This document shows, one piece after another, positions 1-64,000 of a stretch of 64,000 nt of DNA. How positions within the stretch are numbered: the stretch's first letter is position 1; every line of letters begins with the position of its first letter. A model generated the notes under the pieces. That model had not been told where the DNA came from. It did no database searches and saw nothing but the letters and a program-made list of their open reading frames with translations. The stretch is taken from assembly GCA_029448655.1 (NCBI GenBank), contig JACCLO010000013.1:496001-560000 (forward strand). Reading direction: 5' to 3'. Source of the stretch: Wolfiporia cocos. Its lineage: Eukaryota; Basidiomycota; Agaricomycetes; Polyporales; Phaeolaceae. Made by a program: the position numbers and the translations under genes.

Positions 1-504
1 CGGTGTGACTCAACTTTCTACGCCAGATCAATTGTCTCACGTCTATGGTATAGATAAACCATTGCCATTGATGTAGAGGGAAACGCTCACCGCTGACTAT
101 TCTGTATGCTGCATGGACTGCGAGAACTCGACGCTGTGGCATGACGGCCGCTTTTTAACCAGGACTAGGGGTGGCTATCGATGAAATGTACATGTCAGTG
201 CATATACTCATCTATACAACATCATACATGTCGCATTCTGCAGGACTGCCACATCCACTGACAGAGGAGAGGGACTTGGAGGAGGAGGAAGGGATCGAAG
301 TATGCAGGCTAAAGACAAGTTGGAGTCTTGTGCTTCATGACATCAGCAGTAGCCAGTCGAATTCAAATAAGGATAGCATATATAGCTCCTTAATTGGACT
401 TGGCGCAAAATATCATGTATTTACATAATCTAATAACCTAATACTGGCGTAGTCTTTTGACGGTTAGTCAGGAATCTGTCAGAAATCTGTTAGAAATATG
501 CAGA
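1..504. other. No recognised gene
   Basis: Short open frames here have no recognisable motif. The last 40 bases hold several ATTCTGA-like words that recur, inverted, beyond the right end of the adjoining inverted-repeat element, so they may be its subterminal region. Confidence 0.5.
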
Positions 505-1365
505 TTCTGAAGGGATTCTGACACTCCTAGCATCTGCCTAGTCTCGGTTCCAGACCTTATACCTCACGTGGCACCTGCAGCCCGGACATGTCCGGGCGGA
601 GTGCGAAAAACATATTGCAGGTGCCACTGGTATAAGGTCTGGTGGGTTTCGTCAGGGTGACCCCATCTCGTGACCGCGATGCTGGCGTGGCGTACAGCGC
701 GCGACGCGTCGCACTCGATGAGCTCACAAACGCACGCGAAGCGTAGCTGGCCGTGTCTATGCCATACTGCACCATCTTATCACTTTGAATCATAATGTCT
801 GAGCTTAACAATGACAATCACGACTTTGCCACCATCTCATCAGACATCAAAACCAGTCCAGTTTTGCCCGATCCTGTGCCGGCAGTGACAACGGAGTCTA
901 GGTGCAGCAGCAGTGCCTCCCTGACATCAAGCTGCCAGTCGTACTGCACTCTGTCAGCCCCAAATACGTTTTGGAATTTCTCGGTGACTAAGCGGCGTGT
1001 ATCTGCGGATGAGTATAATATTGGCAACATTTCTCGGCCACAGTACGCGCCGCATTGAGCATATCGTTAACGTCGCAGTCTGCGTGAGTTTGCTTAGAGG
1101 GAATTATGACAGTGATTCTGCGAAATCAGGTAGCATACAAGTACAAATGTGAGGATGCGCGTCGCGCTGTAGGCCAGCGTCGCGATCACGAGACGGGGTC
1201 ACCTACACCCGCCCTGACGAAACCCACCAGACCTTGTACAGTGGCTGCTGCAATATGTTTTTCGCACTCCGCTCGGGTCCTCCCGAGTGGCAGCAGCCAC
1301 GTGCAAGGTCTGGGGACGAGACTAGCATCTGCCCAGAATCGGTAATTCTGACGAGATTCTGAAGT
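505..1365. mobile_element. Inverted-repeat transposon with hairpin-forming arms
   Basis: About 180 bases at 523-706 match the reverse complement of about 1154-1345, including GTTTCGTCAGG and GAGTGCGAAAAACATATTGC. Each arm is itself a nested hairpin. Left arm: 550-563 pairs with 629-642, 568-579 pairs with 616-627, and the tip 581-596 is a perfect 16-base palindrome. Right arm: 1227-1239 pairs with 1301-1313, 1241-1251 with 1290-1300, and 1272-1277 with 1282-1287. Stem sequences differ between arms yet remain self-complementary. The interior of roughly 450 bases contains a RecQ-like helicase scrap. The outer ends and target duplication are not resolved, so the limits are approximate and the superfamily is unknown. 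No transposase is present, so it would be non-autonomous. Confidence 0.75.
818..1030 (-). pseudogene. RecQ-like DNA helicase fragment (Walker A region)
   Basis: The 70-residue minus-strand frame contains YDWQLDVREALLLHLD followed by AGTGSGKT. This resembles the region just upstream of, and including, the ATP-binding P-loop of RecQ-type DEAD/DEAH helicases, which are abundant in Agaricomycetes. After GKT the frame leaves the expected family pattern and stops, and no helicase motifs II-VI follow, so it is a fragment rather than a gene. It lies wholly between the arms of the inverted-repeat element and may be captured cargo or a remnant of that element's own helicase. The family assignment rests on one motif block. 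Confidence 0.6.
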
Positions 1366-1463
1366 GTCAGAAAACCGGCGGCTTCACGCAGTGTACAGTT
1401 GCCGACCTGTCAACGGGGTCAGACCCTTTGACCCCGTCAATGCAGCGCCGACCCCGCCATCAC

Positions 1464-2885
1464 TGGTTCGAATCCACCCCTGCCCGCTCCATCTGCGCAC
1501 CCGCCACACGCCTGCGCCCGGCCGCTTCTCCTCACCCCACGGAGTGCAGCGCAAAAGTACCAGGACCGCATCAGCCAGATCGTGGAGAACGATGGCGACG
1601 AGCAGATGGGCGCGGCGGACCCGCAGGACATCAGCGAAGACGCATACGCCGCGGATGAGCGGTGGAAGAACGCGTGGCTCGCGCGCATGGAGAGATGCGA
1701 GTGCGTGTCTGCCTGTGCTTGCGCGTGCCGCTGAGCTTACTCGGATGAAGAAGATCCTGTTGCGCCTCCTGGTGCTGTCGCTGCCCGGTGCGGTGCGCGG
1801 GGTGCAACCCGAGAGGGACGCGAGCTGCCGCTGCGTTTGTTGCCGTCGAAGAAGCAGAAGCGGAAGCAGACAGAGGCACCCGCGACGCCGCGCACGCTGT
1901 CACTCAAGGAGGTACTCGAATTCCTTATGGACAAGCTGTCCATGTGGCAGCTGGTGGCGTCGCTCGAAGCCGACGGGGCGCATCTGCGCAACAAGAACAA
2001 GCGTGACGAGCGCGAGTGGATGCGGGTGTTCTGCGAGGACGTCGTCGAGGCGCTGCATGTTCTCGCTCGTTCCGACCTCGCCCTGACGATCGAACTGATA
2101 TCGCTCACAGCTGTTGAGCAGGTTCAAGGCGACGTTGCCCGAGAAGTGCGCGCTTCTCCGCTCGAAAGTGTTCCCAACCTCGCCGTTCTCTGATACGGAG
2201 TCGGACGCGTCGCTGTCGCCGCCCACGCGGCCCAAAACCCTCCCCGCTCCTTCCCGCACCCGCCCCTCGCCTGCGCCGCACGCCTCCCAGCCCTCCGCGT
2301 CCACCTCAAACAGCATCGCACGCACACGCTCACTCTCTATCTCTCTCTCCGAGGAGCGCGCTCGCTCGCGCAGCAGGAGTCTCAGCGTCGGGCCGGAGGT
2401 GCACAAGCGAGCGCTCGTGCGAGAGGTGAGCATGATGACCGCCCTCGGGGCGAGGGCGTGGCAGCAGGCGGCGAGCAAGCAGGCGGCGGAGAAGCGGGCG
2501 GCGCAGGCGGACGCGCGGCGGACGCGTGAGAAGGAGAAAGAGAGCGCCGCGGCGCAGGGCGTCACGCTCGTCGCGGCGACGCCGGTCAAGCAGAAGAGGG
2601 CGAGCGCGGGCAGGGCGGGCCGTCGGTGGAGGCAGTGCGGGATGGGAGGGCGCAGATGAGTCTGCCGCCGCTGCCGCGATGCGACTTCGGTGTAGGCGCT
2701 GGCCAGGATGGGACGAAGAGGAGTATAATGGGAACTTGACGCTCCAGAGCTCTCCAGACGCAATGCTGTCGAGCTCGAGCTCGCGAGCGCTGCGAGTGGC
2801 GCTGACTCGGACTCAGACGAGAATGAGACGTGATTTCGAGAGCTTCAGCAGGATGGGACGGGCTTTCCGGGTCACGCAAAGATAG
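1464..2885 (+). pseudogene. Sld3-like replication regulator pseudogene, copy 1
   Basis: Parallel to the intact gene at 42448-44220 but starting within its second exon; the first exon is absent. The frame for the AADERWKNAWLARMER region, the LMDKLSMWQLVASLEAD block and the FKATLPEKCALLRSKVFPT block can all be followed. Damage: about ten bases are lost at the acceptor of the intron after the MER block, the donor after VFCEDVVEA is changed, and a frameshift near 2620-2650 forces the conserved end (SRMGRAFRVTQR, stop at 2883-2885) into another frame. Base composition is very GC-rich, as in the intact copy. Its 3' flank is also shared with that copy, so this is a segmental duplicate and not a processed copy. 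Confidence 0.75.
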
Positions 2886-3232
2886 TGTGTTCTAGTCTAT
2901 GTACTTGTATCTCCACACAGCTTGGGATGCTGAGATCGCTCAACAGCGCGTTCGGTGTGTCAGTGTGCTACTGTGGCCAACTGTGGCGGGAGTGGCGGGC
3001 GCTTGTTATCAGGGAAGGATGTCAGGAAGACAGCGTTACATAAGCTCAGGCGTGCAGGTCAGCTGCACCGCAGCATGTAAGCCGAAGGCCTGAGCCAGGC
3101 ATGGCGGATAGTCGAACTGGCAAGCTCACGGCAGCACTGCCTCCTCCCCCCTAGGAGGTAGCACCACCGTGGGCTGGTCAACAGACGAACTCAGTACGGC
3201 AATTCATGGCGCGTGCTTTCTGCTTGTACCCT

Positions 3233-3412
3233 CCCTTACCTCGGATGTAGACAATTGTAAGGTCATATTGCGACATGAATTCTTGCCAGCGTAGTTGGCG
3301 GCGAGAGAGGTCACGCTGAGTTTCGAAGTTTACAAGGGTGCGGTGATCGGTATATACGAGAACAGGCATGCCAAGGAGGTCGGAGCGCCATTTCTTGAGC
3401 ACACGTACTAGC
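3233..3412 (-). mobile_element. Ty3/gypsy RNase H fragment inserted in the duplication
   Basis: The minus frame reads LKKWRSDLLGMPVLVYTDHR and later LRWQEFMSQYDLTIVYIRGKG, the usual RNase H to tether region of Ty3/gypsy pol (TDHR, then R..RW...L..YD). Only about 60 residues exist and there is no LTR or reverse transcriptase. The matching place at 44575-44595 in the other duplicate lacks it, so it entered after or during duplication. No target duplication was recognised; a filler-DNA origin is an inference. Confidence 0.75.
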
Positions 3413-3639
3413 AAAGCCGTTATGTGCTGTATGACTGTATGACTCCATCAGGGCGATGAACTGCTGATCGTGTTATCCGATATGCATCGTAGATGCGATC
3501 TGGTTTATAGAAGGTTTCGTTCGTCACGGTACTGTATCTAAGGCAGGTTGTGATGCAGACTTCGACTCGATATTTCACAGACAAATCGTGCACGCTAGAG
3601 CCGCACATTCAACGAATTAGCAAGCGGCAGCGTCCCGCT

Positions 3640-4840
3640 CCGACGTAAATCCTAGTCCTCGTCCCATCGAAATAGCGAGGCTGATGCCGATGTATTCATG
3701 TAATACCAAATGTCGCATCCATCTTGCACTTAGGTGAGGTTAATTCCATTAAGGAAGAACGAGTTCATTTTGCTACTTCATGGAGTAACGCTTAATATAA
3801 CGACGCTCATAGATACAGATTGCTTCTTATTGGATCTCCTAGATCGGAAAGGTCTTAAACTCTGAAAGGGCAGAGCAGAGCACTGTTCCCAAAATACGAA
3901 GTAACTATTTAAGTTACTATGTTTCTGTATAACTGCTACGGTATTGCAGATTGAGGAAGAGCTCGACATGATAGATAGCGGGTACCATACATGGTCGCCG
4001 ATATTGAGGCATCAACTCTTGCAAGCAGCGCTGCAGCAGCGTATATAGTAGATAATCCATGGGAGGCGGGCAACAAGGAATTACAGAAAGTAAGCAGATA
4101 CATTTAGTCATACGAAACAGCTGTCGTGGTGCGAGACGTATAGATCCTTTTGCAGTTGAAGGCCTCGCCCGCAGTGACACAGGAGACGCCGCGGCAGGAG
4201 ACATGAAACGTAGTAGACGAGTAGACGCTGTGGCTCGAACGCGATCACGTGGCATACGCACGTCGCGTCGCGTCGCGTCGAACACGCGTATGCGTGCACC
4301 GTGCGGCATTAATCACCGCTCTCGACAGGATAAAAGCCTGCAGAATACGGAAGTGTTTCATGCGATTGTCTTGATTTCCAGAAAATGAACCGATAGTTGA
4401 TCGGTGCGGAGTGGCTCGGCAGCGAAAAGCGGTATCGCTAGCATATGACACAGTATTCAGCATGATCGACGAGTCAATCCACATAAAATGCCGTTATGAA
4501 AGCAAGTCACGACGAAACGATCCCGTACATCGATCCCGCCCAGGATCCTGTCGTAGCCAACTATAGCAGTAAGATCTATATACCAACCCCATGATCTTCG
4601 CAATGAGATATCCTCGAGCGCTGTAAACACTTGTCAAGAAGTAGATCAAAGGACACACACCGGCCAGAAATAACTAGAGGCACCAAGTGCACCACTCCAA
4701 CGACTCCGCATGCGAGCAGCGAGAGCGCATAAATGACTCGGCGACGCTGGAAACGCAACAGCAAGATCGCAAATGAGGGCTACCTCTGACAACCGGCTCA
4801 TGCACAAAACATCTACAGAACTGTAGCCCATCCGGGAACG
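3640..4840. other. No recognised gene; small hairpin with CGTCG repeats
   Basis: Open frames here lack recognisable motifs. At 4252-4293 a short CGTCG-type tandem run is flanked by GCATACGC and GCGTATGC, an 8-base inverted pair that could close a hairpin around the microsatellite. Confidence 0.4.
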
Positions 4841-5215
4841 TTTAAGTACTAGGAGACACTATGACTAGGGCGCGGAGTTGTCCAGCTGTGCCGCAAAGTC
4901 GCCGATTACAGAGCAGAGAACAAGGAAGAGGGGCTGGAGTGATTCGCCTTTCGAACGTGATATGAGTGAGGCCCCAAACCTCATCTAGTAGCGTCGGACC
5001 ACTTCCGGCTCGTCGTCGCGGTGGCGAAGACAACTGGTGGCGCTGACGTGCGCTGTGCATGCTGCAAGAGTTTTGTGGGACCGGCGTTAGCAGGGAACGG
5101 ACGCAGGAGATGGACGAGCCGCAGGGTGGGTGGGCCATCCATCCCATACAATTTTCACGCACAGGCGCGTGCCGCGCCGGGAAACGACGAAGGCCACAGG
5201 GGGCGCAAGGTGAGA

Positions 5216-6659
5216 TTACGAGGCTAGCAGTAAATACAAAGCGGCGTACCACAGGATGCAAAATATCACAAGGAAAACACGCAAAGAAAGGTGTGAGGGG
5301 AGGGTGGAAGAGAAGACGGCGTCGTCGCTAAAGGCGCCAGCGACAGCGGGCTGGTAATGGACGAGAGAAGGTGCAAAGGCGGCGGCGCTAACGCGCGGTG
5401 AAATCTTGCGCTCGCTCGCCCAGACGCTGGGGCCGGCCGAACCCTCGCCCAGGTGGGAGAGGCCGGCCCCGCCAATAATTGTCCCTCTCTCTGTTGCCTT
5501 GAACAGAACCCTATGCTTGTGGACTCCCACACACTGAGGGCTCTGGCGGCGAAGTTTGGGCAGTTTTTGAATTAGCTGGTCATATGTAATCGCCTCAATG
5601 GCGTGCCCCCGCAATGCTTTGAGCAGATTATGCGTGAATAGACCACATTTCACGCCCTCATTTGTTGTCTCGTGTGCATATTCTGTTTCGTGGCAGGCAG
5701 CGAGCATGACGTGAGAAGTCACCTCTGAATTCAGGAATGAATTCGTAGAGCTGGAGAGGATTGCATGGAGCGCGTCCGGGTCACGGTTCCAGATGTCCTG
5801 ATCCAGATCTGCTGGCAACGAGGCAAGCTCGCCGATGGCTACCGACGAACGCACAGTTGCTGTGCCTCTGGCCAGACCACCTGAGAAGCAGGAATCGAAG
5901 ATCGTGACCTATCACTGAGAGTGAATATCTGCGCTGCAATGTAACATTAAAGATACAAACGATATTGTCGCCCCTCCGACGAGATAACTGAGCCATCAAT
6001 ATCGCGATCGTGCGATCAGGAATTCCATAAATCAGGGTCCCGTCCTTCTGCATCCCTTCGTCATAGGGTCGGATAGTTTCCACCTCGCTACCCTGCGGTG
6101 CCCAGCATTCAGGAGCCGGTACTTGGCTGCCATGGCCCGCAAAGAAGACGATCATAACATCTCCTTTGAGGATCTCCTCATTCTGCAAGAGATGGCCATC
6201 AATGGCTCCGAGAATGGCATCCCTGGTAGCGGATTCGTTGTGGAGGGAACGTATATTTCGCTTGGGTACACCCAGGTTCTCCAGCAGGAAAGCTTCAAAA
6301 TTCTTGCAGTCGTTGATACATCCGGATAAACCGGAAATGTCTTTGTCACTATACGTGTCGATCCCCACGAGGAGGGCGAAGATTTGATATGAATAGGATG
6401 ATAGTGCAGTGCCGCGATCATTGACCTGTATGCAGTTGACATAGGATGGGGATGCAATCTCGTCGTTTGAGGGAGGAGGGGCTCTGGATAAGATCAGACG
6501 AGGTTTTACTAATATCAAGAGCAAAGTATCATCGCGTACATACAATGGTGGATTGGAGGTGGTTGATGTTCGTGCCGCGATATCTCCACATGTCGTGCGT
6601 ATCCTAGGAGAGTAATGTGTTGAGGTATTCGAACACGAGCTGGAGAGTAGTATTAACAT
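5216..6659 (-). CDS. Caspase-like protease (metacaspase, peptidase C14)
   Basis: Exon 1 is 6659-5961 and exon 2 is 5908-5216, joined by a 52-base GT-AG intron (5909-5960) that keeps the frame. The product of about 463 residues has a caspase-type domain from about residue 93 (FALLVGIDTYSD). The catalytic His lies in FFAGHGS (about H176) and the catalytic Cys in IFDSCFSGG (about C240, created across the splice). The rest of the fold follows (HVMLAACHETEYAHE, then GLFTHNLLKALRG). The C terminus ends in a hydrophobic stretch (LRVFLVIFCILWYAALYLLL), a possible membrane anchor. The first 90 residues are low in similarity; a possible 60-base in-frame intron near codons 39-59 makes the true N terminus uncertain. 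Metacaspases cleave after Arg/Lys and act in stress and cell death; both dyad residues are present, so activity is plausible. Related broken pieces lie at 40416-41371. Confidence 0.85.
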
Positions 6660-6984
6660 ACGCGAGGGTCCTAGTCACATATTCGGTGTATGGTGCGTCC
6701 ACAGACGTATGCCGATAAGACAGAGCCTCAGTAGCGCATGTACCTTGGGACATGTAGCAACCCTCGGATCTGTAGTCGTTTTGCTATAAATCTCGAGTTC
6801 GAACACTGGGCAGCAGGATTTGTGGGATCCGAAGGAAGGGCAGAGAGCAGAGTTGCATTATATATCATCTGCGCGTAATGGAGTTGTTGTTGTCTCAGAG
6901 TTTTTGTTACAGGATTACTGCATGTACGGCATTGACGTCGACCGCTCATTTCCGAGCGTGATTTGAAATTTCCACGCGCATCGA
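6660..6984. other. No recognised gene (metacaspase upstream region)
   Basis: This is the region upstream of the minus-strand metacaspase and may hold its promoter. No TATA-like element or upstream exon stands out. Confidence 0.3.
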
Positions 6985-7490
6985 GATTATGCCAAAGACC
7001 CCGGGTAGTCCTGAAGCTACCCTCACTGACGAGCCTTGATGCTGCCCAAACTACTGTACTTTCATCAAATCAAGCTAGCGTATGACATCTCAGACGTATT
7101 ACATCTCAGGCGTAAGTCAGAATTGATGATTGCGAATAATGCGTGGCTCATTCGCGTATTGAAAGATGCCCTACCCATCGTCGTACGGTAGCCTCAAGAC
7201 CTCGGGCAATCCTGACGCTACCCGTTACTTGGGCACCCTTACAGGGTCCTGTCCGACGTCGTACGGTAGCCTCGTGGGTGCAGCGTTGCGTTCCGCGCCT
7301 CGTTTATGCCCAAGACCTCGGGTCATCCTGAAGCTACCCGCTGCTTGGGCACCCTCACAGACGAGCCTTGATGCTGCCCAAACTACTGTACTTTCATCGA
7401 ATCAAGCTAGCGTATGACATCTCAGGCGCAAGTCGGAATTGATGATTGCGAATAATGCGTGGCTCATTCGCGTATTGAAAGATGCTGGAT
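6985..7490 (+). repeat. Tandem direct repeat, about 320-base period
   Basis: A block with GACGAGCCTTGATGCTGCCC, TGTACTTTCATC and AAGCTAGCGTATGACATCTC occurs at about 7030-7175 and again at 7351-7485, followed each time by GCGAATAATGCGTGGCTCAT. Short pieces of the same material (CAAGACCTCGGGxxATCCTGA, GACGTCGTACGGTAGCCTC) also lie between. The right copy ends where the Sld3 pseudogene fragment starts. No coding function is seen. Confidence 0.7.
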
Positions 7491-7499
7491 TCTGGGGTC

Positions 7500-7810
7500 C
7501 TGCCCGACGTCGTAACGCACCTCGTCGGCGTCAAGCGATGCCACCAGCTGCCACATGGATCCATGAACGACTCGAGCACCTCCGCGAGGGACAGCATGCG
7601 CCGCGGGCGCCTCTGCCTGTTTGCGCTTGCGCTTCTTGGACGGCGAGAGGTGCAGCGGCAGCTCGTTCTTCTCGGGCTACGCGTCGCGCACCGCGCCGGG
7701 TAGCGAGAGCGCCAGGAGGTGGAGCAGGATCACAGCTCTCAGCTGGCCGGACACGCGCAGGCAGCCACGCGCGTCTCTCTATGCGCGCCGAGCCACGCAC
7801 GCGGCTCCAT
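7500..7810 (-). pseudogene. Sld3-like pseudogene, copy 2, 3' part
   Basis: Reading down the minus strand, this resembles the end of exon 2, the intron and exon 3 of the intact gene (ATCCTGCTCCACCTCC, then the lysine/arginine-rich region and LAEVLESFMD), with a deletion after the last motif and loss at about 7500. It continues a pseudogene whose 5' part sits at 20518-20985. The two parts are separated by a LINE and a Helitron array, and both end in the same 14 bases, GCACGCGGCTCCAT (7797-7810 and 20518-20531). Confidence 0.75.
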
Positions 7811-8365
7811 TTTTTTTTTTTAAAGTACATTTGTATCCCGCGTCAAGTAACTACGACTAAATGCGGCATTAGTGGGCGGAAGGCGGGGCTTTTGGGATGG
7901 GGCGGATAGGGTTATGCGTTCGGTAGACCATGTGTAGGGAGGTGCGAATGCGATGGTATCTAAGGGAGTTCAGGTAGGTCTCCATGCGGGACTTACCCTG
8001 GGTCGACAACAACGGTAGGGGGGGCTGCGGACCTCGCGAATGCCGTAGTGGCCTTGAGGAACAGCGCGATGGCGTTGAGGCCCTTCGGCGTGGACAGAAG
8101 GACGCGGACGTTCAGCGATTGGGAGGCGGCGCGCAGGTGGTGGCGTGCATCAGCATGCAGGGGGCAGTCAACGAGGATGTGCTCCCGTGTCTGCAGGGTT
8201 GTCCCGTCACATGGGCAGTGAGGGGACTCAGACGGGACGAAACGGCGGTAGTATTCCCCGAAATGGCCGTGGCCAAGGCTAAGCTGGACAATGCGAGCAT
8301 GTACGTGTCGGGGCCCTGTGTAGGTCCGGTGAAAACGGGAGAGTCGGAGTGATGGGGCGTCGGTC
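7811..8365 (-). mobile_element. LINE retrotransposon, 3' part with poly(A) tail
   Basis: On the minus strand this ends in a run of 12 A (7810-7821 as T on plus) next to the target duplication. The coding part (frame 7993-8391) reads FHRTYTGPRHVHARIVQLSLG, then HGHFGEYYRRFVPSE, CPCDG and QTREHILVDCPLHADARHHL, a cysteine/histidine-rich C-terminal region typical of fungal non-LTR elements after their RNase H domain. About 180 bases of 3' UTR follow. The 5' remainder is at 20439-20517 beyond the Helitron array. The insertion is strongly 5'-truncated (about 630 bases in all) and cannot be autonomous. Confidence 0.8.
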
Positions 8366-8577
8366 AGGGCGACGACGACGACACCGAGCATCAGCGAGGT
8401 GGAGGAAGTGGCTGAGCGGGCAGAGAACGAAGGACAGGTGCAGCAGGGTGATCACACACCCTGGAGGTTGGGTGGACTCATAATGTCTCCATCCAGTGTG
8501 TTTTTCCCTTATTCTATTAGTTATCTCACTTAAGTGACAATTGATATTCGTGGCGAAGCCATGGGTAATTAAACTCG
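8366..8577 (+). mobile_element. Helitron unit 0, 3' end only
   Basis: Matches the last 200 bases of unit 8 (20235-20438): CACCGAGCATCAGCGAGG, GTGGCTGAGCGGGCAGAGA, a tract with ATCACACACCCTGG, then a GTGGCGAAGCCAT hairpin, GGGTAATTAAA and CTCG. The 5' end is not recognised. The terminal tetranucleotide is CTCG rather than CTAG, as in unit 8. The junction to unit 1 (TAAGTAACGGGGGCTCGCG) has lost a few bases relative to the other junctions. Confidence 0.7.
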
Positions 8578-9806
8578 TAAGTAACGGGGGCTCGCGTGGG
8601 AGCGGTCGCGTGGAGCGCACCTGGCGTCCACGTTTGCCGCGTGGCATCCATGGGCGTCATTCCTGCTCCCATTAGATAGGGCGCCTGGCGCCGGTGAATT
8701 CCCACGCCCAGCGCCTGCAAGGCGCGCTGCTAGCTCGCGTTTTGCGTGCTGTTCCTGCCCTGCACCACGGGGATTCGTGCCACGGGGATTCATACCCCAC
8801 ACCACGGGGATTCGTGCCCCACACCACGGGGATTCGTGGCACATTCCATGGGGGTTTGTGGCCCATGCCACAGGGATTTGTGTCCTGTGGCATGGGGATT
8901 TTGTAATGTAAATACCCCACACCACGGGGATTTGTACCCCGTGCCACGGGGATTCGTGCCCTACACCACAGGGATTTTTGGCCCATGCCATGGGGGTTTG
9001 TGCCCCATGCCATGGGGATTTGTGCCCCATGCCACGGGGATTTGTGTCCTGTGGCATGGGGATTTTGTAATGTAAATACCCCACACCATGGGGATTTGTA
9101 CCCTGTGCCACAGGGATTTGTACACCAATTCCACAGGGATTTGTGCCACATGCCATGGGGATTTGTGCCCTGTGCCACGGGGATTTTTGTAATGTAAATA
9201 CCCTACACCATGGGGATTTGTGGCCCATGCCACAGGGATTTGTGTGTCCTGTGCCATGGGGATTTGTGCCCTGTGCCACGGGGATTTTGTAATGTAAATA
9301 CCCCACCCCACGGGGATTTGTACCCCATGCCACAGGTATTTGCACCCCAATGCCACGGGGATTTGTGCCCCATGCCACAGGGATTTGTGCTCTGTATCAT
9401 GGAGATTTGTGCCCCATGCCACGGGGATTTGTGCTTTGTGCCACGGGGATTTATGCCTCATGCCATGGGGATCTTTGTAACATAAATGGCCTGTGCTGTA
9501 GATGCCTGCCAAAAGATTGCAAAAAAAAATGAAGAACATTTTGACACCACATTACACAGTATTACAAGCAAAGCGATGATGAGACCGAGGATCAGCGAGG
9601 TGTCAGAAGTGGCTGAGCAGGCAGAGACAAGAGACAAAAGAGGGAAGTTGGGGAAGCTATGGGTAATGCACATGAAATTCATAGGGGATCCACAGGTAAC
9701 TTAATAAAACCCCTAATTATCTGAAATAGGCACACATGGATTGGAATAATATATTGAAGTGGAAAAAGCGGTGTGACCGTGGCGAAGCCACGGGTAATTA
9801 ACCTAG
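8578..9806 (+). mobile_element. Non-autonomous Helitron unit 1 (type A)
   Basis: Starts with a GTAACGGGGGCTCGCG variant of the common 5' end, passes through a region with GATAGGGCGCCTGGCGCC, then a long 22-base minisatellite, then the shared 3' part and hairpin CCGTGGCGAAGCCACGG (about 9777-9793) ending CTAG at 9803-9806. Same architecture as unit 6. Confidence 0.85.
8765..9480. repeat. 22-base minisatellite in Helitron unit 1
   Basis: Repeats of the type CACGGGGATTTGTGCCCCATGC run almost without break. At irregular intervals a GTAATGTAAATACCCCACAC spacer makes a higher-order unit of about 100-165 bases. Because 22 is one more than a multiple of three and the unit contains no stop codon in any phase, long frames stay open on both strands in all phases; these are not considered genes. 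Confidence 0.95.
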
Positions 9807-10580
9807 TCCATAAAGTAAGGGGAGCTCGCGCCGTAGGCGCTCGCGTGCCGCTAGCGTGTCGCTCGCGTGTCGCTCGCGTTTTGCACACATGGACGCCACG
9901 TTTGCCGCGTGGCGTCCATGCGCGTCGTTGATCCTCCTCCCATTAGATAGGGCGCCTGCCCGCGGAGTTGGCCGGTGGATTCCCACGCCCGGCGCCTGCA
10001 AGGTGCGCGCGCTGTTCCTGCCCCGCACCACGGGGATTCGTGCCCCATGCCACGGGGATTCGTGCCCCATGCCACGGGGATTCGTGCCCCACACCACAGG
10101 GATTTGTGGCCCATTCCATGGGGGTTTGTGGCCCATGCCACAGGGATTTGTGTCCTGTGGCATGGGGATTTTGTAATGTAAATACCCCACACCACGGGGA
10201 TTTGTACCCCGTGCCACGGGGATTCGTGCCCTACACCACGGGGATTTTTGGCCCATGCCATGGGGGTTTGTGCCCCATGCCACGGGGATTCGTGCCCCAT
10301 GCCACAGGGATTTGTGTCCTGTGGCATGGGGATTTTGTAATATAAATACTCCACACCACAGGGGTCTGTACCCTGTGCCACAGGTATTTGCACCCCAATG
10401 CCACAGGGGTGAATTCCCACACTCAGAGCCTGCAAGGCATGCGTGCCAGTTACAGATTCTACAAGCAAAGCGACAACGATACCGAGCATCAGCGAGGTGG
10501 AGGAGTGGCTGAGCAGGCAGAGACTAAAATATATTCCTAAGACATAACGTTTGTGGCGAAGCCACAGGTAATTAAGCTAG
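9807..10580 (+). mobile_element. Non-autonomous Helitron unit 2 (type B)
   Basis: Begins TCCATAAAGTAAGGGGAGCT directly after the CTAG of unit 1 and ends with GTGGCGAAGCCAC, AGGTAATTAAG and CTAG (10577-10580). A shorter 22-base minisatellite lies at about 10020-10405. Close in sequence to unit 4. Confidence 0.85.
10020..10405. repeat. 22-base minisatellite in Helitron unit 2
   Basis: Same 22-base unit as in unit 1, with about 17 recognisable repeats and one GTAATGTAAATAC spacer. The frames open across it are repeat artefacts. Confidence 0.9.
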
Positions 10581-10864
10581 TCTAAGAGTAATGGGAGCTC
10601 GAGTGGGAGCCGTCGCGTGTCGCTAGCGTGTCGCGCACGAGAATCGCACATGGCGAGCACGTTTGCTGCGTGGCGGCGCCTGTAGGGCGCCCATCGAGTG
10701 CGCGCCGGCGCCTGCAAGGCGCGCGTGCCGGTTGCAAAGGTATTACAAGCGAAGCGACGACGAGGCCGAGCGTCAGCGAGGTGGAGGAGTGGCTGAGCGG
10801 GCAGAGATATATAATAACTCCTAGAAATACAAAATTGTGGCGAAGCCACAGGTAATTAAGCTAG
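10581..10864 (+). mobile_element. Non-autonomous Helitron unit 3 (type C, 284 bases)
   Basis: A minimal unit: 5' end TCTAAGAGTAATGGGAGCTC, a GGCGCCTGTAGGGCGCC palindromic core, the shared CGAGCGTCAGCGAGGTGGAG block, the GTGGCGAAGCCAC hairpin and CTAG at 10861-10864. No minisatellite. Likely close to the minimum substrate for mobilisation in trans. Confidence 0.85.
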
Positions 10865-11658
10865 TCCATAAAGTAAGGGGAGCTCGCGCCGTAGGCGCTC
10901 GCGTGCCGCTAGCGTGTCGCTCGCGTGTCGCTCGCGTTTTGCGCACATGGACGCCACGTTTGCCGCGTGGCGTCCATGCGCGTCGTTGATCCTCCTCCCA
11001 TTAGATAGGGCGCCTGCCGTCCGCGGAGTTGGCCGGTAGATTCCCACGCCCGGCGCCTGCAAGGTGCGCGCGCTGTTCCTGCCCCGCACCACAGGGATTC
11101 GTGCCCCATGCCACGGGGATTCGTGCCCCATGCCACGGGGATTCGTGCCCCATGCCACGGGGATTCGTGCCCCACACCACGGGGATTCGTGGCCCATTCC
11201 ATGGGGGTTTGTGGCCCATGCCACAGGGATTTGTGTCCTGTGGCATGGGGATTTTGTAATGTAAATACCCCACACCACGGGGATTTGTACCCCATGCCAC
11301 GGGGATTCGTGCCCTACACCACGGAGATTTTTGGCCCATGCCATGGGAGTTTGTGCCCCATGCCACGGGATTCGTGCCCCATGCCACAGGGATTTGTGTC
11401 CTGTGGCATGGGGATTTTGTAATATAAATACTCCACACCACAGGGGTTTGTACCCTGTGCCACAGGTATTTGCACCCCAATGCCACAGGGGTGAATTCCC
11501 ACACCCAGCGCCTGCAAGGCATGCCGGTTACAGATTCTACAAGCAAAGCGACAACGATACCGAGCATCAGCGAGGTGGAGGAGTGGCTGAGCAGGCAGAG
11601 ACTAAAATATATTCTTAACACATAATTTTTGTGGCGAAGCCACAGGTAATTAAGCTAG
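10865..11658 (+). mobile_element. Non-autonomous Helitron unit 4 (type B)
   Basis: 5' end TCCATAAAGTAAGGGGAGCT, minisatellite at about 11085-11490, hairpin and CTAG at 11655-11658. Nearly the same as unit 2 along its whole length, apart from one or two extra 22-base repeats and small changes, so one is probably a recent copy of the other. Confidence 0.85.
11085..11490. repeat. 22-base minisatellite in Helitron unit 4
   Basis: Same repeat as units 1, 2 and 6. Repeat number differs from unit 2, indicating expansion or contraction after copying. Confidence 0.9.
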
Positions 11659-11977
11659 TCTGAACTATAATGGGAGCTCGCGCCGTAGGCGCTCGCGTGC
11701 AGCTAGCGTGTCGCTCGTGTGCAGCTAGCGTGTCACTCGCGTGTCGCTCGCGTTTTGCGCACATGGCGAGCACGTTTGCCGCGTGGCGGCGCCTGTAGGG
11801 CGCCCGTCGAGTGCGCGCCGGCGCCTGCAAGGCACGCGTGCCGGTTGCAAAGGTGTTACAAGCGAAGCGACGACGAGGCCGAGCGTTAGCGAGGTGGAGG
11901 AGTGGCTGAGCGGGCAGAGATAAGCAATACAAGTTCTAATTACAAAATTGTGGCGAAGCCACAGGTAATTAAGCTAG
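11659..11977 (+). mobile_element. Non-autonomous Helitron unit 5 (type C)
   Basis: 5' end TCTGAACTATAATGGGAGCT, tandem GCTAGCGTGTCGCTCG-like words, the GGCGCC palindromic core, hairpin and CTAG (11974-11977). Same type as unit 3 but longer by about 35 bases because of extra short GTGTCGCTCG repeats. Confidence 0.85.
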
Positions 11978-13113
11978 TCTATAAGTAATGGGAGCTCGCG
12001 TGGGAGCCGTCGCGTGCCGCTAGCGTGTCGCGCACGAGAATCGCACATGGCGAGCACGTTTGCCGCGTGGCGTCCATGCGCGTCGTCAATCCTGCTCCCA
12101 TTAGATAGGGCGCCTGGCGCCGGTGAATTCCCACGCCCAGCGCCTGCAAGGCGCGCGCGCTGCTAGCTCGCGTTTTGCGCGCTGTTCCTGCCCCGCAGCA
12201 CGGGGATTCCTGCCACGGGGATTCATACCCCACACCACGGGGATTCGTGCCTCACACCACGGGGATTCGTGGCCCATCCCATGTGGGTTTGTGGCCCATG
12301 CCACAGGGATTTGTGTCCTGTGGCATGGGGATTTTGTAATGTAAATACCCCACACCACGGGGATTTGTACCCTGTGCCACAGGGATTTGTATGCCAATTC
12401 CACAGGGATTTGTGCCCTGTGCCACGGGGACTTTTGCCCTGTGCCACGGGGATTTTTGTAATGTAAATACCCTACACCATGGGGATTTGTGGCCCATGCC
12501 ACAGGGATTTGTGTGTCCTGTGCCATGGGGATTTGTGCCCCATGCCACGGGGATTTGTGCTCTGTGCCATGGAGATTTGTGCCCTGTGCCATGGGGATTT
12601 GTGTCCTGTGCCACGGGGATTTGTACCCCATGCCACAGGTATTTGCACCCCAATGCCATGGGGATTTGTGCCCCATGCCACAGGGATTTGTGCTCTGTAT
12701 CATGGAGATTTGTGCCCCATGCCACGGGGATTTGTGCCCTGCCACGAGGATTTTTGTAACATAAATGGCCTGTGCTGTAAATGCCTGCCAAAATATTTCA
12801 AAAAATGAAGAACATTCAGTATTTTTTGACACATGGCATTACACATTATTGCAAGTGAAGTGACGACAACACTGAGCATCAGTGTGGTGGAGGAGTGGCT
12901 GAGTGGGCAGAGACAAGGAACAGAAGAGGGGAACCCATGGATAATCCACAGGAAATTGATGGGGAATCCACAGGTAAGTTCAAAAAAACCTTGCTTTGTG
13001 TGTGAATGGTCTGAATTCCCCCGGTTATCTCAAATAGGCACACACGGATTGGGATATGATATTGAAGTGATTAAACTATGTGTCCGTGGTGAAGCCACGG
13101 GTAATTAAGCTAG
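11978..13113 (+). mobile_element. Non-autonomous Helitron unit 6 (type A)
   Basis: 5' end TCTATAAGTAATGGGAGCTC, minisatellite at about 12195-12760, a tail starting AAATGGCCTGTGCTGTAAAT shared with unit 1, hairpin CCGTGGTGAAGCCACGG and CTAG at 13110-13113. Its first 140 bases are almost identical to the start of the autonomous unit 7, so they belong to one mobilisation family. Confidence 0.85.
12195..12760. repeat. 22-base minisatellite in Helitron unit 6
   Basis: Same repeat and higher-order GTAATGTAAATAC spacing as unit 1. All long frames over it are artefacts of the repeat. Confidence 0.9.
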
Positions 13114-13678
13114 TCTAAGAGTAATGGGAGCTCGCGTGGGAGCCGTCGCGTGCCGCTAGCGTGTCGCGCACGAGAATTGCACATGGCGAGCACGTTTGCC
13201 GCGTGGCGTCCATGCGCGTCGTCAATCCTGCTCCCATTAGATAGGGCGCCTGCCACCCGGGGAGTTGGCCGGTGGATTCCCACGCCCAGCGCCTGCAACG
13301 CGCGCACCGCGTTTGGCGAAAACCCGCGCATTTCGCGTTTTGCACGTCTTCCTGACCGCGCGCTGCAATAATTTCGCTACCGCTGTAATCTACATAGGTA
13401 TTACAGTACATCTATGCAATAAAAAAATCGGTGCCAAAAACGTACAGGGGGGCCCCACCAAAACTCGAGTAGGTGGACACGGGTGGATGGAGGTGTTAGG
13501 CTTTCCCTGTCACAACAGTGACAAACAATGCCCCCTGCCTACCCTGTGGGGGAGTGGGACAAGAGACATTGACACACTACATTGGTGCAATAACAGACAT
13601 ATTACCATCTGTAATAAGCTGTTGAAAGCCCCTACACAGTCATTGCTTATCTGTGAGCTCATAAGCAACCTCCCCCAC

Positions 13679-14040
13679 ACTTGCTTGGGCAACACAACAT
13701 ATTGTGGGTTGTTATAACATGCTGGCATTGGGTTCTATGGCTAATGGGTCGATGCACATAGATCTCCTCAATATTTGAGGAGCTGATAAGTGACCTTCCT
13801 CACACTTGCTTGGACAACACAACAAATTGTGGGTTGTTATAACATGCTGGCAGTGGGTTCTTTGACACTTATGGGTTGATGCACATAGATCTCCCCAATC
13901 TTTGAGGAGCTGATAAGCGACCTTCCTCACACTTGCTTGGGCAACACAACATACTGTGGGTTGTTATAACACGCTGGCAGTGGGTACTTTGGCACTGATG
14001 GGTCGATGCACATAGACTTCCCAAATCTTTGAGGCAACAA
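13679..14040 (+). repeat. Tandem repeat, about 126 bases, nearly three copies
   Basis: Copies start with ACTTGCTTGG at 13679, 13804 and 13931 and contain GTGGGTTGTTATAACA, GATGCACATAGA and GAGGAGCTGATAAG. They lie between the Helitron 5' terminal region and the Rep-helicase start, where promoter or leader sequence would be expected. Confidence 0.9.
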
Positions 14041-14105
14041 TTCTCATATCATCACACAAAAAATACATTCATAATGTATGGATTCTGCTCTGCCAGACAC
14101 ACTGA

Positions 14106-17100
14106 ATGCTGAAGGTTACAATCTGTTGTAGGGATCCTCCCTCTACACCAGAACATGACCGAGAGGAACATAGGGCACAGGATCGGGAAGCACGTCTGCA
14201 AATGACACCGCCATCTGTGCGACGTCAGCGATTGCAGATGAGGCAACCCTTTCCACAGCCTAACTTTGCCTTGCACCACCCTCATGGGGAACATGGTATC
14301 GCAAGTGCATTTGTTCCTCAAAACCAGCCCATGGCTGGACCCTTACAACAAAATCAGGCTATTGCTGGACCACCATATGATGTCCCTGTTGCAGGTCCTT
14401 CTAATCTGCATAACGTTCCTTGGAACACATCCCGGATACGTAGCTGGCATCCTGAGCTGGGTCGGCCTTTGCAGTCGAACCAACCAGTACCTGGACCATC
14501 CCACATGCCTGATCCACATGCTACATATCATTGGCCCCCTGCAAACTCAGCGCATGTACCTCCACGGCGTGATTGGCGGGCAGAACTTGAACATGGTTTC
14601 AACGAAAGCCATGCTAGCAGAGTGCGTGCACGCAGACATAATCAGGAATTGTCCATTCCATCCACACCACACATGCTGGCACCTTCGTCCTCTGTAGGCA
14701 GTCGCTATCAGACATTATTGGTGCAACGCAGAAATCATGACACCCATGTCAGAGATCAGCAAAGGATTGTGCAGCAGACGCATGAACACCAGGTTGAACG
14801 TCAAGCAGCACTTGCTAATGACACACGGCTGATCGAAGAGGCCAGACTGCAAATGGAGATCCAGCAGCACGCAGAACTTGCTGATGACATACAGCTGATT
14901 GACCAGGCCAGATTCCAAAGGGATATGCAGCAGGGTGCAGCAGTAGCTGATGACATGCAGCTAATTGAACAGGCCCGGCTGCAAAGGGAGATCCAGCAGC
15001 ATGCAGCACTTGCTGATGACATGCGGCTGATCGAACAGGCAAGACTCCAAAGGGAGTTGCAGCAGCACCAAGAGTTTCAAGTCCTACAAAATATCCCTTT
15101 GGGAAGGCAGCCTTATGTTGAACCAGCAGACCGTCACTCCATTGGAAGGATGGACATACAATGTCCACACTGCCATGCATTGCACTGGAAAGGCGAGCGC
15201 TTGAAGTCGTCCACTAACACCAGCCACAGGTTTGGTGTGTGTTGCCTTCAGGGCCAGGTGGATCTGCCTCCTATACAACAGCCTCCCGCAGCATTACGCC
15301 GACTGTTCATGGGTGTGGATCCCCGCTCTCGATCATTCCGGGACAAGATCCGGCAGTACAACAATGCCTTCGCATTCACGTCTGTTGCTGTCAATGTCGA
15401 TAATGCCATCCTCAATGGCTCAGGCCCATACTCCTTTAAGATACACGGTGCTCTGTACCACAAAATGGGAAGCCTCCTTCCGCCAGAGGGTCTTCAGCCA
15501 TCATATGCACAGCTCTATATACATGATCCTCAGGCTGCCCTGGATACCCGCAATACGCGGAATCACAATCTGGATCCAGGAATCATGGGCGAGCTGCAGG
15601 TCGTATTTGAGGAGCATAACCCCTTTGTTCCTCTCTACCGCCGTGCCTTTGAGATCCTACAGGCAAAGCCACCGGAAGAACAGCTCAATGTGCGGGCCCA
15701 CATAATGCTGCAGCATACTGCAGACAGACGGCGTTATAACCTCCCCACCACAGATGAGGTCGCAGCGGTGATTCCAGGCAGTGGCGATGAAGATGTTCAA
15801 AGACATAGAGACATTATCCTCCGGCTCCGTGGTGGTAACTTGGAAAAGATCAGCAACATACACCCGCTCTATTCTCCATTGCACTACGTGCTGCTGTTTC
15901 CACATGGTGACCAAGGATGGCACCCCTTGATACCCTCAGGAGCAGGCCCTCAAGGACAGATGCGGAGCCCAAAAGTCTCTGAACAATGCTTCTATGCCTA
16001 CCGCCTACACCCCCGCATCGTCAGACATGAAGATGTGGTTGTGGGGTTTGACTATCTCTTCCGTGGGGGACGTCTCTTTCAGCAATACGTTGTGGATGCG
16101 TGGGCTTCCATTGAGGCCAGCAAGCTTCACTGGGTGCGGAACAATCAAAGGCAGATCCATGCAGACCTCTACAATAGTGTAAGGGATGCCCTTGATGCTA
16201 ACGACAATGTTCCAGACCTCAGCCAACAGGGACAGCGGATCATTCTGCCCTCCTCCCATCTGGGAAGTGCACGGCATATGTATCAGCTGCTTCAGGACTC
16301 CCTGGCCATTTGCCGATATTGCCGCAAACCTGACATATTCCTCACGATGACGGCCAACCCTAAGTGGCCTGAAATACAGGATGCATTGCTGGAGCTGGAT
16401 GCTGATGAAGATAATCCTGGACGGCCACGGAAGAGGCAAATGGCAGCAGACCGTCCTGATATTGTGGCCCGTGTGTTCCATCTGAAGCTCCAGGCCTTGA
16501 TCAAGCTGATCAAGGATGGCTTCTTTGGTGAGCTGGCTGGGGATGTCTACACCATTGAATTTCAGAAGCGAGGGCTGCCTCATGTCCACCTTCTGATTTT
16601 TCTGAAAGATCTCTACAAGATCCGAGATGGTGGCCAAGTGGACAACATCGTGTCTGCACAGCTTCCCTGCCAGGAGACCCAGCCAAAGCTCTATGACACG
16701 GTCACAAAATGCATGCTCCATGGGCCATGTGGGGATGATAACCCTCATGCTCCATGCATGGTGGACAGGGCCTGCTCCAAGCGTTATCCAAAGCAGTTTT
16801 GTGAGGACACCCAGTTTGGAGAGGATGGGTATCCCACCTACACACGCCCTGACAATGGCCGTTCGCACGTCAACTCCAGGGGTCACCGTCTTGACAATCG
16901 TCATGTTGTTCCCTACAACCCTCACCTCACTGCAATGTTGGACTGCCATATCAATGTGGAGATTTGCACTTCCATCAGGGCAGTGAAGTACATACATAAG
17001 TATATCTACAAGGGGCATGACCGTGCCACCTTGGAGGTTGGACAGGTTGACGAGGTAAAACAATACATTGACGGACGCTACATTGGACCTGTGGAGGCAT

Positions 17101-19427
17101 TTTGGCACATTGCAGAATTTCCCATGCATGAGGAAAAGCCTTCTGTATACCGGCTGACCGTACATCTCAAGGACGAGCAGATGATATTCTTTGCTGGGGG
17201 AGACAACCCCCATGAAGTTGCTGACCGTCCATCCTCGACAAAGACCCAGCTCACAGAATGGTTCACGGCAAACCGAGATCTTCCAGGGGCAACACAGCAT
17301 CTGTATCAGGATTTCCCACAGCACTTTGTGTGGGATGCAAGGTCCCGCACATGGAAGGTCAGGCAACGGGACTTCTCAATAGGCAGGATGGCCTTTGTGC
17401 ACCCTTCAGCTGGTGAAAAGTTCTACCTACGGCTCCTGCTCACGGTGGTGAAGGGTGCCACCTGCTGGGATGACCTCTGCAAGGTCAATGGGGTTGCATA
17501 CCCAACCTTCAAGGCCGCATGCTCTGCCCGTGGACTTCTGGAGGACGATGGGGAGTGGGCACTGTGCTTGGAGGAGGCAGCAGACATGCAGTCAGGATCA
17601 CAGCTACGCAATCTGTTTGCAATACTCCTCACCCATTGTCATCCTGTGGAGCCTGCCAACCTCTGGACCCGGTTCAGGAATAACATTTGCGACGACCTAC
17701 GACCCCGAGTTGTTGCTTATGGGCATGAGGATCCCACGGAGGAACAGGTCTGGGACCTGGGACTGTTCCTTCTCAATCATATACTGCTCAAGTATGGAAG
17801 GCGGCTAACAGACTTTCCACCTATGCCCCTCCCTCAGGCACAATGGGAGCCTCCACATGTAAATCTCATCCTTCAAGAGGAACTTGCCTATGATGATGCA
17901 GAGCTTGCTGTTGAGGTGGAGGTGGACAGGGAGCACTTCAATCCAGAGCAGGCAAATGCCTATGATGTGGTCCTACAATCCGTCCTACAGCAAGAGGGGA
18001 AAATATTCTTCCTCCACAGTGCAGGTGGTGGTGGCAAGACATTCACATGTAATGCCATTGCTTCTGCAGTTCGTATGCATAGGAAGGTGGCACTCTGTGT
18101 TGCATCCTCTGGGATTGCATCATTGCTCCTCATTGGTGGACGCACAGCTCACTCCCGCTTCAAAATACCCATAGCGGTTCATGAGACTTCGACCTGCCAT
18201 ATCCCCAAGAACAGCAATCTGGCTGATCTCATACGGGAAACAGGGATTGTCATATGGGACGAGGCACCCATGCAGCATCGCCATGCCATAGAGGCGGTGG
18301 ACCGGACCCTCCGTGATATCCTGGACAAGGACGTACCATTTGGTGGAATTACCATGCTTTTTGGAGGCGACTTCCGACAGACACTACCTGTGGTTCCCAG
18401 AGGCACAAGGGAGCAGATTGTATCCGCTTCCCTGAGGAGGTCATATCTGTGGAGGCACATTCAGGTCCTTCATCTTACACAGAACATGCGGCTTGACCGC
18501 ACACCTGCAAGTGACGCTTTTGCACAGTGGTTGCTGAATGTCGGCGCAGGAGACCCTAGGTCTTCCCAGAACAATGTCTCTCTTCCAGAGAGCATGAGGC
18601 TGGCTGACAATACGGTTCAAGGATTGGTGGACGCTGTTTATCCTGGAATTGCTGAAGGAAACAAGTCCGATCAATACTTCCTCGAACGGACAATTCTGTG
18701 TGCCAAAAACGATGCGGTGGCAGAACTCAATGCCTTCATACTGGACAGGTTCCCAGGAGAGGAGGTTGTGTTGACAGGGTCCGACAAGGTTGTAGGTGTA
18801 GAGGACGAGCACTATCCTGTTGAATACCTCAACTCGATCACGGTCTCCAGCCTACCCTTGGCTCATTTAGCTCTCAAGCCAGGTTGTCCTCTGATGCTTC
18901 TCCGGAACATCGATCCAGCCAATGGCCTCTATAATGGAACACGGATGATTCTGATGTCAATACGACCTCATATACTTCAGTGCCGGATATTAGGAGGAAG
19001 CCATGCTGGAAAGGTGGTCTACATCCCCCGGATAACTCTGGAGCCATCTGCCCAAGATCTCCCCATTTCCATTTCCCGTCGGCAATTTCCTGTCCGCCTT
19101 GCATTTGCCATGACCATCAACAAGTCCCAGGGCCAGTCGGTCATGCATGTGGGATTGGATCAACGTGTTTCTGTGTTCTCTCATGGCCAGCTCTATGTTG
19201 CTCTATCACGGTGCACGGCGGCAGAGCGTATCAAAGTCCTGTTCCCACCAGATTCAGAGAGTACCAGCACAGCGAACATTGTCTACCACGAGGTGCTTTC
19301 AGGCCTGTTGAACAATTGGTATGCACACTTGCAGCATTTGGGATGCCTTCAATGGTCTGACTTATTTCTCAGAGGATGCTTTGGGGTGTGTGGATTAATG
19401 GAGGGATGGTTACCATACTGGCTGTGA
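14106..19427 (+). CDS. Helitron Rep-helicase (RepHel), 1773 residues
   Basis: A single intronless frame. Residues about 230-320 carry four tandem 23-residue coiled-coil repeats (xxADDxxLIEQARLQREIQQ type). A CPHC...CC zinc-finger-like region follows (IQCPHCHALHW). The Helitron-like N domain includes YVLLFPHGDQGWHP. The HUH endonuclease motif is LPHVHLLIF (H826, H828) and the two catalytic tyrosines are in KYIHKYIYKG (Y962, Y966). The Pif1-type SF1 helicase part shows Walker A AGGGGKT (1306-1312), Walker B WDEAP (D1385), FGGDFRQ, INKSQGQS and YVALSRC. All motifs needed for rolling-circle strand nicking, transfer and unwinding are present, so it looks functional. The ATG at 14106 is followed by CTGTTGTAG, which could also be a splice acceptor; the true start may lie upstream. 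No OTU or RPA module was noticed. Confidence 0.95.
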   Translation: MLKVTICCRDPPSTPEHDREEHRAQDREARLQMTPPSVRRQRLQMRQPFPQPNFALHHPHGEHGIASAFVPQNQPMAGPLQQNQAIAGPPYDVPVAGPSNLHNVPWNTSRIRSWHPELGRPLQSNQPVPGPSHMPDPHATYHWPPANSAHVPPRRDWRAELEHGFNESHASRVRARRHNQELSIPSTPHMLAPSSSVGSRYQTLLVQRRNHDTHVRDQQRIVQQTHEHQVERQAALANDTRLIEEARLQMEIQQHAELADDIQLIDQARFQRDMQQGAAVADDMQLIEQARLQREIQQHAALADDMRLIEQARLQRELQQHQEFQVLQNIPLGRQPYVEPADRHSIGRMDIQCPHCHALHWKGERLKSSTNTSHRFGVCCLQGQVDLPPIQQPPAALRRLFMGVDPRSRSFRDKIRQYNNAFAFTSVAVNVDNAILNGSGPYSFKIHGALYHKMGSLLPPEGLQPSYAQLYIHDPQAALDTRNTRNHNLDPGIMGELQVVFEEHNPFVPLYRRAFEILQAKPPEEQLNVRAHIMLQHTADRRRYNLPTTDEVAAVIPGSGDEDVQRHRDIILRLRGGNLEKISNIHPLYSPLHYVLLFPHGDQGWHPLIPSGAGPQGQMRSPKVSEQCFYAYRLHPRIVRHEDVVVGFDYLFRGGRLFQQYVVDAWASIEASKLHWVRNNQRQIHADLYNSVRDALDANDNVPDLSQQGQRIILPSSHLGSARHMYQLLQDSLAICRYCRKPDIFLTMTANPKWPEIQDALLELDADEDNPGRPRKRQMAADRPDIVARVFHLKLQALIKLIKDGFFGELAGDVYTIEFQKRGLPHVHLLIFLKDLYKIRDGGQVDNIVSAQLPCQETQPKLYDTVTKCMLHGPCGDDNPHAPCMVDRACSKRYPKQFCEDTQFGEDGYPTYTRPDNGRSHVNSRGHRLDNRHVVPYNPHLTAMLDCHINVEICTSIRAVKYIHKYIYKGHDRATLEVGQVDEVKQYIDGRYIGPVEAFWHIAEFPMHEEKPSVYRLTVHLKDEQMIFFAGGDNPHEVADRPSSTKTQLTEWFTANRDLPGATQHLYQDFPQHFVWDARSRTWKVRQRDFSIGRMAFVHPSAGEKFYLRLLLTVVKGATCWDDLCKVNGVAYPTFKAACSARGLLEDDGEWALCLEEAADMQSGSQLRNLFAILLTHCHPVEPANLWTRFRNNICDDLRPRVVAYGHEDPTEEQVWDLGLFLLNHILLKYGRRLTDFPPMPLPQAQWEPPHVNLILQEELAYDDAELAVEVEVDREHFNPEQANAYDVVLQSVLQQEGKIFFLHSAGGGGKTFTCNAIASAVRMHRKVALCVASSGIASLLLIGGRTAHSRFKIPIAVHETSTCHIPKNSNLADLIRETGIVIWDEAPMQHRHAIEAVDRTLRDILDKDVPFGGITMLFGGDFRQTLPVVPRGTREQIVSASLRRSYLWRHIQVLHLTQNMRLDRTPASDAFAQWLLNVGAGDPRSSQNNVSLPESMRLADNTVQGLVDAVYPGIAEGNKSDQYFLERTILCAKNDAVAELNAFILDRFPGEEVVLTGSDKVVGVEDEHYPVEYLNSITVSSLPLAHLALKPGCPLMLLRNIDPANGLYNGTRMILMSIRPHILQCRILGGSHAGKVVYIPRITLEPSAQDLPISISRRQFPVRLAFAMTINKSQGQSVMHVGLDQRVSVFSHGQLYVALSRCTAAERIKVLFPPDSESTSTANIVYHEVLSGLLNNWYAHLQHLGCLQWSDLFLRGCFGVCGLMEGWLPYWL

Positions 19428-19991
19428 TGGTATGCATGATCTACCACATCCAATCCATTGCTGACTCTTGAATACAGGATTTGTGTGCTGTGGAGAAGGA
19501 AGATCTGTGGTCAAATGAGGCCATGGCTATTGAGTTCAGCAAAAATGGTACGTGTTTGATCTCATAGGTGCACACATAGCTGACTTGAGATGATAGGACT
19601 TGGGATTGGGTTGACAAGAAAGTATGGTTGGACTTAGAATGTCTCTGTCCGGTATGCTCTTCATTTATTCTGTTTGTTATATGCTTATGTGTTTGACTTA
19701 GGATTCCTCAAGAACTGTGAAACATTAGTGTAGATGATGTGTTTGTAATTGATTGGTGTTTGCTATGAATGTTATCAAAAATGCCCTACTTTGTGCGTGA
19801 ATGGTGTGACTTTAGGGCAGGCTTGAGAGAACTTGAAATGTGGTTCCCTTGACTTTAGGGCAGGCTTAAGAGGACTTGAATGAGCTTCTGGAATTGATCT
19901 CATATAAGGACATGGATTGAGATATCATGATATCTAAGAGACTAAGTACTGAAACTGTGTGCCGTGGCGAAGCCACGGGTAATTAACCTAG

Positions 19992-20438
19992 TCTAAGTAC
20001 TAAAGGGCCGTGGAAGAAAACCATGTGGTTCTCGCGTGGCAACCGTGCGTTCATTGGCCCGTAGGGCGCGCGCCACCATCTCCGTGCCATTTCCCACGGA
20101 CGGCGCCTACAGTTTCGCGCGTCCTCCCTGTGCGCCACGGGGATTTTATTGTAACGTAAATGGCCTATACTGTAGATACCTGCTGGAAAATTCAAGAGTA
20201 ACCGGAAGGTTTATGAGTTACCACAAGCGAAGTGACGACGACACCGAGCATCAGCGAGGTGTCGGAAGTGGCTGAGCGGGCAGAGACAAAGGACAGAACT
20301 TCGGCAGGTGCAGCAGGGTGATCACACACCCTGGGGGTGGGTGGACTCGCATTACAATATGTTCTTCCCTTATTCTATTCGTTATCATACTCAAGTGACA
20401 ATTGACATCCGTGGCAAAGCCGCGGGTAATTAAACTCG
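19992..20438 (+). mobile_element. Non-autonomous Helitron unit 8
   Basis: Starts TCTAAGTACTAAAGGGCCGT right after the CTAG of unit 7, contains one residual CACGGGGATTT minisatellite unit (about 20140) and AAATGGCCTATACTGTAGAT, and ends GTGGCAAAGCCGC, GGGTAATTAAA, CTCG (20435-20438), followed by T. Its 3' half equals unit 0. It is the right edge of the array, where LINE sequence resumes. Confidence 0.8.
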
Positions 20439-20517
20439 TGATAGGGAGGGCGGGACGACTGACCGGCACGTAACTGCCTGCCTTGCCAGGCTATCTGCGC
20501 GCTCGTTTCCCTGGACT
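20439..20517 (-). mobile_element. LINE retrotransposon, 5' truncated end
   Basis: The minus frame reads GNERADSLARQAV, the last conserved block of a LINE-type RNase H domain. It begins exactly at the 14-base target duplication (20518-20531) and continues, across the Helitron array, into the C-terminal region at 8391-7993. Together the two parts form one short 5'-truncated insertion. Confidence 0.75.
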
Positions 20518-20985
20518 GCACGCGGCTCCATTCGTGCGAGCCGCGCGTTCTTCCAGCGCTCCTTCCCCGCGTACACGTCTCCGCTGCTGTCTAGGCCTGC
20601 AGAGTCCGCCGCGCTCATCCGCACGTTCTTGTACGCTAACCACATCATGTGCTCTTCGGCATCGCCAGGGCTCCAGGGTCTGGTTGATGTGGCCGGCGGA
20701 CCGTGGGGTGAGAAGAAGTGGCTGTACGCAGGGGCGGGTGTGAAAGTGGAGCGGGCAAGGCGCCGCCGAAAGATAGCAAGAGGGATGGTATCCGAACGCG
20801 CAGAGGCATTATGAGCCAGCACACGATGTGTGAAGCTCCCATCATTTTACAGATACAGAATGTACCTCAGGCCGCCACAGAGACTGGAGGTATGTTCGCT
20901 CGACGTGCTCATCGAGCGTGTTGGCTATTCCAAGAGATAGAGGATAGTCTTCTAGCTGTCCTTTCAATTGCGTCGGGGTCCATGC
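20518..20985 (-). pseudogene. Sld3-like pseudogene, copy 2, 5' part
   Basis: Minus strand, in order: the exon-1 block LEDYPLSLGIANTLDEHV and RTYLQSLW (about 20980-20880), an intron-like gap, then the exon-2 block WSPGDAEEHMMWLAYKNVR and KERWKNARLARMEPR. Compared with the intact gene it has substitutions at conserved sites (the LQFLWLPE motif reads LQSLWRPE) and frame breaks. It stops at the LINE target site and resumes at 7810. Confidence 0.75.
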
Positions 20986-21118
20986 ATTCTGCGAGGACGT
21001 CGTCGAGGCGCTGCATGTTCTCGCTCGTTCCGACCTCGCCCTCACGATCGAACTGGTATCGCTAATGGCTGCTGAGCAGGTTCAAGGCGACGCTGCCCCG
21101 GCAGTACGCACTTCTCCG
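20986..21118 (+). pseudogene. Sld3-like fragment, copy 3, opposite orientation
   Basis: Plus strand: TTCTGCGAGGACGTCGTCGA, an intron-like stretch, then CAGGTTCAAGGCGACGCTGC and GCACTTCTCCG, matching the end of exon 3, intron 3 and the start of exon 4 of the intact gene, and closest to copy 1 in the intron. It abuts the minus-strand copy head to head, so a rearrangement joined two copies here. Confidence 0.7.
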
Positions 21119-21660
21119 CCCCAGAACAGGCCGGTCATATCGTTCTTCCTCCCATTCAGCGGATAGCTCTCGCGATCCGGAGTTACCAAAAGCGGCGATA
21201 ATAGGTAAGGCCGCTCGGATTGGGTATACGCACGGCGGATCACACTTTTCGCGAAGCCGTGGCCCTCAAGAGCATACGTTTCTACGCTGTCCGGTAGCTT
21301 ACTCACATGCCAATCCTGGCGAGCATGGACACACGGGCTGGTTGTCTCTGCCCAGGCGCACATAGTGACCCTTGTTGGTAAGGGGCGTGCGCTCGGTTAT
21401 GGGTAGGACAGCGTCACCGGGCATAATTCTGGTCTGGTTGCGACTGATGGGTCAGTGTGGAGGATGCAGAAGCAGCCACAGCGCTCCTTCCTCATGTATG
21501 CAGAAACACAGTGGTATGGGAGTGAACGCAGTCGCCAGGAACTCGATCGTCAGGCGATCCTCGTTCAGGACCACCTCTGCAAGGTCTCATATCGACGGTC
21601 CTGATGGAGCGACGCATTTATGACCTCGATCAATTGCGTTTAGCATGCGCGTTCATCCAA
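21119..21660 (-). pseudogene. Unrecognised coding-like fragments
   Basis: The minus strand carries two stretches that read like protein: one at about 21080-21363 (TYALEGHGFAKSVIRRAYTQ followed by PYLLSPLLVTPDRESYPLNG) and one at about 21455-21620 (RLTIEFLATAFTPIPLCFC then HEEGALWLLLHPPH and a stop). They are in different frames with no clear splice between them. No family was recognised; gene remnant is the simplest reading. Confidence 0.35.
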
Positions 21661-22774
21661 CATTCGTGGGCCTGAGTGAATGGATTGCGCTGGACGACTG
21701 CAGTGGCACGCGAGTAATAGGCTAATAGGCGTAGCGAGCCTTCGCTGAGCTCTGGAGATTTGATCTCGATCTAGACTCCTGGCCGTAACACTCATGGGTG
21801 TATGATGTACCATATGTATCGCGATGGTGCAAGATTGGCGAAGCCGCTGCCTTTTGCATTGTCAACTCCAGACAGCTTCCAGTCTGTAGCCTGAAATCTA
21901 GAGTAGTTGAGAAGGACTCCTACGCAGATGGAGTCAGCATTGGTACCGGTAAGAAGGCACCTGTAATGCACAGTCACGATCGGTCACAATGTGCCGAGCG
22001 TGCCGCCATTCACGGCATTCAGTCGGCTTCGCGGCAACACCAGCACACGAGCCAATAATAGCTACCTGCCGGATCGGAATTCAAAAGCGTGATCTCTAGG
22101 CGCCTACAGTCTGTCACTCCTGCATAATGTTTTTGAGTACCGTACAATCTAAAGCGGTGAGCATGTGCACATCACAACTCTGGACTGAATATACCATGAG
22201 TCTCCATTTGCCATTCTAATACCTTCACAGCAGCCTGATGCCCACTTCGGAAAACACAGTATCTATATTTTTCTCAATGTATGATTCCTCTATAACAAAG
22301 CCAGAGTGCTTAAATCACAGGATCGGACCATATCTTACAAGATATGCCATACTTTAGGTTCTCGTAGTTCTGAAGACACAATATTCATCATTGTATGCAA
22401 CAACATAAGCCAGGTATCGGTAAACAAGATTCTACAGCAACATTAGTCTGCATGTCCACAAAAAGAATTTCAGTGATTCTCAATGAATCGCTAGCCTTGT
22501 GGAGGTAGCTGTGCGAAGTAGTCCATTGTGCAGAAGGGGTCAAGCCGAAGTAATGATCAGTACAGTTTCATTATATCGATGCTCTATTGGAGCTGCTGAT
22601 TGGTATTGATTGATATTTCCTGGCAAGTACAGGAGAATGGGTTGGATCTCGATGGTTGCAGACAGGCTCACTGCAAGCACTTTGAAAGGCACCTGAATGC
22701 AGGCCAAATAAATGCAACATATCAGTCTTGAGTATATGTTCCAATGAATAAACATATTGTTACATGCAACATGT
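21661..22774. other. No recognised gene; AT-rich
   Basis: Composition becomes AT-richer than the flanks. No motif-bearing frame, repeat or RNA gene was seen. Confidence 0.4.
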
Positions 22775-23482
22775 TGTTACGGGTCGAATACCCGTTCGTA
22801 TATTCGAGTCGCGAATATAGATTGTTCTTCTGCACGTGGGCGTATAGCCGTATGCAAGGCAAATGCTCGTTAGATGCCTTCAGGTCCTAGGTGAAGTTCC
22901 TAGGAGATCGTATAATATCCAATACGCGTTAGAGGATATAATCTGTTCAGGTGCGAGTCTAATAGAATATAAGACTCGCCTAAGTCCAAGAAGTCAGTGT
23001 GCACTTCGAGGACTTAGTCGTTCGGTTGCTCAAGCGAGAAATACTGAGCGTAGTTTCCTACGTTTGAGAACGAGTATAAGACTTCTTGTTTATACAACAA
23101 GGTCGAGCTGAAGAGCCTCGACAGTAGGTACATTAGTTTATACACTACGTTGGGTTTCAGGGGTCAAGTCTGTCCCAGATGTCACCGATACTATCTACGC
23201 TATAGTACCAAACGTTTGATAGGTATGTAGTGATATATCTGAGACGATAGATAGGAATGATGGCGGTTGAACGCCATCTATCAGCTAACAAACGATTAAC
23301 ATGAAACGGTGGCAGAGTTGGATCTGCCAAAGATGAAACGCGCCCTATAGACTAGTACAACTGGGGATGCGCCCAGTAGAGTCACGAGTAGCCAGGGGAG
23401 TTGGTTGCGCAACAAGTCCCTGTATCGTATTCGCCCTGTGGTGAGTTCTGTCGATATTTGAAAAATCAAAATACCCGTAACA
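22775..23482 (-). repeat. 3' LTR of the dUTPase chromovirus
   Basis: 708 bases, TGTTACGGGT to ACCCGTAACA (perfect 10-base inverted ends). On the element's strand it is the 3' LTR because the polypurine-like tract adjoins it at 23483 and upward. Confidence 0.9.
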
Positions 23483-23536
23483 TCAGCCCCTCCCTAAGCA
23501 TTCGTCGGCCTCGACAAATTTTCCAAGTTCCCCTCT

Positions 23537-24598
23537 TCAGAGTGCCTCGGCGTCCTGCTCGTTGTAGATGTCGCCGTTCCCGCTGAGGGACGGGGTCGTA
23601 GGAGTTCGCCATACGAAGTGTTGGCGGCATTCATTCTGTCGATGACCTGGTTGATTGAGCCCACAAGTTCTGCAAATATAATCGGGGCAGTCGAGGATCC
23701 AGTGGTTAGCGGAACCACATTGTCGACACGGCTGCTCAGGTGAGGGCCTCGCTGGTACCCGTAGGGAAGGGATATCGCGGAGGTATTCGTTATGTTGGTA
23801 CCTCCAGTGGTGTGCGGCTCGGTGGAGGTTTCGTGCGGCCCATGTTGGTAGGGAGGCGGTGTCTCGTTCGTGCTCCCTCACACCTCGCTCAAACTCCTCG
23901 CGGGTAATACTCTGCACTGAAGGAGATCGTCGAATAGGCGGCGTGCTATTCGCTCTTCGCTGTCGCGCTGGGGTAGCCCTAGGGCTCGTCGGGCGTGCAG
24001 GTGGTTCACATCTCCCGTTGCCTCCCATACCAGGAATACGTGGCGTCGGGTCTCTAACTCCTGTTCGGCGGGCCCTCTGAGTCTCGGTAGGCAGCGGAAA
24101 TAATACTCTATCGCCCTCCATAAAATCAAACGGCCTTGCAACTCGGCGTCGTTCGTCGGGGGTGAAAAAGCGGGCGGGTCGCGGTGTGTATTCGGGTCGA
24201 CTGGGAGCAACGTGCTCGCGATCCTCGAAGTCGTTGAGCGCGTGTCGTAGTCGGGCAGTCGTGGTGGCGGCCAATCGGTCGATAAGTCTGTCGGTGAGTA
24301 GCTCGAGTCCCTCTCTCTGCGCTCTGATCTGCCCCTCCATTCGGACGAGGTCCTCGGTGATGTTCTGGTACGAGCTGTAAACGTGGGTGAGGTCCTGCGC
24401 GATGTCAAAGAGGGCCGACCAGCCATCGGCTCGGCCAGCAAAAGGTCCCTCGGCCCTGTACCAGAGGAGGGCGTGTCTAATCTGCAGATGCTGGGGGGAG
24501 TACCTTCTTGGTGGCGTACCTCGCGGTCGGCCTTCTCGACGATCTGCATCGCCGGGGGTCGTGGTACGGCGGGGGAGCTGGTGGCGAGTCGTCGACAT
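23537..24598 (-). CDS. ORF3, zinc-knuckle protein overlapping the pol 3' end
   Basis: The probable start is the ATG at 24598 (MSTTRHQLPRR); the frame is open upstream to another ATG at 24766 inside the chromodomain region. About 353 residues: an N-terminal basic part, a probable coiled coil (IRAQREGLELLTDRLIDRLA), a low-complexity Pro/Arg/Thr-rich middle, and two zinc knuckles near the C terminus, CRQCGSANHWILDC (CX2CX4HX4C) and CRTCGLNQPGHRQNEC (CX2CX6HX4C). It lies between the chromodomain and the 3' LTR on the coding strand, in a frame different from pol, which is also open down to 23878. It looks like a second nucleic-acid-binding protein of the element, distinct from gag. Function unknown. 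Confidence 0.75.
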   Translation of the reverse strand: MSTTRHQLPRRTTTPGDADRREGRPRGTPPRRYSPQHLQIRHALLWYRAEGPFAGRADGWSALFDIAQDLTHVYSSYQNITEDLVRMEGQIRAQREGLELLTDRLIDRLAATTTARLRHALNDFEDREHVAPSRPEYTPRPARFFTPDERRRVARPFDFMEGDRVLFPLPTETQRARRTGVRDPTPRIPGMGGNGRCEPPARPTSPRATPARQRRANSTPPIRRSPSVQSITREEFERGVREHERDTASLPTWAARNLHRAAHHWRYQHNEYLRDIPSLRVPARPSPEQPCRQCGSANHWILDCPDYICRTCGLNQPGHRQNECRQHFVWRTPTTPSLSGNGDIYNEQDAEAL

Positions 24599-27500
24599 AC
24601 TATTACTGTCCTGTTTTCGAGTGTTGGGGTTGTCCTGACTCTCGTCCTGTGGTAGTCTTTTATCAGCTCCTTGGAGTGCTCCAAGTTCGCCTCGTCTTCC
24701 CATGAATTGTCGGCCGTGGCATAGCCTTTCCACTTGACGAAGTATTGATGCTTCTTTCCTTTCCATCTGTCAGCCAAGATGGCTTCGACCTCGTATTCTT
24801 CCTGTCCCTCGATGACATCAGGTGGCGGCCGTAAGTAATTGGGTCCGTGCACCCTTGTTTCTTTGAATGGTTTTAGTAAGGCGGCGTGGAATACCGGATG
24901 AACTTTCCAGCTTGTTGGTAATTGCAGCCGGTATGTCGTGGGTCCCATCTTTTCTGTGATAGTGAAGGGTCCTTCCCTTTTTGGTGCCAGCTTGTTAGAT
25001 TCGTAGGGGATAGTTAGGTTCTTTGCGTCGAGCCAGACCTTATCCCCTTTCTCAAGCTTCGGCAGTTCTCTGAGGAACCGCCCCGCCATTCTTTTCTGGG
25101 CTAATTCATGCGCGATGAATGCCATCTTTCGCGCCTCTTTGATCTTCTTGATCCTGTCGACAGCTGCCGGGACGTTCCCTACTCTGTCATAGTCTGGGAA
25201 TCCTCTCGGGACATATCCTAAGATTATTTCGAGTGGCGCTGGCCGGTTTTCGGTTCGTCTGGTGTTGTGCGCAAATTCGACGTCAGGCAGTCGTTGTACC
25301 CATTGGAACGGGTCGTTCATGCAATAGATGCGAAGGTATACTTCGATTTGTTGATTCATTCTTTCTGTCTGTCCGTCGGTCTGTGGATGGTATGCCGTAC
25401 TCATCGCTGATTCTGTTCCCTGCAGCTTGCATAATTCCTTGAAAAGCTTTGATGCAAACTGCGGTCCTCTGTCTGAAATGATCTTTCGGGGGATGCCATA
25501 TAGCGAGTAGATTTTCCGGTGAAATATCTCTGCTGCCCCTTCGCTAGTGATCGTTTTGTCGCATGGGGTGAGAGAGATGGCCTTGGATAGGCCATGGTCA
25601 ACAATCACCATCATGGAGTCATACTTTCCGACTCTTGGCAGGTCGGTGACAAAATCGACCGAGCACTGTGAGAAGGGGAGGGTGTCTTCCCGTGTCGGTA
25701 TTGGTTGCAAAGGGGGTTTTAGCGGATTCCTATCAGGTTTCATCTGTTGACAGATTGCACAGCCCCAGACGTATTCCGCTATCATTGTTCTCATGTCAGG
25801 CCACCAAAAGTGGGTCGTAACCTGTACTGTTGTACCCCAGATCCCAGGGTGTCCGGCCGGGTTCGTGTCGTGGTATTTCGAGATGACGTCCCGTCGAAGG
25901 CCCTCATCCTTCGGCACGTACATCCTGCCCCTGTAGAGCAGTATCCCATCCGTTTGTTGCCATTCATCTGCGGTGGTTCTCGCGGGGAATTCGCCTGTGC
26001 CCCCTAGAGCACGGATCGCCTGTTCCGCAGATTCATCTCGATCGTTGGCGTTCTTGATTCGATCGATGATCGGGATCTGGATTGCGTGGACGACGAGTTC
26101 ATCTGGAATCATGGTGATTCCCTCGTTGTCTTCGTTGCTTTCGTCCAGGTGGTACAACCTGGAAAGCGTGTCAGCCATGACTAGTTTCCTTCCGGGGACG
26201 TGCTGCAATTTCAGGTCGAATTGCGAAAGGAATAGATGCCATCTCGCTTGTTGCCGATTTAGGCGCTGTGCGCTTCTCCAGTACGTCAGGTTCTGATGAT
26301 CACTTCGGATCAAGATCCGATGCGGTGCTCCTTCCAATAGGTGCCGCCATTCTTCTAATGCTCGGACTATCCCGAGTAGTTCGCGATCGTAGATTTCGTA
26401 GTTCCGTTCTGTTGGTGTCAGGGATTGTGAGAGATATCCCACCGGCCGTTCGCTCCCTGTTTCATCTATCTGTTTCAGTACTGCTCCTGTGGCGAACTGA
26501 GATGCATCTGTTTCGAGGATGAACGGTTTCTCCTTATCTGGTGTTCCTAGTACGGGCGCCGTCGTGAATGCTTTCTTCATGAATTCGAATGCTTTCTGTT
26601 CTTTCTCCGTCCATTGGAACCCTGTCCCTGTGACCGTTTTTGTGAGGTCTACCAAGGGTCGGGCATGCGTAGAGTAGTGATCGATAAATTTCCGATAGAA
26701 GTTCGCAAATCCTAGGAAGGATCTGACTTCTTTGAGATTTCGGGGAGTCGGCCACTCCTTAATCCCATTGAGTTTCGCTGGGTCCATCTGGATATTTCCT
26801 GGGGTGATGACTAGTCCCAGAAATTCGACTCTGTCGACACCGAAGGCGCATTTCTCGGGTTTCACAAAGAGATGGTTATCCACCAGTCTCTGAAGGATCC
26901 GCCGCTCCCGTTCCTTGTGTATTTTCTCGTTTCCTGAGAAGATGAGGATGTCGTCCATATAAACAAGCACCCATCCTTCGAGGATTTCTTCTTTCAGGAT
27001 TTCGTTCATCATTGCCTGAAAGGTTCCGGGTGCATTGCATAATCCGAAAAACATAACCGTGGGCTCGTACAACCCTCGGTTTGTTTTGAAGGCTGCTTTC
27101 CATTCGTCTCCTTTTTTGATTCGCACGTTGTTGTATCCCGCTCTAAGGTCCATTTTCGTGAAGATCTTTGCTCCTTTTAGCTTTTCCAGGAGCTCTGAGA
27201 TCAGTGGCAAGGGATAGACGTTCTTTATCGTCCCTTCGTTCAGATATCGATAATCTTGACAGGGTCGTAGGCCGCTGTCTTTCTTTGGGACGAAAAAAAA
27301 TGGTGACGCCATCGGGGATTTTGAAGGGACTATGAATCCTTTGGCCAAGTTTTCTTTTAGGAATTTGTCCAGCGCCTGTTGCTCTTTAGGCGAGAGTGCA
27401 TAGACTTTGCAGTCTTTCAGCACGAAATCGGGTTTTAATTCGATTGCGTGGTCCCATGGTCTCGACGGGGGGAACGCTGCTGCGGACTCCTTACTGAACA

Positions 27501-28545
27501 CCTTGGCGAAGTCCAGTAGGTGTTTCGGGACCATCTCCTCAATCGTTCGTTCTGGTTCGGGGTTTTTTTGTGCGAATTCCTGGGATTTCGTCAGCGCTTT
27601 CCTGACAGCGTTGATGATTTGTATCTTTGTTCGGAACTTCTTTCGCGTCTCCCCTTTCTTTCCTATGATCCTAGGGTTATCTTTCGCGAAGCGTCGGATA
27701 GCTTCGTACTCTTCGGGAGTATAGAGCCGCTGTGCTGTTTCTTCTGGCTGGTCCGTGGATCCGAACCCTTTCTCCCCTCGTTCTGTTTCATCTAGGTCTT
27801 TGACCTCTAAGATGTCGGGGGTGAGGTGTCGTTCGAAAATTATCTGGGCTATTCGCATGCCCGGGATAACTCTATGCGCTTTGTCTGAGTAGTTGAAGAC
27901 GATGGCTCCGACGTCTCCTCGGTAGTCCAAGTCTATGATTCCGGCTTGTACTACCAATCCGTGTCTGAGGGTGTTGCCTGATCGTCCGGCCAGCCTTCCA
28001 TATGATCCCTTCGGGATCTTCATTTTTACTCCTGTGGAGACGAGTTTCCATCCTCCGGTGGGAATCTCGGTTTCTTCTGCGGCGTAAAGGTCATACCCTG
28101 CAGCTTCTTGGGTTCCCCTTGTTGGAATTTTTCCTTCTGGGGCAACTACCATCTCCACCATATCCATTCGGATCGTGGCTTCCTGTTTCTTTTCTTCTGC
28201 CCCTAGTACCGATCGTACATCGACTGTTTGGTCCTTCCAGTTGATTGTGGGATTTTCGTCTTTTAGCCATCCATACCCTAGAATCATGTTTTCTGTTCCG
28301 ATTGATCCTACCAGGAATCGGACTTTTCGCATTTTCTGGGTCTTCAGATATCGTAGTAGTATGGTAGCTTCTCGGTCTATTCGCCCATCTTTGTTTTCTG
28401 TTCCGTCAACATTTTTGACGATGATCGGGTTCTTCAAGGGTTGCGTGGGCACCTTGTATTTTTCTACCACTCTGCTGTGGATTAGGTTCGACATTGCTCC
28501 TGAGTCGATTAGTGCATTGCACTTCACGGGTTTTGCCAGTGTCAT
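23878..28545 (-). CDS. Pol polyprotein: PR-dUTPase-RT-RH-IN-chromodomain
   Basis: Residue numbers count from the first ATG at 28545; the frame is open further upstream. Protease: ALIDSGAMSN (about 11-20). dUTPase about 148-264 with all five motifs: AAGYDLYAA, GRLAGRSG, AGIIDLDYRG (catalytic Asp about 205), GMRIAQIIF and RGEKGFGST. Reverse transcriptase with VYMDDILIF (YMDD about 529-532). RNase H: LETDASQFATGAVL. Integrase: H-X-H then CAICQQMK zinc site, and D, D, E in CSVDFVTDL, IISDRGPQF and the region after YHPQTDGQTE. Chromodomain: YEVEAILADRW, FVKWKGY, NSWEDEANL (nt about 24655-24800), which in chromoviruses steers integration to heterochromatin. No stop or frame break in about 1555 codons. 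The last 220 codons overlap ORF3 and may not be the real product. Confidence 0.93.
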   Translation of the reverse strand: MTLAKPVKCNALIDSGAMSNLIHSRVVEKYKVPTQPLKNPIIVKNVDGTENKDGRIDREATILLRYLKTQKMRKVRFLVGSIGTENMILGYGWLKDENPTINWKDQTVDVRSVLGAEEKKQEATIRMDMVEMVVAPEGKIPTRGTQEAAGYDLYAAEETEIPTGGWKLVSTGVKMKIPKGSYGRLAGRSGNTLRHGLVVQAGIIDLDYRGDVGAIVFNYSDKAHRVIPGMRIAQIIFERHLTPDILEVKDLDETERGEKGFGSTDQPEETAQRLYTPEEYEAIRRFAKDNPRIIGKKGETRKKFRTKIQIINAVRKALTKSQEFAQKNPEPERTIEEMVPKHLLDFAKVFSKESAAAFPPSRPWDHAIELKPDFVLKDCKVYALSPKEQQALDKFLKENLAKGFIVPSKSPMASPFFFVPKKDSGLRPCQDYRYLNEGTIKNVYPLPLISELLEKLKGAKIFTKMDLRAGYNNVRIKKGDEWKAAFKTNRGLYEPTVMFFGLCNAPGTFQAMMNEILKEEILEGWVLVYMDDILIFSGNEKIHKERERRILQRLVDNHLFVKPEKCAFGVDRVEFLGLVITPGNIQMDPAKLNGIKEWPTPRNLKEVRSFLGFANFYRKFIDHYSTHARPLVDLTKTVTGTGFQWTEKEQKAFEFMKKAFTTAPVLGTPDKEKPFILETDASQFATGAVLKQIDETGSERPVGYLSQSLTPTERNYEIYDRELLGIVRALEEWRHLLEGAPHRILIRSDHQNLTYWRSAQRLNRQQARWHLFLSQFDLKLQHVPGRKLVMADTLSRLYHLDESNEDNEGITMIPDELVVHAIQIPIIDRIKNANDRDESAEQAIRALGGTGEFPARTTADEWQQTDGILLYRGRMYVPKDEGLRRDVISKYHDTNPAGHPGIWGTTVQVTTHFWWPDMRTMIAEYVWGCAICQQMKPDRNPLKPPLQPIPTREDTLPFSQCSVDFVTDLPRVGKYDSMMVIVDHGLSKAISLTPCDKTITSEGAAEIFHRKIYSLYGIPRKIISDRGPQFASKLFKELCKLQGTESAMSTAYHPQTDGQTERMNQQIEVYLRIYCMNDPFQWVQRLPDVEFAHNTRRTENRPAPLEIILGYVPRGFPDYDRVGNVPAAVDRIKKIKEARKMAFIAHELAQKRMAGRFLRELPKLEKGDKVWLDAKNLTIPYESNKLAPKREGPFTITEKMGPTTYRLQLPTSWKVHPVFHAALLKPFKETRVHGPNYLRPPPDVIEGQEEYEVEAILADRWKGKKHQYFVKWKGYATADNSWEDEANLEHSKELIKDYHRTRVRTTPTLENRTVIVCRRLATSSPAVPRPPAMQIVEKADREVRHQEGTPPSICRLDTPSSGTGPRDLLLAEPMAGRPSLTSRRTSPTFTARTRTSPRTSSEWRGRSERRERDSSYSPTDLSTDWPPPRLPDYDTRSTTSRIASTLLPVDPNTHRDPPAFSPPTNDAELQGRLILWRAIEYYFRCLPRLRGPAEQELETRRHVFLVWEATGDVNHLHARRALGLPQRDSEERIARRLFDDLLQCRVLPARSLSEV

Positions 28546-28634
28546 GATTACCGGGATGAAGAGGGATCGATTCTTCTCGAACGAGGTAATTACATGCGCT
28601 GCTTTCTCGGAGGGTAAGACCGTGGGCTTCCCTC

Positions 28635-30482
28635 CTAGGCAAAATCCTGTTCTTCTACGAGCTGTGCTAGGAGCTCGGGGTTCTTGGCTTTCAGGGCCCT
28701 AATCGCTGTGACCGCTCTGTTAGCGGTGATGTATTCAGTTTCTTCTTCAGAGACTTCTTCGATGCGAGCTTCTTGCTCGGCTTCTTCTTCTTCGGTCTTT
28801 CGAGTAGTCCGCCTAGGGCGGGCTGGCTTCCTCGGCCTTTTTGGACAGTCTCGCGACATATGTCCTGGCTGATGGCAGGTGAAACATTTTCCCTTCTTGA
28901 TGTGATCGTCCCTTTCCTGGGTGGTCATTCGATCTACATCCATCGCATTCGGATCTTTCGGTGCGGTTGTCTGTGGAGCACTAGTGCGTCCGTTATTCTG
29001 GTTCGAGGCTTGCCAAGCCTTTTTCTTGACAAACGGTTTGTCCCGTTTCAAGAATATCTTGTACGTATTTTCATAGTACGAGGCAGCGGACTGCCATTCA
29101 TCAATAATCGCTGGTAGCGGCCGGACGCCGATGATGTATCGGGTCGTATGTTCGGGTAACCCTTTTTCGAAGAGGGTTATGAGCAACGCGTTTCCGTCCG
29201 CGCTATATCGATCGTACTGGGCCTTTCCGGCCAAGTTGTTGAACTTGGTGATATAATCATCGATGTCCTTCCTGTCCTGGGTTACGTCCAGGATTTTCTT
29301 CCGTGCTTTCTGTACCTCTTCGATGGCTCCGAAGGCTTTCTGGAAGTCTGCATCAAACTGCGCAAGACTAGGCGGGAAGAATCGTTTCGTCTGGGGGTTC
29401 GTATAAACCCGGTGATAATTCTGTTTCCATTGGCCCGTTTTCCCCTTGTTCGAAATATAAGAGAGGATAAAGATCACTCTCTGAACGTTGTTTTGGAATG
29501 ACGTTTCGTACATCGTAAACCAGGAATTACACTGGTTTATGAAGTTCTGCATGTCGGATCGTTCCCCGTCGAATACGTCTGGGGGATTGATCTTTATCAT
29601 CGGGGGTCGGTAATACGGGTTCGGCGCCGGAGGTTGAGGCTGCGGCGCATTCGGTGGTGGGGGCCCTCCTGGGGGTCCTCCTCCTCCCGGGTATCCTCCA
29701 CCCGGGTTTCCTGGATTTCCTCCGGGGTTCCCTGGGTTCCCTCCAGGGTTTCCTCCTCCGGGGTTCGCGGGGGTTCCTCCTCCGAGTCCTCCAGGAGGGG
29801 GGGCATTCCCTCCTCCGAGTCCGAAGTTTCCTCCCAGTCCTCCTCCGCTTGTACCTGCGGAGGTTCGTCCAAATAGGCCTGAAGGCCATGTTCCTGGGTT
29901 TGTTGTTCCCATTCCTCCGCTTGGGCTAGTCCAAGACGGATCTCCTCCGCTACCCATTCCGGGTGCGTTCTGTGGGGGGTTTCCAAAGAGGTCTGTTCCT
30001 CCAGCCATAGGCCCAATCCCACTCTGCGCAAAAGCAGATACAAATCCTGGAGGGTCCTGTCCTCCGGTCTGGCTGTTATCTGTTCCTGTAAAGTTTCCAG
30101 GATTTCTCCCATCATCTCCGATGCGCTCAATTCCTGCCATTCCTGTGGCGCCCGAAGGCTGATTCGTATTTCCATCGGCATCGAAGGTTCTGTTGATGGT
30201 TTCGGTTTTGTTTTCGGTCAACGTCGCGGTTGACATCGGAGGGATTTCTCCGAATCGTTCGAACGCTTCACGCGTTATTTCCCAAGCGGTCGTTCCTGCG
30301 GAGGGGTATACTTGTACCCACTTCGATGCCCTATCTTCTCTGGGGATGACAACAATTCCTCCGCAGTTACGGAAGGCTCCAATGGTGTCAGTCCACTCGT
30401 ATTGGTTGAGTCTGTAGACTCCCTGAATGTCCTCGGGCAAGAGTTCAATCAGTCGTGCTGGGAATTCTGGTCCAAATATCAT
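28635..30482 (-). CDS. Gag of the dUTPase chromovirus
   Basis: 615 residues. A poorly conserved N-terminal part is followed by a Gly/Pro/Asn-rich low-complexity region (about 190-290, GGNPGNPGG-like runs), then a retrotransposon gag (capsid) domain (INPPDVFDGERSDMQNFINQ onward). A single CCHC zinc knuckle, CFTCHQPGHMSRDC, sits near residue 540 and an acidic tail ends at TAG (28635-28637). Pol is in the -1 frame relative to gag, and its frame is open across the gag stop, so a -1 frameshift near GATTTTGCC or another recoding step would join them. The long alternative frame at 29597-30181 follows from the repetitive Gly-rich region and is not counted as a gene. Confidence 0.9.
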   Translation of the reverse strand: MIFGPEFPARLIELLPEDIQGVYRLNQYEWTDTIGAFRNCGGIVVIPREDRASKWVQVYPSAGTTAWEITREAFERFGEIPPMSTATLTENKTETINRTFDADGNTNQPSGATGMAGIERIGDDGRNPGNFTGTDNSQTGGQDPPGFVSAFAQSGIGPMAGGTDLFGNPPQNAPGMGSGGDPSWTSPSGGMGTTNPGTWPSGLFGRTSAGTSGGGLGGNFGLGGGNAPPPGGLGGGTPANPGGGNPGGNPGNPGGNPGNPGGGYPGGGGPPGGPPPPNAPQPQPPAPNPYYRPPMIKINPPDVFDGERSDMQNFINQCNSWFTMYETSFQNNVQRVIFILSYISNKGKTGQWKQNYHRVYTNPQTKRFFPPSLAQFDADFQKAFGAIEEVQKARKKILDVTQDRKDIDDYITKFNNLAGKAQYDRYSADGNALLITLFEKGLPEHTTRYIIGVRPLPAIIDEWQSAASYYENTYKIFLKRDKPFVKKKAWQASNQNNGRTSAPQTTAPKDPNAMDVDRMTTQERDDHIKKGKCFTCHQPGHMSRDCPKRPRKPARPRRTTRKTEEEEAEQEARIEEVSEEETEYITANRAVTAIRALKAKNPELLAQLVEEQDFA

Positions 30483-30528
30483 GTGCCCTTACACCGTGGT
30501 AGGTGAGGGTGTGATAAGCTCGACCTTC

Positions 30529-31230
30529 TGTTACGGGTCGAATACCCGTTCGTATATTCGAGTCGCGAATATAGATCGTTCTTCTGCACGTAGGCTTGTT
30601 GCCGTATGCAAGGCAAATACTCGTTAGATGCCTTCGAGTCCTAGGTGAAGTTCCTAGGAGATCGTATAATATCCAATACTCGTTAGAGGATATAATCTGT
30701 TCAGGTGCGAGTCGAAATAGAATATAAGACTCGCCTAAGTCCGAGAAGTCAGTGTGCACTTCGAGGACTTAGTCGTTCGGTTGCTCGAGCGAAAAATACT
30801 GAGTGTAGTTTCCTACGTTTGAGAACGAGTATAAGACTTCTTGTTTGTACAACAAGGTCGAGCTAAAGAGCCTCGACGGTAAGTACATGAGTTTTTATAC
30901 TACGCTAGGTTTCAGGGGTCAAGTCTGTCCCAGATGCCACCGATACTATCTACGCTATAGTCCCAAACGTTTAATAAGTATGGAGTGATATATCTGAGAC
31001 GATAGATAGGAATGATGGCGGTTGAATGCCATCCGTCAACTAATAAACAATGAACATGAAACGATGGCAAAGTTGGATCTGCCAAAGATGAAACGCGCCC
31101 TAGTACAACTGGGGATGCGCCCAGTAGAGTCACGAGTAGCCAGGGGAGTTGGTTGCGCAACAAGTCCCTGTATTGTATTCGCCCAGTGGTGAGTTCTGCC
31201 AATATTCGAAAAATCAAAATAACCGTAACA
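30529..31230 (-). repeat. 5' LTR of the dUTPase chromovirus
   Basis: 702 bases, TGTTACGGGT to AACCGTAACA, with clear but imperfect identity to the other LTR; for example the GCACGTAGGCTTGTTGCCG block differs. It abuts, without a target duplication, the integrase zinc-finger coding region of the second element at 31231. Confidence 0.9.
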
Positions 31231-33590
31231 TGCCTTGACGTACTGGCGGATGTCGTTTCGCATCTTTGGCCACCAATACGAGCGGTGAACGGCGGTGTAC
31301 GTGTTTTCTGTGCCCGGGTGCCCTGCCGAGACCGTGTCGTGGAAATGATTTTTCCGATTAATTCCTCGTCTCTCGGAATGATCAACTTCCCCCTCCTGTA
31401 GCGTGGGCCGTCCTCGGCCGTTTCCACTGATCCTTCTACTACCTCCTTGTCGTAGAGAGCGGCTTCCGCTTTGATCCTTTCTTTTACCTCCTCGTAGGTG
31501 ATCCCGTGAGATAGGGTATAGAATGAGGATCTCAGCTTTTCTGCACTGTCTTTGGCGAAGAGGTGTTCCTTCAGGACGATTTGTCCTTCAAGGTGATTCT
31601 TGTTGTTGTCGTGATCGCCTCTTCGGGATAGTCCGTCTGCCCTTCCATTGGTCTTCCCAGGGATGTGCACGAGTTGTAGGTCATACTCGGCAAGTTCCGT
31701 CATCCACCGGGCCTGTCGCGGATTAATCTTGTGTGGAGTCTTAAAGTATTATAGATTCTTATGGTCCATTAATACTTCTACAGGGTGTTTTGCACCCATT
31801 ACAAAGTGCCGCCATTCGTCTAGGGCGCGCATTATGGCCAGTAATTCGCGGTTGTAAATCTCGTAGTTTCGTTCTGCCGGTAGTAGCGTCTTTGAATGGT
31901 ACGCTATGGGTTTCCAGATGCCGTCCTGGTTCTGCATGAGGCAGGCTCCGGTTGCAAAGTCCGAAGAGTCTGCCTCGATGCGGAACGGGTCGTCATCGTT
32001 TGGTATCCCTAGTACAGGTGCTGTGACGAAGATGTTTTTTAACTTGTCAAAGCATTCCTGTTCTGTCACGCCCCATTGCCATTCTCCATCTTTGGTTAGA
32101 TTGATAAGGGGGCGTGCTACCGTTGAGAACTTGGGTATGAATCTCCGGTAGAAGTTGGCAAATCCGATGAAGGATTGTACTTCTTTCTTGTTCCGAGGTG
32201 CTGGCCATTCGGCTACTGCAGCAACCTTCGCGGGATCCATACGGATTTCCCTGTGAGAGATTATGTGCCCTAAGTACTCTACTTCGGATTTCTCGAACTC
32301 GCACTTCTCTGGTTTACAGGTCAGCTTATTTTGACGGAGAACCAAAAGAACCTTGTGCAGGATCTCTCTATGTTCTTTCTGGTTCTCCGTGAAAATAAGG
32401 ATGTCATCTAAATATACAATGACCTTCCCCGTGAGGACTAGGTCTCTAAATATGTCGTTCATCAAGGTCTGGAACGTGCCTGGTGCGTTGCACATTCCGA
32501 AGAACATCACTAATGGCTCGTAGAGCCCTCTATTAGTAATGAAGGCGGCTTTTTCCTCGTCGCCTTCCTTGATTCGGACGTTGGTGTATCCCCAACGAAT
32601 GTCCAATTTAGAAAAGTACTTAGCGCGTTTCAGCTTCTTGAGCAACTCCGTGATGAGCGGGAGTGGGTACTTGTTCTTTTTGGTCATCTGGTTCAACTTT
32701 CGATAGTCCTGGATAGGGCGTAGTTTCCCATCCTTCTTTTTGACAAAGAAGAAGGGTGCCCCCCATGGTGACTTCGATGGGCGGATGCGGCCCGTGCGCA
32801 GTTGCTCTTCTAGGAAGTCGTCCAAGGCTTCTTGTTCTCTAGGTGAAAGGGCATAAATCTTGCCCGCGTACGGTTCCGAATTGGGGAGGAGTTCGATGGC
32901 GTGATCCCACGGTCGCCGTTCCGGGAGAGTGTCGAATTCCTTTTCCTCAAACACGTCTTTGAATTCGTGTAAGTACTCGGGTACGACCTCCTCGAATGTT
33001 TTGGCTTCCGTGGTTTTGCCAGTCGCGATGGCGATTTCGGTTGCCTTCGTGGCGCGGACTCGTTCGGCGATGTCCGCTCTGCACTCGTCCCTGTTTCGGA
33101 TCCATGCGTCAGCGAAAATGTGATCACCGTCCTCGATCTGCTCGTGTTCGCAGTCACAAGAGAACGTGATCCGTCGCTTCTTCCAGTCGATGGAAGGGTT
33201 GTGGTCTTCGAGCCAGTCGAAGCCGAGAAAGATGTCCGCAGAGCTGAGTTCCGTAACGTGGAACTTGCGGGTTTCCAAGTGCGTGTTGATCTGCATTTGG
33301 AGCTCGACATAGTGCGTCATGAGCCCCATGCTGTTGGTTGATCCGTCCGCGTTGAACAGCTTGATAGGACGGTCCAATGGGATCTGCTCGAGTCGGTGTT
33401 CCTCCACGTAGGACTTACTGATCACCGATCCAGTGGAACCGGAATTGATGAGAGCCTTTGTGAAGAGGGCACGTCCGTCGGGGCGGTGGAGAGTGATCGG
33501 TACTTCGATCTGCTTTCCCCGTTTTCCCGTCTGGATGACCACTACACTTCCCCTGAGTTTCTCACCAGTTGAGCCGAAACCCTGTGTTCC
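31231..33590 (-). pseudogene. Pol of the second Ty3/gypsy element (PR-RT-RH-partial IN)
   Basis: Protease reads ALINSGSTGSVIS where the family has Asp before Ser-Gly; the codon is AAT, so the catalytic Asp is replaced by Asn. RT motifs: KDGKLRPIQDYRKLN, MFFGMCNAPGTFQ and VYLDDILIF. RNase H: RIEADSSDFATGACL, then MDHKNL and a TAA stop, after which the frame continues YFKTPHKI and ELAEYDLQLVHIPGK. The integrase keeps only the HH part of its zinc site (HDTVSAGHPG after a one-base frame shift). Protease loss, a stop and truncation make it non-functional. Confidence 0.88.
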
Positions 33591-36407
33591 TCACGCGGTT
33601 TTGCGGATCGACTTGACAATCTTGGTGTTGGGTGTCATATTGCATTTGAGTATGAACTGGGCGATTCTGTCCCCATACTCGACCTGATAATCTGCTCCGG
33701 TCTGATTATTCAGTATGACTTTTACTCGGCCGGTGTAGTCTTCGTCTACTACACCGCCTTCCACGTCGACTCCCTTGAGGGCGAGTCCGGATTGTGGAGC
33801 GATACGTCCGTATACATTGGCTGGCATCCTGATCTTGATACCAGTGTCTACGGTGATACGTTTCCCATTAGGAACGACGACCTCCTCCGCAGAGTAGAGG
33901 TCGTACCCAGCGGCACCTTCGCTTTTGCGCTCGGGTGGGATTGCCCGCGGGTGGTCTAAGTAGATGTCGAGCATGACGGTCTTTTTCTTGACGCGTCTAC
34001 GCCGCATTTTCTTTTCTGATTTCTTAGTGGCACCTGATGCGTCTGCCATTTCCACATCAGGTGTCACTACCGGATCCACATCCATCGGAACATATGTTAC
34101 ATTAACATTGGAGGAATTAAGCACGGTATTTGCCTCCCGCCACGCTCCAGTGGGAGGCGCCTCCAAGGCTGTTACAAACGAGTCGTCGGAGCATGTTGAA
34201 GCTCCGTCGTCGTCATCTATGTCCGATTCTACAGATGCGAGAGGTACAGATACTGGTTCTAATATTGGGGCCCCGGTCTCTAGCCCATATAGTCCATCCA
34301 CCGGTTCGTTGTTCTCCGTGGCAGCCGAGTCACTTTTTTTGGAGTTTACTGGTTCTTCTACTTCCAATACTGAAAAGCGATTCGAGGGGGAGGGACTTAC
34401 CTGAGTGGGTGCGAACCCGGCTTCCTTCGCGGCGTCAGGGTTCTCCTTGGCCCAGGCGGCCACCATTCGGACAAAGTCCTCCTGGGGGATCTTGCCGAGA
34501 ACCGTGGGAGCTTCATTCCCTGCGATAGCCTGCCGAGTTCGCTGCGTTCCGGATCCACTGGCGGCGGGGGTGGTGTTGGTCTTGGGCCGCCAGTTCGGCT
34601 GGTGCCAGGATGCCTTGGTGCATCCTTTACCAGGTGCCTCGGCTTGCATCTTGCTACAAGAGTGGCACTTTCTCTTGAGCAAGTTTGCCCTTTCTTCTGG
34701 TGTCAGCTCCGCTTGGGGAGCGCGCTCGGGCTTAGCACGCTCCTTGCCCTTGTCCGTGGTACCCTTGGTGCTCCGCAGTTTTTCCTCGTCCCGGAGTCGG
34801 CGCATCGCATTGTCGGTCCGGAGGATGGCCTGTTTCCAGGATTCGTAGTCCTCCGGAATCTGGATGTTATACCCGCACTGCGATTTGTCGTTGACGGTGG
34901 CGGCGACGAATGCCTGGTGAACCGAGGAGTATATGTCCTTGGGGATGGCCCTGGTGACCCAACTGTGGACCACCTGGTTCTCTCGGTCATATTTGGCTTC
35001 TCCCAGGAGTCGCTCTAGCTCCTGGAAGTACTCCTCGCCTTTTCCGAGCGTCATGGTGAGTCGCTCCGCCGCTACTGCCGCCTTTTTCTCCAGGTCCGGG
35101 TTGTTGAACTTTTGGTGCAGCTCCCAGACGAACCGTTGCCAGCTGACCCTCCATTGTCCTCCCAGGTAATGTTCCCTGGTGAACGCCGTTACCCACAAAT
35201 CGACCTTAGGACCGCGGATCAGCGAGATCGCCGCGCCCACCTTCTTTGAGTCGGTGAAGAGGATGGGGGCGTTGTCGTCGATGTACAGCTGGAGCCGCAT
35301 GTACCAGTCCGTGAATCCGGTCCCGGTGAAGGCCTCTGGTTCCCTGACTTTGGACTTGTACCGGGGGTCGGGTCGTGGTTCGGGCAGTACCGAATAGGCA
35401 TCCCATTGCGATGATGCTGGTTTCATCGGTCTCCACATAGACGCACAAGTTCCCTGGAGAGGCGCGGCTCCCCAGGTGTTCACAGGCGCGTTCTGTGTTG
35501 GCTGTGGGTTACCAAATATGTCGATGTTTCAATGGGCTGCCTGGGCGAAGTTGTCGGGGCGAACGGGGGCTGGGGCCGTGAGTACCGGTGGCGTGTAGCC
35601 GGGCAAGAATGGGTTCGTCTGCCGGGAGTTTCCACAAGTCGGGGGAGTGGGGAGAGGCCGAGATCCGCGCGGTGTCCGCTGGGGGGAATGCATGTGCACC
35701 GATCGAACCCAGTTTTCTACCGGTTGGAATCTGCTCTCGGCTTCCGTGACGGGTGTTCGGACAGGGGGTGGTGCCTGGCTGTGAAGTGATGCCGCGTCTC
35801 CGGCTTGGAGAGTGTCCGCCTGCAACCGTTGAGCCTCCCGTAGAAACCGAGCTCCCATTTCTCGCGACCATGTCCCTACTGCTACCATTGCCTGCACTAC
35901 GTGTTGGCATCGCGCGCCGAAGTCCGCTGTCGTGGGGTTGGGTGGGAATGCCCATTGCATGGGGAGCGGCAAGTCGATGTGACCTAACTGGCTGCCTGCG
36001 CGCACCGTATTCGACTGTTCCCTTGCCATCTGGAAAGCCTGTTCCAACTGTTCTATACCGGGGCCTTGGTCCTCAACCAACGCTCCGTATGCTAGCGAGC
36101 GAGCGGGGTGTGCGTCTCCGATGGTTTCAGTTCGGACCAGAGCGACTTCAATGTTCTGCCGGGGGGCGTGGATGCTGTCTGCTACTGACAGGAATGCGAA
36201 GTCGTCGGGGAGGCCGTGCATCTGGTAGTTCACCCACTGCCCTGGGTGGAACGGGTCGATCGAGGCGGGGAGCGGGACGTCTGCCAGGGTCTGGGCTTCG
36301 AACGGGTTTTGCGGGGGTCGTGGGCCGCAGATGTATTCGATGCCGTGGGGTTGTGCGGCCATCGTACGTAAGGAGAATGTGTATGTATGTGAAAGATGTA
36401 GTCGCAA
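33571..36407 (-). pseudogene. Gag-dUTPase region of the second Ty3/gypsy element
   Basis: The N-terminal block (36407-35532, probable start MAAQPHGIEYICG at about 36362) is unlike known gag in its first 250 residues. After an in-frame TGA the frame continues with a capsid-like region (REPEAFTGTGFTDWYMRLQL, WQRFVWELHQKFNNPD), a short Cys-rich site (KCHSC) and an acidic linker. A C-terminal dUTPase domain follows (nt about 33570-33930): AAGYDLYSA, GRIAPQSGLAL, GVVDEDYTG (catalytic Asp) and GDRIAQFIL. The fifth dUTPase motif (GFGST) lies just past the second TGA (33591-33593), so the stop separates the domain from its own last motif and from protease. Confidence 0.85.
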
Positions 36408-36660
36408 TCAAGACCGCTACCTGCCCACTGTGTGTCACGGATCACTCCTGGGGGGGTATCTGTACATCCCTCGCTATTGGTATTCATAGGCGCCGCTAGG
36501 TGCGCGCGCGTCTTCCTGATCCTCAGCCACCTCCAGCGTCTCCTCTAGCCATATAGATCATCTGACTTAGTAGTTTAGCGCTGTAGGGTAGCGCGCACCT
36601 CAGGTACGGACACATCACGGTCACAGTAGTTACATGTAGCGTCACTAGCACATGACCTGT
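36408..36660. other. 5' flank of the second Ty3/gypsy element, unresolved
   Basis: A leader or 5' LTR of the second element would be expected here, but no TG...CA pair, TATA box or primer site could be assigned. Frames are short and lack motifs. Confidence 0.3.
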
Positions 36661-36960
36661 TAGATACAGCGCACGGGCCTGTTCTTTAGGGTAGTACTAG
36701 CGTTGCCACCGCTCATGTATATATTACGACAGATGGTGGCCTTACAGCCCCATCTTTAGGATTCTCGTCATTGAGCTAACGCTCCTTTCTTATCATCTGT
36801 CTGTGTGCGCTCGGGTCCGAGGGCCCCTCTTGTCTTGCTCGACTGTGTGGTGCCTCAACACGTCGCCCTGCGGAGTACCTTTGGTACTCTCAGTGGACTC
36901 CTATAAGGATGTCCCACTGGGCGCGCCGCTGGGTCACCGCTATTGCGGCATCGCACACGT
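36661..36960 (+). repeat. LTR-like relic with TATA box and hairpin, copy 1
   Basis: Contains CTTTAGGGTAGTACTAGCG, a TGTATATATTA TATA-like box (about 36716) and a hairpin AGATGGTGGC-CTTACA-GCCCCATCT at 36731-36755. The same order (CTTTAGGG, TATA, hairpin with CTTAC in its loop) occurs near 39704, 47458 and, in part, 57000. Ends are not resolved. Confidence 0.5.
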
Positions 36961-38100
36961 CTTGTAGGGCGTTAGGGAGTCCCCCTGATACCAGGGTCGC
37001 ACAGACGGGTAAGTCTGTGACACTGTGGCGCCTCCGAAGAGCTATCGGGGTGGTAACTAGAAAGTCTTAATCCACTACAAACTGCGTCCACCTCTTTTCG
37101 GAGATGTGCCAAGAAACGCTAAGGGGTTTTCTTCCCAAAGCCGGCGAGAAAACGCAGCCTCCAAAACCTCGTCCAGCCCCGAAGCTAATTCGGGATACCG
37201 GGGGCACGGGAACTATCTGCCTATGTGGTGGGGTGTGTAAAAGATTCTACCGTAGGGCGGCAAGTGCCGGTACAGTATTAGGCGATTTCCTGCCTCTTCA
37301 GCCGCGGGTTACGCGCTGGGTTCTATAGTAACGGGGGCGCGGTAATGCGCGTATCGTCGGGGCAGTAAGGCCCGTAAATAGACGACCAGTGCCTCTGTAC
37401 ACTGCCACAGGGCCCCTTAACGCCTTTGACTATTACGCGTTGGGTGCACAATTACTGTGGTGGGGTTGTAACCCAAGACCTTTACAACCGCGTTGCACGG
37501 TGTTGGTCCAGTAGCTTAGAAGCAACGGTAGGAGAGGTCCCCTACACGCTGTTCGCAAAGTTCCCCCAGAACTCTAATCCCTTAACCCTGGGATGTGGCG
37601 GGTATGGAAACCGATCACGTGCTCGGAGAACCGAAGTTCAACAAGAGCGAAAGAAAGGTGCACTTTGCCCCTAGTGCGCCGGGGTTGTGTAGGGTAAACC
37701 GCTACACGGGGTGGAGACTCGTCTTATGACACAAGCAACACTTCAAGCAACTACTCAGGGGATTGTTACTCGCGTTTCAGCGCAATCCTAGTCTGAGGCT
37801 ACTCAAGGCGTATAAGGCCAAGACGAGTCTGGGGTGCTATCCTGCTCGTCGGCCAGTATATATGCTATTCTACTGTTTGTACATTGTTTGGTTGCTGTAC
37901 AGTTATTACGTAAGCTGAGAGTCCGATACTATGGTAAACCCTATAATGGGTGTAGGTATATGGCACAGAGTGTCCGGGGGGCTGTCAACACGTGATAGGG
38001 TGTTCGGGGTCTCGCACGTGGCTGCTTAGGCGCGCGCTTAGATGAGATAAGGGTTCAGGCTCTAGTCACTAGCTAGGCGAAAGAAATCGGCTTGTGACAC
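36961..38100. other. No recognised gene
   Basis: Several frames of 60-80 codons lack motifs. The composition is mixed and no repeat boundary was found, though it may be the body of an old element belonging to one of the adjacent LTR relics. Confidence 0.35.
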
Positions 38101-38576
38101 TCAATATCCAATACGCTGTGCACTTCGAGGACTTAGTCGTTCGAGAGCTCGGGAAATACTGAGCATAGTTTCCTACATTTGAGAACAAGTATAAGACTTC
38201 TTGTTTGTACAACAAGGTCGAGCTGAAGATAAGTACATGAGTTTATATACTACGTTGGGTTTCAGGGATCAAGTCCATCCCAGATGTCACCGATACCAAC
38301 TACACTATAGTATGAAACATTTGATATATATCCGAGATGATAGATAGGAATGATGATGGTGGTTGAACGCCATCTGTCAGCTAATGAATGATAAACATGA
38401 AACGAGGGCAGAGTTGGATCTGCCAAAGTCAAAACACGCCCTATACGCTAGTACAACTGGGGGTATGCCCAGTGGAGTCATGAGTAGCCAGGGGGTTGGT
38501 TGCGCAACAAGTCCCTGTATCATATTTACCCAATGGTGAGTTCTGCCAGCGTTCGAAAAATTGAAATAACCATAAC
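38101..38576 (-). repeat. Truncated solo LTR of the dUTPase chromovirus family
   Basis: Matches the chromovirus LTRs from AATATCCAATACG onward (CACTTCGAGGACTTAGTCGT, AACAAGGTCGAGCTGA, GGGTTTCAGG) and ends AACCATAACA, but lacks the first 150 or so bases and has internal deletions. Old insertion; orientation relative to the two full LTRs is the same. Confidence 0.8.
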
Positions 38577-38878
38577 ACTGAGGAGAACGCCTCAGAGGGA
38601 GTAGACTATATACATGCAGTCGCAGCAGAGGCCAGTGGGCATGCCCTAATGTATTGGGCCCATGTGTAACTATCAGCATGCATGTGATGAGATGACTAAT
38701 CTACTGTGTATGTAATCAGACCGATTGGTGGGGTGGCTACGCATAAATACTTGGTCCACTGTGTAACGGCAGTGCAGATCATGTGATATAAGATGAAAGT
38801 ACCTATGTTCGAGCCTGGCTGGGTGTAGGTGCCTTCATGTCGCAGAAACTGTGACACATATAACTCAACAACTAGGAC
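38577..38878. other. No recognised feature
   Basis: Between two LTR relics. The frame on the minus strand at 38696-39034 is an LTR-derived artefact. Confidence 0.3.
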
Positions 38879-39358
38879 TGTTACAGTTCTGCCAGGTACA
38901 CTCAAATATTCCGTTTGACGCCTCACCGTGTATGAGGACTTAGCGTTCAACCACTGTACCCAGCGCTCTATTTCTAGGGGGCCTCCGCTCAACCCTGATA
39001 TTCTGTGTCCAACCACAGTAGTTCCATGTTTCATCTCTTGTTGCGCTCAACCGCAGCACTTCTCCTTTATTACTTATATCGTTAGCCCAACGGACTTAAT
39101 AGTAGTAGTACCAAAGACACTATGACCCCGATTAACGGATAGCAGTATATAACCTGGTGTAAATACCGGTCGAGTTCCTCAGCTCGACCTTGTTGAATCC
39201 AAGGATCTTATACTCATTCTCAAAGGCTTAAGCAATTAAGCCTGCAGCTTGTATATCGACGCTCTGACTCAGAGGAGTCCGACGAGTAGTGCGCTACTCG
39301 ATACGCTGAGTAACTCGACTTAGTTATTTTGTGTTGAACGGATATTCGATCCGTAACA
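38879..39358 (-). repeat. Solo LTR, second LTR family, with target duplication
   Basis: On the minus strand it reads TGTTACGGATCGAATATCCG to GTAACAGTCC-side end; 480 bases. It is flanked by the direct 5-base repeat AGGAC (38874-38878 and 39359-39363), so the ends are certain. The same family is present on the plus strand at 49135-49674. Both are solo LTRs left by LTR-LTR recombination. Related to, but distinct from, the chromovirus LTR (shared AACAAGGTCGAGCTGA). Confidence 0.9.
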
Positions 39359-39559
39359 AGGACAGCTCTCACAGAATGGCTCAATAACATTGTTAGTGAG
39401 CATGTACATGGGCATTTCCTATTGACTATCTATCCAAAAATCATGTCTGCTTTGCCACAATTTGTCACATATTATTGTGGCATTGCCTTAACAGGCATAT
39501 AGCATGCTATGTGCGGTTTCAATGTGCACCACAGCACGCTGAGCTAACACATATAGATT

Positions 39560-40080
39560 ATATCGTTAGTTGTTATCTGATCATGGTCAGATAAGATAGG
39601 TGCACAGTAGATCACATGCTCACATGATATGGTCACAAGTAGTTACATTGTTATGCATCACCTAGTTACATAGTTACATCTGTCAGTGCGTGGCACACAG
39701 ACCTCTTACTTTAGGGTAGTAACTTAGATACCTGCACACACACATGTATATTACCTTACATGTCTGGGGCTTACTCCCCAGACTTGATATTGTTGTTGTA
39801 GGGGCTAGTCCCCCAGTTACTGCATACTGCCTGTGTGCCACCTGCCTCATCTCTCTCTATGACCTGCTAGTCTGGATATTGACCCTTGAGGTGACACTTC
39901 TAGTCGGTCATGCTGCCCTCCCATAGGTGGTACCCTCTGAGGCCATGCTTAGTGGCTGGCACAAGGTGGTTAGATTCCCCAGCAGGGCTGGTCCCACAGT
40001 ACATATGTACTGTGACACAATTCACTGTGTCATTGGTGGTAGTGTGCAGCTTATGTAAAGGTGCCTGTTCCTGACATCCA
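39560..40080 (+). repeat. LTR-like relic with TATA box and hairpin, copy 2
   Basis: Shows TTTAGGGTAGTAACTTAGAT, a TGTATATTA box (about 39745) and the hairpin GTCTGGGG-CTTACT-CCCCAGAC at 39762-39783. Compared with the copy near 47518, the stem differs but stays paired. Full ends not resolved. Confidence 0.5.
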
Positions 40081-40144
40081 CTATCTTAGTAGCGTGTCAT
40101 CTGGGATAGATAGGACCTTGGACACTTGAAGTAATACATAAACT

Positions 40145-40440
40145 CCTGTAACTATGGTCAAAGCTCTTCAGCTCAACCTTGTTGTAATGACAAGAGTCTT
40201 ATACTCATTCTCAAACTTAGGAAACCAAGCTCCAAATATTCTTGAGCTCAAAGTATGAAGTCCTCTAAGTGCCCATTGACTTATAGGACTATAGGCAAGT
40301 TCTACCACCACAGACTCAAATATAGCAAACAGGTATACAACACGTAACAATGATGAATTCAAAACAGTGACAGGGTTGGGCCTGTCAGAGCTGAAACAGT
40401 TTCCCTGTACTGTACTCAAGCAATGATAAGTTCCATCAGC
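40145..40440 (-). repeat. Degenerate, rearranged LTR fragments
   Basis: The stretch starting at 40165 (GCTCTTCAGCTC, CTTATACTCATTCTCAAAC) is an inverted piece of the chromovirus-type LTR. From about 40355 (AACAGTGACAGGGTTGGGCC, CAAGCAATGATAAGTTCC) a differently oriented piece follows. A mosaic relic. Confidence 0.5.
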
Positions 40441-40640
40441 ACTGAAAGATTAAATATCATCACAGGAATCCCATAAACCAAAGCCCCATCCTTCTGTATC
40501 CCTTCATCACAAGGTCTGATAGTCTTGACCATGCTACCCTGAGGTGCCCAGCCTGCAGAAGCTGGTCTGCAACTTCCATGGCCCACAAAACATAGAATCA
40601 TAACATCACCATAGGTGATGTCCCTATTGTTCAGGAGGTG
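40416..40640 (-). pseudogene. Metacaspase pseudogene fragment, left arm of a palindrome
   Basis: The minus frame has MILCFVGHGSCRPASAGWAPQG and DEGIQKDGALVYGIP, the catalytic-His region of the caspase fold as in the intact gene (VFFAGHGSQVPAPECWAPQG). It stops after VYGIP. It faces a second fragment starting at 40653; the 33 bases next to the centre (CCATAGGTGATGTCCCTATT...) are mirrored on the other side. Confidence 0.8.
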
Positions 40641-40652
40641 GTTATAAAAATC

Positions 40653-41371
40653 ACCTCCTGGACAATAGGGACATTACCTATGGTAATGTTATGATTATAT
40701 TATTCATGGGCCATGGCAGTCACATACCAGCACCTGAAGGCTGGGTACCACAGGGTAGCATAGCTGAGACTATCTGGCCTCATGACAAAGGGATGCAGAA
40801 GGACAGGGCTTTGACTTATGGGATTCCTAACCAGACAATTGCAGTCTTGATGGCACAATTAGCTTGCAGGAAAGGGGGCAGTATTGTTAGTGTCTTTGTG
40901 CATTGTCTGGCAGTGCAACTGCTCAATCTCAGTGATAGGTCACAATGTTGATTGTTGCAACTCCAGTGGTCTGTCCAGAGGCAGAGCAGCTGTTCACTCT
41001 TCAGCTGCAGATAGCTAGCTTGCATTGCTGCCTTCAAATCTGGATCAGAATATTTGCAATCAGGACCCAGCCACACTCACCATGATTCTCGCCAATGCCA
41101 TGAGCATGTTCCTGAATTTGGAGGTCAATTCTCATGTCATGCTTGCTGCTTGTCACCCTAGCGAATCTGCGCTTGAAGTGGAGACGGAAAGCGGCGGATA
41201 CGGCGCCATATGAATGCTTGTTCTCCTCGAAGCATTGTAAAACTGCACACCGAGGTCAATCATGTATGACAAGCTGATACAGAGACTCCCGAAGCTGTAC
41301 TCCCAGCATCCGCAATGCGTAGGAGTGCACAAACATAGGACCTTGTTCAAGACGATAGAGGGGCGGATCAC
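40653..41371 (+). pseudogene. Metacaspase pseudogene, right arm of a palindrome
   Basis: Plus frame: MIILFMGHGSHIPAPEGWVPQG and IPNQTIAVLMAQLA, then in changed frames NLDQNICNQDPATL, LEVNSHVMLAACHPSESA and QCVGVHKH, following exon order of the intact gene at 5216-6659. The region of the catalytic Cys (FDSCFSGG) is degraded: the stretch at about 40950-41010 no longer encodes it. It begins at the palindrome centre, so the N-terminal half is missing. A pseudogene by truncation and frameshifts. Confidence 0.8.
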
Positions 41372-41379
41372 ATGATCAT

Positions 41380-42447
41380 GACGCTACTCATCAGCCAATG
41401 CAAAACCGAAGAAGGTAATTGCTATGCCAAAATATTAGTATGCGATATTCTGGCGTGCCACTCACAACATGTTGCCGGTAGGTATAGACGGATCTCTCAA
41501 TGATTCTGGTACCCATCGAATTGCGGTCGTCACTGCACTAACAAATCAATCATGCTTCTCCACTGTCGTTGTTGTGTTTTCTATTGCCACCTATGCGACA
41601 TCCTTTCTCGTCATGAACTGGGGACTAGAAGGGCTGTGATCAGCTTACCGGTTGTTGAGATACGAGCGCACCTCACACGATTCACATACTTCGCCTTTAT
41701 CGCGAAATCCCCCCCCCCCCCCCCCCAGCTTGTCTAAGATGACTCCTTGATCTGCCACGTTTGCTGTAATCATTCTCCTTCACAGACGCTGCTCGAGTAC
41801 ACTGCGACAGAATGCGAGATGGTCATATCAATGCTTGATGGAGCTGGAAACCTTTCAATTTTTATGATCAAAGGCTAGCATCTTGCAAGGGGTGCCAACG
41901 CCGCATACGTATAAGGATGTTTTAGAGCTGAAGTCATATTTCCGGCCGTGGAAGCATCAGCCTCTATGCAAATACGACGAGAGCTATGCATAGAAAATCC
42001 GGGGATGAAATGGTGAGCGGTAGCAGCATACTGGGAGGTCAGAATGGGTATTCAGCGTACTGTATAACTCACAGATTGGGATTGGGGAGACACCGCCTCG
42101 GCAGTCGTCGTATCTGGGGCGATGTGGTCGCAAAATGGACTAAGAACAGTGCGACCTGAGAGCAGTGCACTCGAGCTCTGATCCATGCATCGCAGTAAAC
42201 CAGCATAGAGGAATTCCGATCCAGCTTATTGGACCCGTTTCAGTCACGTGTTATACGGCTGGACGCTCTAGTAGTAGTAACCGCCGCGGCATCTGAATCC
42301 GCTTCGGCTTTGAACTTCAGCGACCATCCTCACACATCGTTGGTGGCCGTCCCGTGGAGACTTTACATCCTGGTCTAGAATGTGGTGGTATGAACGCTTG
42401 CTGGTGAATTTTTGAGCTCTGACGAAGGATGACCAGACCTGTGCCGC
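41380..42447. other. No recognised gene; 18-base C run
   Basis: Contains a homopolymer of 18 C (41709-41726), which may be unstable or a sequencing weak point. Upstream part of the Sld3-like gene; a 5' exon or promoter could lie here but none is recognisable. Confidence 0.4.
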
Positions 42448-44220
42448 ATGCCAAACATCTCACTGACAAGAAAAATGTACCAATTGTCCAACCAGTGTCC
42501 CGTAAGGTGGACCGCGACGCAAGAGAGGACAATAAGTCGAGACTATCCTCTATCTCCTGGAATAGCCAAGACGCTCGATGAGCACGTCTGGCGAACATAC
42601 CTCCAGTTTCTGTGGCTGCCCGAGGTGCGTTCTTTATCCGTCAAGCGATGGGAACCACACACATCAAGCTACAATGTCAGTCCATAGTGCCTCTGCGCCT
42701 TTTTATACCATCCCTCTCGCGATCCTTTCGCACCACAACCTTGCCCGCTCCATCCGCACACCCGCCACACGCCTGCGTCCGGCCGCTTCTCCTCACCCCA
42801 CGGACTGCAGCGCAAAAGTACCAGGACCACATCGACCAGATGCTTGAGAACGAAAGCGGACCTGGCGACGCCGAAGAGCACATGATGTGGTTCGCGTACA
42901 AGAATGAGCGGACGAGCGCGGCGGGCCCGCAGGACGGCAGCGAGGACGCGTACGCGGCGGAGGAGCGGTGGAAGGATGCGTGGCTCGCGCGCATGGAGAG
43001 ACGCGAGTGCGTGGCTGCCTGCGCGCGTGCGCCCCGCTGAGCTCACTTGGATAAAGAGTCCAGATTCAGATCCTGCTGCACCTTCTGGTGCTGTCGCTGC
43101 CCGGCGCGGCACGCGATGCGCGACCCGAGAAGGACGAGCTGCCGCTGCACCTGTCGCCGTCCAAGAAGCGGAAGCGGAAGCAGGCAGAGGCACCCGCGGC
43201 GCCACGTACGCCGTCCCTCGAGGAGCTGCTCGAGTCGTTCATGGACAAGCTGTCGATGTGGCAGCTGGTGGCGTCGCTTGACGCCGACGAGGCGCATCCT
43301 CGCAGCAAGAACGAGCGCGACTGGATGCAGGTGTTCTGCGAGGACGTCGTCGAGGCTCAGTGAGTGCTCTCACCTCACCGACCCCGCCATGACGATCAAA
43401 CTGACATCGCCTATGGCTGTCGAGCAGGTTCAAAGCGACGCTGCCCGAGCAGTGCACGCTTCTCCGCTCAAAAGTGTTCCCAACCTCGCCTTTCTCCGAT
43501 ACGGACTCGGACGCGTCGCTTTCGCCGCTCACGCGGCCCAAAACCCTCCCCGCTCCTTCCCGCCCCCGCCCCTCGCCTGCGCCGCACGGCTCCCAGCCCT
43601 CCGCGTCCACCTCAAACAGCATCGCACGCACACGCTCGCTCTCTATCTCTCTCTCCGAGGAGCGTGCTCGCTCGCGCAGCAGGAGTCTCGGCGTCGGGCC
43701 GCAGGTGCATAAGCGGGCGCTCGCGCGCGAGGTGAGCATGACGACCGCGCTCGGGGCGAAGGCGCGGCAGCGGGCGGCGAGCAAGCAGGCGGCGGAGAAG
43801 CGGACGGCGCAGGCGGTCGCGCGGCGGGCGGGCGAGAAGGAGAAGGAGAGCGCGCGCGACGGGGCGCGCGCGGCCGCGCAGGGCGTCACGCTCGTTGCGG
43901 CGACGCCGGTCAAGCCGAAGAGGGCGAGAGTGGGAAGGGGCACGTCGTCGGTGGAGGCAGCGCGGGATGAGAGTCTGCCGCCGCTGCCGCGATGCGACTT
44001 TGGTGTAGGCGCTGGCCAGGGTGGGCAGGAGGAAGACGACGAGGAGGATAATGGGAACTTGACGCTTCCGAGCTCCCCGGACGTGATGCTGCTGAGCTCG
44101 AGCTCGCGAGGACCGTCGAGCGCTGCGAGTGGCGCTGACTCAGACTCGGACTCGAATGATGGACGTGGTGTCGAGAGCTTCAGCGGGATGGGACGAGCCT
44201 TCCGAGTCACACAAAGATAG
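42448..44220 (+). CDS. Sld3-like DNA replication regulator, four exons
   Basis: Exons 42448-42624, 42681-43006, 43057-43359 and 43428-44220. The three introns (56, 50 and 68 bases) are GT-AG and keep one frame, giving about 532 residues. Read through the splices, conserved blocks follow in order: RTYLQFLWLPES, EERWKDAWLARMERREVQIQ with ILLHLLVLSLPG, LLESFMDKLSMWQLVASLDA, DWMQVFCEDVVEAQFKATLP and EQCTLLRSKVFPTSPFSD. These resemble the fungal Sld3 domain, which brings Cdc45 to the loaded MCM helicase at replication start. The C-terminal half is low-complexity, rich in Ser/Arg and Ala/Lys, with AATPVKPKR and an acidic patch. The start ATG (42448) is the first in frame; an upstream exon is possible. 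Three broken copies occur in this window. The family call is from motif memory and is the main uncertainty; the exon structure is well supported. Confidence 0.75.
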
Positions 44221-44813
44221 CATATTCTAGTCCATGTACTTGTACCTCCACACAGCTTGCAATTGGAATGCTGAGATCATTCTGCATACAGTGCGTTCAG
44301 TGCGTCAGTGTGCCACGCCACTGTGGCCAACTAGGTGGCAGGAGTGGTGAGCGCTTGTCATGAGGGAAGGTTAAGCTCAAGCGCCCAGGTCAGCTGCACC
44401 GCAGCATGTAAGCCGAAAAGGTAAAAAAAAAACCTGAGCCAGGCGTGGCGGATGGTCGAACTGGCGAGCTCACAACGGTGCTGCCTCCCCCCCATGGAGG
44501 TAGCACCGCCGTGAGCTGGTCAACAGACCAACTCAGCCACTGTACGGCAATCTGTGGCCCGTGCTTTCTACTTATACTCGCCCTCTCCTGCAAAGCTGTC
44601 AAGTGCTGTACGACCGTATGACTCCATCAGTGTGGTGAACTGCCGATCGAACTGCCGATTGTGTTATATACGCATCGTAGATGCGATCTTGTTTATGGAA
44701 GGTTTCGTTCGTCACAGTACTGTATCTGAAGCCAGTTGTGATGCAGATTTCGACTCGATATCTGATAGACCTAATCATGCACGCTAGAGCCGCGCATGAA
44801 CGAATTAGCAAAC
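42745..44813 (+). repeat. Segmental duplication, right copy
   Basis: Counterpart of 1464-3630, covering exons 2-4 of the Sld3-like gene and about 600 bases of 3' flank up to GCACGCTAGAGCCGC. This copy retains exon 1 and open frames and lacks the RNase H scrap, so it is probably closer to the source. Confidence 0.8.
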
Positions 44814-45690
44814 GGCCATCAGCAAAAGGCGAGATAGTAGATAAGCATAGATAAGCGTCATCAGACTGGTAAACGTTGTCAGACTGGTTTAGGCCGATCA
44901 AATATGTTTTGTATTTTGACATCTTGGACAATACCAGGGCATCTGGTAAATAGCTGCGAAGTTGCGGGTGGCATCTGGTGAATACTTGAAAACTCGCAGA
45001 GGCATCCGGTGAATTGTTGCACAGTTGCAGAGGCATCTGGTGAAAGAGCCACCAGTTGCCAGGCCTGCTGATCTACCATGGGGCAGACAGTATTCACTCA
45101 GACATAATATTGGGACAAATTGCCCAGACTGATGATATATCCGAGGCACTCGAGGTACGTCAAAATTTATTGATTGCGTGCAATTACATAATGAGTACTA
45201 CAAATGGCACAGAAAGAGCGAAAGCGCTGGATATTCAGGGAATGGAAGCAGGGCAGCGCCAGTGCATGTTAGGGAGCCAGTATAGAGGGGCCAGTACATG
45301 TAGTACAATGCACAGTTTCTACTGTTGGAAGTGCGCGAGCGTCGGGCACGGTGCATGGGTGCGATCTCGTTGCCACAGCATGGAAGCAGTTGCACCCTTG
45401 GTAGAATAGGGGTGGTTACGCCAGATCAAGGTATGGTGGGACCGGTGGTGGTACAGCAGCCAGTGTTAGTATAAAGTTGAGGACACTATGTACATACCAG
45501 CACGTGTTTGTTACCAGAACCCACCACACCGTAGCAGGGTCCCTGGTGGGCAGTAGGGCGCGGCTGTTATCTGGTGCGACCCGAATTTCTACATCTACAC
45601 AGGGCAGGTTAGTAATAGATTAAGGATTGGATGCATATACCAAAGACGCAACAGGAATCCGTGGCTGGTGAGCCGAAGCAAAGGTAGTAT
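44814..45690. other. No gene recognised; short tandem repeat at 44936-45060
   Basis: A degenerate repeat of about 34 bases (GGCATCTGGTGAAT ... GTTGCAGA) occurs about four times at 44936-45060. The rest shows no recognisable coding or RNA feature. Confidence 0.5.
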
Positions 45691-46460
45691 CTATGAGTTA
45701 TTAAACCACTGCCTCAATGGAAAATATTGCACAGGACTTACTGATCCAGGAGCAGCAGCAGGACATGCAGACACAAAGTGATGGCAGCGGCAGGCCAGAG
45801 GGTCACAATGGGCAGGTGGGAAGCGAACACGCATTGCAGCAGTGGTGGCAGCATGCAGCAACTGCCGGAACATGCGGCAGAGGAAGGCAGAGGGAGTGGG
45901 CGGCGATTGATAGTGACGTGCCATAGGTGACAACAGTGGACATGGCGGAGATGTTGCATGATGTCATGGGCAGCACCGGCAGAAGGTGGGTGGGGAGCAA
46001 ATGCGCATTGTGGCAGTGGCAATGACGAGGACAGCAATGCGGCATGCAGCGACTGATGGGCAGGGTGAGGGTGGAAGTGAACATGGAGGCAGCAATGACT
46101 AGGACGATGGGGTCAGTGGGTCCTGATGGTGCCGTGCAGGCAGTGGAGATCCTTGTTGATGGGTGGGGAGAATGGGGAGCATCCATGATGGTCTCAGAGG
46201 TGTGATGGGGAGTGTCCATGGCCATTACAGTGGTGTGTAGGAGCGCCACCTGTGTGAGCATGAAGGGGTGTCAGGGAGAAGTGAGGCGGCATGGACCTGC
46301 TTGAGCAGGATGAGGATCATGACAATGATGTGGTTTCTTGGGTGCAAGAGCATGCCGGGGAACTTGCTCATGTGTATGTATCGTCAAAGATGCATAGATG
46401 TGCAGCCAGAATGAGAATGCAAAATGTAGCATATCATGCTCAATGTCAACAATGGCAGTG
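45691..46460. repeat. Degenerate repeat-rich GCA/TGG tract
   Basis: Words such as GGCAGCATGCAGCAACTG, CAATGGGCAGGTGGGAAG and GTGGGGAGCAAATGCGCATT recur with variation, suggesting an old tandem array with period near 100 bases. Long Cys/His-rich frames on the minus strand come from this composition and are not counted as genes. Confidence 0.4.
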
Positions 46461-46468
46461 ACCACATA

Positions 46469-47148
46469 GAGGGACTTCAGTGCCGGAGATGCATCTTTAG
46501 AGACACCGTAGATGCATCTGGGGCTCTCTAAGCAATCTTAACACCCAAGCATGCTGCATAGATGCATCTGAATAAAATAAGATGCATCTGCGCAAGAAAT
46601 ACCTGTGCAGGGTTCGAACACTTGACCTGGGATCAGCAAAGTTGCAACCTGTACCACTTCACCAAATGGTCTTGGTATCCGGTCACAAACTTGTCAATAT
46701 GATCCATTTGATGTCCTTTCATCGCCATAGCTGTTAATTGTCAATTCACACCTTAGTGCAATGTTCCAATTGCCCTGTAGGTAATTTATGACAGCATCCT
46801 TACCTCATTGCAGATACATATGGGTTGTGGGATACATTAATAATAAAGAGATGCATTCTGAGCTCAAGGAACACTTGAGCTTACTGACATATGAGCAGAA
46901 TGTTAAATTTTTTACAACCGTTATTATATCAACTACTGACTATATATTTGCACAAGATCCTCCTTTCACTAACCACTTTAGCTGAGTGGTTTCAGTTGCT
47001 GTTTCGCTGAGGTATCATGGTTCCTGGTTCGATTCCCGGCTTGTGATGCTTTATTTTGGTACTAACGGGCGCCTAATTTCGATGACTTAGAGTGCCCCAG
47101 ATGCATCTGCGGTGTCTCTAACGATGCATCTGTGGCACTGAAACTCTA
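46469..47148. mobile_element. hAT-like non-autonomous element E with tRNA-like arms
   Basis: Ends read GAGGGACTTCAGTG on the left and, inverted, TAGAGTTTCAGTG on the right. Inverted homology continues inward (CAGATGCATC, TTAGAGACACCG, AGATGCATCTGGGGC, CTCTAAG). Flanks ACCACATA (46461-46468) and CCCACATA (47149-47156) match at 7 of 8, the duplication length of hAT elements. The 10-base palindrome AGATGCATCT recurs near both ends, as subterminal transposase sites do. Each arm holds a tRNA-like sequence pointing outward: left on minus (box B-like TGTTCGAACCC at 46610-46620), right on plus (GCTGAGTGGTTTCAG then GGTTCGATTCC at 47026-47036). No transposase. Confidence 0.75.
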
Positions 47149-47339
47149 CCCACATATCCCACACACCAGGTTGAATGGCACATTGTGTTGGAATATTGGC
47201 CAGGATGATAAGCATGGCAATTGGTACACAGGGCAAATGTCGCTACTGGTTTCATATGGTCTATGTGATGCAGAATTGCACCATGGTAAATATATTCCCT
47301 CCACTCGTCTCGAACTCAGCAACAGACGTTCTCAGTCAC

Positions 47340-47730
47340 CTGACCAGTTAGAGTACATACGTGCAGACAGCTACGCTACCTGGTATATAGGTCACGTGTG
47401 TAGTATTATGTAAGGCGCTACTGGTCTGCTAGTAGGCGCGTGCACACAGGCCACGCTGCTTTAGGGCAAGACATATAGCCAGTAGTTACAGCATCTCTCC
47501 ATGTATATATACTGTGCCAGTCTGAGGCTTACTCCTCAGACTGATCAATCTATCATGGGTCGTTAAGACCTACTCTACCACCTTGCCTCGCTGCGCTCAG
47601 AGACTACTTGACTGCGTCACCCATCAAGCCCTTTCCTGTATGGGGGTCACTAGGGATTAACGTCATTGGACGTTGAGTAGTAGGGTGTTGAGGGGTATGG
47701 TCACAAGGTATTGTGACACTATGCATGGCT
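47340..47730 (+). repeat. LTR-like relic with TATA box and hairpin, copy 3
   Basis: Shows GCTTTAGGGCAAGACATATA, a TGTATATATA box at about 47503 and a 10-base perfect stem CAGTCTGAGG-CTTACT-CCTCAGACTG at 47518-47543. Ends not resolved. Confidence 0.5.
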
Positions 47731-48393
47731 TCATAATTTGTTAAGTAGTGCAGATTATCCTGTACATACCTCGTCGATTTGTAACCCTCATATCCTTTGG
47801 ATCACTGCAGTACTTGACTGGGGCATCATCTTGCTGGAAAAGTCAACACATTGTACCTACCTGCATGTTATCATTAGGTTCCCCTTCAGGGGGGTGGCAC
47901 CACCAACTCGCCAGTATTAGAGTGAGAGAAAGTGCAGGGGAAAAAATGAACGAGAGTACGTTGACAAGAGCCAGTAGATAAGGTATACAGGAGTGACACA
48001 TTGAAGAGCTGACCAAAATATGACAGAACCTAAACTAGTGATTGAAGGATGACTACAGTAATATCACTCGATTGGGTAATGAAGTTACCATAAACGTTCA
48101 GTGGCTGCTGCAAATTCACGTCATGGGTCCAATATGACATCATTAATGTGCATCTGCTCGAACACCATCTTGCCGCCTCACCTGGACACTTTGTGAGGGC
48201 CCTGCCACTAGTGCTATAATAGAATCATTAGAAAGTGTACATCAAATGCTAATTAGGGAACATCAAAGTTAATAGAGTAATTATGGCTATGGCAAAGAGT
48301 ACATGGAAATTATGCAAGTCATTCATTGCAAAACATTAATTCAGCGCACTGATGAAGGGCATGCCACGTTGTGTGGTGCATGCCACAGGTTAC
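47731..48393. other. No recognised gene
   Basis: AT-rich intergenic sequence with no repeat or motif recognised. Confidence 0.35.
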
Positions 48394-49087
48394 GAGGGAC
48401 TTCAGTCAACTATCTTAATCTGCCAACTGCCCTTCGCTTAAGAAATGGCAGTTGTGAGCTAGGTTTGCATGCAGATTAATCTACTGTGACAATAAAATGG
48501 TACATCCAGGATTTGAACCAAAGACCTTGGCACAGATGAGAATAAGAGCATCGCAGCATACATTAGCCAACTGAGCCACGGTGCAACTACTATCTGCACA
48601 CTTTTGAGCAATATATAGAGTATTTTGTAAACTTCATTTTCGCAGTTTAACATCTTCCATAACACAAATACAAATGAATCTGCCTCTAAAGACCTGTGAT
48701 TCCAGTGTATTCAGCTTTCCCATGGTGAGTTGCTCCAGGTCAGGCATGGTAAATCAAGCTACCACTATCATTGATTTCTTTATGCTTGTTGTAGCACTTA
48801 GTTGCCTTGATGATTTGCGGAAATTGTGTGCAAAATTTGTGTTATATATATTTTGATTGGTCACAGGTGATTGTTGCCACTATGGCTCAGTTGGCTAATT
48901 ATGTTGTGATGCTCTTATTCTCATCTGTGCCAAGGTCCTTGGTTCAAATCCTGGATGTACCATTTTATTGTCACAGTAGATTAATCTGCTGCAGCTAGCA
49001 GATTAATCTGCGTGCAAACCTAGCTCACAAATGCGATTTCTTAAGCAAAGGGCAGTTGGCAGATTAAGATAGTTGACTGAAACTCTA
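48394..49087. mobile_element. hAT-like non-autonomous element D, copy 1
   Basis: Ends GAGGGACTTCAGTCAACTAT (left) and, inverted, TAGAGTTTCAGTCAACTAT (right), with inverted repeats of about 200 bases. The arms contain palindromic CAGATTAATCTG words and a tRNA-like sequence each: left on minus (GGTTCAAATCC at 48509-48519), right on plus (GGCTCAGTTGGCTAA then GGTTCAAATCC at 48941-48951). The interior holds a 60-codon frame also present, inverted, in copy 2. A clean 8-base target duplication was not found for this copy (CAGGTTAC versus CGGTCAGC). Confidence 0.75.
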
Positions 49088-49996
49088 CGGTCAGCGTACC
49101 ATCGCTAGGTTTATTTTGACGCAACATAGGTGGATGTTACGGATCGAATATCCGTTCAGCTGAAATAACTAAGTCGAGTTACTCAGCGTATCGAGTAGTG
49201 CACTACTTGTCGGACTCAGCAGAGTCAAGCGTCGATATACTAGCTGCAGGCTTAATTGCTCAAGCCTTTGAGAACGAGTATAAGATCCTTGTAATTCAAC
49301 AAGGTCGAGCTGAGGAACTCAACCAGTATTTACATCAGGTTATATACTACGGTCTGTTAATCAGGGTCATAGTGTCCTTGGTACTGCTACTATTAAGTCC
49401 ATCATGCTAACGATATGAGTAATAAAGGAGAAGTGTTGCGGTTGAGCGCAACAAGGGATGAAATGTAGAACTACTGTGGTTAGACACAGAATATCAGCTA
49501 GAACGCGATGCGAATGCAGAGAGTGGGCATAGGGTTGTTATACATGAAACAGGGCCTGCGGTTGAATGGAGGCCCCTAGAAATAGAGCGCTGGGTACAGC
49601 GGTTGAATGCTAAGTCCTCATACACAGTGAGGCGTCAAAGAGAGTATTTGAGTGTACCTGGTAAAATCGTAACAGTGGAAGGAAGGGGATTGCCTTGTCA
49701 TCTGCTGGCCAGCAGTCCATTGCCAAAGCCTTGTTGAACACGCTTAGCATCGACTCGTAGGTCAGTGATCCTTGTGCAATACCCCCCGACTCGATGATGT
49801 CCGAATTGGTGGCTAAAACCAGCCGTCGGAGTTTGTCCAAGAGCCAGCTTAAAGGTCGATTGCCCTCCACAGACAGAGATTTCCTTGCCACGAAGACGAT
49901 TTTCATGGTTTGCACAGTTGCCTCCGTATTGACATTGAATAGTATATTGAACGCCCGAGCCTTTTGTTTGTGCAAGTGCTTCGTATGACGGAGCAC
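49088..49996 (-). pseudogene. Unrecognised coding fragment split by a solo LTR
   Basis: The minus frame 49996-49675 reads like protein (HTKHLHKQKARAFNILFNV, LSWLLDKLRRLVLATNSD, YESMLSVFNKALAMDCWPAD, AIPFLP). Skipping the solo LTR and one target duplication, the same frame continues at 49134 with PMLRQNKPSDGTLTVE up to the edge of element D. So a gene or gene relic was hit by both. The family is not recognised and upstream exons are not identified. Confidence 0.5.
49135..49674 (+). repeat. Solo LTR, second LTR family, inside a coding fragment
   Basis: TGTTACGGATCGAATATCCG to AAAATCGTAACA, 540 bases, flanked by the perfect 5-base duplication GTGGA (49130-49134 and 49675-49679). Plus orientation, opposite to the copy at 38879-39358, which lacks about 60 bases present here near 49500-49560. 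Confidence 0.92.
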
Positions 49997-50800
49997 AACC
50001 CAGATCAGGCCCAGTGAAAGTACCTCATATCAGATTCTATCAGTAGCTACCCGATATGATCTGATACTAAAGTTGGACTCTTCATAGAATTCGCTATTTT
50101 TAGGCGCCCGGCTGTATACTAGAAGCTGCTGTAACGTACTGAACACTAGTAGGATAGCATTCCAATATACTATTATTTATCAGAAAATACCAGACGGCCC
50201 TGTCTGAAAATGTAGTGACTATCCCAAGATACTTGGTCATACCAAAATGCAGAGGCTCGTTCAATCAGGGCATACTCGTACATATCAGGCCCCATTCTTT
50301 GAATTGCTTCAATTTATCAACAGTTACCAGAAAATATTTTGCATATTTTTGCATCGTACCAGAAAATACCGAAATACACCGAAACCATCCGCATCCACAT
50401 TTTGCGTCATACCAGAAAATAAACGAACCTATCAGCAGAGACTCTAAGCATGCACAAGAAAATTTGCGAATCCAGCAGGGCGATCGTATGCGTGTATCAG
50501 GATCTACTGAAATAAATTGCTCTAGTAAGCATACGGCTCAACCAAAAAAAGGTGCACGTATTGTCCAATTCACCAATTACTTCTTCTTTTTCTACAGAGC
50601 AAGTCAATATAGCTTCATGAACCAAGTAGAGTGAAAAAAAACATACCAGCTCCTTCTCCATGTCTTTGTATTGCTATGAGAGGTTGAGTATGCGACGAAG
50701 AGCTATGAAGAATATATTCTCACCTGCAGTACCTCTTTCGACAAAGTGTGAAAGTGCTCCTCAAATTCTTCAAGCATACCTTCAGGATTCTTGCTGTGCC
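49997..50800. other. No gene; recurring TACCAGAAAATA words
   Basis: The word TACCAGAAAATA or a close variant occurs at least four times between 50170 and 50425 among AT-rich sequence. No known element was recognised. Confidence 0.4.
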
Positions 50801-50830
50801 ACTCCTTCCCATACAGATTCCTGAGAGGCA

Positions 50831-52901
50831 TCAGGAAAATTCGTTTAATTCTTTTGTGGCGTACTTAGCATTTATAGCCTTCCTATGTCTGTAGCAGCGA
50901 CCCCGCAAAGCTTTGGTAGCAGCCACAGTTGTCGGGGCGGCTGAGGAATCGGAGGCGCTGGGTACTGGCATATCCGTTGAGATTGCATTGTTCGTAGCCT
51001 CCGATTCTTGAATTGGGTCTTTGTCGCCTACATCGTGGACGATGTCAGAAAAATTGCCATGGTATAAGCAGACATGTACCTGGCTCAGTTTGTGTGGCAA
51101 CGAGGGAACCTGTAAATAGAAACACTCAAAATATTGTAAAGCTGAAGAGGAAAAAACGACTCACCCGCATTTTCTTCGTTAGCTGTGGTAGATGCGTCCA
51201 TTCTCGAACACATCGTGGCACCTCTTTGAGGCTGACTCCTACTCGTCGTGGTTAGTGAAGAACAGGAAAGAAAGAAGAATGTACAGAGCTGATTTGATTA
51301 CAAGCGTGGTGTGGCGTTTGCTCGTGCATTCCCCAGAGTGAACGGGCTCTGAGGGACGCTTCTCACCAAGAATGGGTTCCGTGGCGTGTTGTGCCTCAGA
51401 GGCGGATGTCTGTGCCACTGTTGCATCTGTAGTCGTATCGGGGATTGTCAAGGAAGGTTGGTCTTGATATTCAAGCTCAGAGGGCTGCCGGGGACTCGGA
51501 GCAGAGGGTGTAGGCGGGCGTGGTGAAGCAGGTCTAGGAGCATCCCCAGAAGCAATGCGCAGCGCAGACGCAGTCTCTGTAGTGCTCGTGCTCTCAGAGC
51601 GCTGGTCTTCCGTTCCGATGTCTGAGCTTCATGAAGTTGAAGTCTTCGTGTGATCGGTCGAAGCAGTGTTTGGTGCCTGGTCCTCGTTAATGCGTCTCTG
51701 AGCCATAGGAAGAGCAAACCAAAGACTAACTGCTGCTGTAGTGTGCATGTGCTTCTACTTCCAAGATGGATAGACAGCCTTGGCACATATGAAGTTGAAG
51801 TCTTCGTGTGATCGGTCGAAGCAGTGTTTGGTGCCTGGTCCTCGTTAATGCGTCTCTGAGCCATAGGAAGAGCAAACCAAAGACTAACTGCTGCTGTAGT
51901 GTGCATGTGCTTCTGCTTCCAAGATGGATAGACAGCCTTGGCACATGTTTCGGTCTTCCAGTGTCCCTCGCATAAGGCAATCTCCGGGTACGCCTCTTCT
52001 AGCCTTCGTCGCAGCTCGTCATGCCCCTCCTGGCAGACCTTAGTCCAGCATTCTGGCACACGGCCACGTTCTGAGAGATCGAGAAAGACCTCCCTGATTA
52101 ACACCCTGACGCCACCAAGGCGCGATATGCTAAAAGGGGTGCCGTCTTCCTCTTCCAACCACGACCATGACTCCACCTTTTTTTTCCCATGTTGTTTCGG
52201 CCCATCTGACATTGGGTCCGCATCGTCGTGGCGTTTTGAGGCCCGCCAATCCGCCTCATTCCAGAATCTGATATTAGGGTATTGTTCCCTCTTAGAAAGA
52301 GGTCGGTTGTCGGGTAGGCTAGCGTCGCCTCTAGAGCCCCTGTAAAAACTCGATTTGTATTTTCGTTTCGAGATATAATACAATGGAGTAGATACCTATC
52401 GAGTTGTGCACTAACAAGTGACTGTATGCCTGTAGCCACCTGAGTCAAGGTTGTCCTTTGTGGAGAAGTAGTCTGTAGCGCTGGGACTAGAGTACGAGGT
52501 GCATATACTCACTCCATAAGCATGTAAAAGCGTATATTTTCTTCAGTAAGCTTGGCCATCGCTTCTACGAGCATCTGGTTCGTATGATCGTCTGAGCGGA
52601 TCACTGTCTGTTGATCTGCGTCGGAGATATTCTAGTCGGGGCGCCCAATGAAATAAGCTAGTGACCTGCACTGCAATTCTAGCTCGTACCGCAGGATTCA
52701 TTTGTCCCCATTGGGAGACCCCTTGCAGATTTCCTGATAAAAGGTCGACATTAGTTGAGCCCAGCATGGGTTGATTGCTGCTAAGAGTGCGTGTATGCTC
52801 TGGAGCAAATGCATGTGACATCTGATGTAACTGAGACAAGTTGGTCACTCTCATTGAAGAGGTGGGGAATGTAGGATTTTCGGAATAAGTGGGAGACATT
52901 G
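50831..52901 (-). CDS. Uncharacterised multi-exon gene or pseudogene
   Basis: The likely start is MSPTYSENPTFPTSSM near 52901. Coding-like blocks follow on the minus strand: TVIRSDDHTNQMLVEAMAKL (about 52610-52540); YPNIRFWNEADWRASKRHDD, WLEEEDGTPFSISRLGGVRV, ECWTKVCQEGHDELRRRLEE and PEIALCEGHWKTETCAKAVY (52280-51930); a Ser/Thr-rich part; and an end near 50831. Splice sites such as GTGAGT at about 52514 look usable. A 158-base tandem duplication (51631-51946) disturbs the frame. The FW...DW...WxEDxxGTPxS pattern resembles uncharacterised Agaricomycete proteins; no function can be given. Confidence 0.45.
51631..51946. repeat. 158-base tandem duplication inside the uncharacterised gene
   Basis: Two almost identical copies (51631-51788 and 51789-51946) start ATGAAGTTGAAGTCTTCG and end GACAGCCTTGGCACAT. 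The length is not a multiple of three, so the second copy shifts the reading frame. Confidence 0.95.
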
Positions 52902-53311
52902 GTATATAAAATCTTTGAGGTGTGTATGGGGAGAGTAAGTGGTGAAAGAGAAGTGGCAGCGAAACGAGTGACATGACGCCATTAAGTAAGTGGCTCACGT
53001 GGGCTCTTCGACTTTAATGAGCATTGCAATATTCATTGAACGCCACGACTACAAGCTATATAATTATTACTATCTGCAACAGTACAAGAGGGATGGGAAA
53101 AACGAATCTCAATCTAATGAGGGGAGGCGGCATTTCTATCGTTCAACAATGGACTTTACACTCTGCATAGCAAGACATACGTTGAGAGACAATAGCAGCG
53201 ACAGGAACGAACACTAACGACGATGGCATACAATAATACTGATCGAAAGCGACGACAGAAATAGCAGGCTGTACTTGCAAAAATAAGAAGTGATGCAATT
53301 TATGCGATGAA

Positions 53312-54104
53312 TCAGACGTTGTGGTGGACACACTTAGTATCAGCATGCGCACTGTCCCTGTCGTCTGTGATATTTCTCTTGCGTTTGCTAAACATTTGAT
53401 GTCCTCCGGAGGCATCCTCTATGAGAGTAGTGTCTTTGTCCAGAGCAGACTGGCTAGAGATGGCGACGTTGTTGGGAGGCGGAACGGGAGGCCGCTGAAA
53501 ATCAACGATGAGATTGAGAAAACACCCCCTAACAGGTGTATCACATACCTGGGTGATTTTTTTGTCGGGGAATGTGGTTGGTATCTTCTTTGGGTCAGGG
53601 AGAAGGTCACTATATGCGCATATATTCAGCTTATAATGGGCCGAGCTGGGCACTATGCGTTAAGACTCACTGTATGCAGAAGCCCTGTGATATCATTATC
53701 TCGTCCTCCATCCTTCCTTGGCCACGCTTGTCCAGGCCGCATCTTACATTTCCCAATGCTTGGAAGAGGACTGCAGTAGTAGTGCGGGTGGCCTCCCATG
53801 AGCTATGCCACTTGTGCGGGTATTTGACATCGGCATTATGAAAGTCGCCTAGTAATACTGAAGAGAGCCAAGTTGCCCTATGAGCAATTGAAAGAGAATC
53901 TTCAAGCATTTTATAGGCAACGGGGCGATAAAAAGGAATAGTCGCACCCAAGGCATGTGAGTCAGCGGGGGGAGTGTAGCACTGCAACTCTTTTATGAGA
54001 TTGGTAGTGCATGCGGAAATTATGTCGAGAGCAAAGATAATGTCGCTGGAGTGGACAGTCTCTGAGGATAGTCCGAAGTCACTGTGAGATGCGTCCAAGG
54101 ACAT
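53312..54104 (-). CDS. Uncharacterised gene, probably two exons
   Basis: Starts MSLDASHSDFGLSSE at 54104; the first block to about 53671 has HRATWLSSVLLGDFHNADVK and YPHKWHSSWEATRTTTAVLF. A GTGAGT donor lies at 53670-53665. The second block (PDPKKIPTTFPDKKITQ, then PPNNVAISSQSALDKDTTL and a basic SKRKRNITDD tail) ends at 53312. An acceptor that keeps both frames could not be fixed, so it may be broken. No family recognised. Confidence 0.4.
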
Positions 54105-55108
54105 TGCGAAGTGGGTGGAAAGATAAGGGAAAAAACATTGAAGTGGGCGAGCGTACCTATAAGCGCTATATTACTTATTATGGAGTTGACATGAAGCCAT
54201 GCAAGGTCCTGATTCGAACTTAGAGTCTGTGTCTGCTCTACAGGGCACTGAATGTTGTGGAAATCGTATGCCCACCACTGTGAATCAATTAGATGAGGTG
54301 TAGGGTCAATATGCTGTTCCAGAAGTATACTGATGAGTGTGTGGACCTTATATATAAAGTTAGAATGCATAAGTAAAGGTGTGAATGGCCAGAGGTACCG
54401 CGCACTATGGCGTCATAGTATCTCCAAGGTTGTAAAATGGTAGATAATTCGATTCGTACAATCTGTATATCTCACCTTTGTACCATACACTGAATCTTAT
54501 GATATATATTCCAAAATATTTTCATGATTTTATCATTGACTCCCCATGAGTAATGAGACATTCAGCTGAGTGGTGTTCCAAACACATACCGATATTTAAT
54601 TGGGCATAGGAAAATAACAGACATAATCGGCCGGCCGCCATCGCAATATCACGCTCTTCATGATGTATATAGTCTAAATGTACAATGTCTCACTATATAG
54701 CTGTGAGGATCTTTCGTAGCACATGTTACATGACCGCATGTCTGTTTCGGCACTGAATTTCTCGATGTTTCCTTACACCAGTGACTGAATAGCTTTGATA
54801 CAATTGTAGAAGCCACGTAGAGGTATACATTGGATCCTATATACTACATGAATAGAGTATCAGAATTTTTCATATCCATTTGTTGTAGCTGTGGGCTGCG
54901 CAAGTGAAATGATGTCGAAATCTGCTTCAGCCACTTCAGCCACCCAGACGAAGGTTTGGGGTTTATCTGAGTTTGAATAGCAATTAGGGTTACACATTTG
55001 GTCAACGCATGCTGACGATAGCAGATGATTGCTAGATATGGCAACTGCTGCTACTCGGTGGCGGCTCTACTGTAACGGGATAGGTACACTACCAGCTGCA
55101 TATCTATG
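54105..55108. other. No recognised gene
   Basis: Mostly AT-rich. The minus frame at 54020-54370 overlaps the upstream region of the preceding gene and has no motif. Confidence 0.35.
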
Positions 55109-58100
55109 CTACACCTCTGTTACTTCCTCATGTATACCAGCCATCTGAAGGATCTCTAGTCCGAGCTTCTCAACCAGGAAATAATGACCCTCCAAGTCTC
55201 TCCCATGGGGCCCATTGTGCTCTAGGTGCGGCAGCATTCCAACCACCGACATAATTGAAGTAACTTTTACTACGACCAGGCAAGGTGTTTCAAGGCGTTC
55301 ACAAGAGTAGAGAGTGTTATATGAGTACTCCAGAAGGTCCTTGCCAGGCTCAGAATATAGCGAAATAATTGCAAGCGCAGTAAGTGTCGTGTTGAGTTTG
55401 AGAGTAAAGAAGTACTGCACTTCTCCTATTCCTATTTTGTCTCCATCGATACGGACCTAATAAAATTAGCTGCGCTCAAGGAGACTACTTATATGCTTAC
55501 TTTAACATTGCAAGCCATGCAAAGCCTCTGGATGGGTATTCCCCCCTCCGCCCAAAGTGAGCGCGCTACTTGTTTGCTAGGAAGCAGAGCCCGTGCCCAT
55601 TTTCGGACCCACATATTCGAACAAAAGTAATCTGTTTGCTCAATTCCTTCGTTCTCTAAGTATTTGCTGAGAGACTGGGCTTCCGGTTCTGTCATTGCTA
55701 GCAGGTCTTTTGAGGCTGCACGCAAGAGGGCATAACCGCCTCCCAAATCTATAGCACCGCGGGGTAGGCTCTTTGTCTCATTGAGCTCGGGCATCATGGC
55801 ACGGAGAGCATTAGTACGACATCGCACAAATCCACACTCTGCAAGATTGGCGTATGGGTGTACATGAGAGCGCAGCTGCCTTGAGATGATCTCAATAGCA
55901 CGCTCCATGACCCACTGAGAATATGTCGTATAGGGTCCAATCCATTCCGTCTCAGAAGGCATATGGTTGACCGAGTGAACACTTTGTTGAACAAAGTGTA
56001 TGTGGTCAGGGTGTCTATCACAGTAGAGCTCCTCATAGTCCTCAGAAGAAGTTAACAGCATTTCATGAGCCTCGGTGATGCCCTTGGGTTGGATTCCACG
56101 TTGATACATTAGCCGGACCCCATGGACAAGCTGACAGAAGTTCCGGTAGAATGCAGGAGGTAGCACATTATACAGCAGGGAAACGCAGTATTCGTAGAGA
56201 TGTGTAATCTGTTCTTGTGCCTTGTATCCGCTGTTTATTTTCTCTGCAGGATTGCAAGGTGGACGGTCGAATGAGCTGGGAAGATAGGATACCAGCTTAG
56301 CAACAGTGTCACCATGAGCTGTCCAGGTGTCTCCAGTGAGGATGGCAAAGGCCCAAGTCAACTTGTCATCATTCTGGCCACACTTGATAGTACCTCACCA
56401 TAGTGTTTCCTATAATTTCCTTGCTATTTCTAGCAATTTATCCCATTTGTTAGCTCAATATCTACGCTCTTCGCTACTTGACGCCTTAAAGCCTCAATCT
56501 AGCATGTGACCTTATCTTATCTAAGATAGTATCTTATCTCTGCCCTTACCAGATATCTTATCTCGTAGTAACCCTGATCATATTCCCGGCATATGCCGCT
56601 AGACGTATAGCTCAGTCTCTATAGACGGCTAACACCGATAGGCTATCTCCTTACAGAGTAGTCCAGGCCCTCCGCCTTCTCAGTTACGTAAGCATGACTA
56701 ATACAGCAGACCATTACAGGTCACACCTCGTCACGGGACCTAGCCGTGCGCCTTACAAAGCGCATTAGTCACAACACCAGGCATACCCCAGTCGGTATAT
56801 GAGTCATCACCGAGATGGCCATATCACATGCCTCAGCCACCATACCCATAGCAACCATTACCGGTCCTATATCACATGCATATGTCCTATGCCCTATGCC
56901 CTGCGGCCCTATTGGCCGCAATACTTATGACACCACTTCGTTATCTTATTTAGTGGTATCATTAGTCCTACTCCATAGTACCTAGGGTCCTAGCCCTACA
57001 ATGTATATAACCTGTACTCTGAGTCACTTACAACTCAGACTAGTTTATCTCTCTCTGACCCCCGGCTTCTAGCCCTTAAAGCTCCTAGCCACTTTGCCTC
57101 TACTTCCTTATAGTCTCAGCCTGAGAAGCACTGAGCCGCCTATCTTGCCTATAACCAGCTTATCAGCACATAGCAACACCCCTTAGGCATTATAAGTTAG
57201 TTCTGTGTCACATCTGGGTGGGTACAATTTTGAACAGAGTAGTTGCAGGGAAGCTGGCATGCAGGATAATAATGGCTGCCACCAGGCTTTCGGCATCCCT
57301 TCAGTGGACAATACAGTTGGCAGCCCTGAGCCCCAGAGTGGCCAACCGTGCCATTGAGATAGGTCATTCCAGTTCCATCTACAGCACCAAAAACAATGTA
57401 CAGTTTTGACTCAAATAGTCCACATTGCTCGCTCCATATTTTGAGCTTCTCGTGCTGTCCCATAAAACTAGCAACATGTCAAAGACTAGGAAGCAGGAAT
57501 GAGTCTACGTTCTTTGGCTTGCTGGGTCCTGGAATGAATCTGCCAGGCATGATATGCGTCTTTCTATAGTGAACGTCAGGTGCATAATCAAGAAGTACCC
57601 AGATGAACATCCAGCAGTCTGAGACCTTGCTAGCATAGAGCTGTGCGCCATCGATAGAAAACATGAGGCAGGTATCTTCATCCTTGATATCACCACATAC
57701 AACAGCTTCAAGATAGTCTTTGCCATGTATTTAGTCACTAATTTTCTCACACTCGCCGTTGGTCTCCTGAAGTGAAGCAAGAACCTGTCGAGTAGCTGTG
57801 GCACGGTACTCAGCTGCACGAGACCCCTCTGTTGAGCGTCGCATGGCCTGTATTACAGGGGCAATGGGAATAGTGGTCGATTGCTTCCTCGGAACGAGTC
57901 TGCGCTTGCGTCTGCATCTTCTTTCCTCATAACGTGGCTCGCCACAATATTTGCACATATCCAGTTCGCTGTAGATCCCAGTATATGCCATGCAGGAATT
58001 TACACAGCAGTCATGGTGTAGTTCGAAAATTCTGGTGAGGTTCTCAACATAGGATTTGACCACAGCATATGAGAGAAGCTCTAGATGAGGCGGGCAGTGT

Positions 58101-59278
58101 AGCAGTGCAGAGTGGAAGTGGTTGTATATTTTCTGAGAGCAGTCATCGAGGCCGAGGTAGATTTCAACAGATAGTAGCTTGACGGGGTCATCGATGTCGA
58201 ATGGCTGCTGGGGAGGATTTCGGGTTTGTCTCAAGATATCTGGGTCCTTGATGTCATCTTCTAGATGTGCATTCCGAATTAAATGTTGCAATTTGACAGT
58301 GTGGCAAAGCTCTTCTAATGTGATCATTTGTGGATCTTCTAACTCATGAGGATGTTCGTTCACCTCATTGGAACATTCATTGTCCTCCTCAGCAAGTCCA
58401 GCAGAAATAATACCACTCAGATGTGCATTGAAGTACTCCTCCTCCTCCTGTTCATCGTCACGGTGCATAGCTTCAAGACTTCCAGCATCGGCGTATGATT
58501 GAGATACACCATCGCCGTGGTCAGGAACTGGCACGTGATCAAAATCGAAGTCTTAATGAACCTCCTCACTGACAATATTCTGCACAGAGAGCTGCGCATA
58601 TAGTCTCTGATGAATACAATAAATCTGAAGCATACTTGTGTAGAAATATATTCTGTGCTTGTCTGATCTGGATCTATCTGGATCTGGTCCTGAGGTTGAC
58701 TAGGGCTATTGAAGTTGTTGTCTCCGACTCCTTCGCTCTCTGGGTTTGCAACAATATTGTCCACTGTTTGGCTGGTTAGAATATGGAGAGATTTAGAAGA
58801 TCTTGACATACTTGGTTCACTGGCCAAAATGCTGTGATTGTGCTCTGCTTCCCGGAAATATGTACCGTCGTGAAGAGGCTGTCCTGCAAATGCTCGCCTC
58901 ATTGAGATCAATAGGGCGTGGTCATAATAAGCTAATACTCACCTGAATCTGTTCTGATACCAGAGCTGGATGCCCCTGCACTTGTTGTGTCGTTCTCCTC
59001 AGGCTATATCAAGTGTGTGGTGAGCCCGAATTTTTTTATGTGCGCGTATTATGTTTTGGATGTATTTGCCGTCCAAACTCACTCTAAGATCAGCACACCT
59101 CCTCTTTCTAGGCCTCTCAGGCAGATGACTTGATGGTAATAGTGCTACCTGTTTTTTTGTGGCTGAAAAATGTGGCACAAGAGACTTTGGTACGAGTATT
59201 GCGGCAGTGTAGCGCACACGCGCAGTAATATTCCTTCTCCCCGTTTTTGTTGTACACATACAAGGGAGCTCTTGGCAT
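55109..59278 (-). pseudogene. Tnp2-type (CACTA/EnSpm) transposase, broken
   Basis: Minus strand from MPRAPLYVYNKNGEKEYYCA (59278, with a Cys/His zinc-finger-like start) to the end at 55109. Blocks in order: RKRRCADL; an acidic N-terminal part with YEERRCRRKRR after CKYCGEP; DIKDEDTCLMFSIDGAQLYA with WMFIWVLLDYAPD; GMTYLNGTVGHSG with GCQLYCPLKG; LTWAFAILTGDTW with FDRPPCNPAEKINSGYK; SSEDYEELYCDRHPDHIHFV; and, after a good GT-AG intron (55457-55500), the C-terminal part ending HYFLVEKLGLEILQ. Damage: a frame change at a 7-A run (about 59153), an in-frame TAA at 57731-57733, a TGA in the LW-GT motif near 56402, missing sequence before it, and a solo LTR at 56404-57167. CACTA terminal repeats were not identified. 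Confidence 0.85.
56404..57167 (+). repeat. Solo LTR inserted in the Tnp2 pseudogene
   Basis: TGTTTCCTATAATTTCC to CTTATCAGCA, 764 bases, flanked by the perfect 5-base duplication CATAG (56399-56403 and 57168-57172). Contains a TGTATATAA box (57003) followed by a hairpin TCTGAGT-CACTTACA-ACTCAGA at 57018-57039, the same arrangement as the relics near 36716, 39745 and 47503. Pyrimidine-rich and poor in open frames. Confidence 0.9.
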
Positions 59279-59639
59279 ATTGAATGGTGCACACGGCGAG
59301 TACGAGACAGGATGTTAAAATCAAAGTGTATCGTCTGTTCAAAGTACAGGGCAGGCAAGTAATGTACACGTCCACTTAGTATCATGGCTTTTTAATTGAC
59401 ACCCACAAGACACTCTTTGACTTGACATTGACTAGCAGTTTTGCGACTGAACGTCTGCTCGAAATGCTCAGACGCGACTTCTATTAGTCGAGGATATTTT
59501 GAATATATTAACTAGTATGTATGAGTATGACAAAGGTCTTGGCATCGGTGATCTGACCGCCCAGACTCTTGGCATTTAGCTTTCGGTAGCTTCTGGTATA
59601 AATGGTTATCTCAATATATTTTTTGGTATTTGCTAGTAT

Positions 59640-60423
59640 TTATTGATACATTAAGGATATGACGGCTTTTCACTGGGGATCAGGAGCCAGTAGAATGACT
59701 CAAGATCGTGGCACACTTGGCGATCGATGGCTTCCTTCTCAACGCGCTCAATGCCACCCTCATCCTCCTCGTAGCCAAACATATCGAGCAAGGAAACTGC
59801 GAGGAACTCGAGCGTGCACAGGAAGGATATCAAAATCACATCGTGATGGGCATGTGAGGCAGCTCACCGCCCTCTCCTTTACTTCTTTCTTGAGTTCTTC
59901 TGCCATCTTGAGGTCCCCTTTTGAAAGAGGACTACCTCGGTTACCATCCGGATCCTCGTACAAAAGGGACTGTATTGGACTGCTGTAGTCGAAGTCATCC
60001 ATTGATCCTCTGTAATTTTTGCAAAGACTGTGCGCAGCAACTTTTTCGTTGATACTTGCTCTCAAATGCACGATATATAACAGCCGACAAGCGAAGGACA
60101 GATACGCGCATCGTTAGACGACAGTCCGCATAATCATGAACGACACAATGCTCACAGGTATCAGAGCCGTCACTCATGCCCTGGCTAATCTTGTCATAAT
60201 CCTTCGTACGGACAATCACCACATTCCCCAGATTGATATTACAACAAACGACCCCAGTCGCAGAATGAAGACGTTGATATGCTGTAGAGCCATCAGCAAT
60301 TCCCCACCTTCGAAGTAAACAATGCTCACCTTCAATCGCATCACGAAAGGCGCTCACCAGCTCCTTTGTCGATGCAAATTTGATAATTGGTACCACAGTA
60401 AAGTCTGATCGCACGTTGACCAT
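59640..60423 (-). pseudogene. FunK1-type protein kinase remnant
   Basis: Minus strand: STKELVSAFRDAIEGEHCLL (60365 region), NLGNVVIV where the catalytic loop HRDIS.NN would be, then MDDFDYSS in place of the Mg-binding D-F/L-D block, and finally TLEFLAVSLLDMFGYEED with VCHDLESFYWLLI. Order and spacing follow the fungal FunK1 kinase family (GT.xFMA.E.L and DLESF.W), but the catalytic HRD is lost and the parts lie in different frames without clear splice sites. Probably a pseudogene. Confidence 0.6.
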
Positions 60424-60429
60424 GGTAAA

Positions 60430-61863
60430 TGCCTACACAGACTCGAGCCACTGAACATTATATTTAAAGGCGCGATTACATAAGCCAACGATCATCAGTA
60501 CCGAGCGCCACTCCGCGGCAGATCGGAGCGGATCCATAGCTAATAGTATGAGTAATTAGAATGTCTATTGAGCAAGATACACAGTACAGAACATTTACAG
60601 CAGGAGTATGTAGTCCCCGGCCGGAGAGTTGCCATCAGCGCGAGACCGTTCTGTGTTGAGCCACGTGACCCCGTCCGACACCAGTAGAAAAAGCCAGCAG
60701 GCTTCTCTGCGCGCCGAGGGGGTGTATCGCACAAAGCGACGCGATCCGGCGCCGTCTATCTTTTCGTGGTCAGCAGAGTCGGCAGTGCTCACTATCGACG
60801 AAAGCAGGGCCGGGTGGTAGCACCACACGCGGACCCGCAGGCGATCGCCTCGCAAATCGCATCTCGACTACAGTCGATCGTGGCCGCAGACGCACTAGGA
60901 GCGAGAACCGCCCTCGGCAGAACGCCAACGCCGTCCACACGATTGCGGATACGGATGCAGACGACGGCATCCGTGCCGCACGCACCAGCGAGGCAGCCAG
61001 AGCGGGGCCAAGCAGGGGTGGGGACTGTAACAGGTAGTGATCATGAGTAGCGTACAGATCATGAGTAGCGAACCGAATGAGAAGCGTGGTGGAGATGTGC
61101 ACTAGCAGGTCCGGATTATAATCGCTGGTGTCGTGCAGGAACTGTGGCTCGCTTTTGGAGTGGCGCGGGCCATCTGAGACGGTGGTTATTGATTTATCGG
61201 TTATAGATTTGATTCAGTGATATCAATATCAATAACGCGTGGCCACTTGCCGCTGACAGTCCGCGATGGGACTTCGAGATTGGACAATATGGTTGTACTC
61301 GCAGATAATGCTCCCCAATCTCGAGTCCGATGCGGAAATTCCGTGGCCGCAGGGCCGAGTCTCCTTTGTAGGATAGTGAACGTAGGTGGGTTACAAACTG
61401 GCGGCGAGCCACTCTGCTCGCGCCCGGCTTAAGTACACTACCGGCAGCCCTAGCGACCCGCTAGCTTGCCCATCACCGCGCCATCAGTTTGCCATCGCCG
61501 CGTCATCCTGCGCCCTGGCAACGCCGCAGACCCCAGATTGCAACATCCGATACTTGGAATGCAAGAAACAGAGGACATACTCAGCGTCGACTTTGCCACC
61601 CACCACCCGCAGGATCGACTCGCCAGAGTACATTATCCCAACCTTTGCGCGCAACATGCTGATCAAAGTTGCGCGACAGGTCAGCTGGGCGTACACACGT
61701 ATCCATGGATTTTGCGGACGAAACATTATCCTTGTCGCTCCTCAGGACCTCAGCTACTCAGTGCGAGGTGCGCATCAGACACAGATCATGCCTGTTGTGC
61801 AAAATCGTTGACTCAACGTTCAAGCAAACGTAACTGTATAAGTGTACGTGTGCATAGGACTAG
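60430..61863. other. No recognised gene
   Basis: Upstream of the kinase remnant. Some minus frames (GDRLRVRVWCYHPALLSS near 60840) could be a decayed N-terminal kinase region, but this is weak. GC-rich frames on plus at 61386-61942 show no motif. Confidence 0.35.
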
Positions 61864-63576
61864 TAGAGTTTCAGTCAATTATCTTAATCTGCCAACTGCC
61901 CTTTGCTTAAGAAATCGCAGTTGCGAGCTAGGTTTGCACTAGTGTTGCCGAAGTTCAGTTCAGAACCAAGGTTCAGAACCTGAACCGCCTGAACCGAACC
62001 TAGGTTCAGGTTCAGTCCAGGTCCGGTTCAGGGTAGGATGTCAAGGTTCGGTTCTCGGTTCAGGGGGGCCATGGATACCCTTGAACCAGGTTCGAACCGG
62101 ACTGAACCTTGAACCACTTAGCATTGATATATTCCTTGTAGCTACTTGTGGATAAGCATTAATTACAATCATGGTCTTGCCATCCTTGCTATAGTATTGT
62201 TGTAGTAAGTTATGGATAACTGGCTTCACCATGACAAGCATCAGTGCTCATATACTCCAGTCTCCCACTATGGCAAGAGTTCAACCCCATGTTGGAATTA
62301 CTGTGCTTTCTGTGACATGAGGCTGCATTCACTGCTGTTAGATGAAGTCAAAAATGTAGATTTAATGTTTCACTTTGTATTCATGATCCTACTGTAGGTT
62401 ATATACAGAGCTGTCTAATAAGGTTTGTTATTGAGCTTTGCCTGAGGCTAATTCACATTTGTTCTGCTCATGGAATCTGATTACTGAACTGAACTGCTCA
62501 AAATAGCTGCCTTGAGTGATTATTGTGCATCAACAAGTTATTTTTTACCACTCTGAAGAAGACTAAGAGCCACTTCAGAATGCAGCAGCCCAATAGACAC
62601 CAAATGGATGCTTGAGGCCCTGCAAAACTTGAAGTGTGGTTATTCTAGTGTTTCCAATATTGCTGGGGATGAGGTAGACAATATAGGGCAATTGGAATAC
62701 ACAGAAAGGTACCCAGAGTTGGTGTCCAAAATATTATGTTTACACACTATGAAAGCAAGTGACTTAGTGGTCCGAACCTAGTTCGAACCTTGAACCGAAC
62801 CTGCTGAACTGGTTCCACAGGTTCAGTCCAGGTTCAGGTTCAGGTTCAGGCTCCCTGCAGTCGGTTCGGTTCTGGGTTCAGCCCCAGACCCCCCTGAACC
62901 TGAACTGAACTGAACTTCGGCAACACTAGTTTGCACGCAGATTAATCTGCTAACTGCGGCAGATTAATCTACTGTGACAATAAAATGGCACATCCCAGAT
63001 TCGAACCAAGGACCTCAGCGCAGATGAGAATAACAACGTCGCAGCGTAATTAGCCGACTGAGCCATTGTGGCAACAGGTACCATTGACCAATTAAAATAT
63101 ATATAACACAAATTTTACACACAATTTTTGCAAATCATCAAGGCAACTAACTGCTCCAACAAGCATACAGAAATCAATGATAGTGGTAGCTTGATTTACC
63201 ATGCTTGACCTGGAGCAACTCACCATGGGAAAGCTGAATACACTGGAATCACAGGTCTTTAGAGGCAGATTCATTTGTATTTGTGTTATGGAAGATGTTA
63301 AACTGCAAAAATGAAGTTTACAAAATACTCTATATATTGCTTAAAATGGGGCAGACACTAATTGCACTGTAGCTCAGTTGGCTAATGTATGATGTGATGC
63401 TGTTATTTTCATCTGTGCTAAGGTCCTTGGTTCGACCCCGGGATGTACCATTTTATTGTCACAGTAGATTAATCTGCCGCAGCTAGCAGATTGATCTGCG
63501 TGCAAACCTAGCTCGCAACTGCGATTTCTTAAGCGAAGGGCAGTTGGCAGATTAAGATAATTGACTGAAGTCCCTC
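61864..63576. mobile_element. hAT-like non-autonomous element D, copy 2 (with nested insertion)
   Basis: Inverted relative to copy 1: left end TAGAGTTTCAGTCAATTAT, right end GACTGAAGTCCCTC. Flanks AGGACTAG (61856-61863) and AGGACTAA (63577-63584) match at 7 of 8. The arms again contain CAGATTAATCTG and tRNA-like sequences: minus at 62985-63080 (box B-like GGTTCGAATCT), plus at 63360-63455 (GTAGCTCAGTTGGCTAATG, then GGTTCGACCCC at 63429-63439). The left arm is split by another element at 61940-62928. The interior 60-codon frame (63092-63274, minus) differs from that of copy 1 by a handful of residues. Confidence 0.8.
61940..62928. mobile_element. Nested hAT-like non-autonomous element
   Basis: 989 bases with 24-base perfect terminal inverted repeats beginning TAGTGTTGCCGAAGTTCAG, flanked by the perfect 8-base duplication GTTTGCAC (61932-61939 and 62929-62936). 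Both subterminal regions are packed with GGTTCAG/CTGAACC words in both orientations, as expected for hAT transposase binding. The interior is AT-rich without a transposase. It interrupts the left arm of element D copy 2 and is therefore younger. Confidence 0.93.
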
Positions 63577-63584
63577 AGGACTAA

Positions 63585-64000
63585 TGAACCCACCAGGAGC
63601 ACTTATGTGCACCCCTGCGAACGAATCTGCCAATGTCATAGCACGACCTTTTCACGAGCGAAAAGTTGTGAATGATCTGTGCAGCCAAGAATCTGCGCTA
63701 TCCAGGCCCTCCTCGCACAGACATTCAGGCTTCAAGGACAAGCCCGTCGAGACCGTCGCGCTATTAACAAAGACGCAACGATATCACAGCTGCTGTCAAC
63801 TCTTGGCGAGAGGCCGGACATCAGTACTTACATTCCTGACGAAGCATAGACTGTGAATCCCCCGCTGGCTGTAACGATTCTATTTGGTTTCTCTCACGGA
63901 GATTAGGATGTACACTGATGAGGCTGTAGGTATGGGTGGATTCACGCTTGACATTGATTGCTTGTTTGCGCAGGCCCGTTCGGCATGTAAATCAAGAACA
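63585..64000 (+). pseudogene. Possible 3' end of an unrecognised gene
   Basis: A plus-strand frame ending at 63849 reads FRLQGQARRDRRAINKDATI and SQLLSTLGERPDISTYIPDE before a stop, which looks like coding sequence, but its upstream continuation runs into element D. No family recognised. Nothing is seen in the last 150 bases. Confidence 0.35.

Follow-up and report, generated by a model that had tools for sequence, protein, structure and literature searches.

The Helitrons of Wolfiporia cocos pile up on one another: head-to-tail stacks, in which the 3′ end of one unit abuts the 5′ end of the next, are the usual state of this family in the genome. We consider it quite probable that the stacks consist of canonical Helitrons added by successive insertions, each at the A|TC junction of a resident element. 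One such stack lies in a stretch of 64,000 nucleotides (the window; C5:496001-560000), within a 64.4 Mb genome assembly of 76 contigs. It occupies positions 8375-20438 or thereabouts and comprises eight Helitron units and one 3′ fragment, all in a single orientation:

8375..8577, + strand: 3′ part of an S-long Helitron with an ACTCG end; the 5′ part is absent, along with 83 bases of flank
8577/8578, + strand: join of the S-long fragment to unit A1, as if 4 bases inside the A1 5′ end
8578..9806, + strand: unit A1, a non-autonomous G-class Helitron; first bases (probably TCTA) absent
9807..10580, + strand: unit B1, a non-autonomous Helitron of 774 bases
10581..10864, + strand: unit C1, a non-autonomous Helitron of 284 bases
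10865..11658, + strand: unit B2, 794 bases, 98% identical to B1
11659..11977, + strand: unit C2, 319 bases, of a subtype that differs from C1
11978..13113, + strand: unit A2, 1136 bases; a unit of the array at C1:1736144 (contig C1) matches it at 99.6% identity over 94%
13114..19991, + strand: autonomous Helitron of 6878 bases
14106..19427, + strand: RepHel open frame, 1773 aa
19992..20438, + strand: S-long Helitron, the 3′-most unit, with head TCTAAGTACTAAAGGG and tail ACTCG
20439..20517, + strand: 79-base right flank of the array, found unchanged at seven further places

A preliminary description had proposed seven direct CTAG|TC junctions (9806/9807, 10580/10581, 10864/10865, 11658/11659, 11977/11978, 13113/13114 and 19991/19992), and all seven are confirmed to the base. 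The hairpin said to precede each of them is the exact GTGGCGAAGCCAC at six, whereas the junction before 13114 has GTGGTGAAGCCAC; the distance from hairpin to CTAG, put at about 11 bases, is 11 by count. The last 3′ end of the array is CTCG rather than CTAG (20438). The succession of unit types A-B-C-B-C-A holds for the B units, which are close (98% identity over 97%), but C1 and C2 turn out to be different subtypes (91% over 88%); A1 and A2 are 91% identical over 86%. The first full unit, A1, has no TC start. Position 8578 opens TAAGTAACGGGG, as if 4 bases into a TCTATAAG start, and is directly preceded by another element (about 8375-8577) whose 3′ end is ACTCG.

Units A and B (8760-9480 and like stretches) are, by eye, mostly a short minisatellite around CCACGGGGATTTGTGCC, so that the long minus-strand reading frames found there are probably spurious. 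Upstream of the array, a metacaspase-like gene (Peptidase_C14; 5781-6656, minus strand) is apparently split over two frames or exons. In a Ty3/gypsy-like pol frame at 23878-28545 (minus strand), a weak protease-like match and the reverse transcriptase flank a dUTPase domain, and the integrase is followed by a chromodomain. A second frame also ending in dUTPase, at 33591-35483 (minus strand), lies beside a reverse-transcriptase-like frame, as judged by eye.

The elements of the window are canonical Helitrons (Helitron1), with TC start, hairpin, CTAG end, A^T target and RepHel. All eight units begin with TC except A1, which is cut near its start. At the 3′ side, hairpin and CTRR occur with 11-base spacing in 381 exact ends genome-wide; the CTCG tail of the S-long subfamily departs from CTRR. 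A T follows 379 of the 381 exact ends. The features of Helentrons (Helitron2) are not seen: the target is A^T and not T-rich (TT), and terminal complementarity is absent, the latter by eye only. The intact RepHel unit of the preliminary description is borne out by the 1773-aa frame with nuclease and helicase domains (Helitron_like_N, PF14214; PIF1, PF05970; Pif1_2B), in which the motifs HVH and GGGGKT occur and a YIHKY pair was read by eye. The protein that best matches its Rep part comes from Grifola frondosa (67% identity across residues 640-1140) and points to a polypore-like basidiomycete as the probable host. The first 787 bases of the autonomous unit have at least 15 other genome matches of >700 bases (40 of 528 candidates scored).

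The window stack sits at one A^T, because copies of the flanking repeat join there without any array. The right flank recurs unchanged at seven places, two of which were fetched. These two empty copies align to window positions 7876-8374 (or 7922-8374) and 20439-20517; that is, they match up to 8374, placing the left border of the stack near 8374/8375, and resume from 20439. Between the matched parts they read GAGCCA^TGATAGGG, with no Helitron. At the left end of the stack, a deletion has cost the first element its 5′ part and the repeat 83 bases. Insertion between A and T without duplication, as originally supposed, is supported both by this empty site (CCA^TGAT) and by the 379 T-followed ends. 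Four further stacks that could be read through both ends (L069-L072) likewise start after A and end before T. The right-hand repeat loses its match to other copies after 79 bases (20517/20518), a second breakpoint near the array, and no second full-length copy of the right flank was found in this assembly.

How common are such stacks? Across the 64.4 Mb genome there are 381 exact copies of the 28-base 3′ end, against 0 of its reversed control. TC follows 313 of the 381 ends, and TA, TG or TT follows 66. These genome-wide ratios are pattern counts alone and detect only exact copies of the hairpin. Loci in hand comprised the first 30 listed ends (contig C1), the first 30 TD ends, loci around matches to the autonomous unit and the flank, and chosen stacks; ratios of host to array within them are biased, the resulting sample of 90 distinct exact ends being enriched for TD ends. 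Sixty of these 90 are TC-followed, and 58 of the 60 run into a Helitron head. Among the 30 non-TC ends, 19 have no head-like motif within 26 bases and 11 do; the 11 comprise off-register joins and at least one motif that is apparently due to chance. The stack near C1:1.736-1.767 Mb has 23 3′ ends (one degenerate) across three fetched stretches with two gaps. The arrays at C12:2773384-2779796 and C29:19604-26016 are seemingly the same, with spacings equal within a base and no unit difference, and are perhaps a haplotig or segmental copy.

Repeats are hard to assemble, and an assembly artefact or a tandem duplication of host DNA might in principle mimic a stack. Distinct units with distinct neighbours at many loci speak against this, as does the position of the window within a 2.65 Mb contig. 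We reject the artefact on account of the empty copies of the flanking repeat, and regard it as exceedingly improbable.

A more familiar account would have the stacks arise as concatemers, with circle replication or read-through past CTAG yielding a multimer that is inserted whole. The exact CTAG|TC junction is indeed the circle junction reported for Helraiser, and one pair of neighbours, u010-u011, is identical. In a concatemer, however, neighbours should be copies of one another, and the stacks are mixed. Units were parsed with loci L039-L042 omitted as duplicates and autonomous copies (≥6.5 kb) left unparsed, giving 103 units, or 102 after removal of one duplicate; three with unclear tails were dropped from neighbour and pair comparisons, leaving 99. 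Close relatives make up 3 of 60 neighbour pairs, namely the identical pair and two S-S pairs, versus 6.3% of all pairs among the 99 units. The best match of a unit is its own neighbour in 2 of 120 cases, both within u010-u011 and each equalled by a copy elsewhere. Since neighbours are no more alike than random pairs, we reject concatemers as the main source of the stacks.

Insertions within resident 5′ ends, which concatemers cannot yield, point the same way. At three loci (L045, L049 and L063) an element has entered at an A^T 4-5 bases into a resident 5′ end, and both halves of the resident are retained. The residents of L045 and L049 begin TCATATAATAAAGGG and are interrupted at TCATA^TAATAAAGGG; TCATA now flanks the insert on its left and the remainder of the start on its right. 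The element in L063 lies in opposite orientation and interrupts the resident start at TCTA^TAAG; once its flanks are joined, they match bases 1-54 of the 5′ end of a unit at 85%. Concatemers are equally unable to produce the arrangement near C1:1763963, where an internal GGCGCCCTA^TCTAATGGGAGCAGG is occupied by two elements, head to tail; this internal mimic resembles a 5′ end and is uninterrupted in sister units. With neighbours that are not sisters, residents entered at their 5′ ends and an internal mimic targeted, the origin from circular or read-through products proposed at the outset is mostly unsupported, and we judge it unlikely.

Genome-wide, there are nine places where a 3′ end is joined inside a 5′ end, and the expected left half of the resident is seen only in L045 and L049. 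It was sought at L052, L068 and L079 and is absent there, so that a simple split reading fails for these three; their residents may have shortened 5′ ends. L043 is ambiguous; the three remaining places, the window, L077 and L078, have a left side that is deleted or lies beyond the sequence reached. Gapped junctions occur at 14 places, at least three of which look like duplicates of one array. Their spacers are all 3-5 bases long, where 2-26 were permitted, and at least some may be extended donor 5′ ends rather than near misses.

The outer ends of the stacks bear on the direction of growth. In a search blind to the preceding base, 21 of 24 distinct first 5′ ends, of stacks and of single copies, are preceded by A. 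The exceptions are two ends that follow CTAG (L048 and L060, the latter without a hairpin) and the cut resident of L063. On the reverse strand of L048, at about 679-710, an unrelated hairpin-like CTCAAGGCTTTGAG plus CTAG adjoins an S-class 5′ end, as if another Helitron family had also inserted at the left end. S-short heads, which fall outside the head pattern used for the 24 ends, are A|TC in 4 of 4 cases. Given A|TC at the first 5′ ends, growth on the 3′ side, which needs G^T, would violate the target rule of the family.

Units are also ordered by class, in agreement with growth on the 5′ side. S-class units lie 3′ of G-class units in 10 cases and 5′ of them in 1, an excess matched in 0 of 5000 shuffles. 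This count covers 102 units, without the S fragment of the window (an extra S-to-G case) and the junction from its autonomous unit to S (an extra G-to-S case); at the left end of the window array an S element stands 5′ of a G element, contrary to the usual order. S elements are seldom found at G heads (3 of 7 versus 54 of 65; Fisher p 0.03, small numbers), and the S fragment of the window adds one S-to-G case beyond the 3 of 7. ACTCG tails, of S-long elements, have C next in only 30 of 129 cases, which is near chance and differs from CTAG ends with a Fisher p of 3e-34. S-short copies are 98-100% alike, so the 3′ place of S units need not mean that the S class is old. No age gradient along stacks was detected with a crude measure (rank correlation of position with nearest-relative distance -0.07, p 0.58, 66 units), nor was a polymorphic allele one unit shorter found in this assembly.

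It might be argued that A^T beside TC is simply a hot spot, an open or AT-rich target that requires no recognition of the left end. The 5′ ends do appear locally AT-rich by eye, and the reverse insertion of L063 shows that a 5′ end can be entered in the other orientation. Yet a genome-wide pattern search, covering the TAATGGG head on one side, gave 0 exact head-to-head junctions (GA|TC), and on this result, limited pattern notwithstanding, we reject an unpolar hot spot. TC alone is not the attraction either, as host targets with TA, TG and TT are all used (66 cases) and only 2 of 60 TC ends lack a head. The scarcity of S elements at G heads, small as the numbers are, also disfavours a hot spot, and overall we give this explanation little credence.

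Might whole blocks of a stack be copied? RepHel could start at one left end, pass several right ends and so move part of a stack. Intact ordered pairs common to different loci mildly exceed expectation at 97% identity (5 versus 1.96 expected; 16 of 300 shuffles) and at 98% (2 versus 0.59; 33 of 300). Junctions of the form GCTA|TC, in which the terminal G is lost, number 19 genome-wide. Four such pairs were fully parsed. Three of them recur together, both members being 98.0-99.7% alike, which would be expected of a pair that has come to move as a single element; u062-u063 is unshared. On the other hand, pair sharing at 95% is near chance (8 versus 5.4; 57 of 300 shuffles), and successive units can diverge unequally, as in window units B2-C2-A2, which are 96.1, 97.5 and 99.6% identical to those of the contig C1 array. 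Some multi-unit block movement may occur besides single insertions, but as the general origin of stacks it seems improbable.

We therefore return to successive insertion at resident A|TC junctions. A Helitron that enters an A^T site would leave A|TC as its left end. If the next Helitron hit that A^T in the same orientation, the product would read A|TC...CTAG|TC..., and repeated steps would lengthen the stack on the 5′ side, with the A and T of the original site always remaining outermost. RepHel may recognise and nick left ends, which would explain why they are preferred. The 3′-OH of an arriving copy might then attack the nicked left end of the resident instead of its own, the latter being the reaction that forms circles; such an attack in trans would account for both the orientation and the base-exactness of the junctions. 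Loss of the terminal G (GCTA|TC) could fuse two units into a composite that moves as one, a route to chimaeras. We are evenly divided on a stronger form of this proposal, in which RepHel homes to resident left ends, the replication origin also serves as a polar site of integration by strand transfer in trans between two nicked left ends, and self-stacking is the main fate of new copies. If homing is true, each stack is an ordered record of insertions. The lack of an age gradient, the identical pair u010-u011, the mild over-sharing of pairs and the orientation of L063 are points against stepwise stacking. By landing on its own kind, a transposon would leave host genes untouched and would place unlike elements side by side, where they could fuse, and the present system makes the target choice of Helitrons directly testable.

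Adjacent Helitrons are already known from maize, bats and fungi, and tandem ones from plant centromeres. Tandem junctions of bat Helibat were reportedly described by Pritham and Feschotte in 2007, and Yang and Bennetzen are said to have noted in 2009 that Helitrons occur near other Helitrons. Among the published matches listed, where most subscription papers were beyond searching, none describes genome-wide dominance, polarity or split residents for Helitrons.

Among fungi, HELPO1 and HELPO2 of Pleurotus ostreatus (PMC4289320) are, like the elements here, basidiomycete RepHel Helitrons with an A^T target and a hairpin. They form clusters on chromosomes I and VII, and the available text of that paper, unlike our data, makes no mention of head-to-tail stacks. 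The self-insertion of FoHeli in Fusarium and a three-copy case in Metarhizium (PMC5148889) are presented there as single cases of Helitron2/Helentron-like elements, one inserted 2 bp upstream and one explained by self-insertion or rolling circle. The centromeric Helitron arrays of plants (Xiong et al. 2016, as cited in PMC5148889) are also tandem, but that citation describes them as truncated and attributes them to circles, whereas the stacks here consist mostly of full-length, mixed units and occur on many contigs.

The circles of Helraiser carry the same RTS-LTS junction, and Helitrons inserted directly beside each other were noted (PMC4778049, PMC5876387); head-to-tail junctions are cited as support for rolling-circle transposition (PMC5876387). 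For most junctions here, by comparison with bat Helibat and Helraiser as those sources portray them, the mixed units oppose multimers. The junction alone is thus no proof of a concatemer, because the same junctions in this genome seem to come mainly from separate insertions. The left end of Helraiser is described as essential (PMC4778049, PMC5876387), and precise joining of RTS to LTS by purified transposase, with cleavage at the junction, is reported or proposed (PMC5876387). Joining of this kind between two molecules would give A|TC...CTAG|TC.

Finally, maize Helitrons No.1 and No.2 (Du et al. 2008, PMC2267711) are adjacent and head to tail and, as here, share a CTAG|TC junction between unlike neighbours. 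The account given of that pair favours independent insertion, and one of the two routes it names is insertion at the A^T formed by the A of the host and the T of the resident. The maize case, as described, is a single pair whose order was left undecided; in W. cocos there are 313 TC-followed ends, and the split residents favour insertion at A^T, on the 5′ side.
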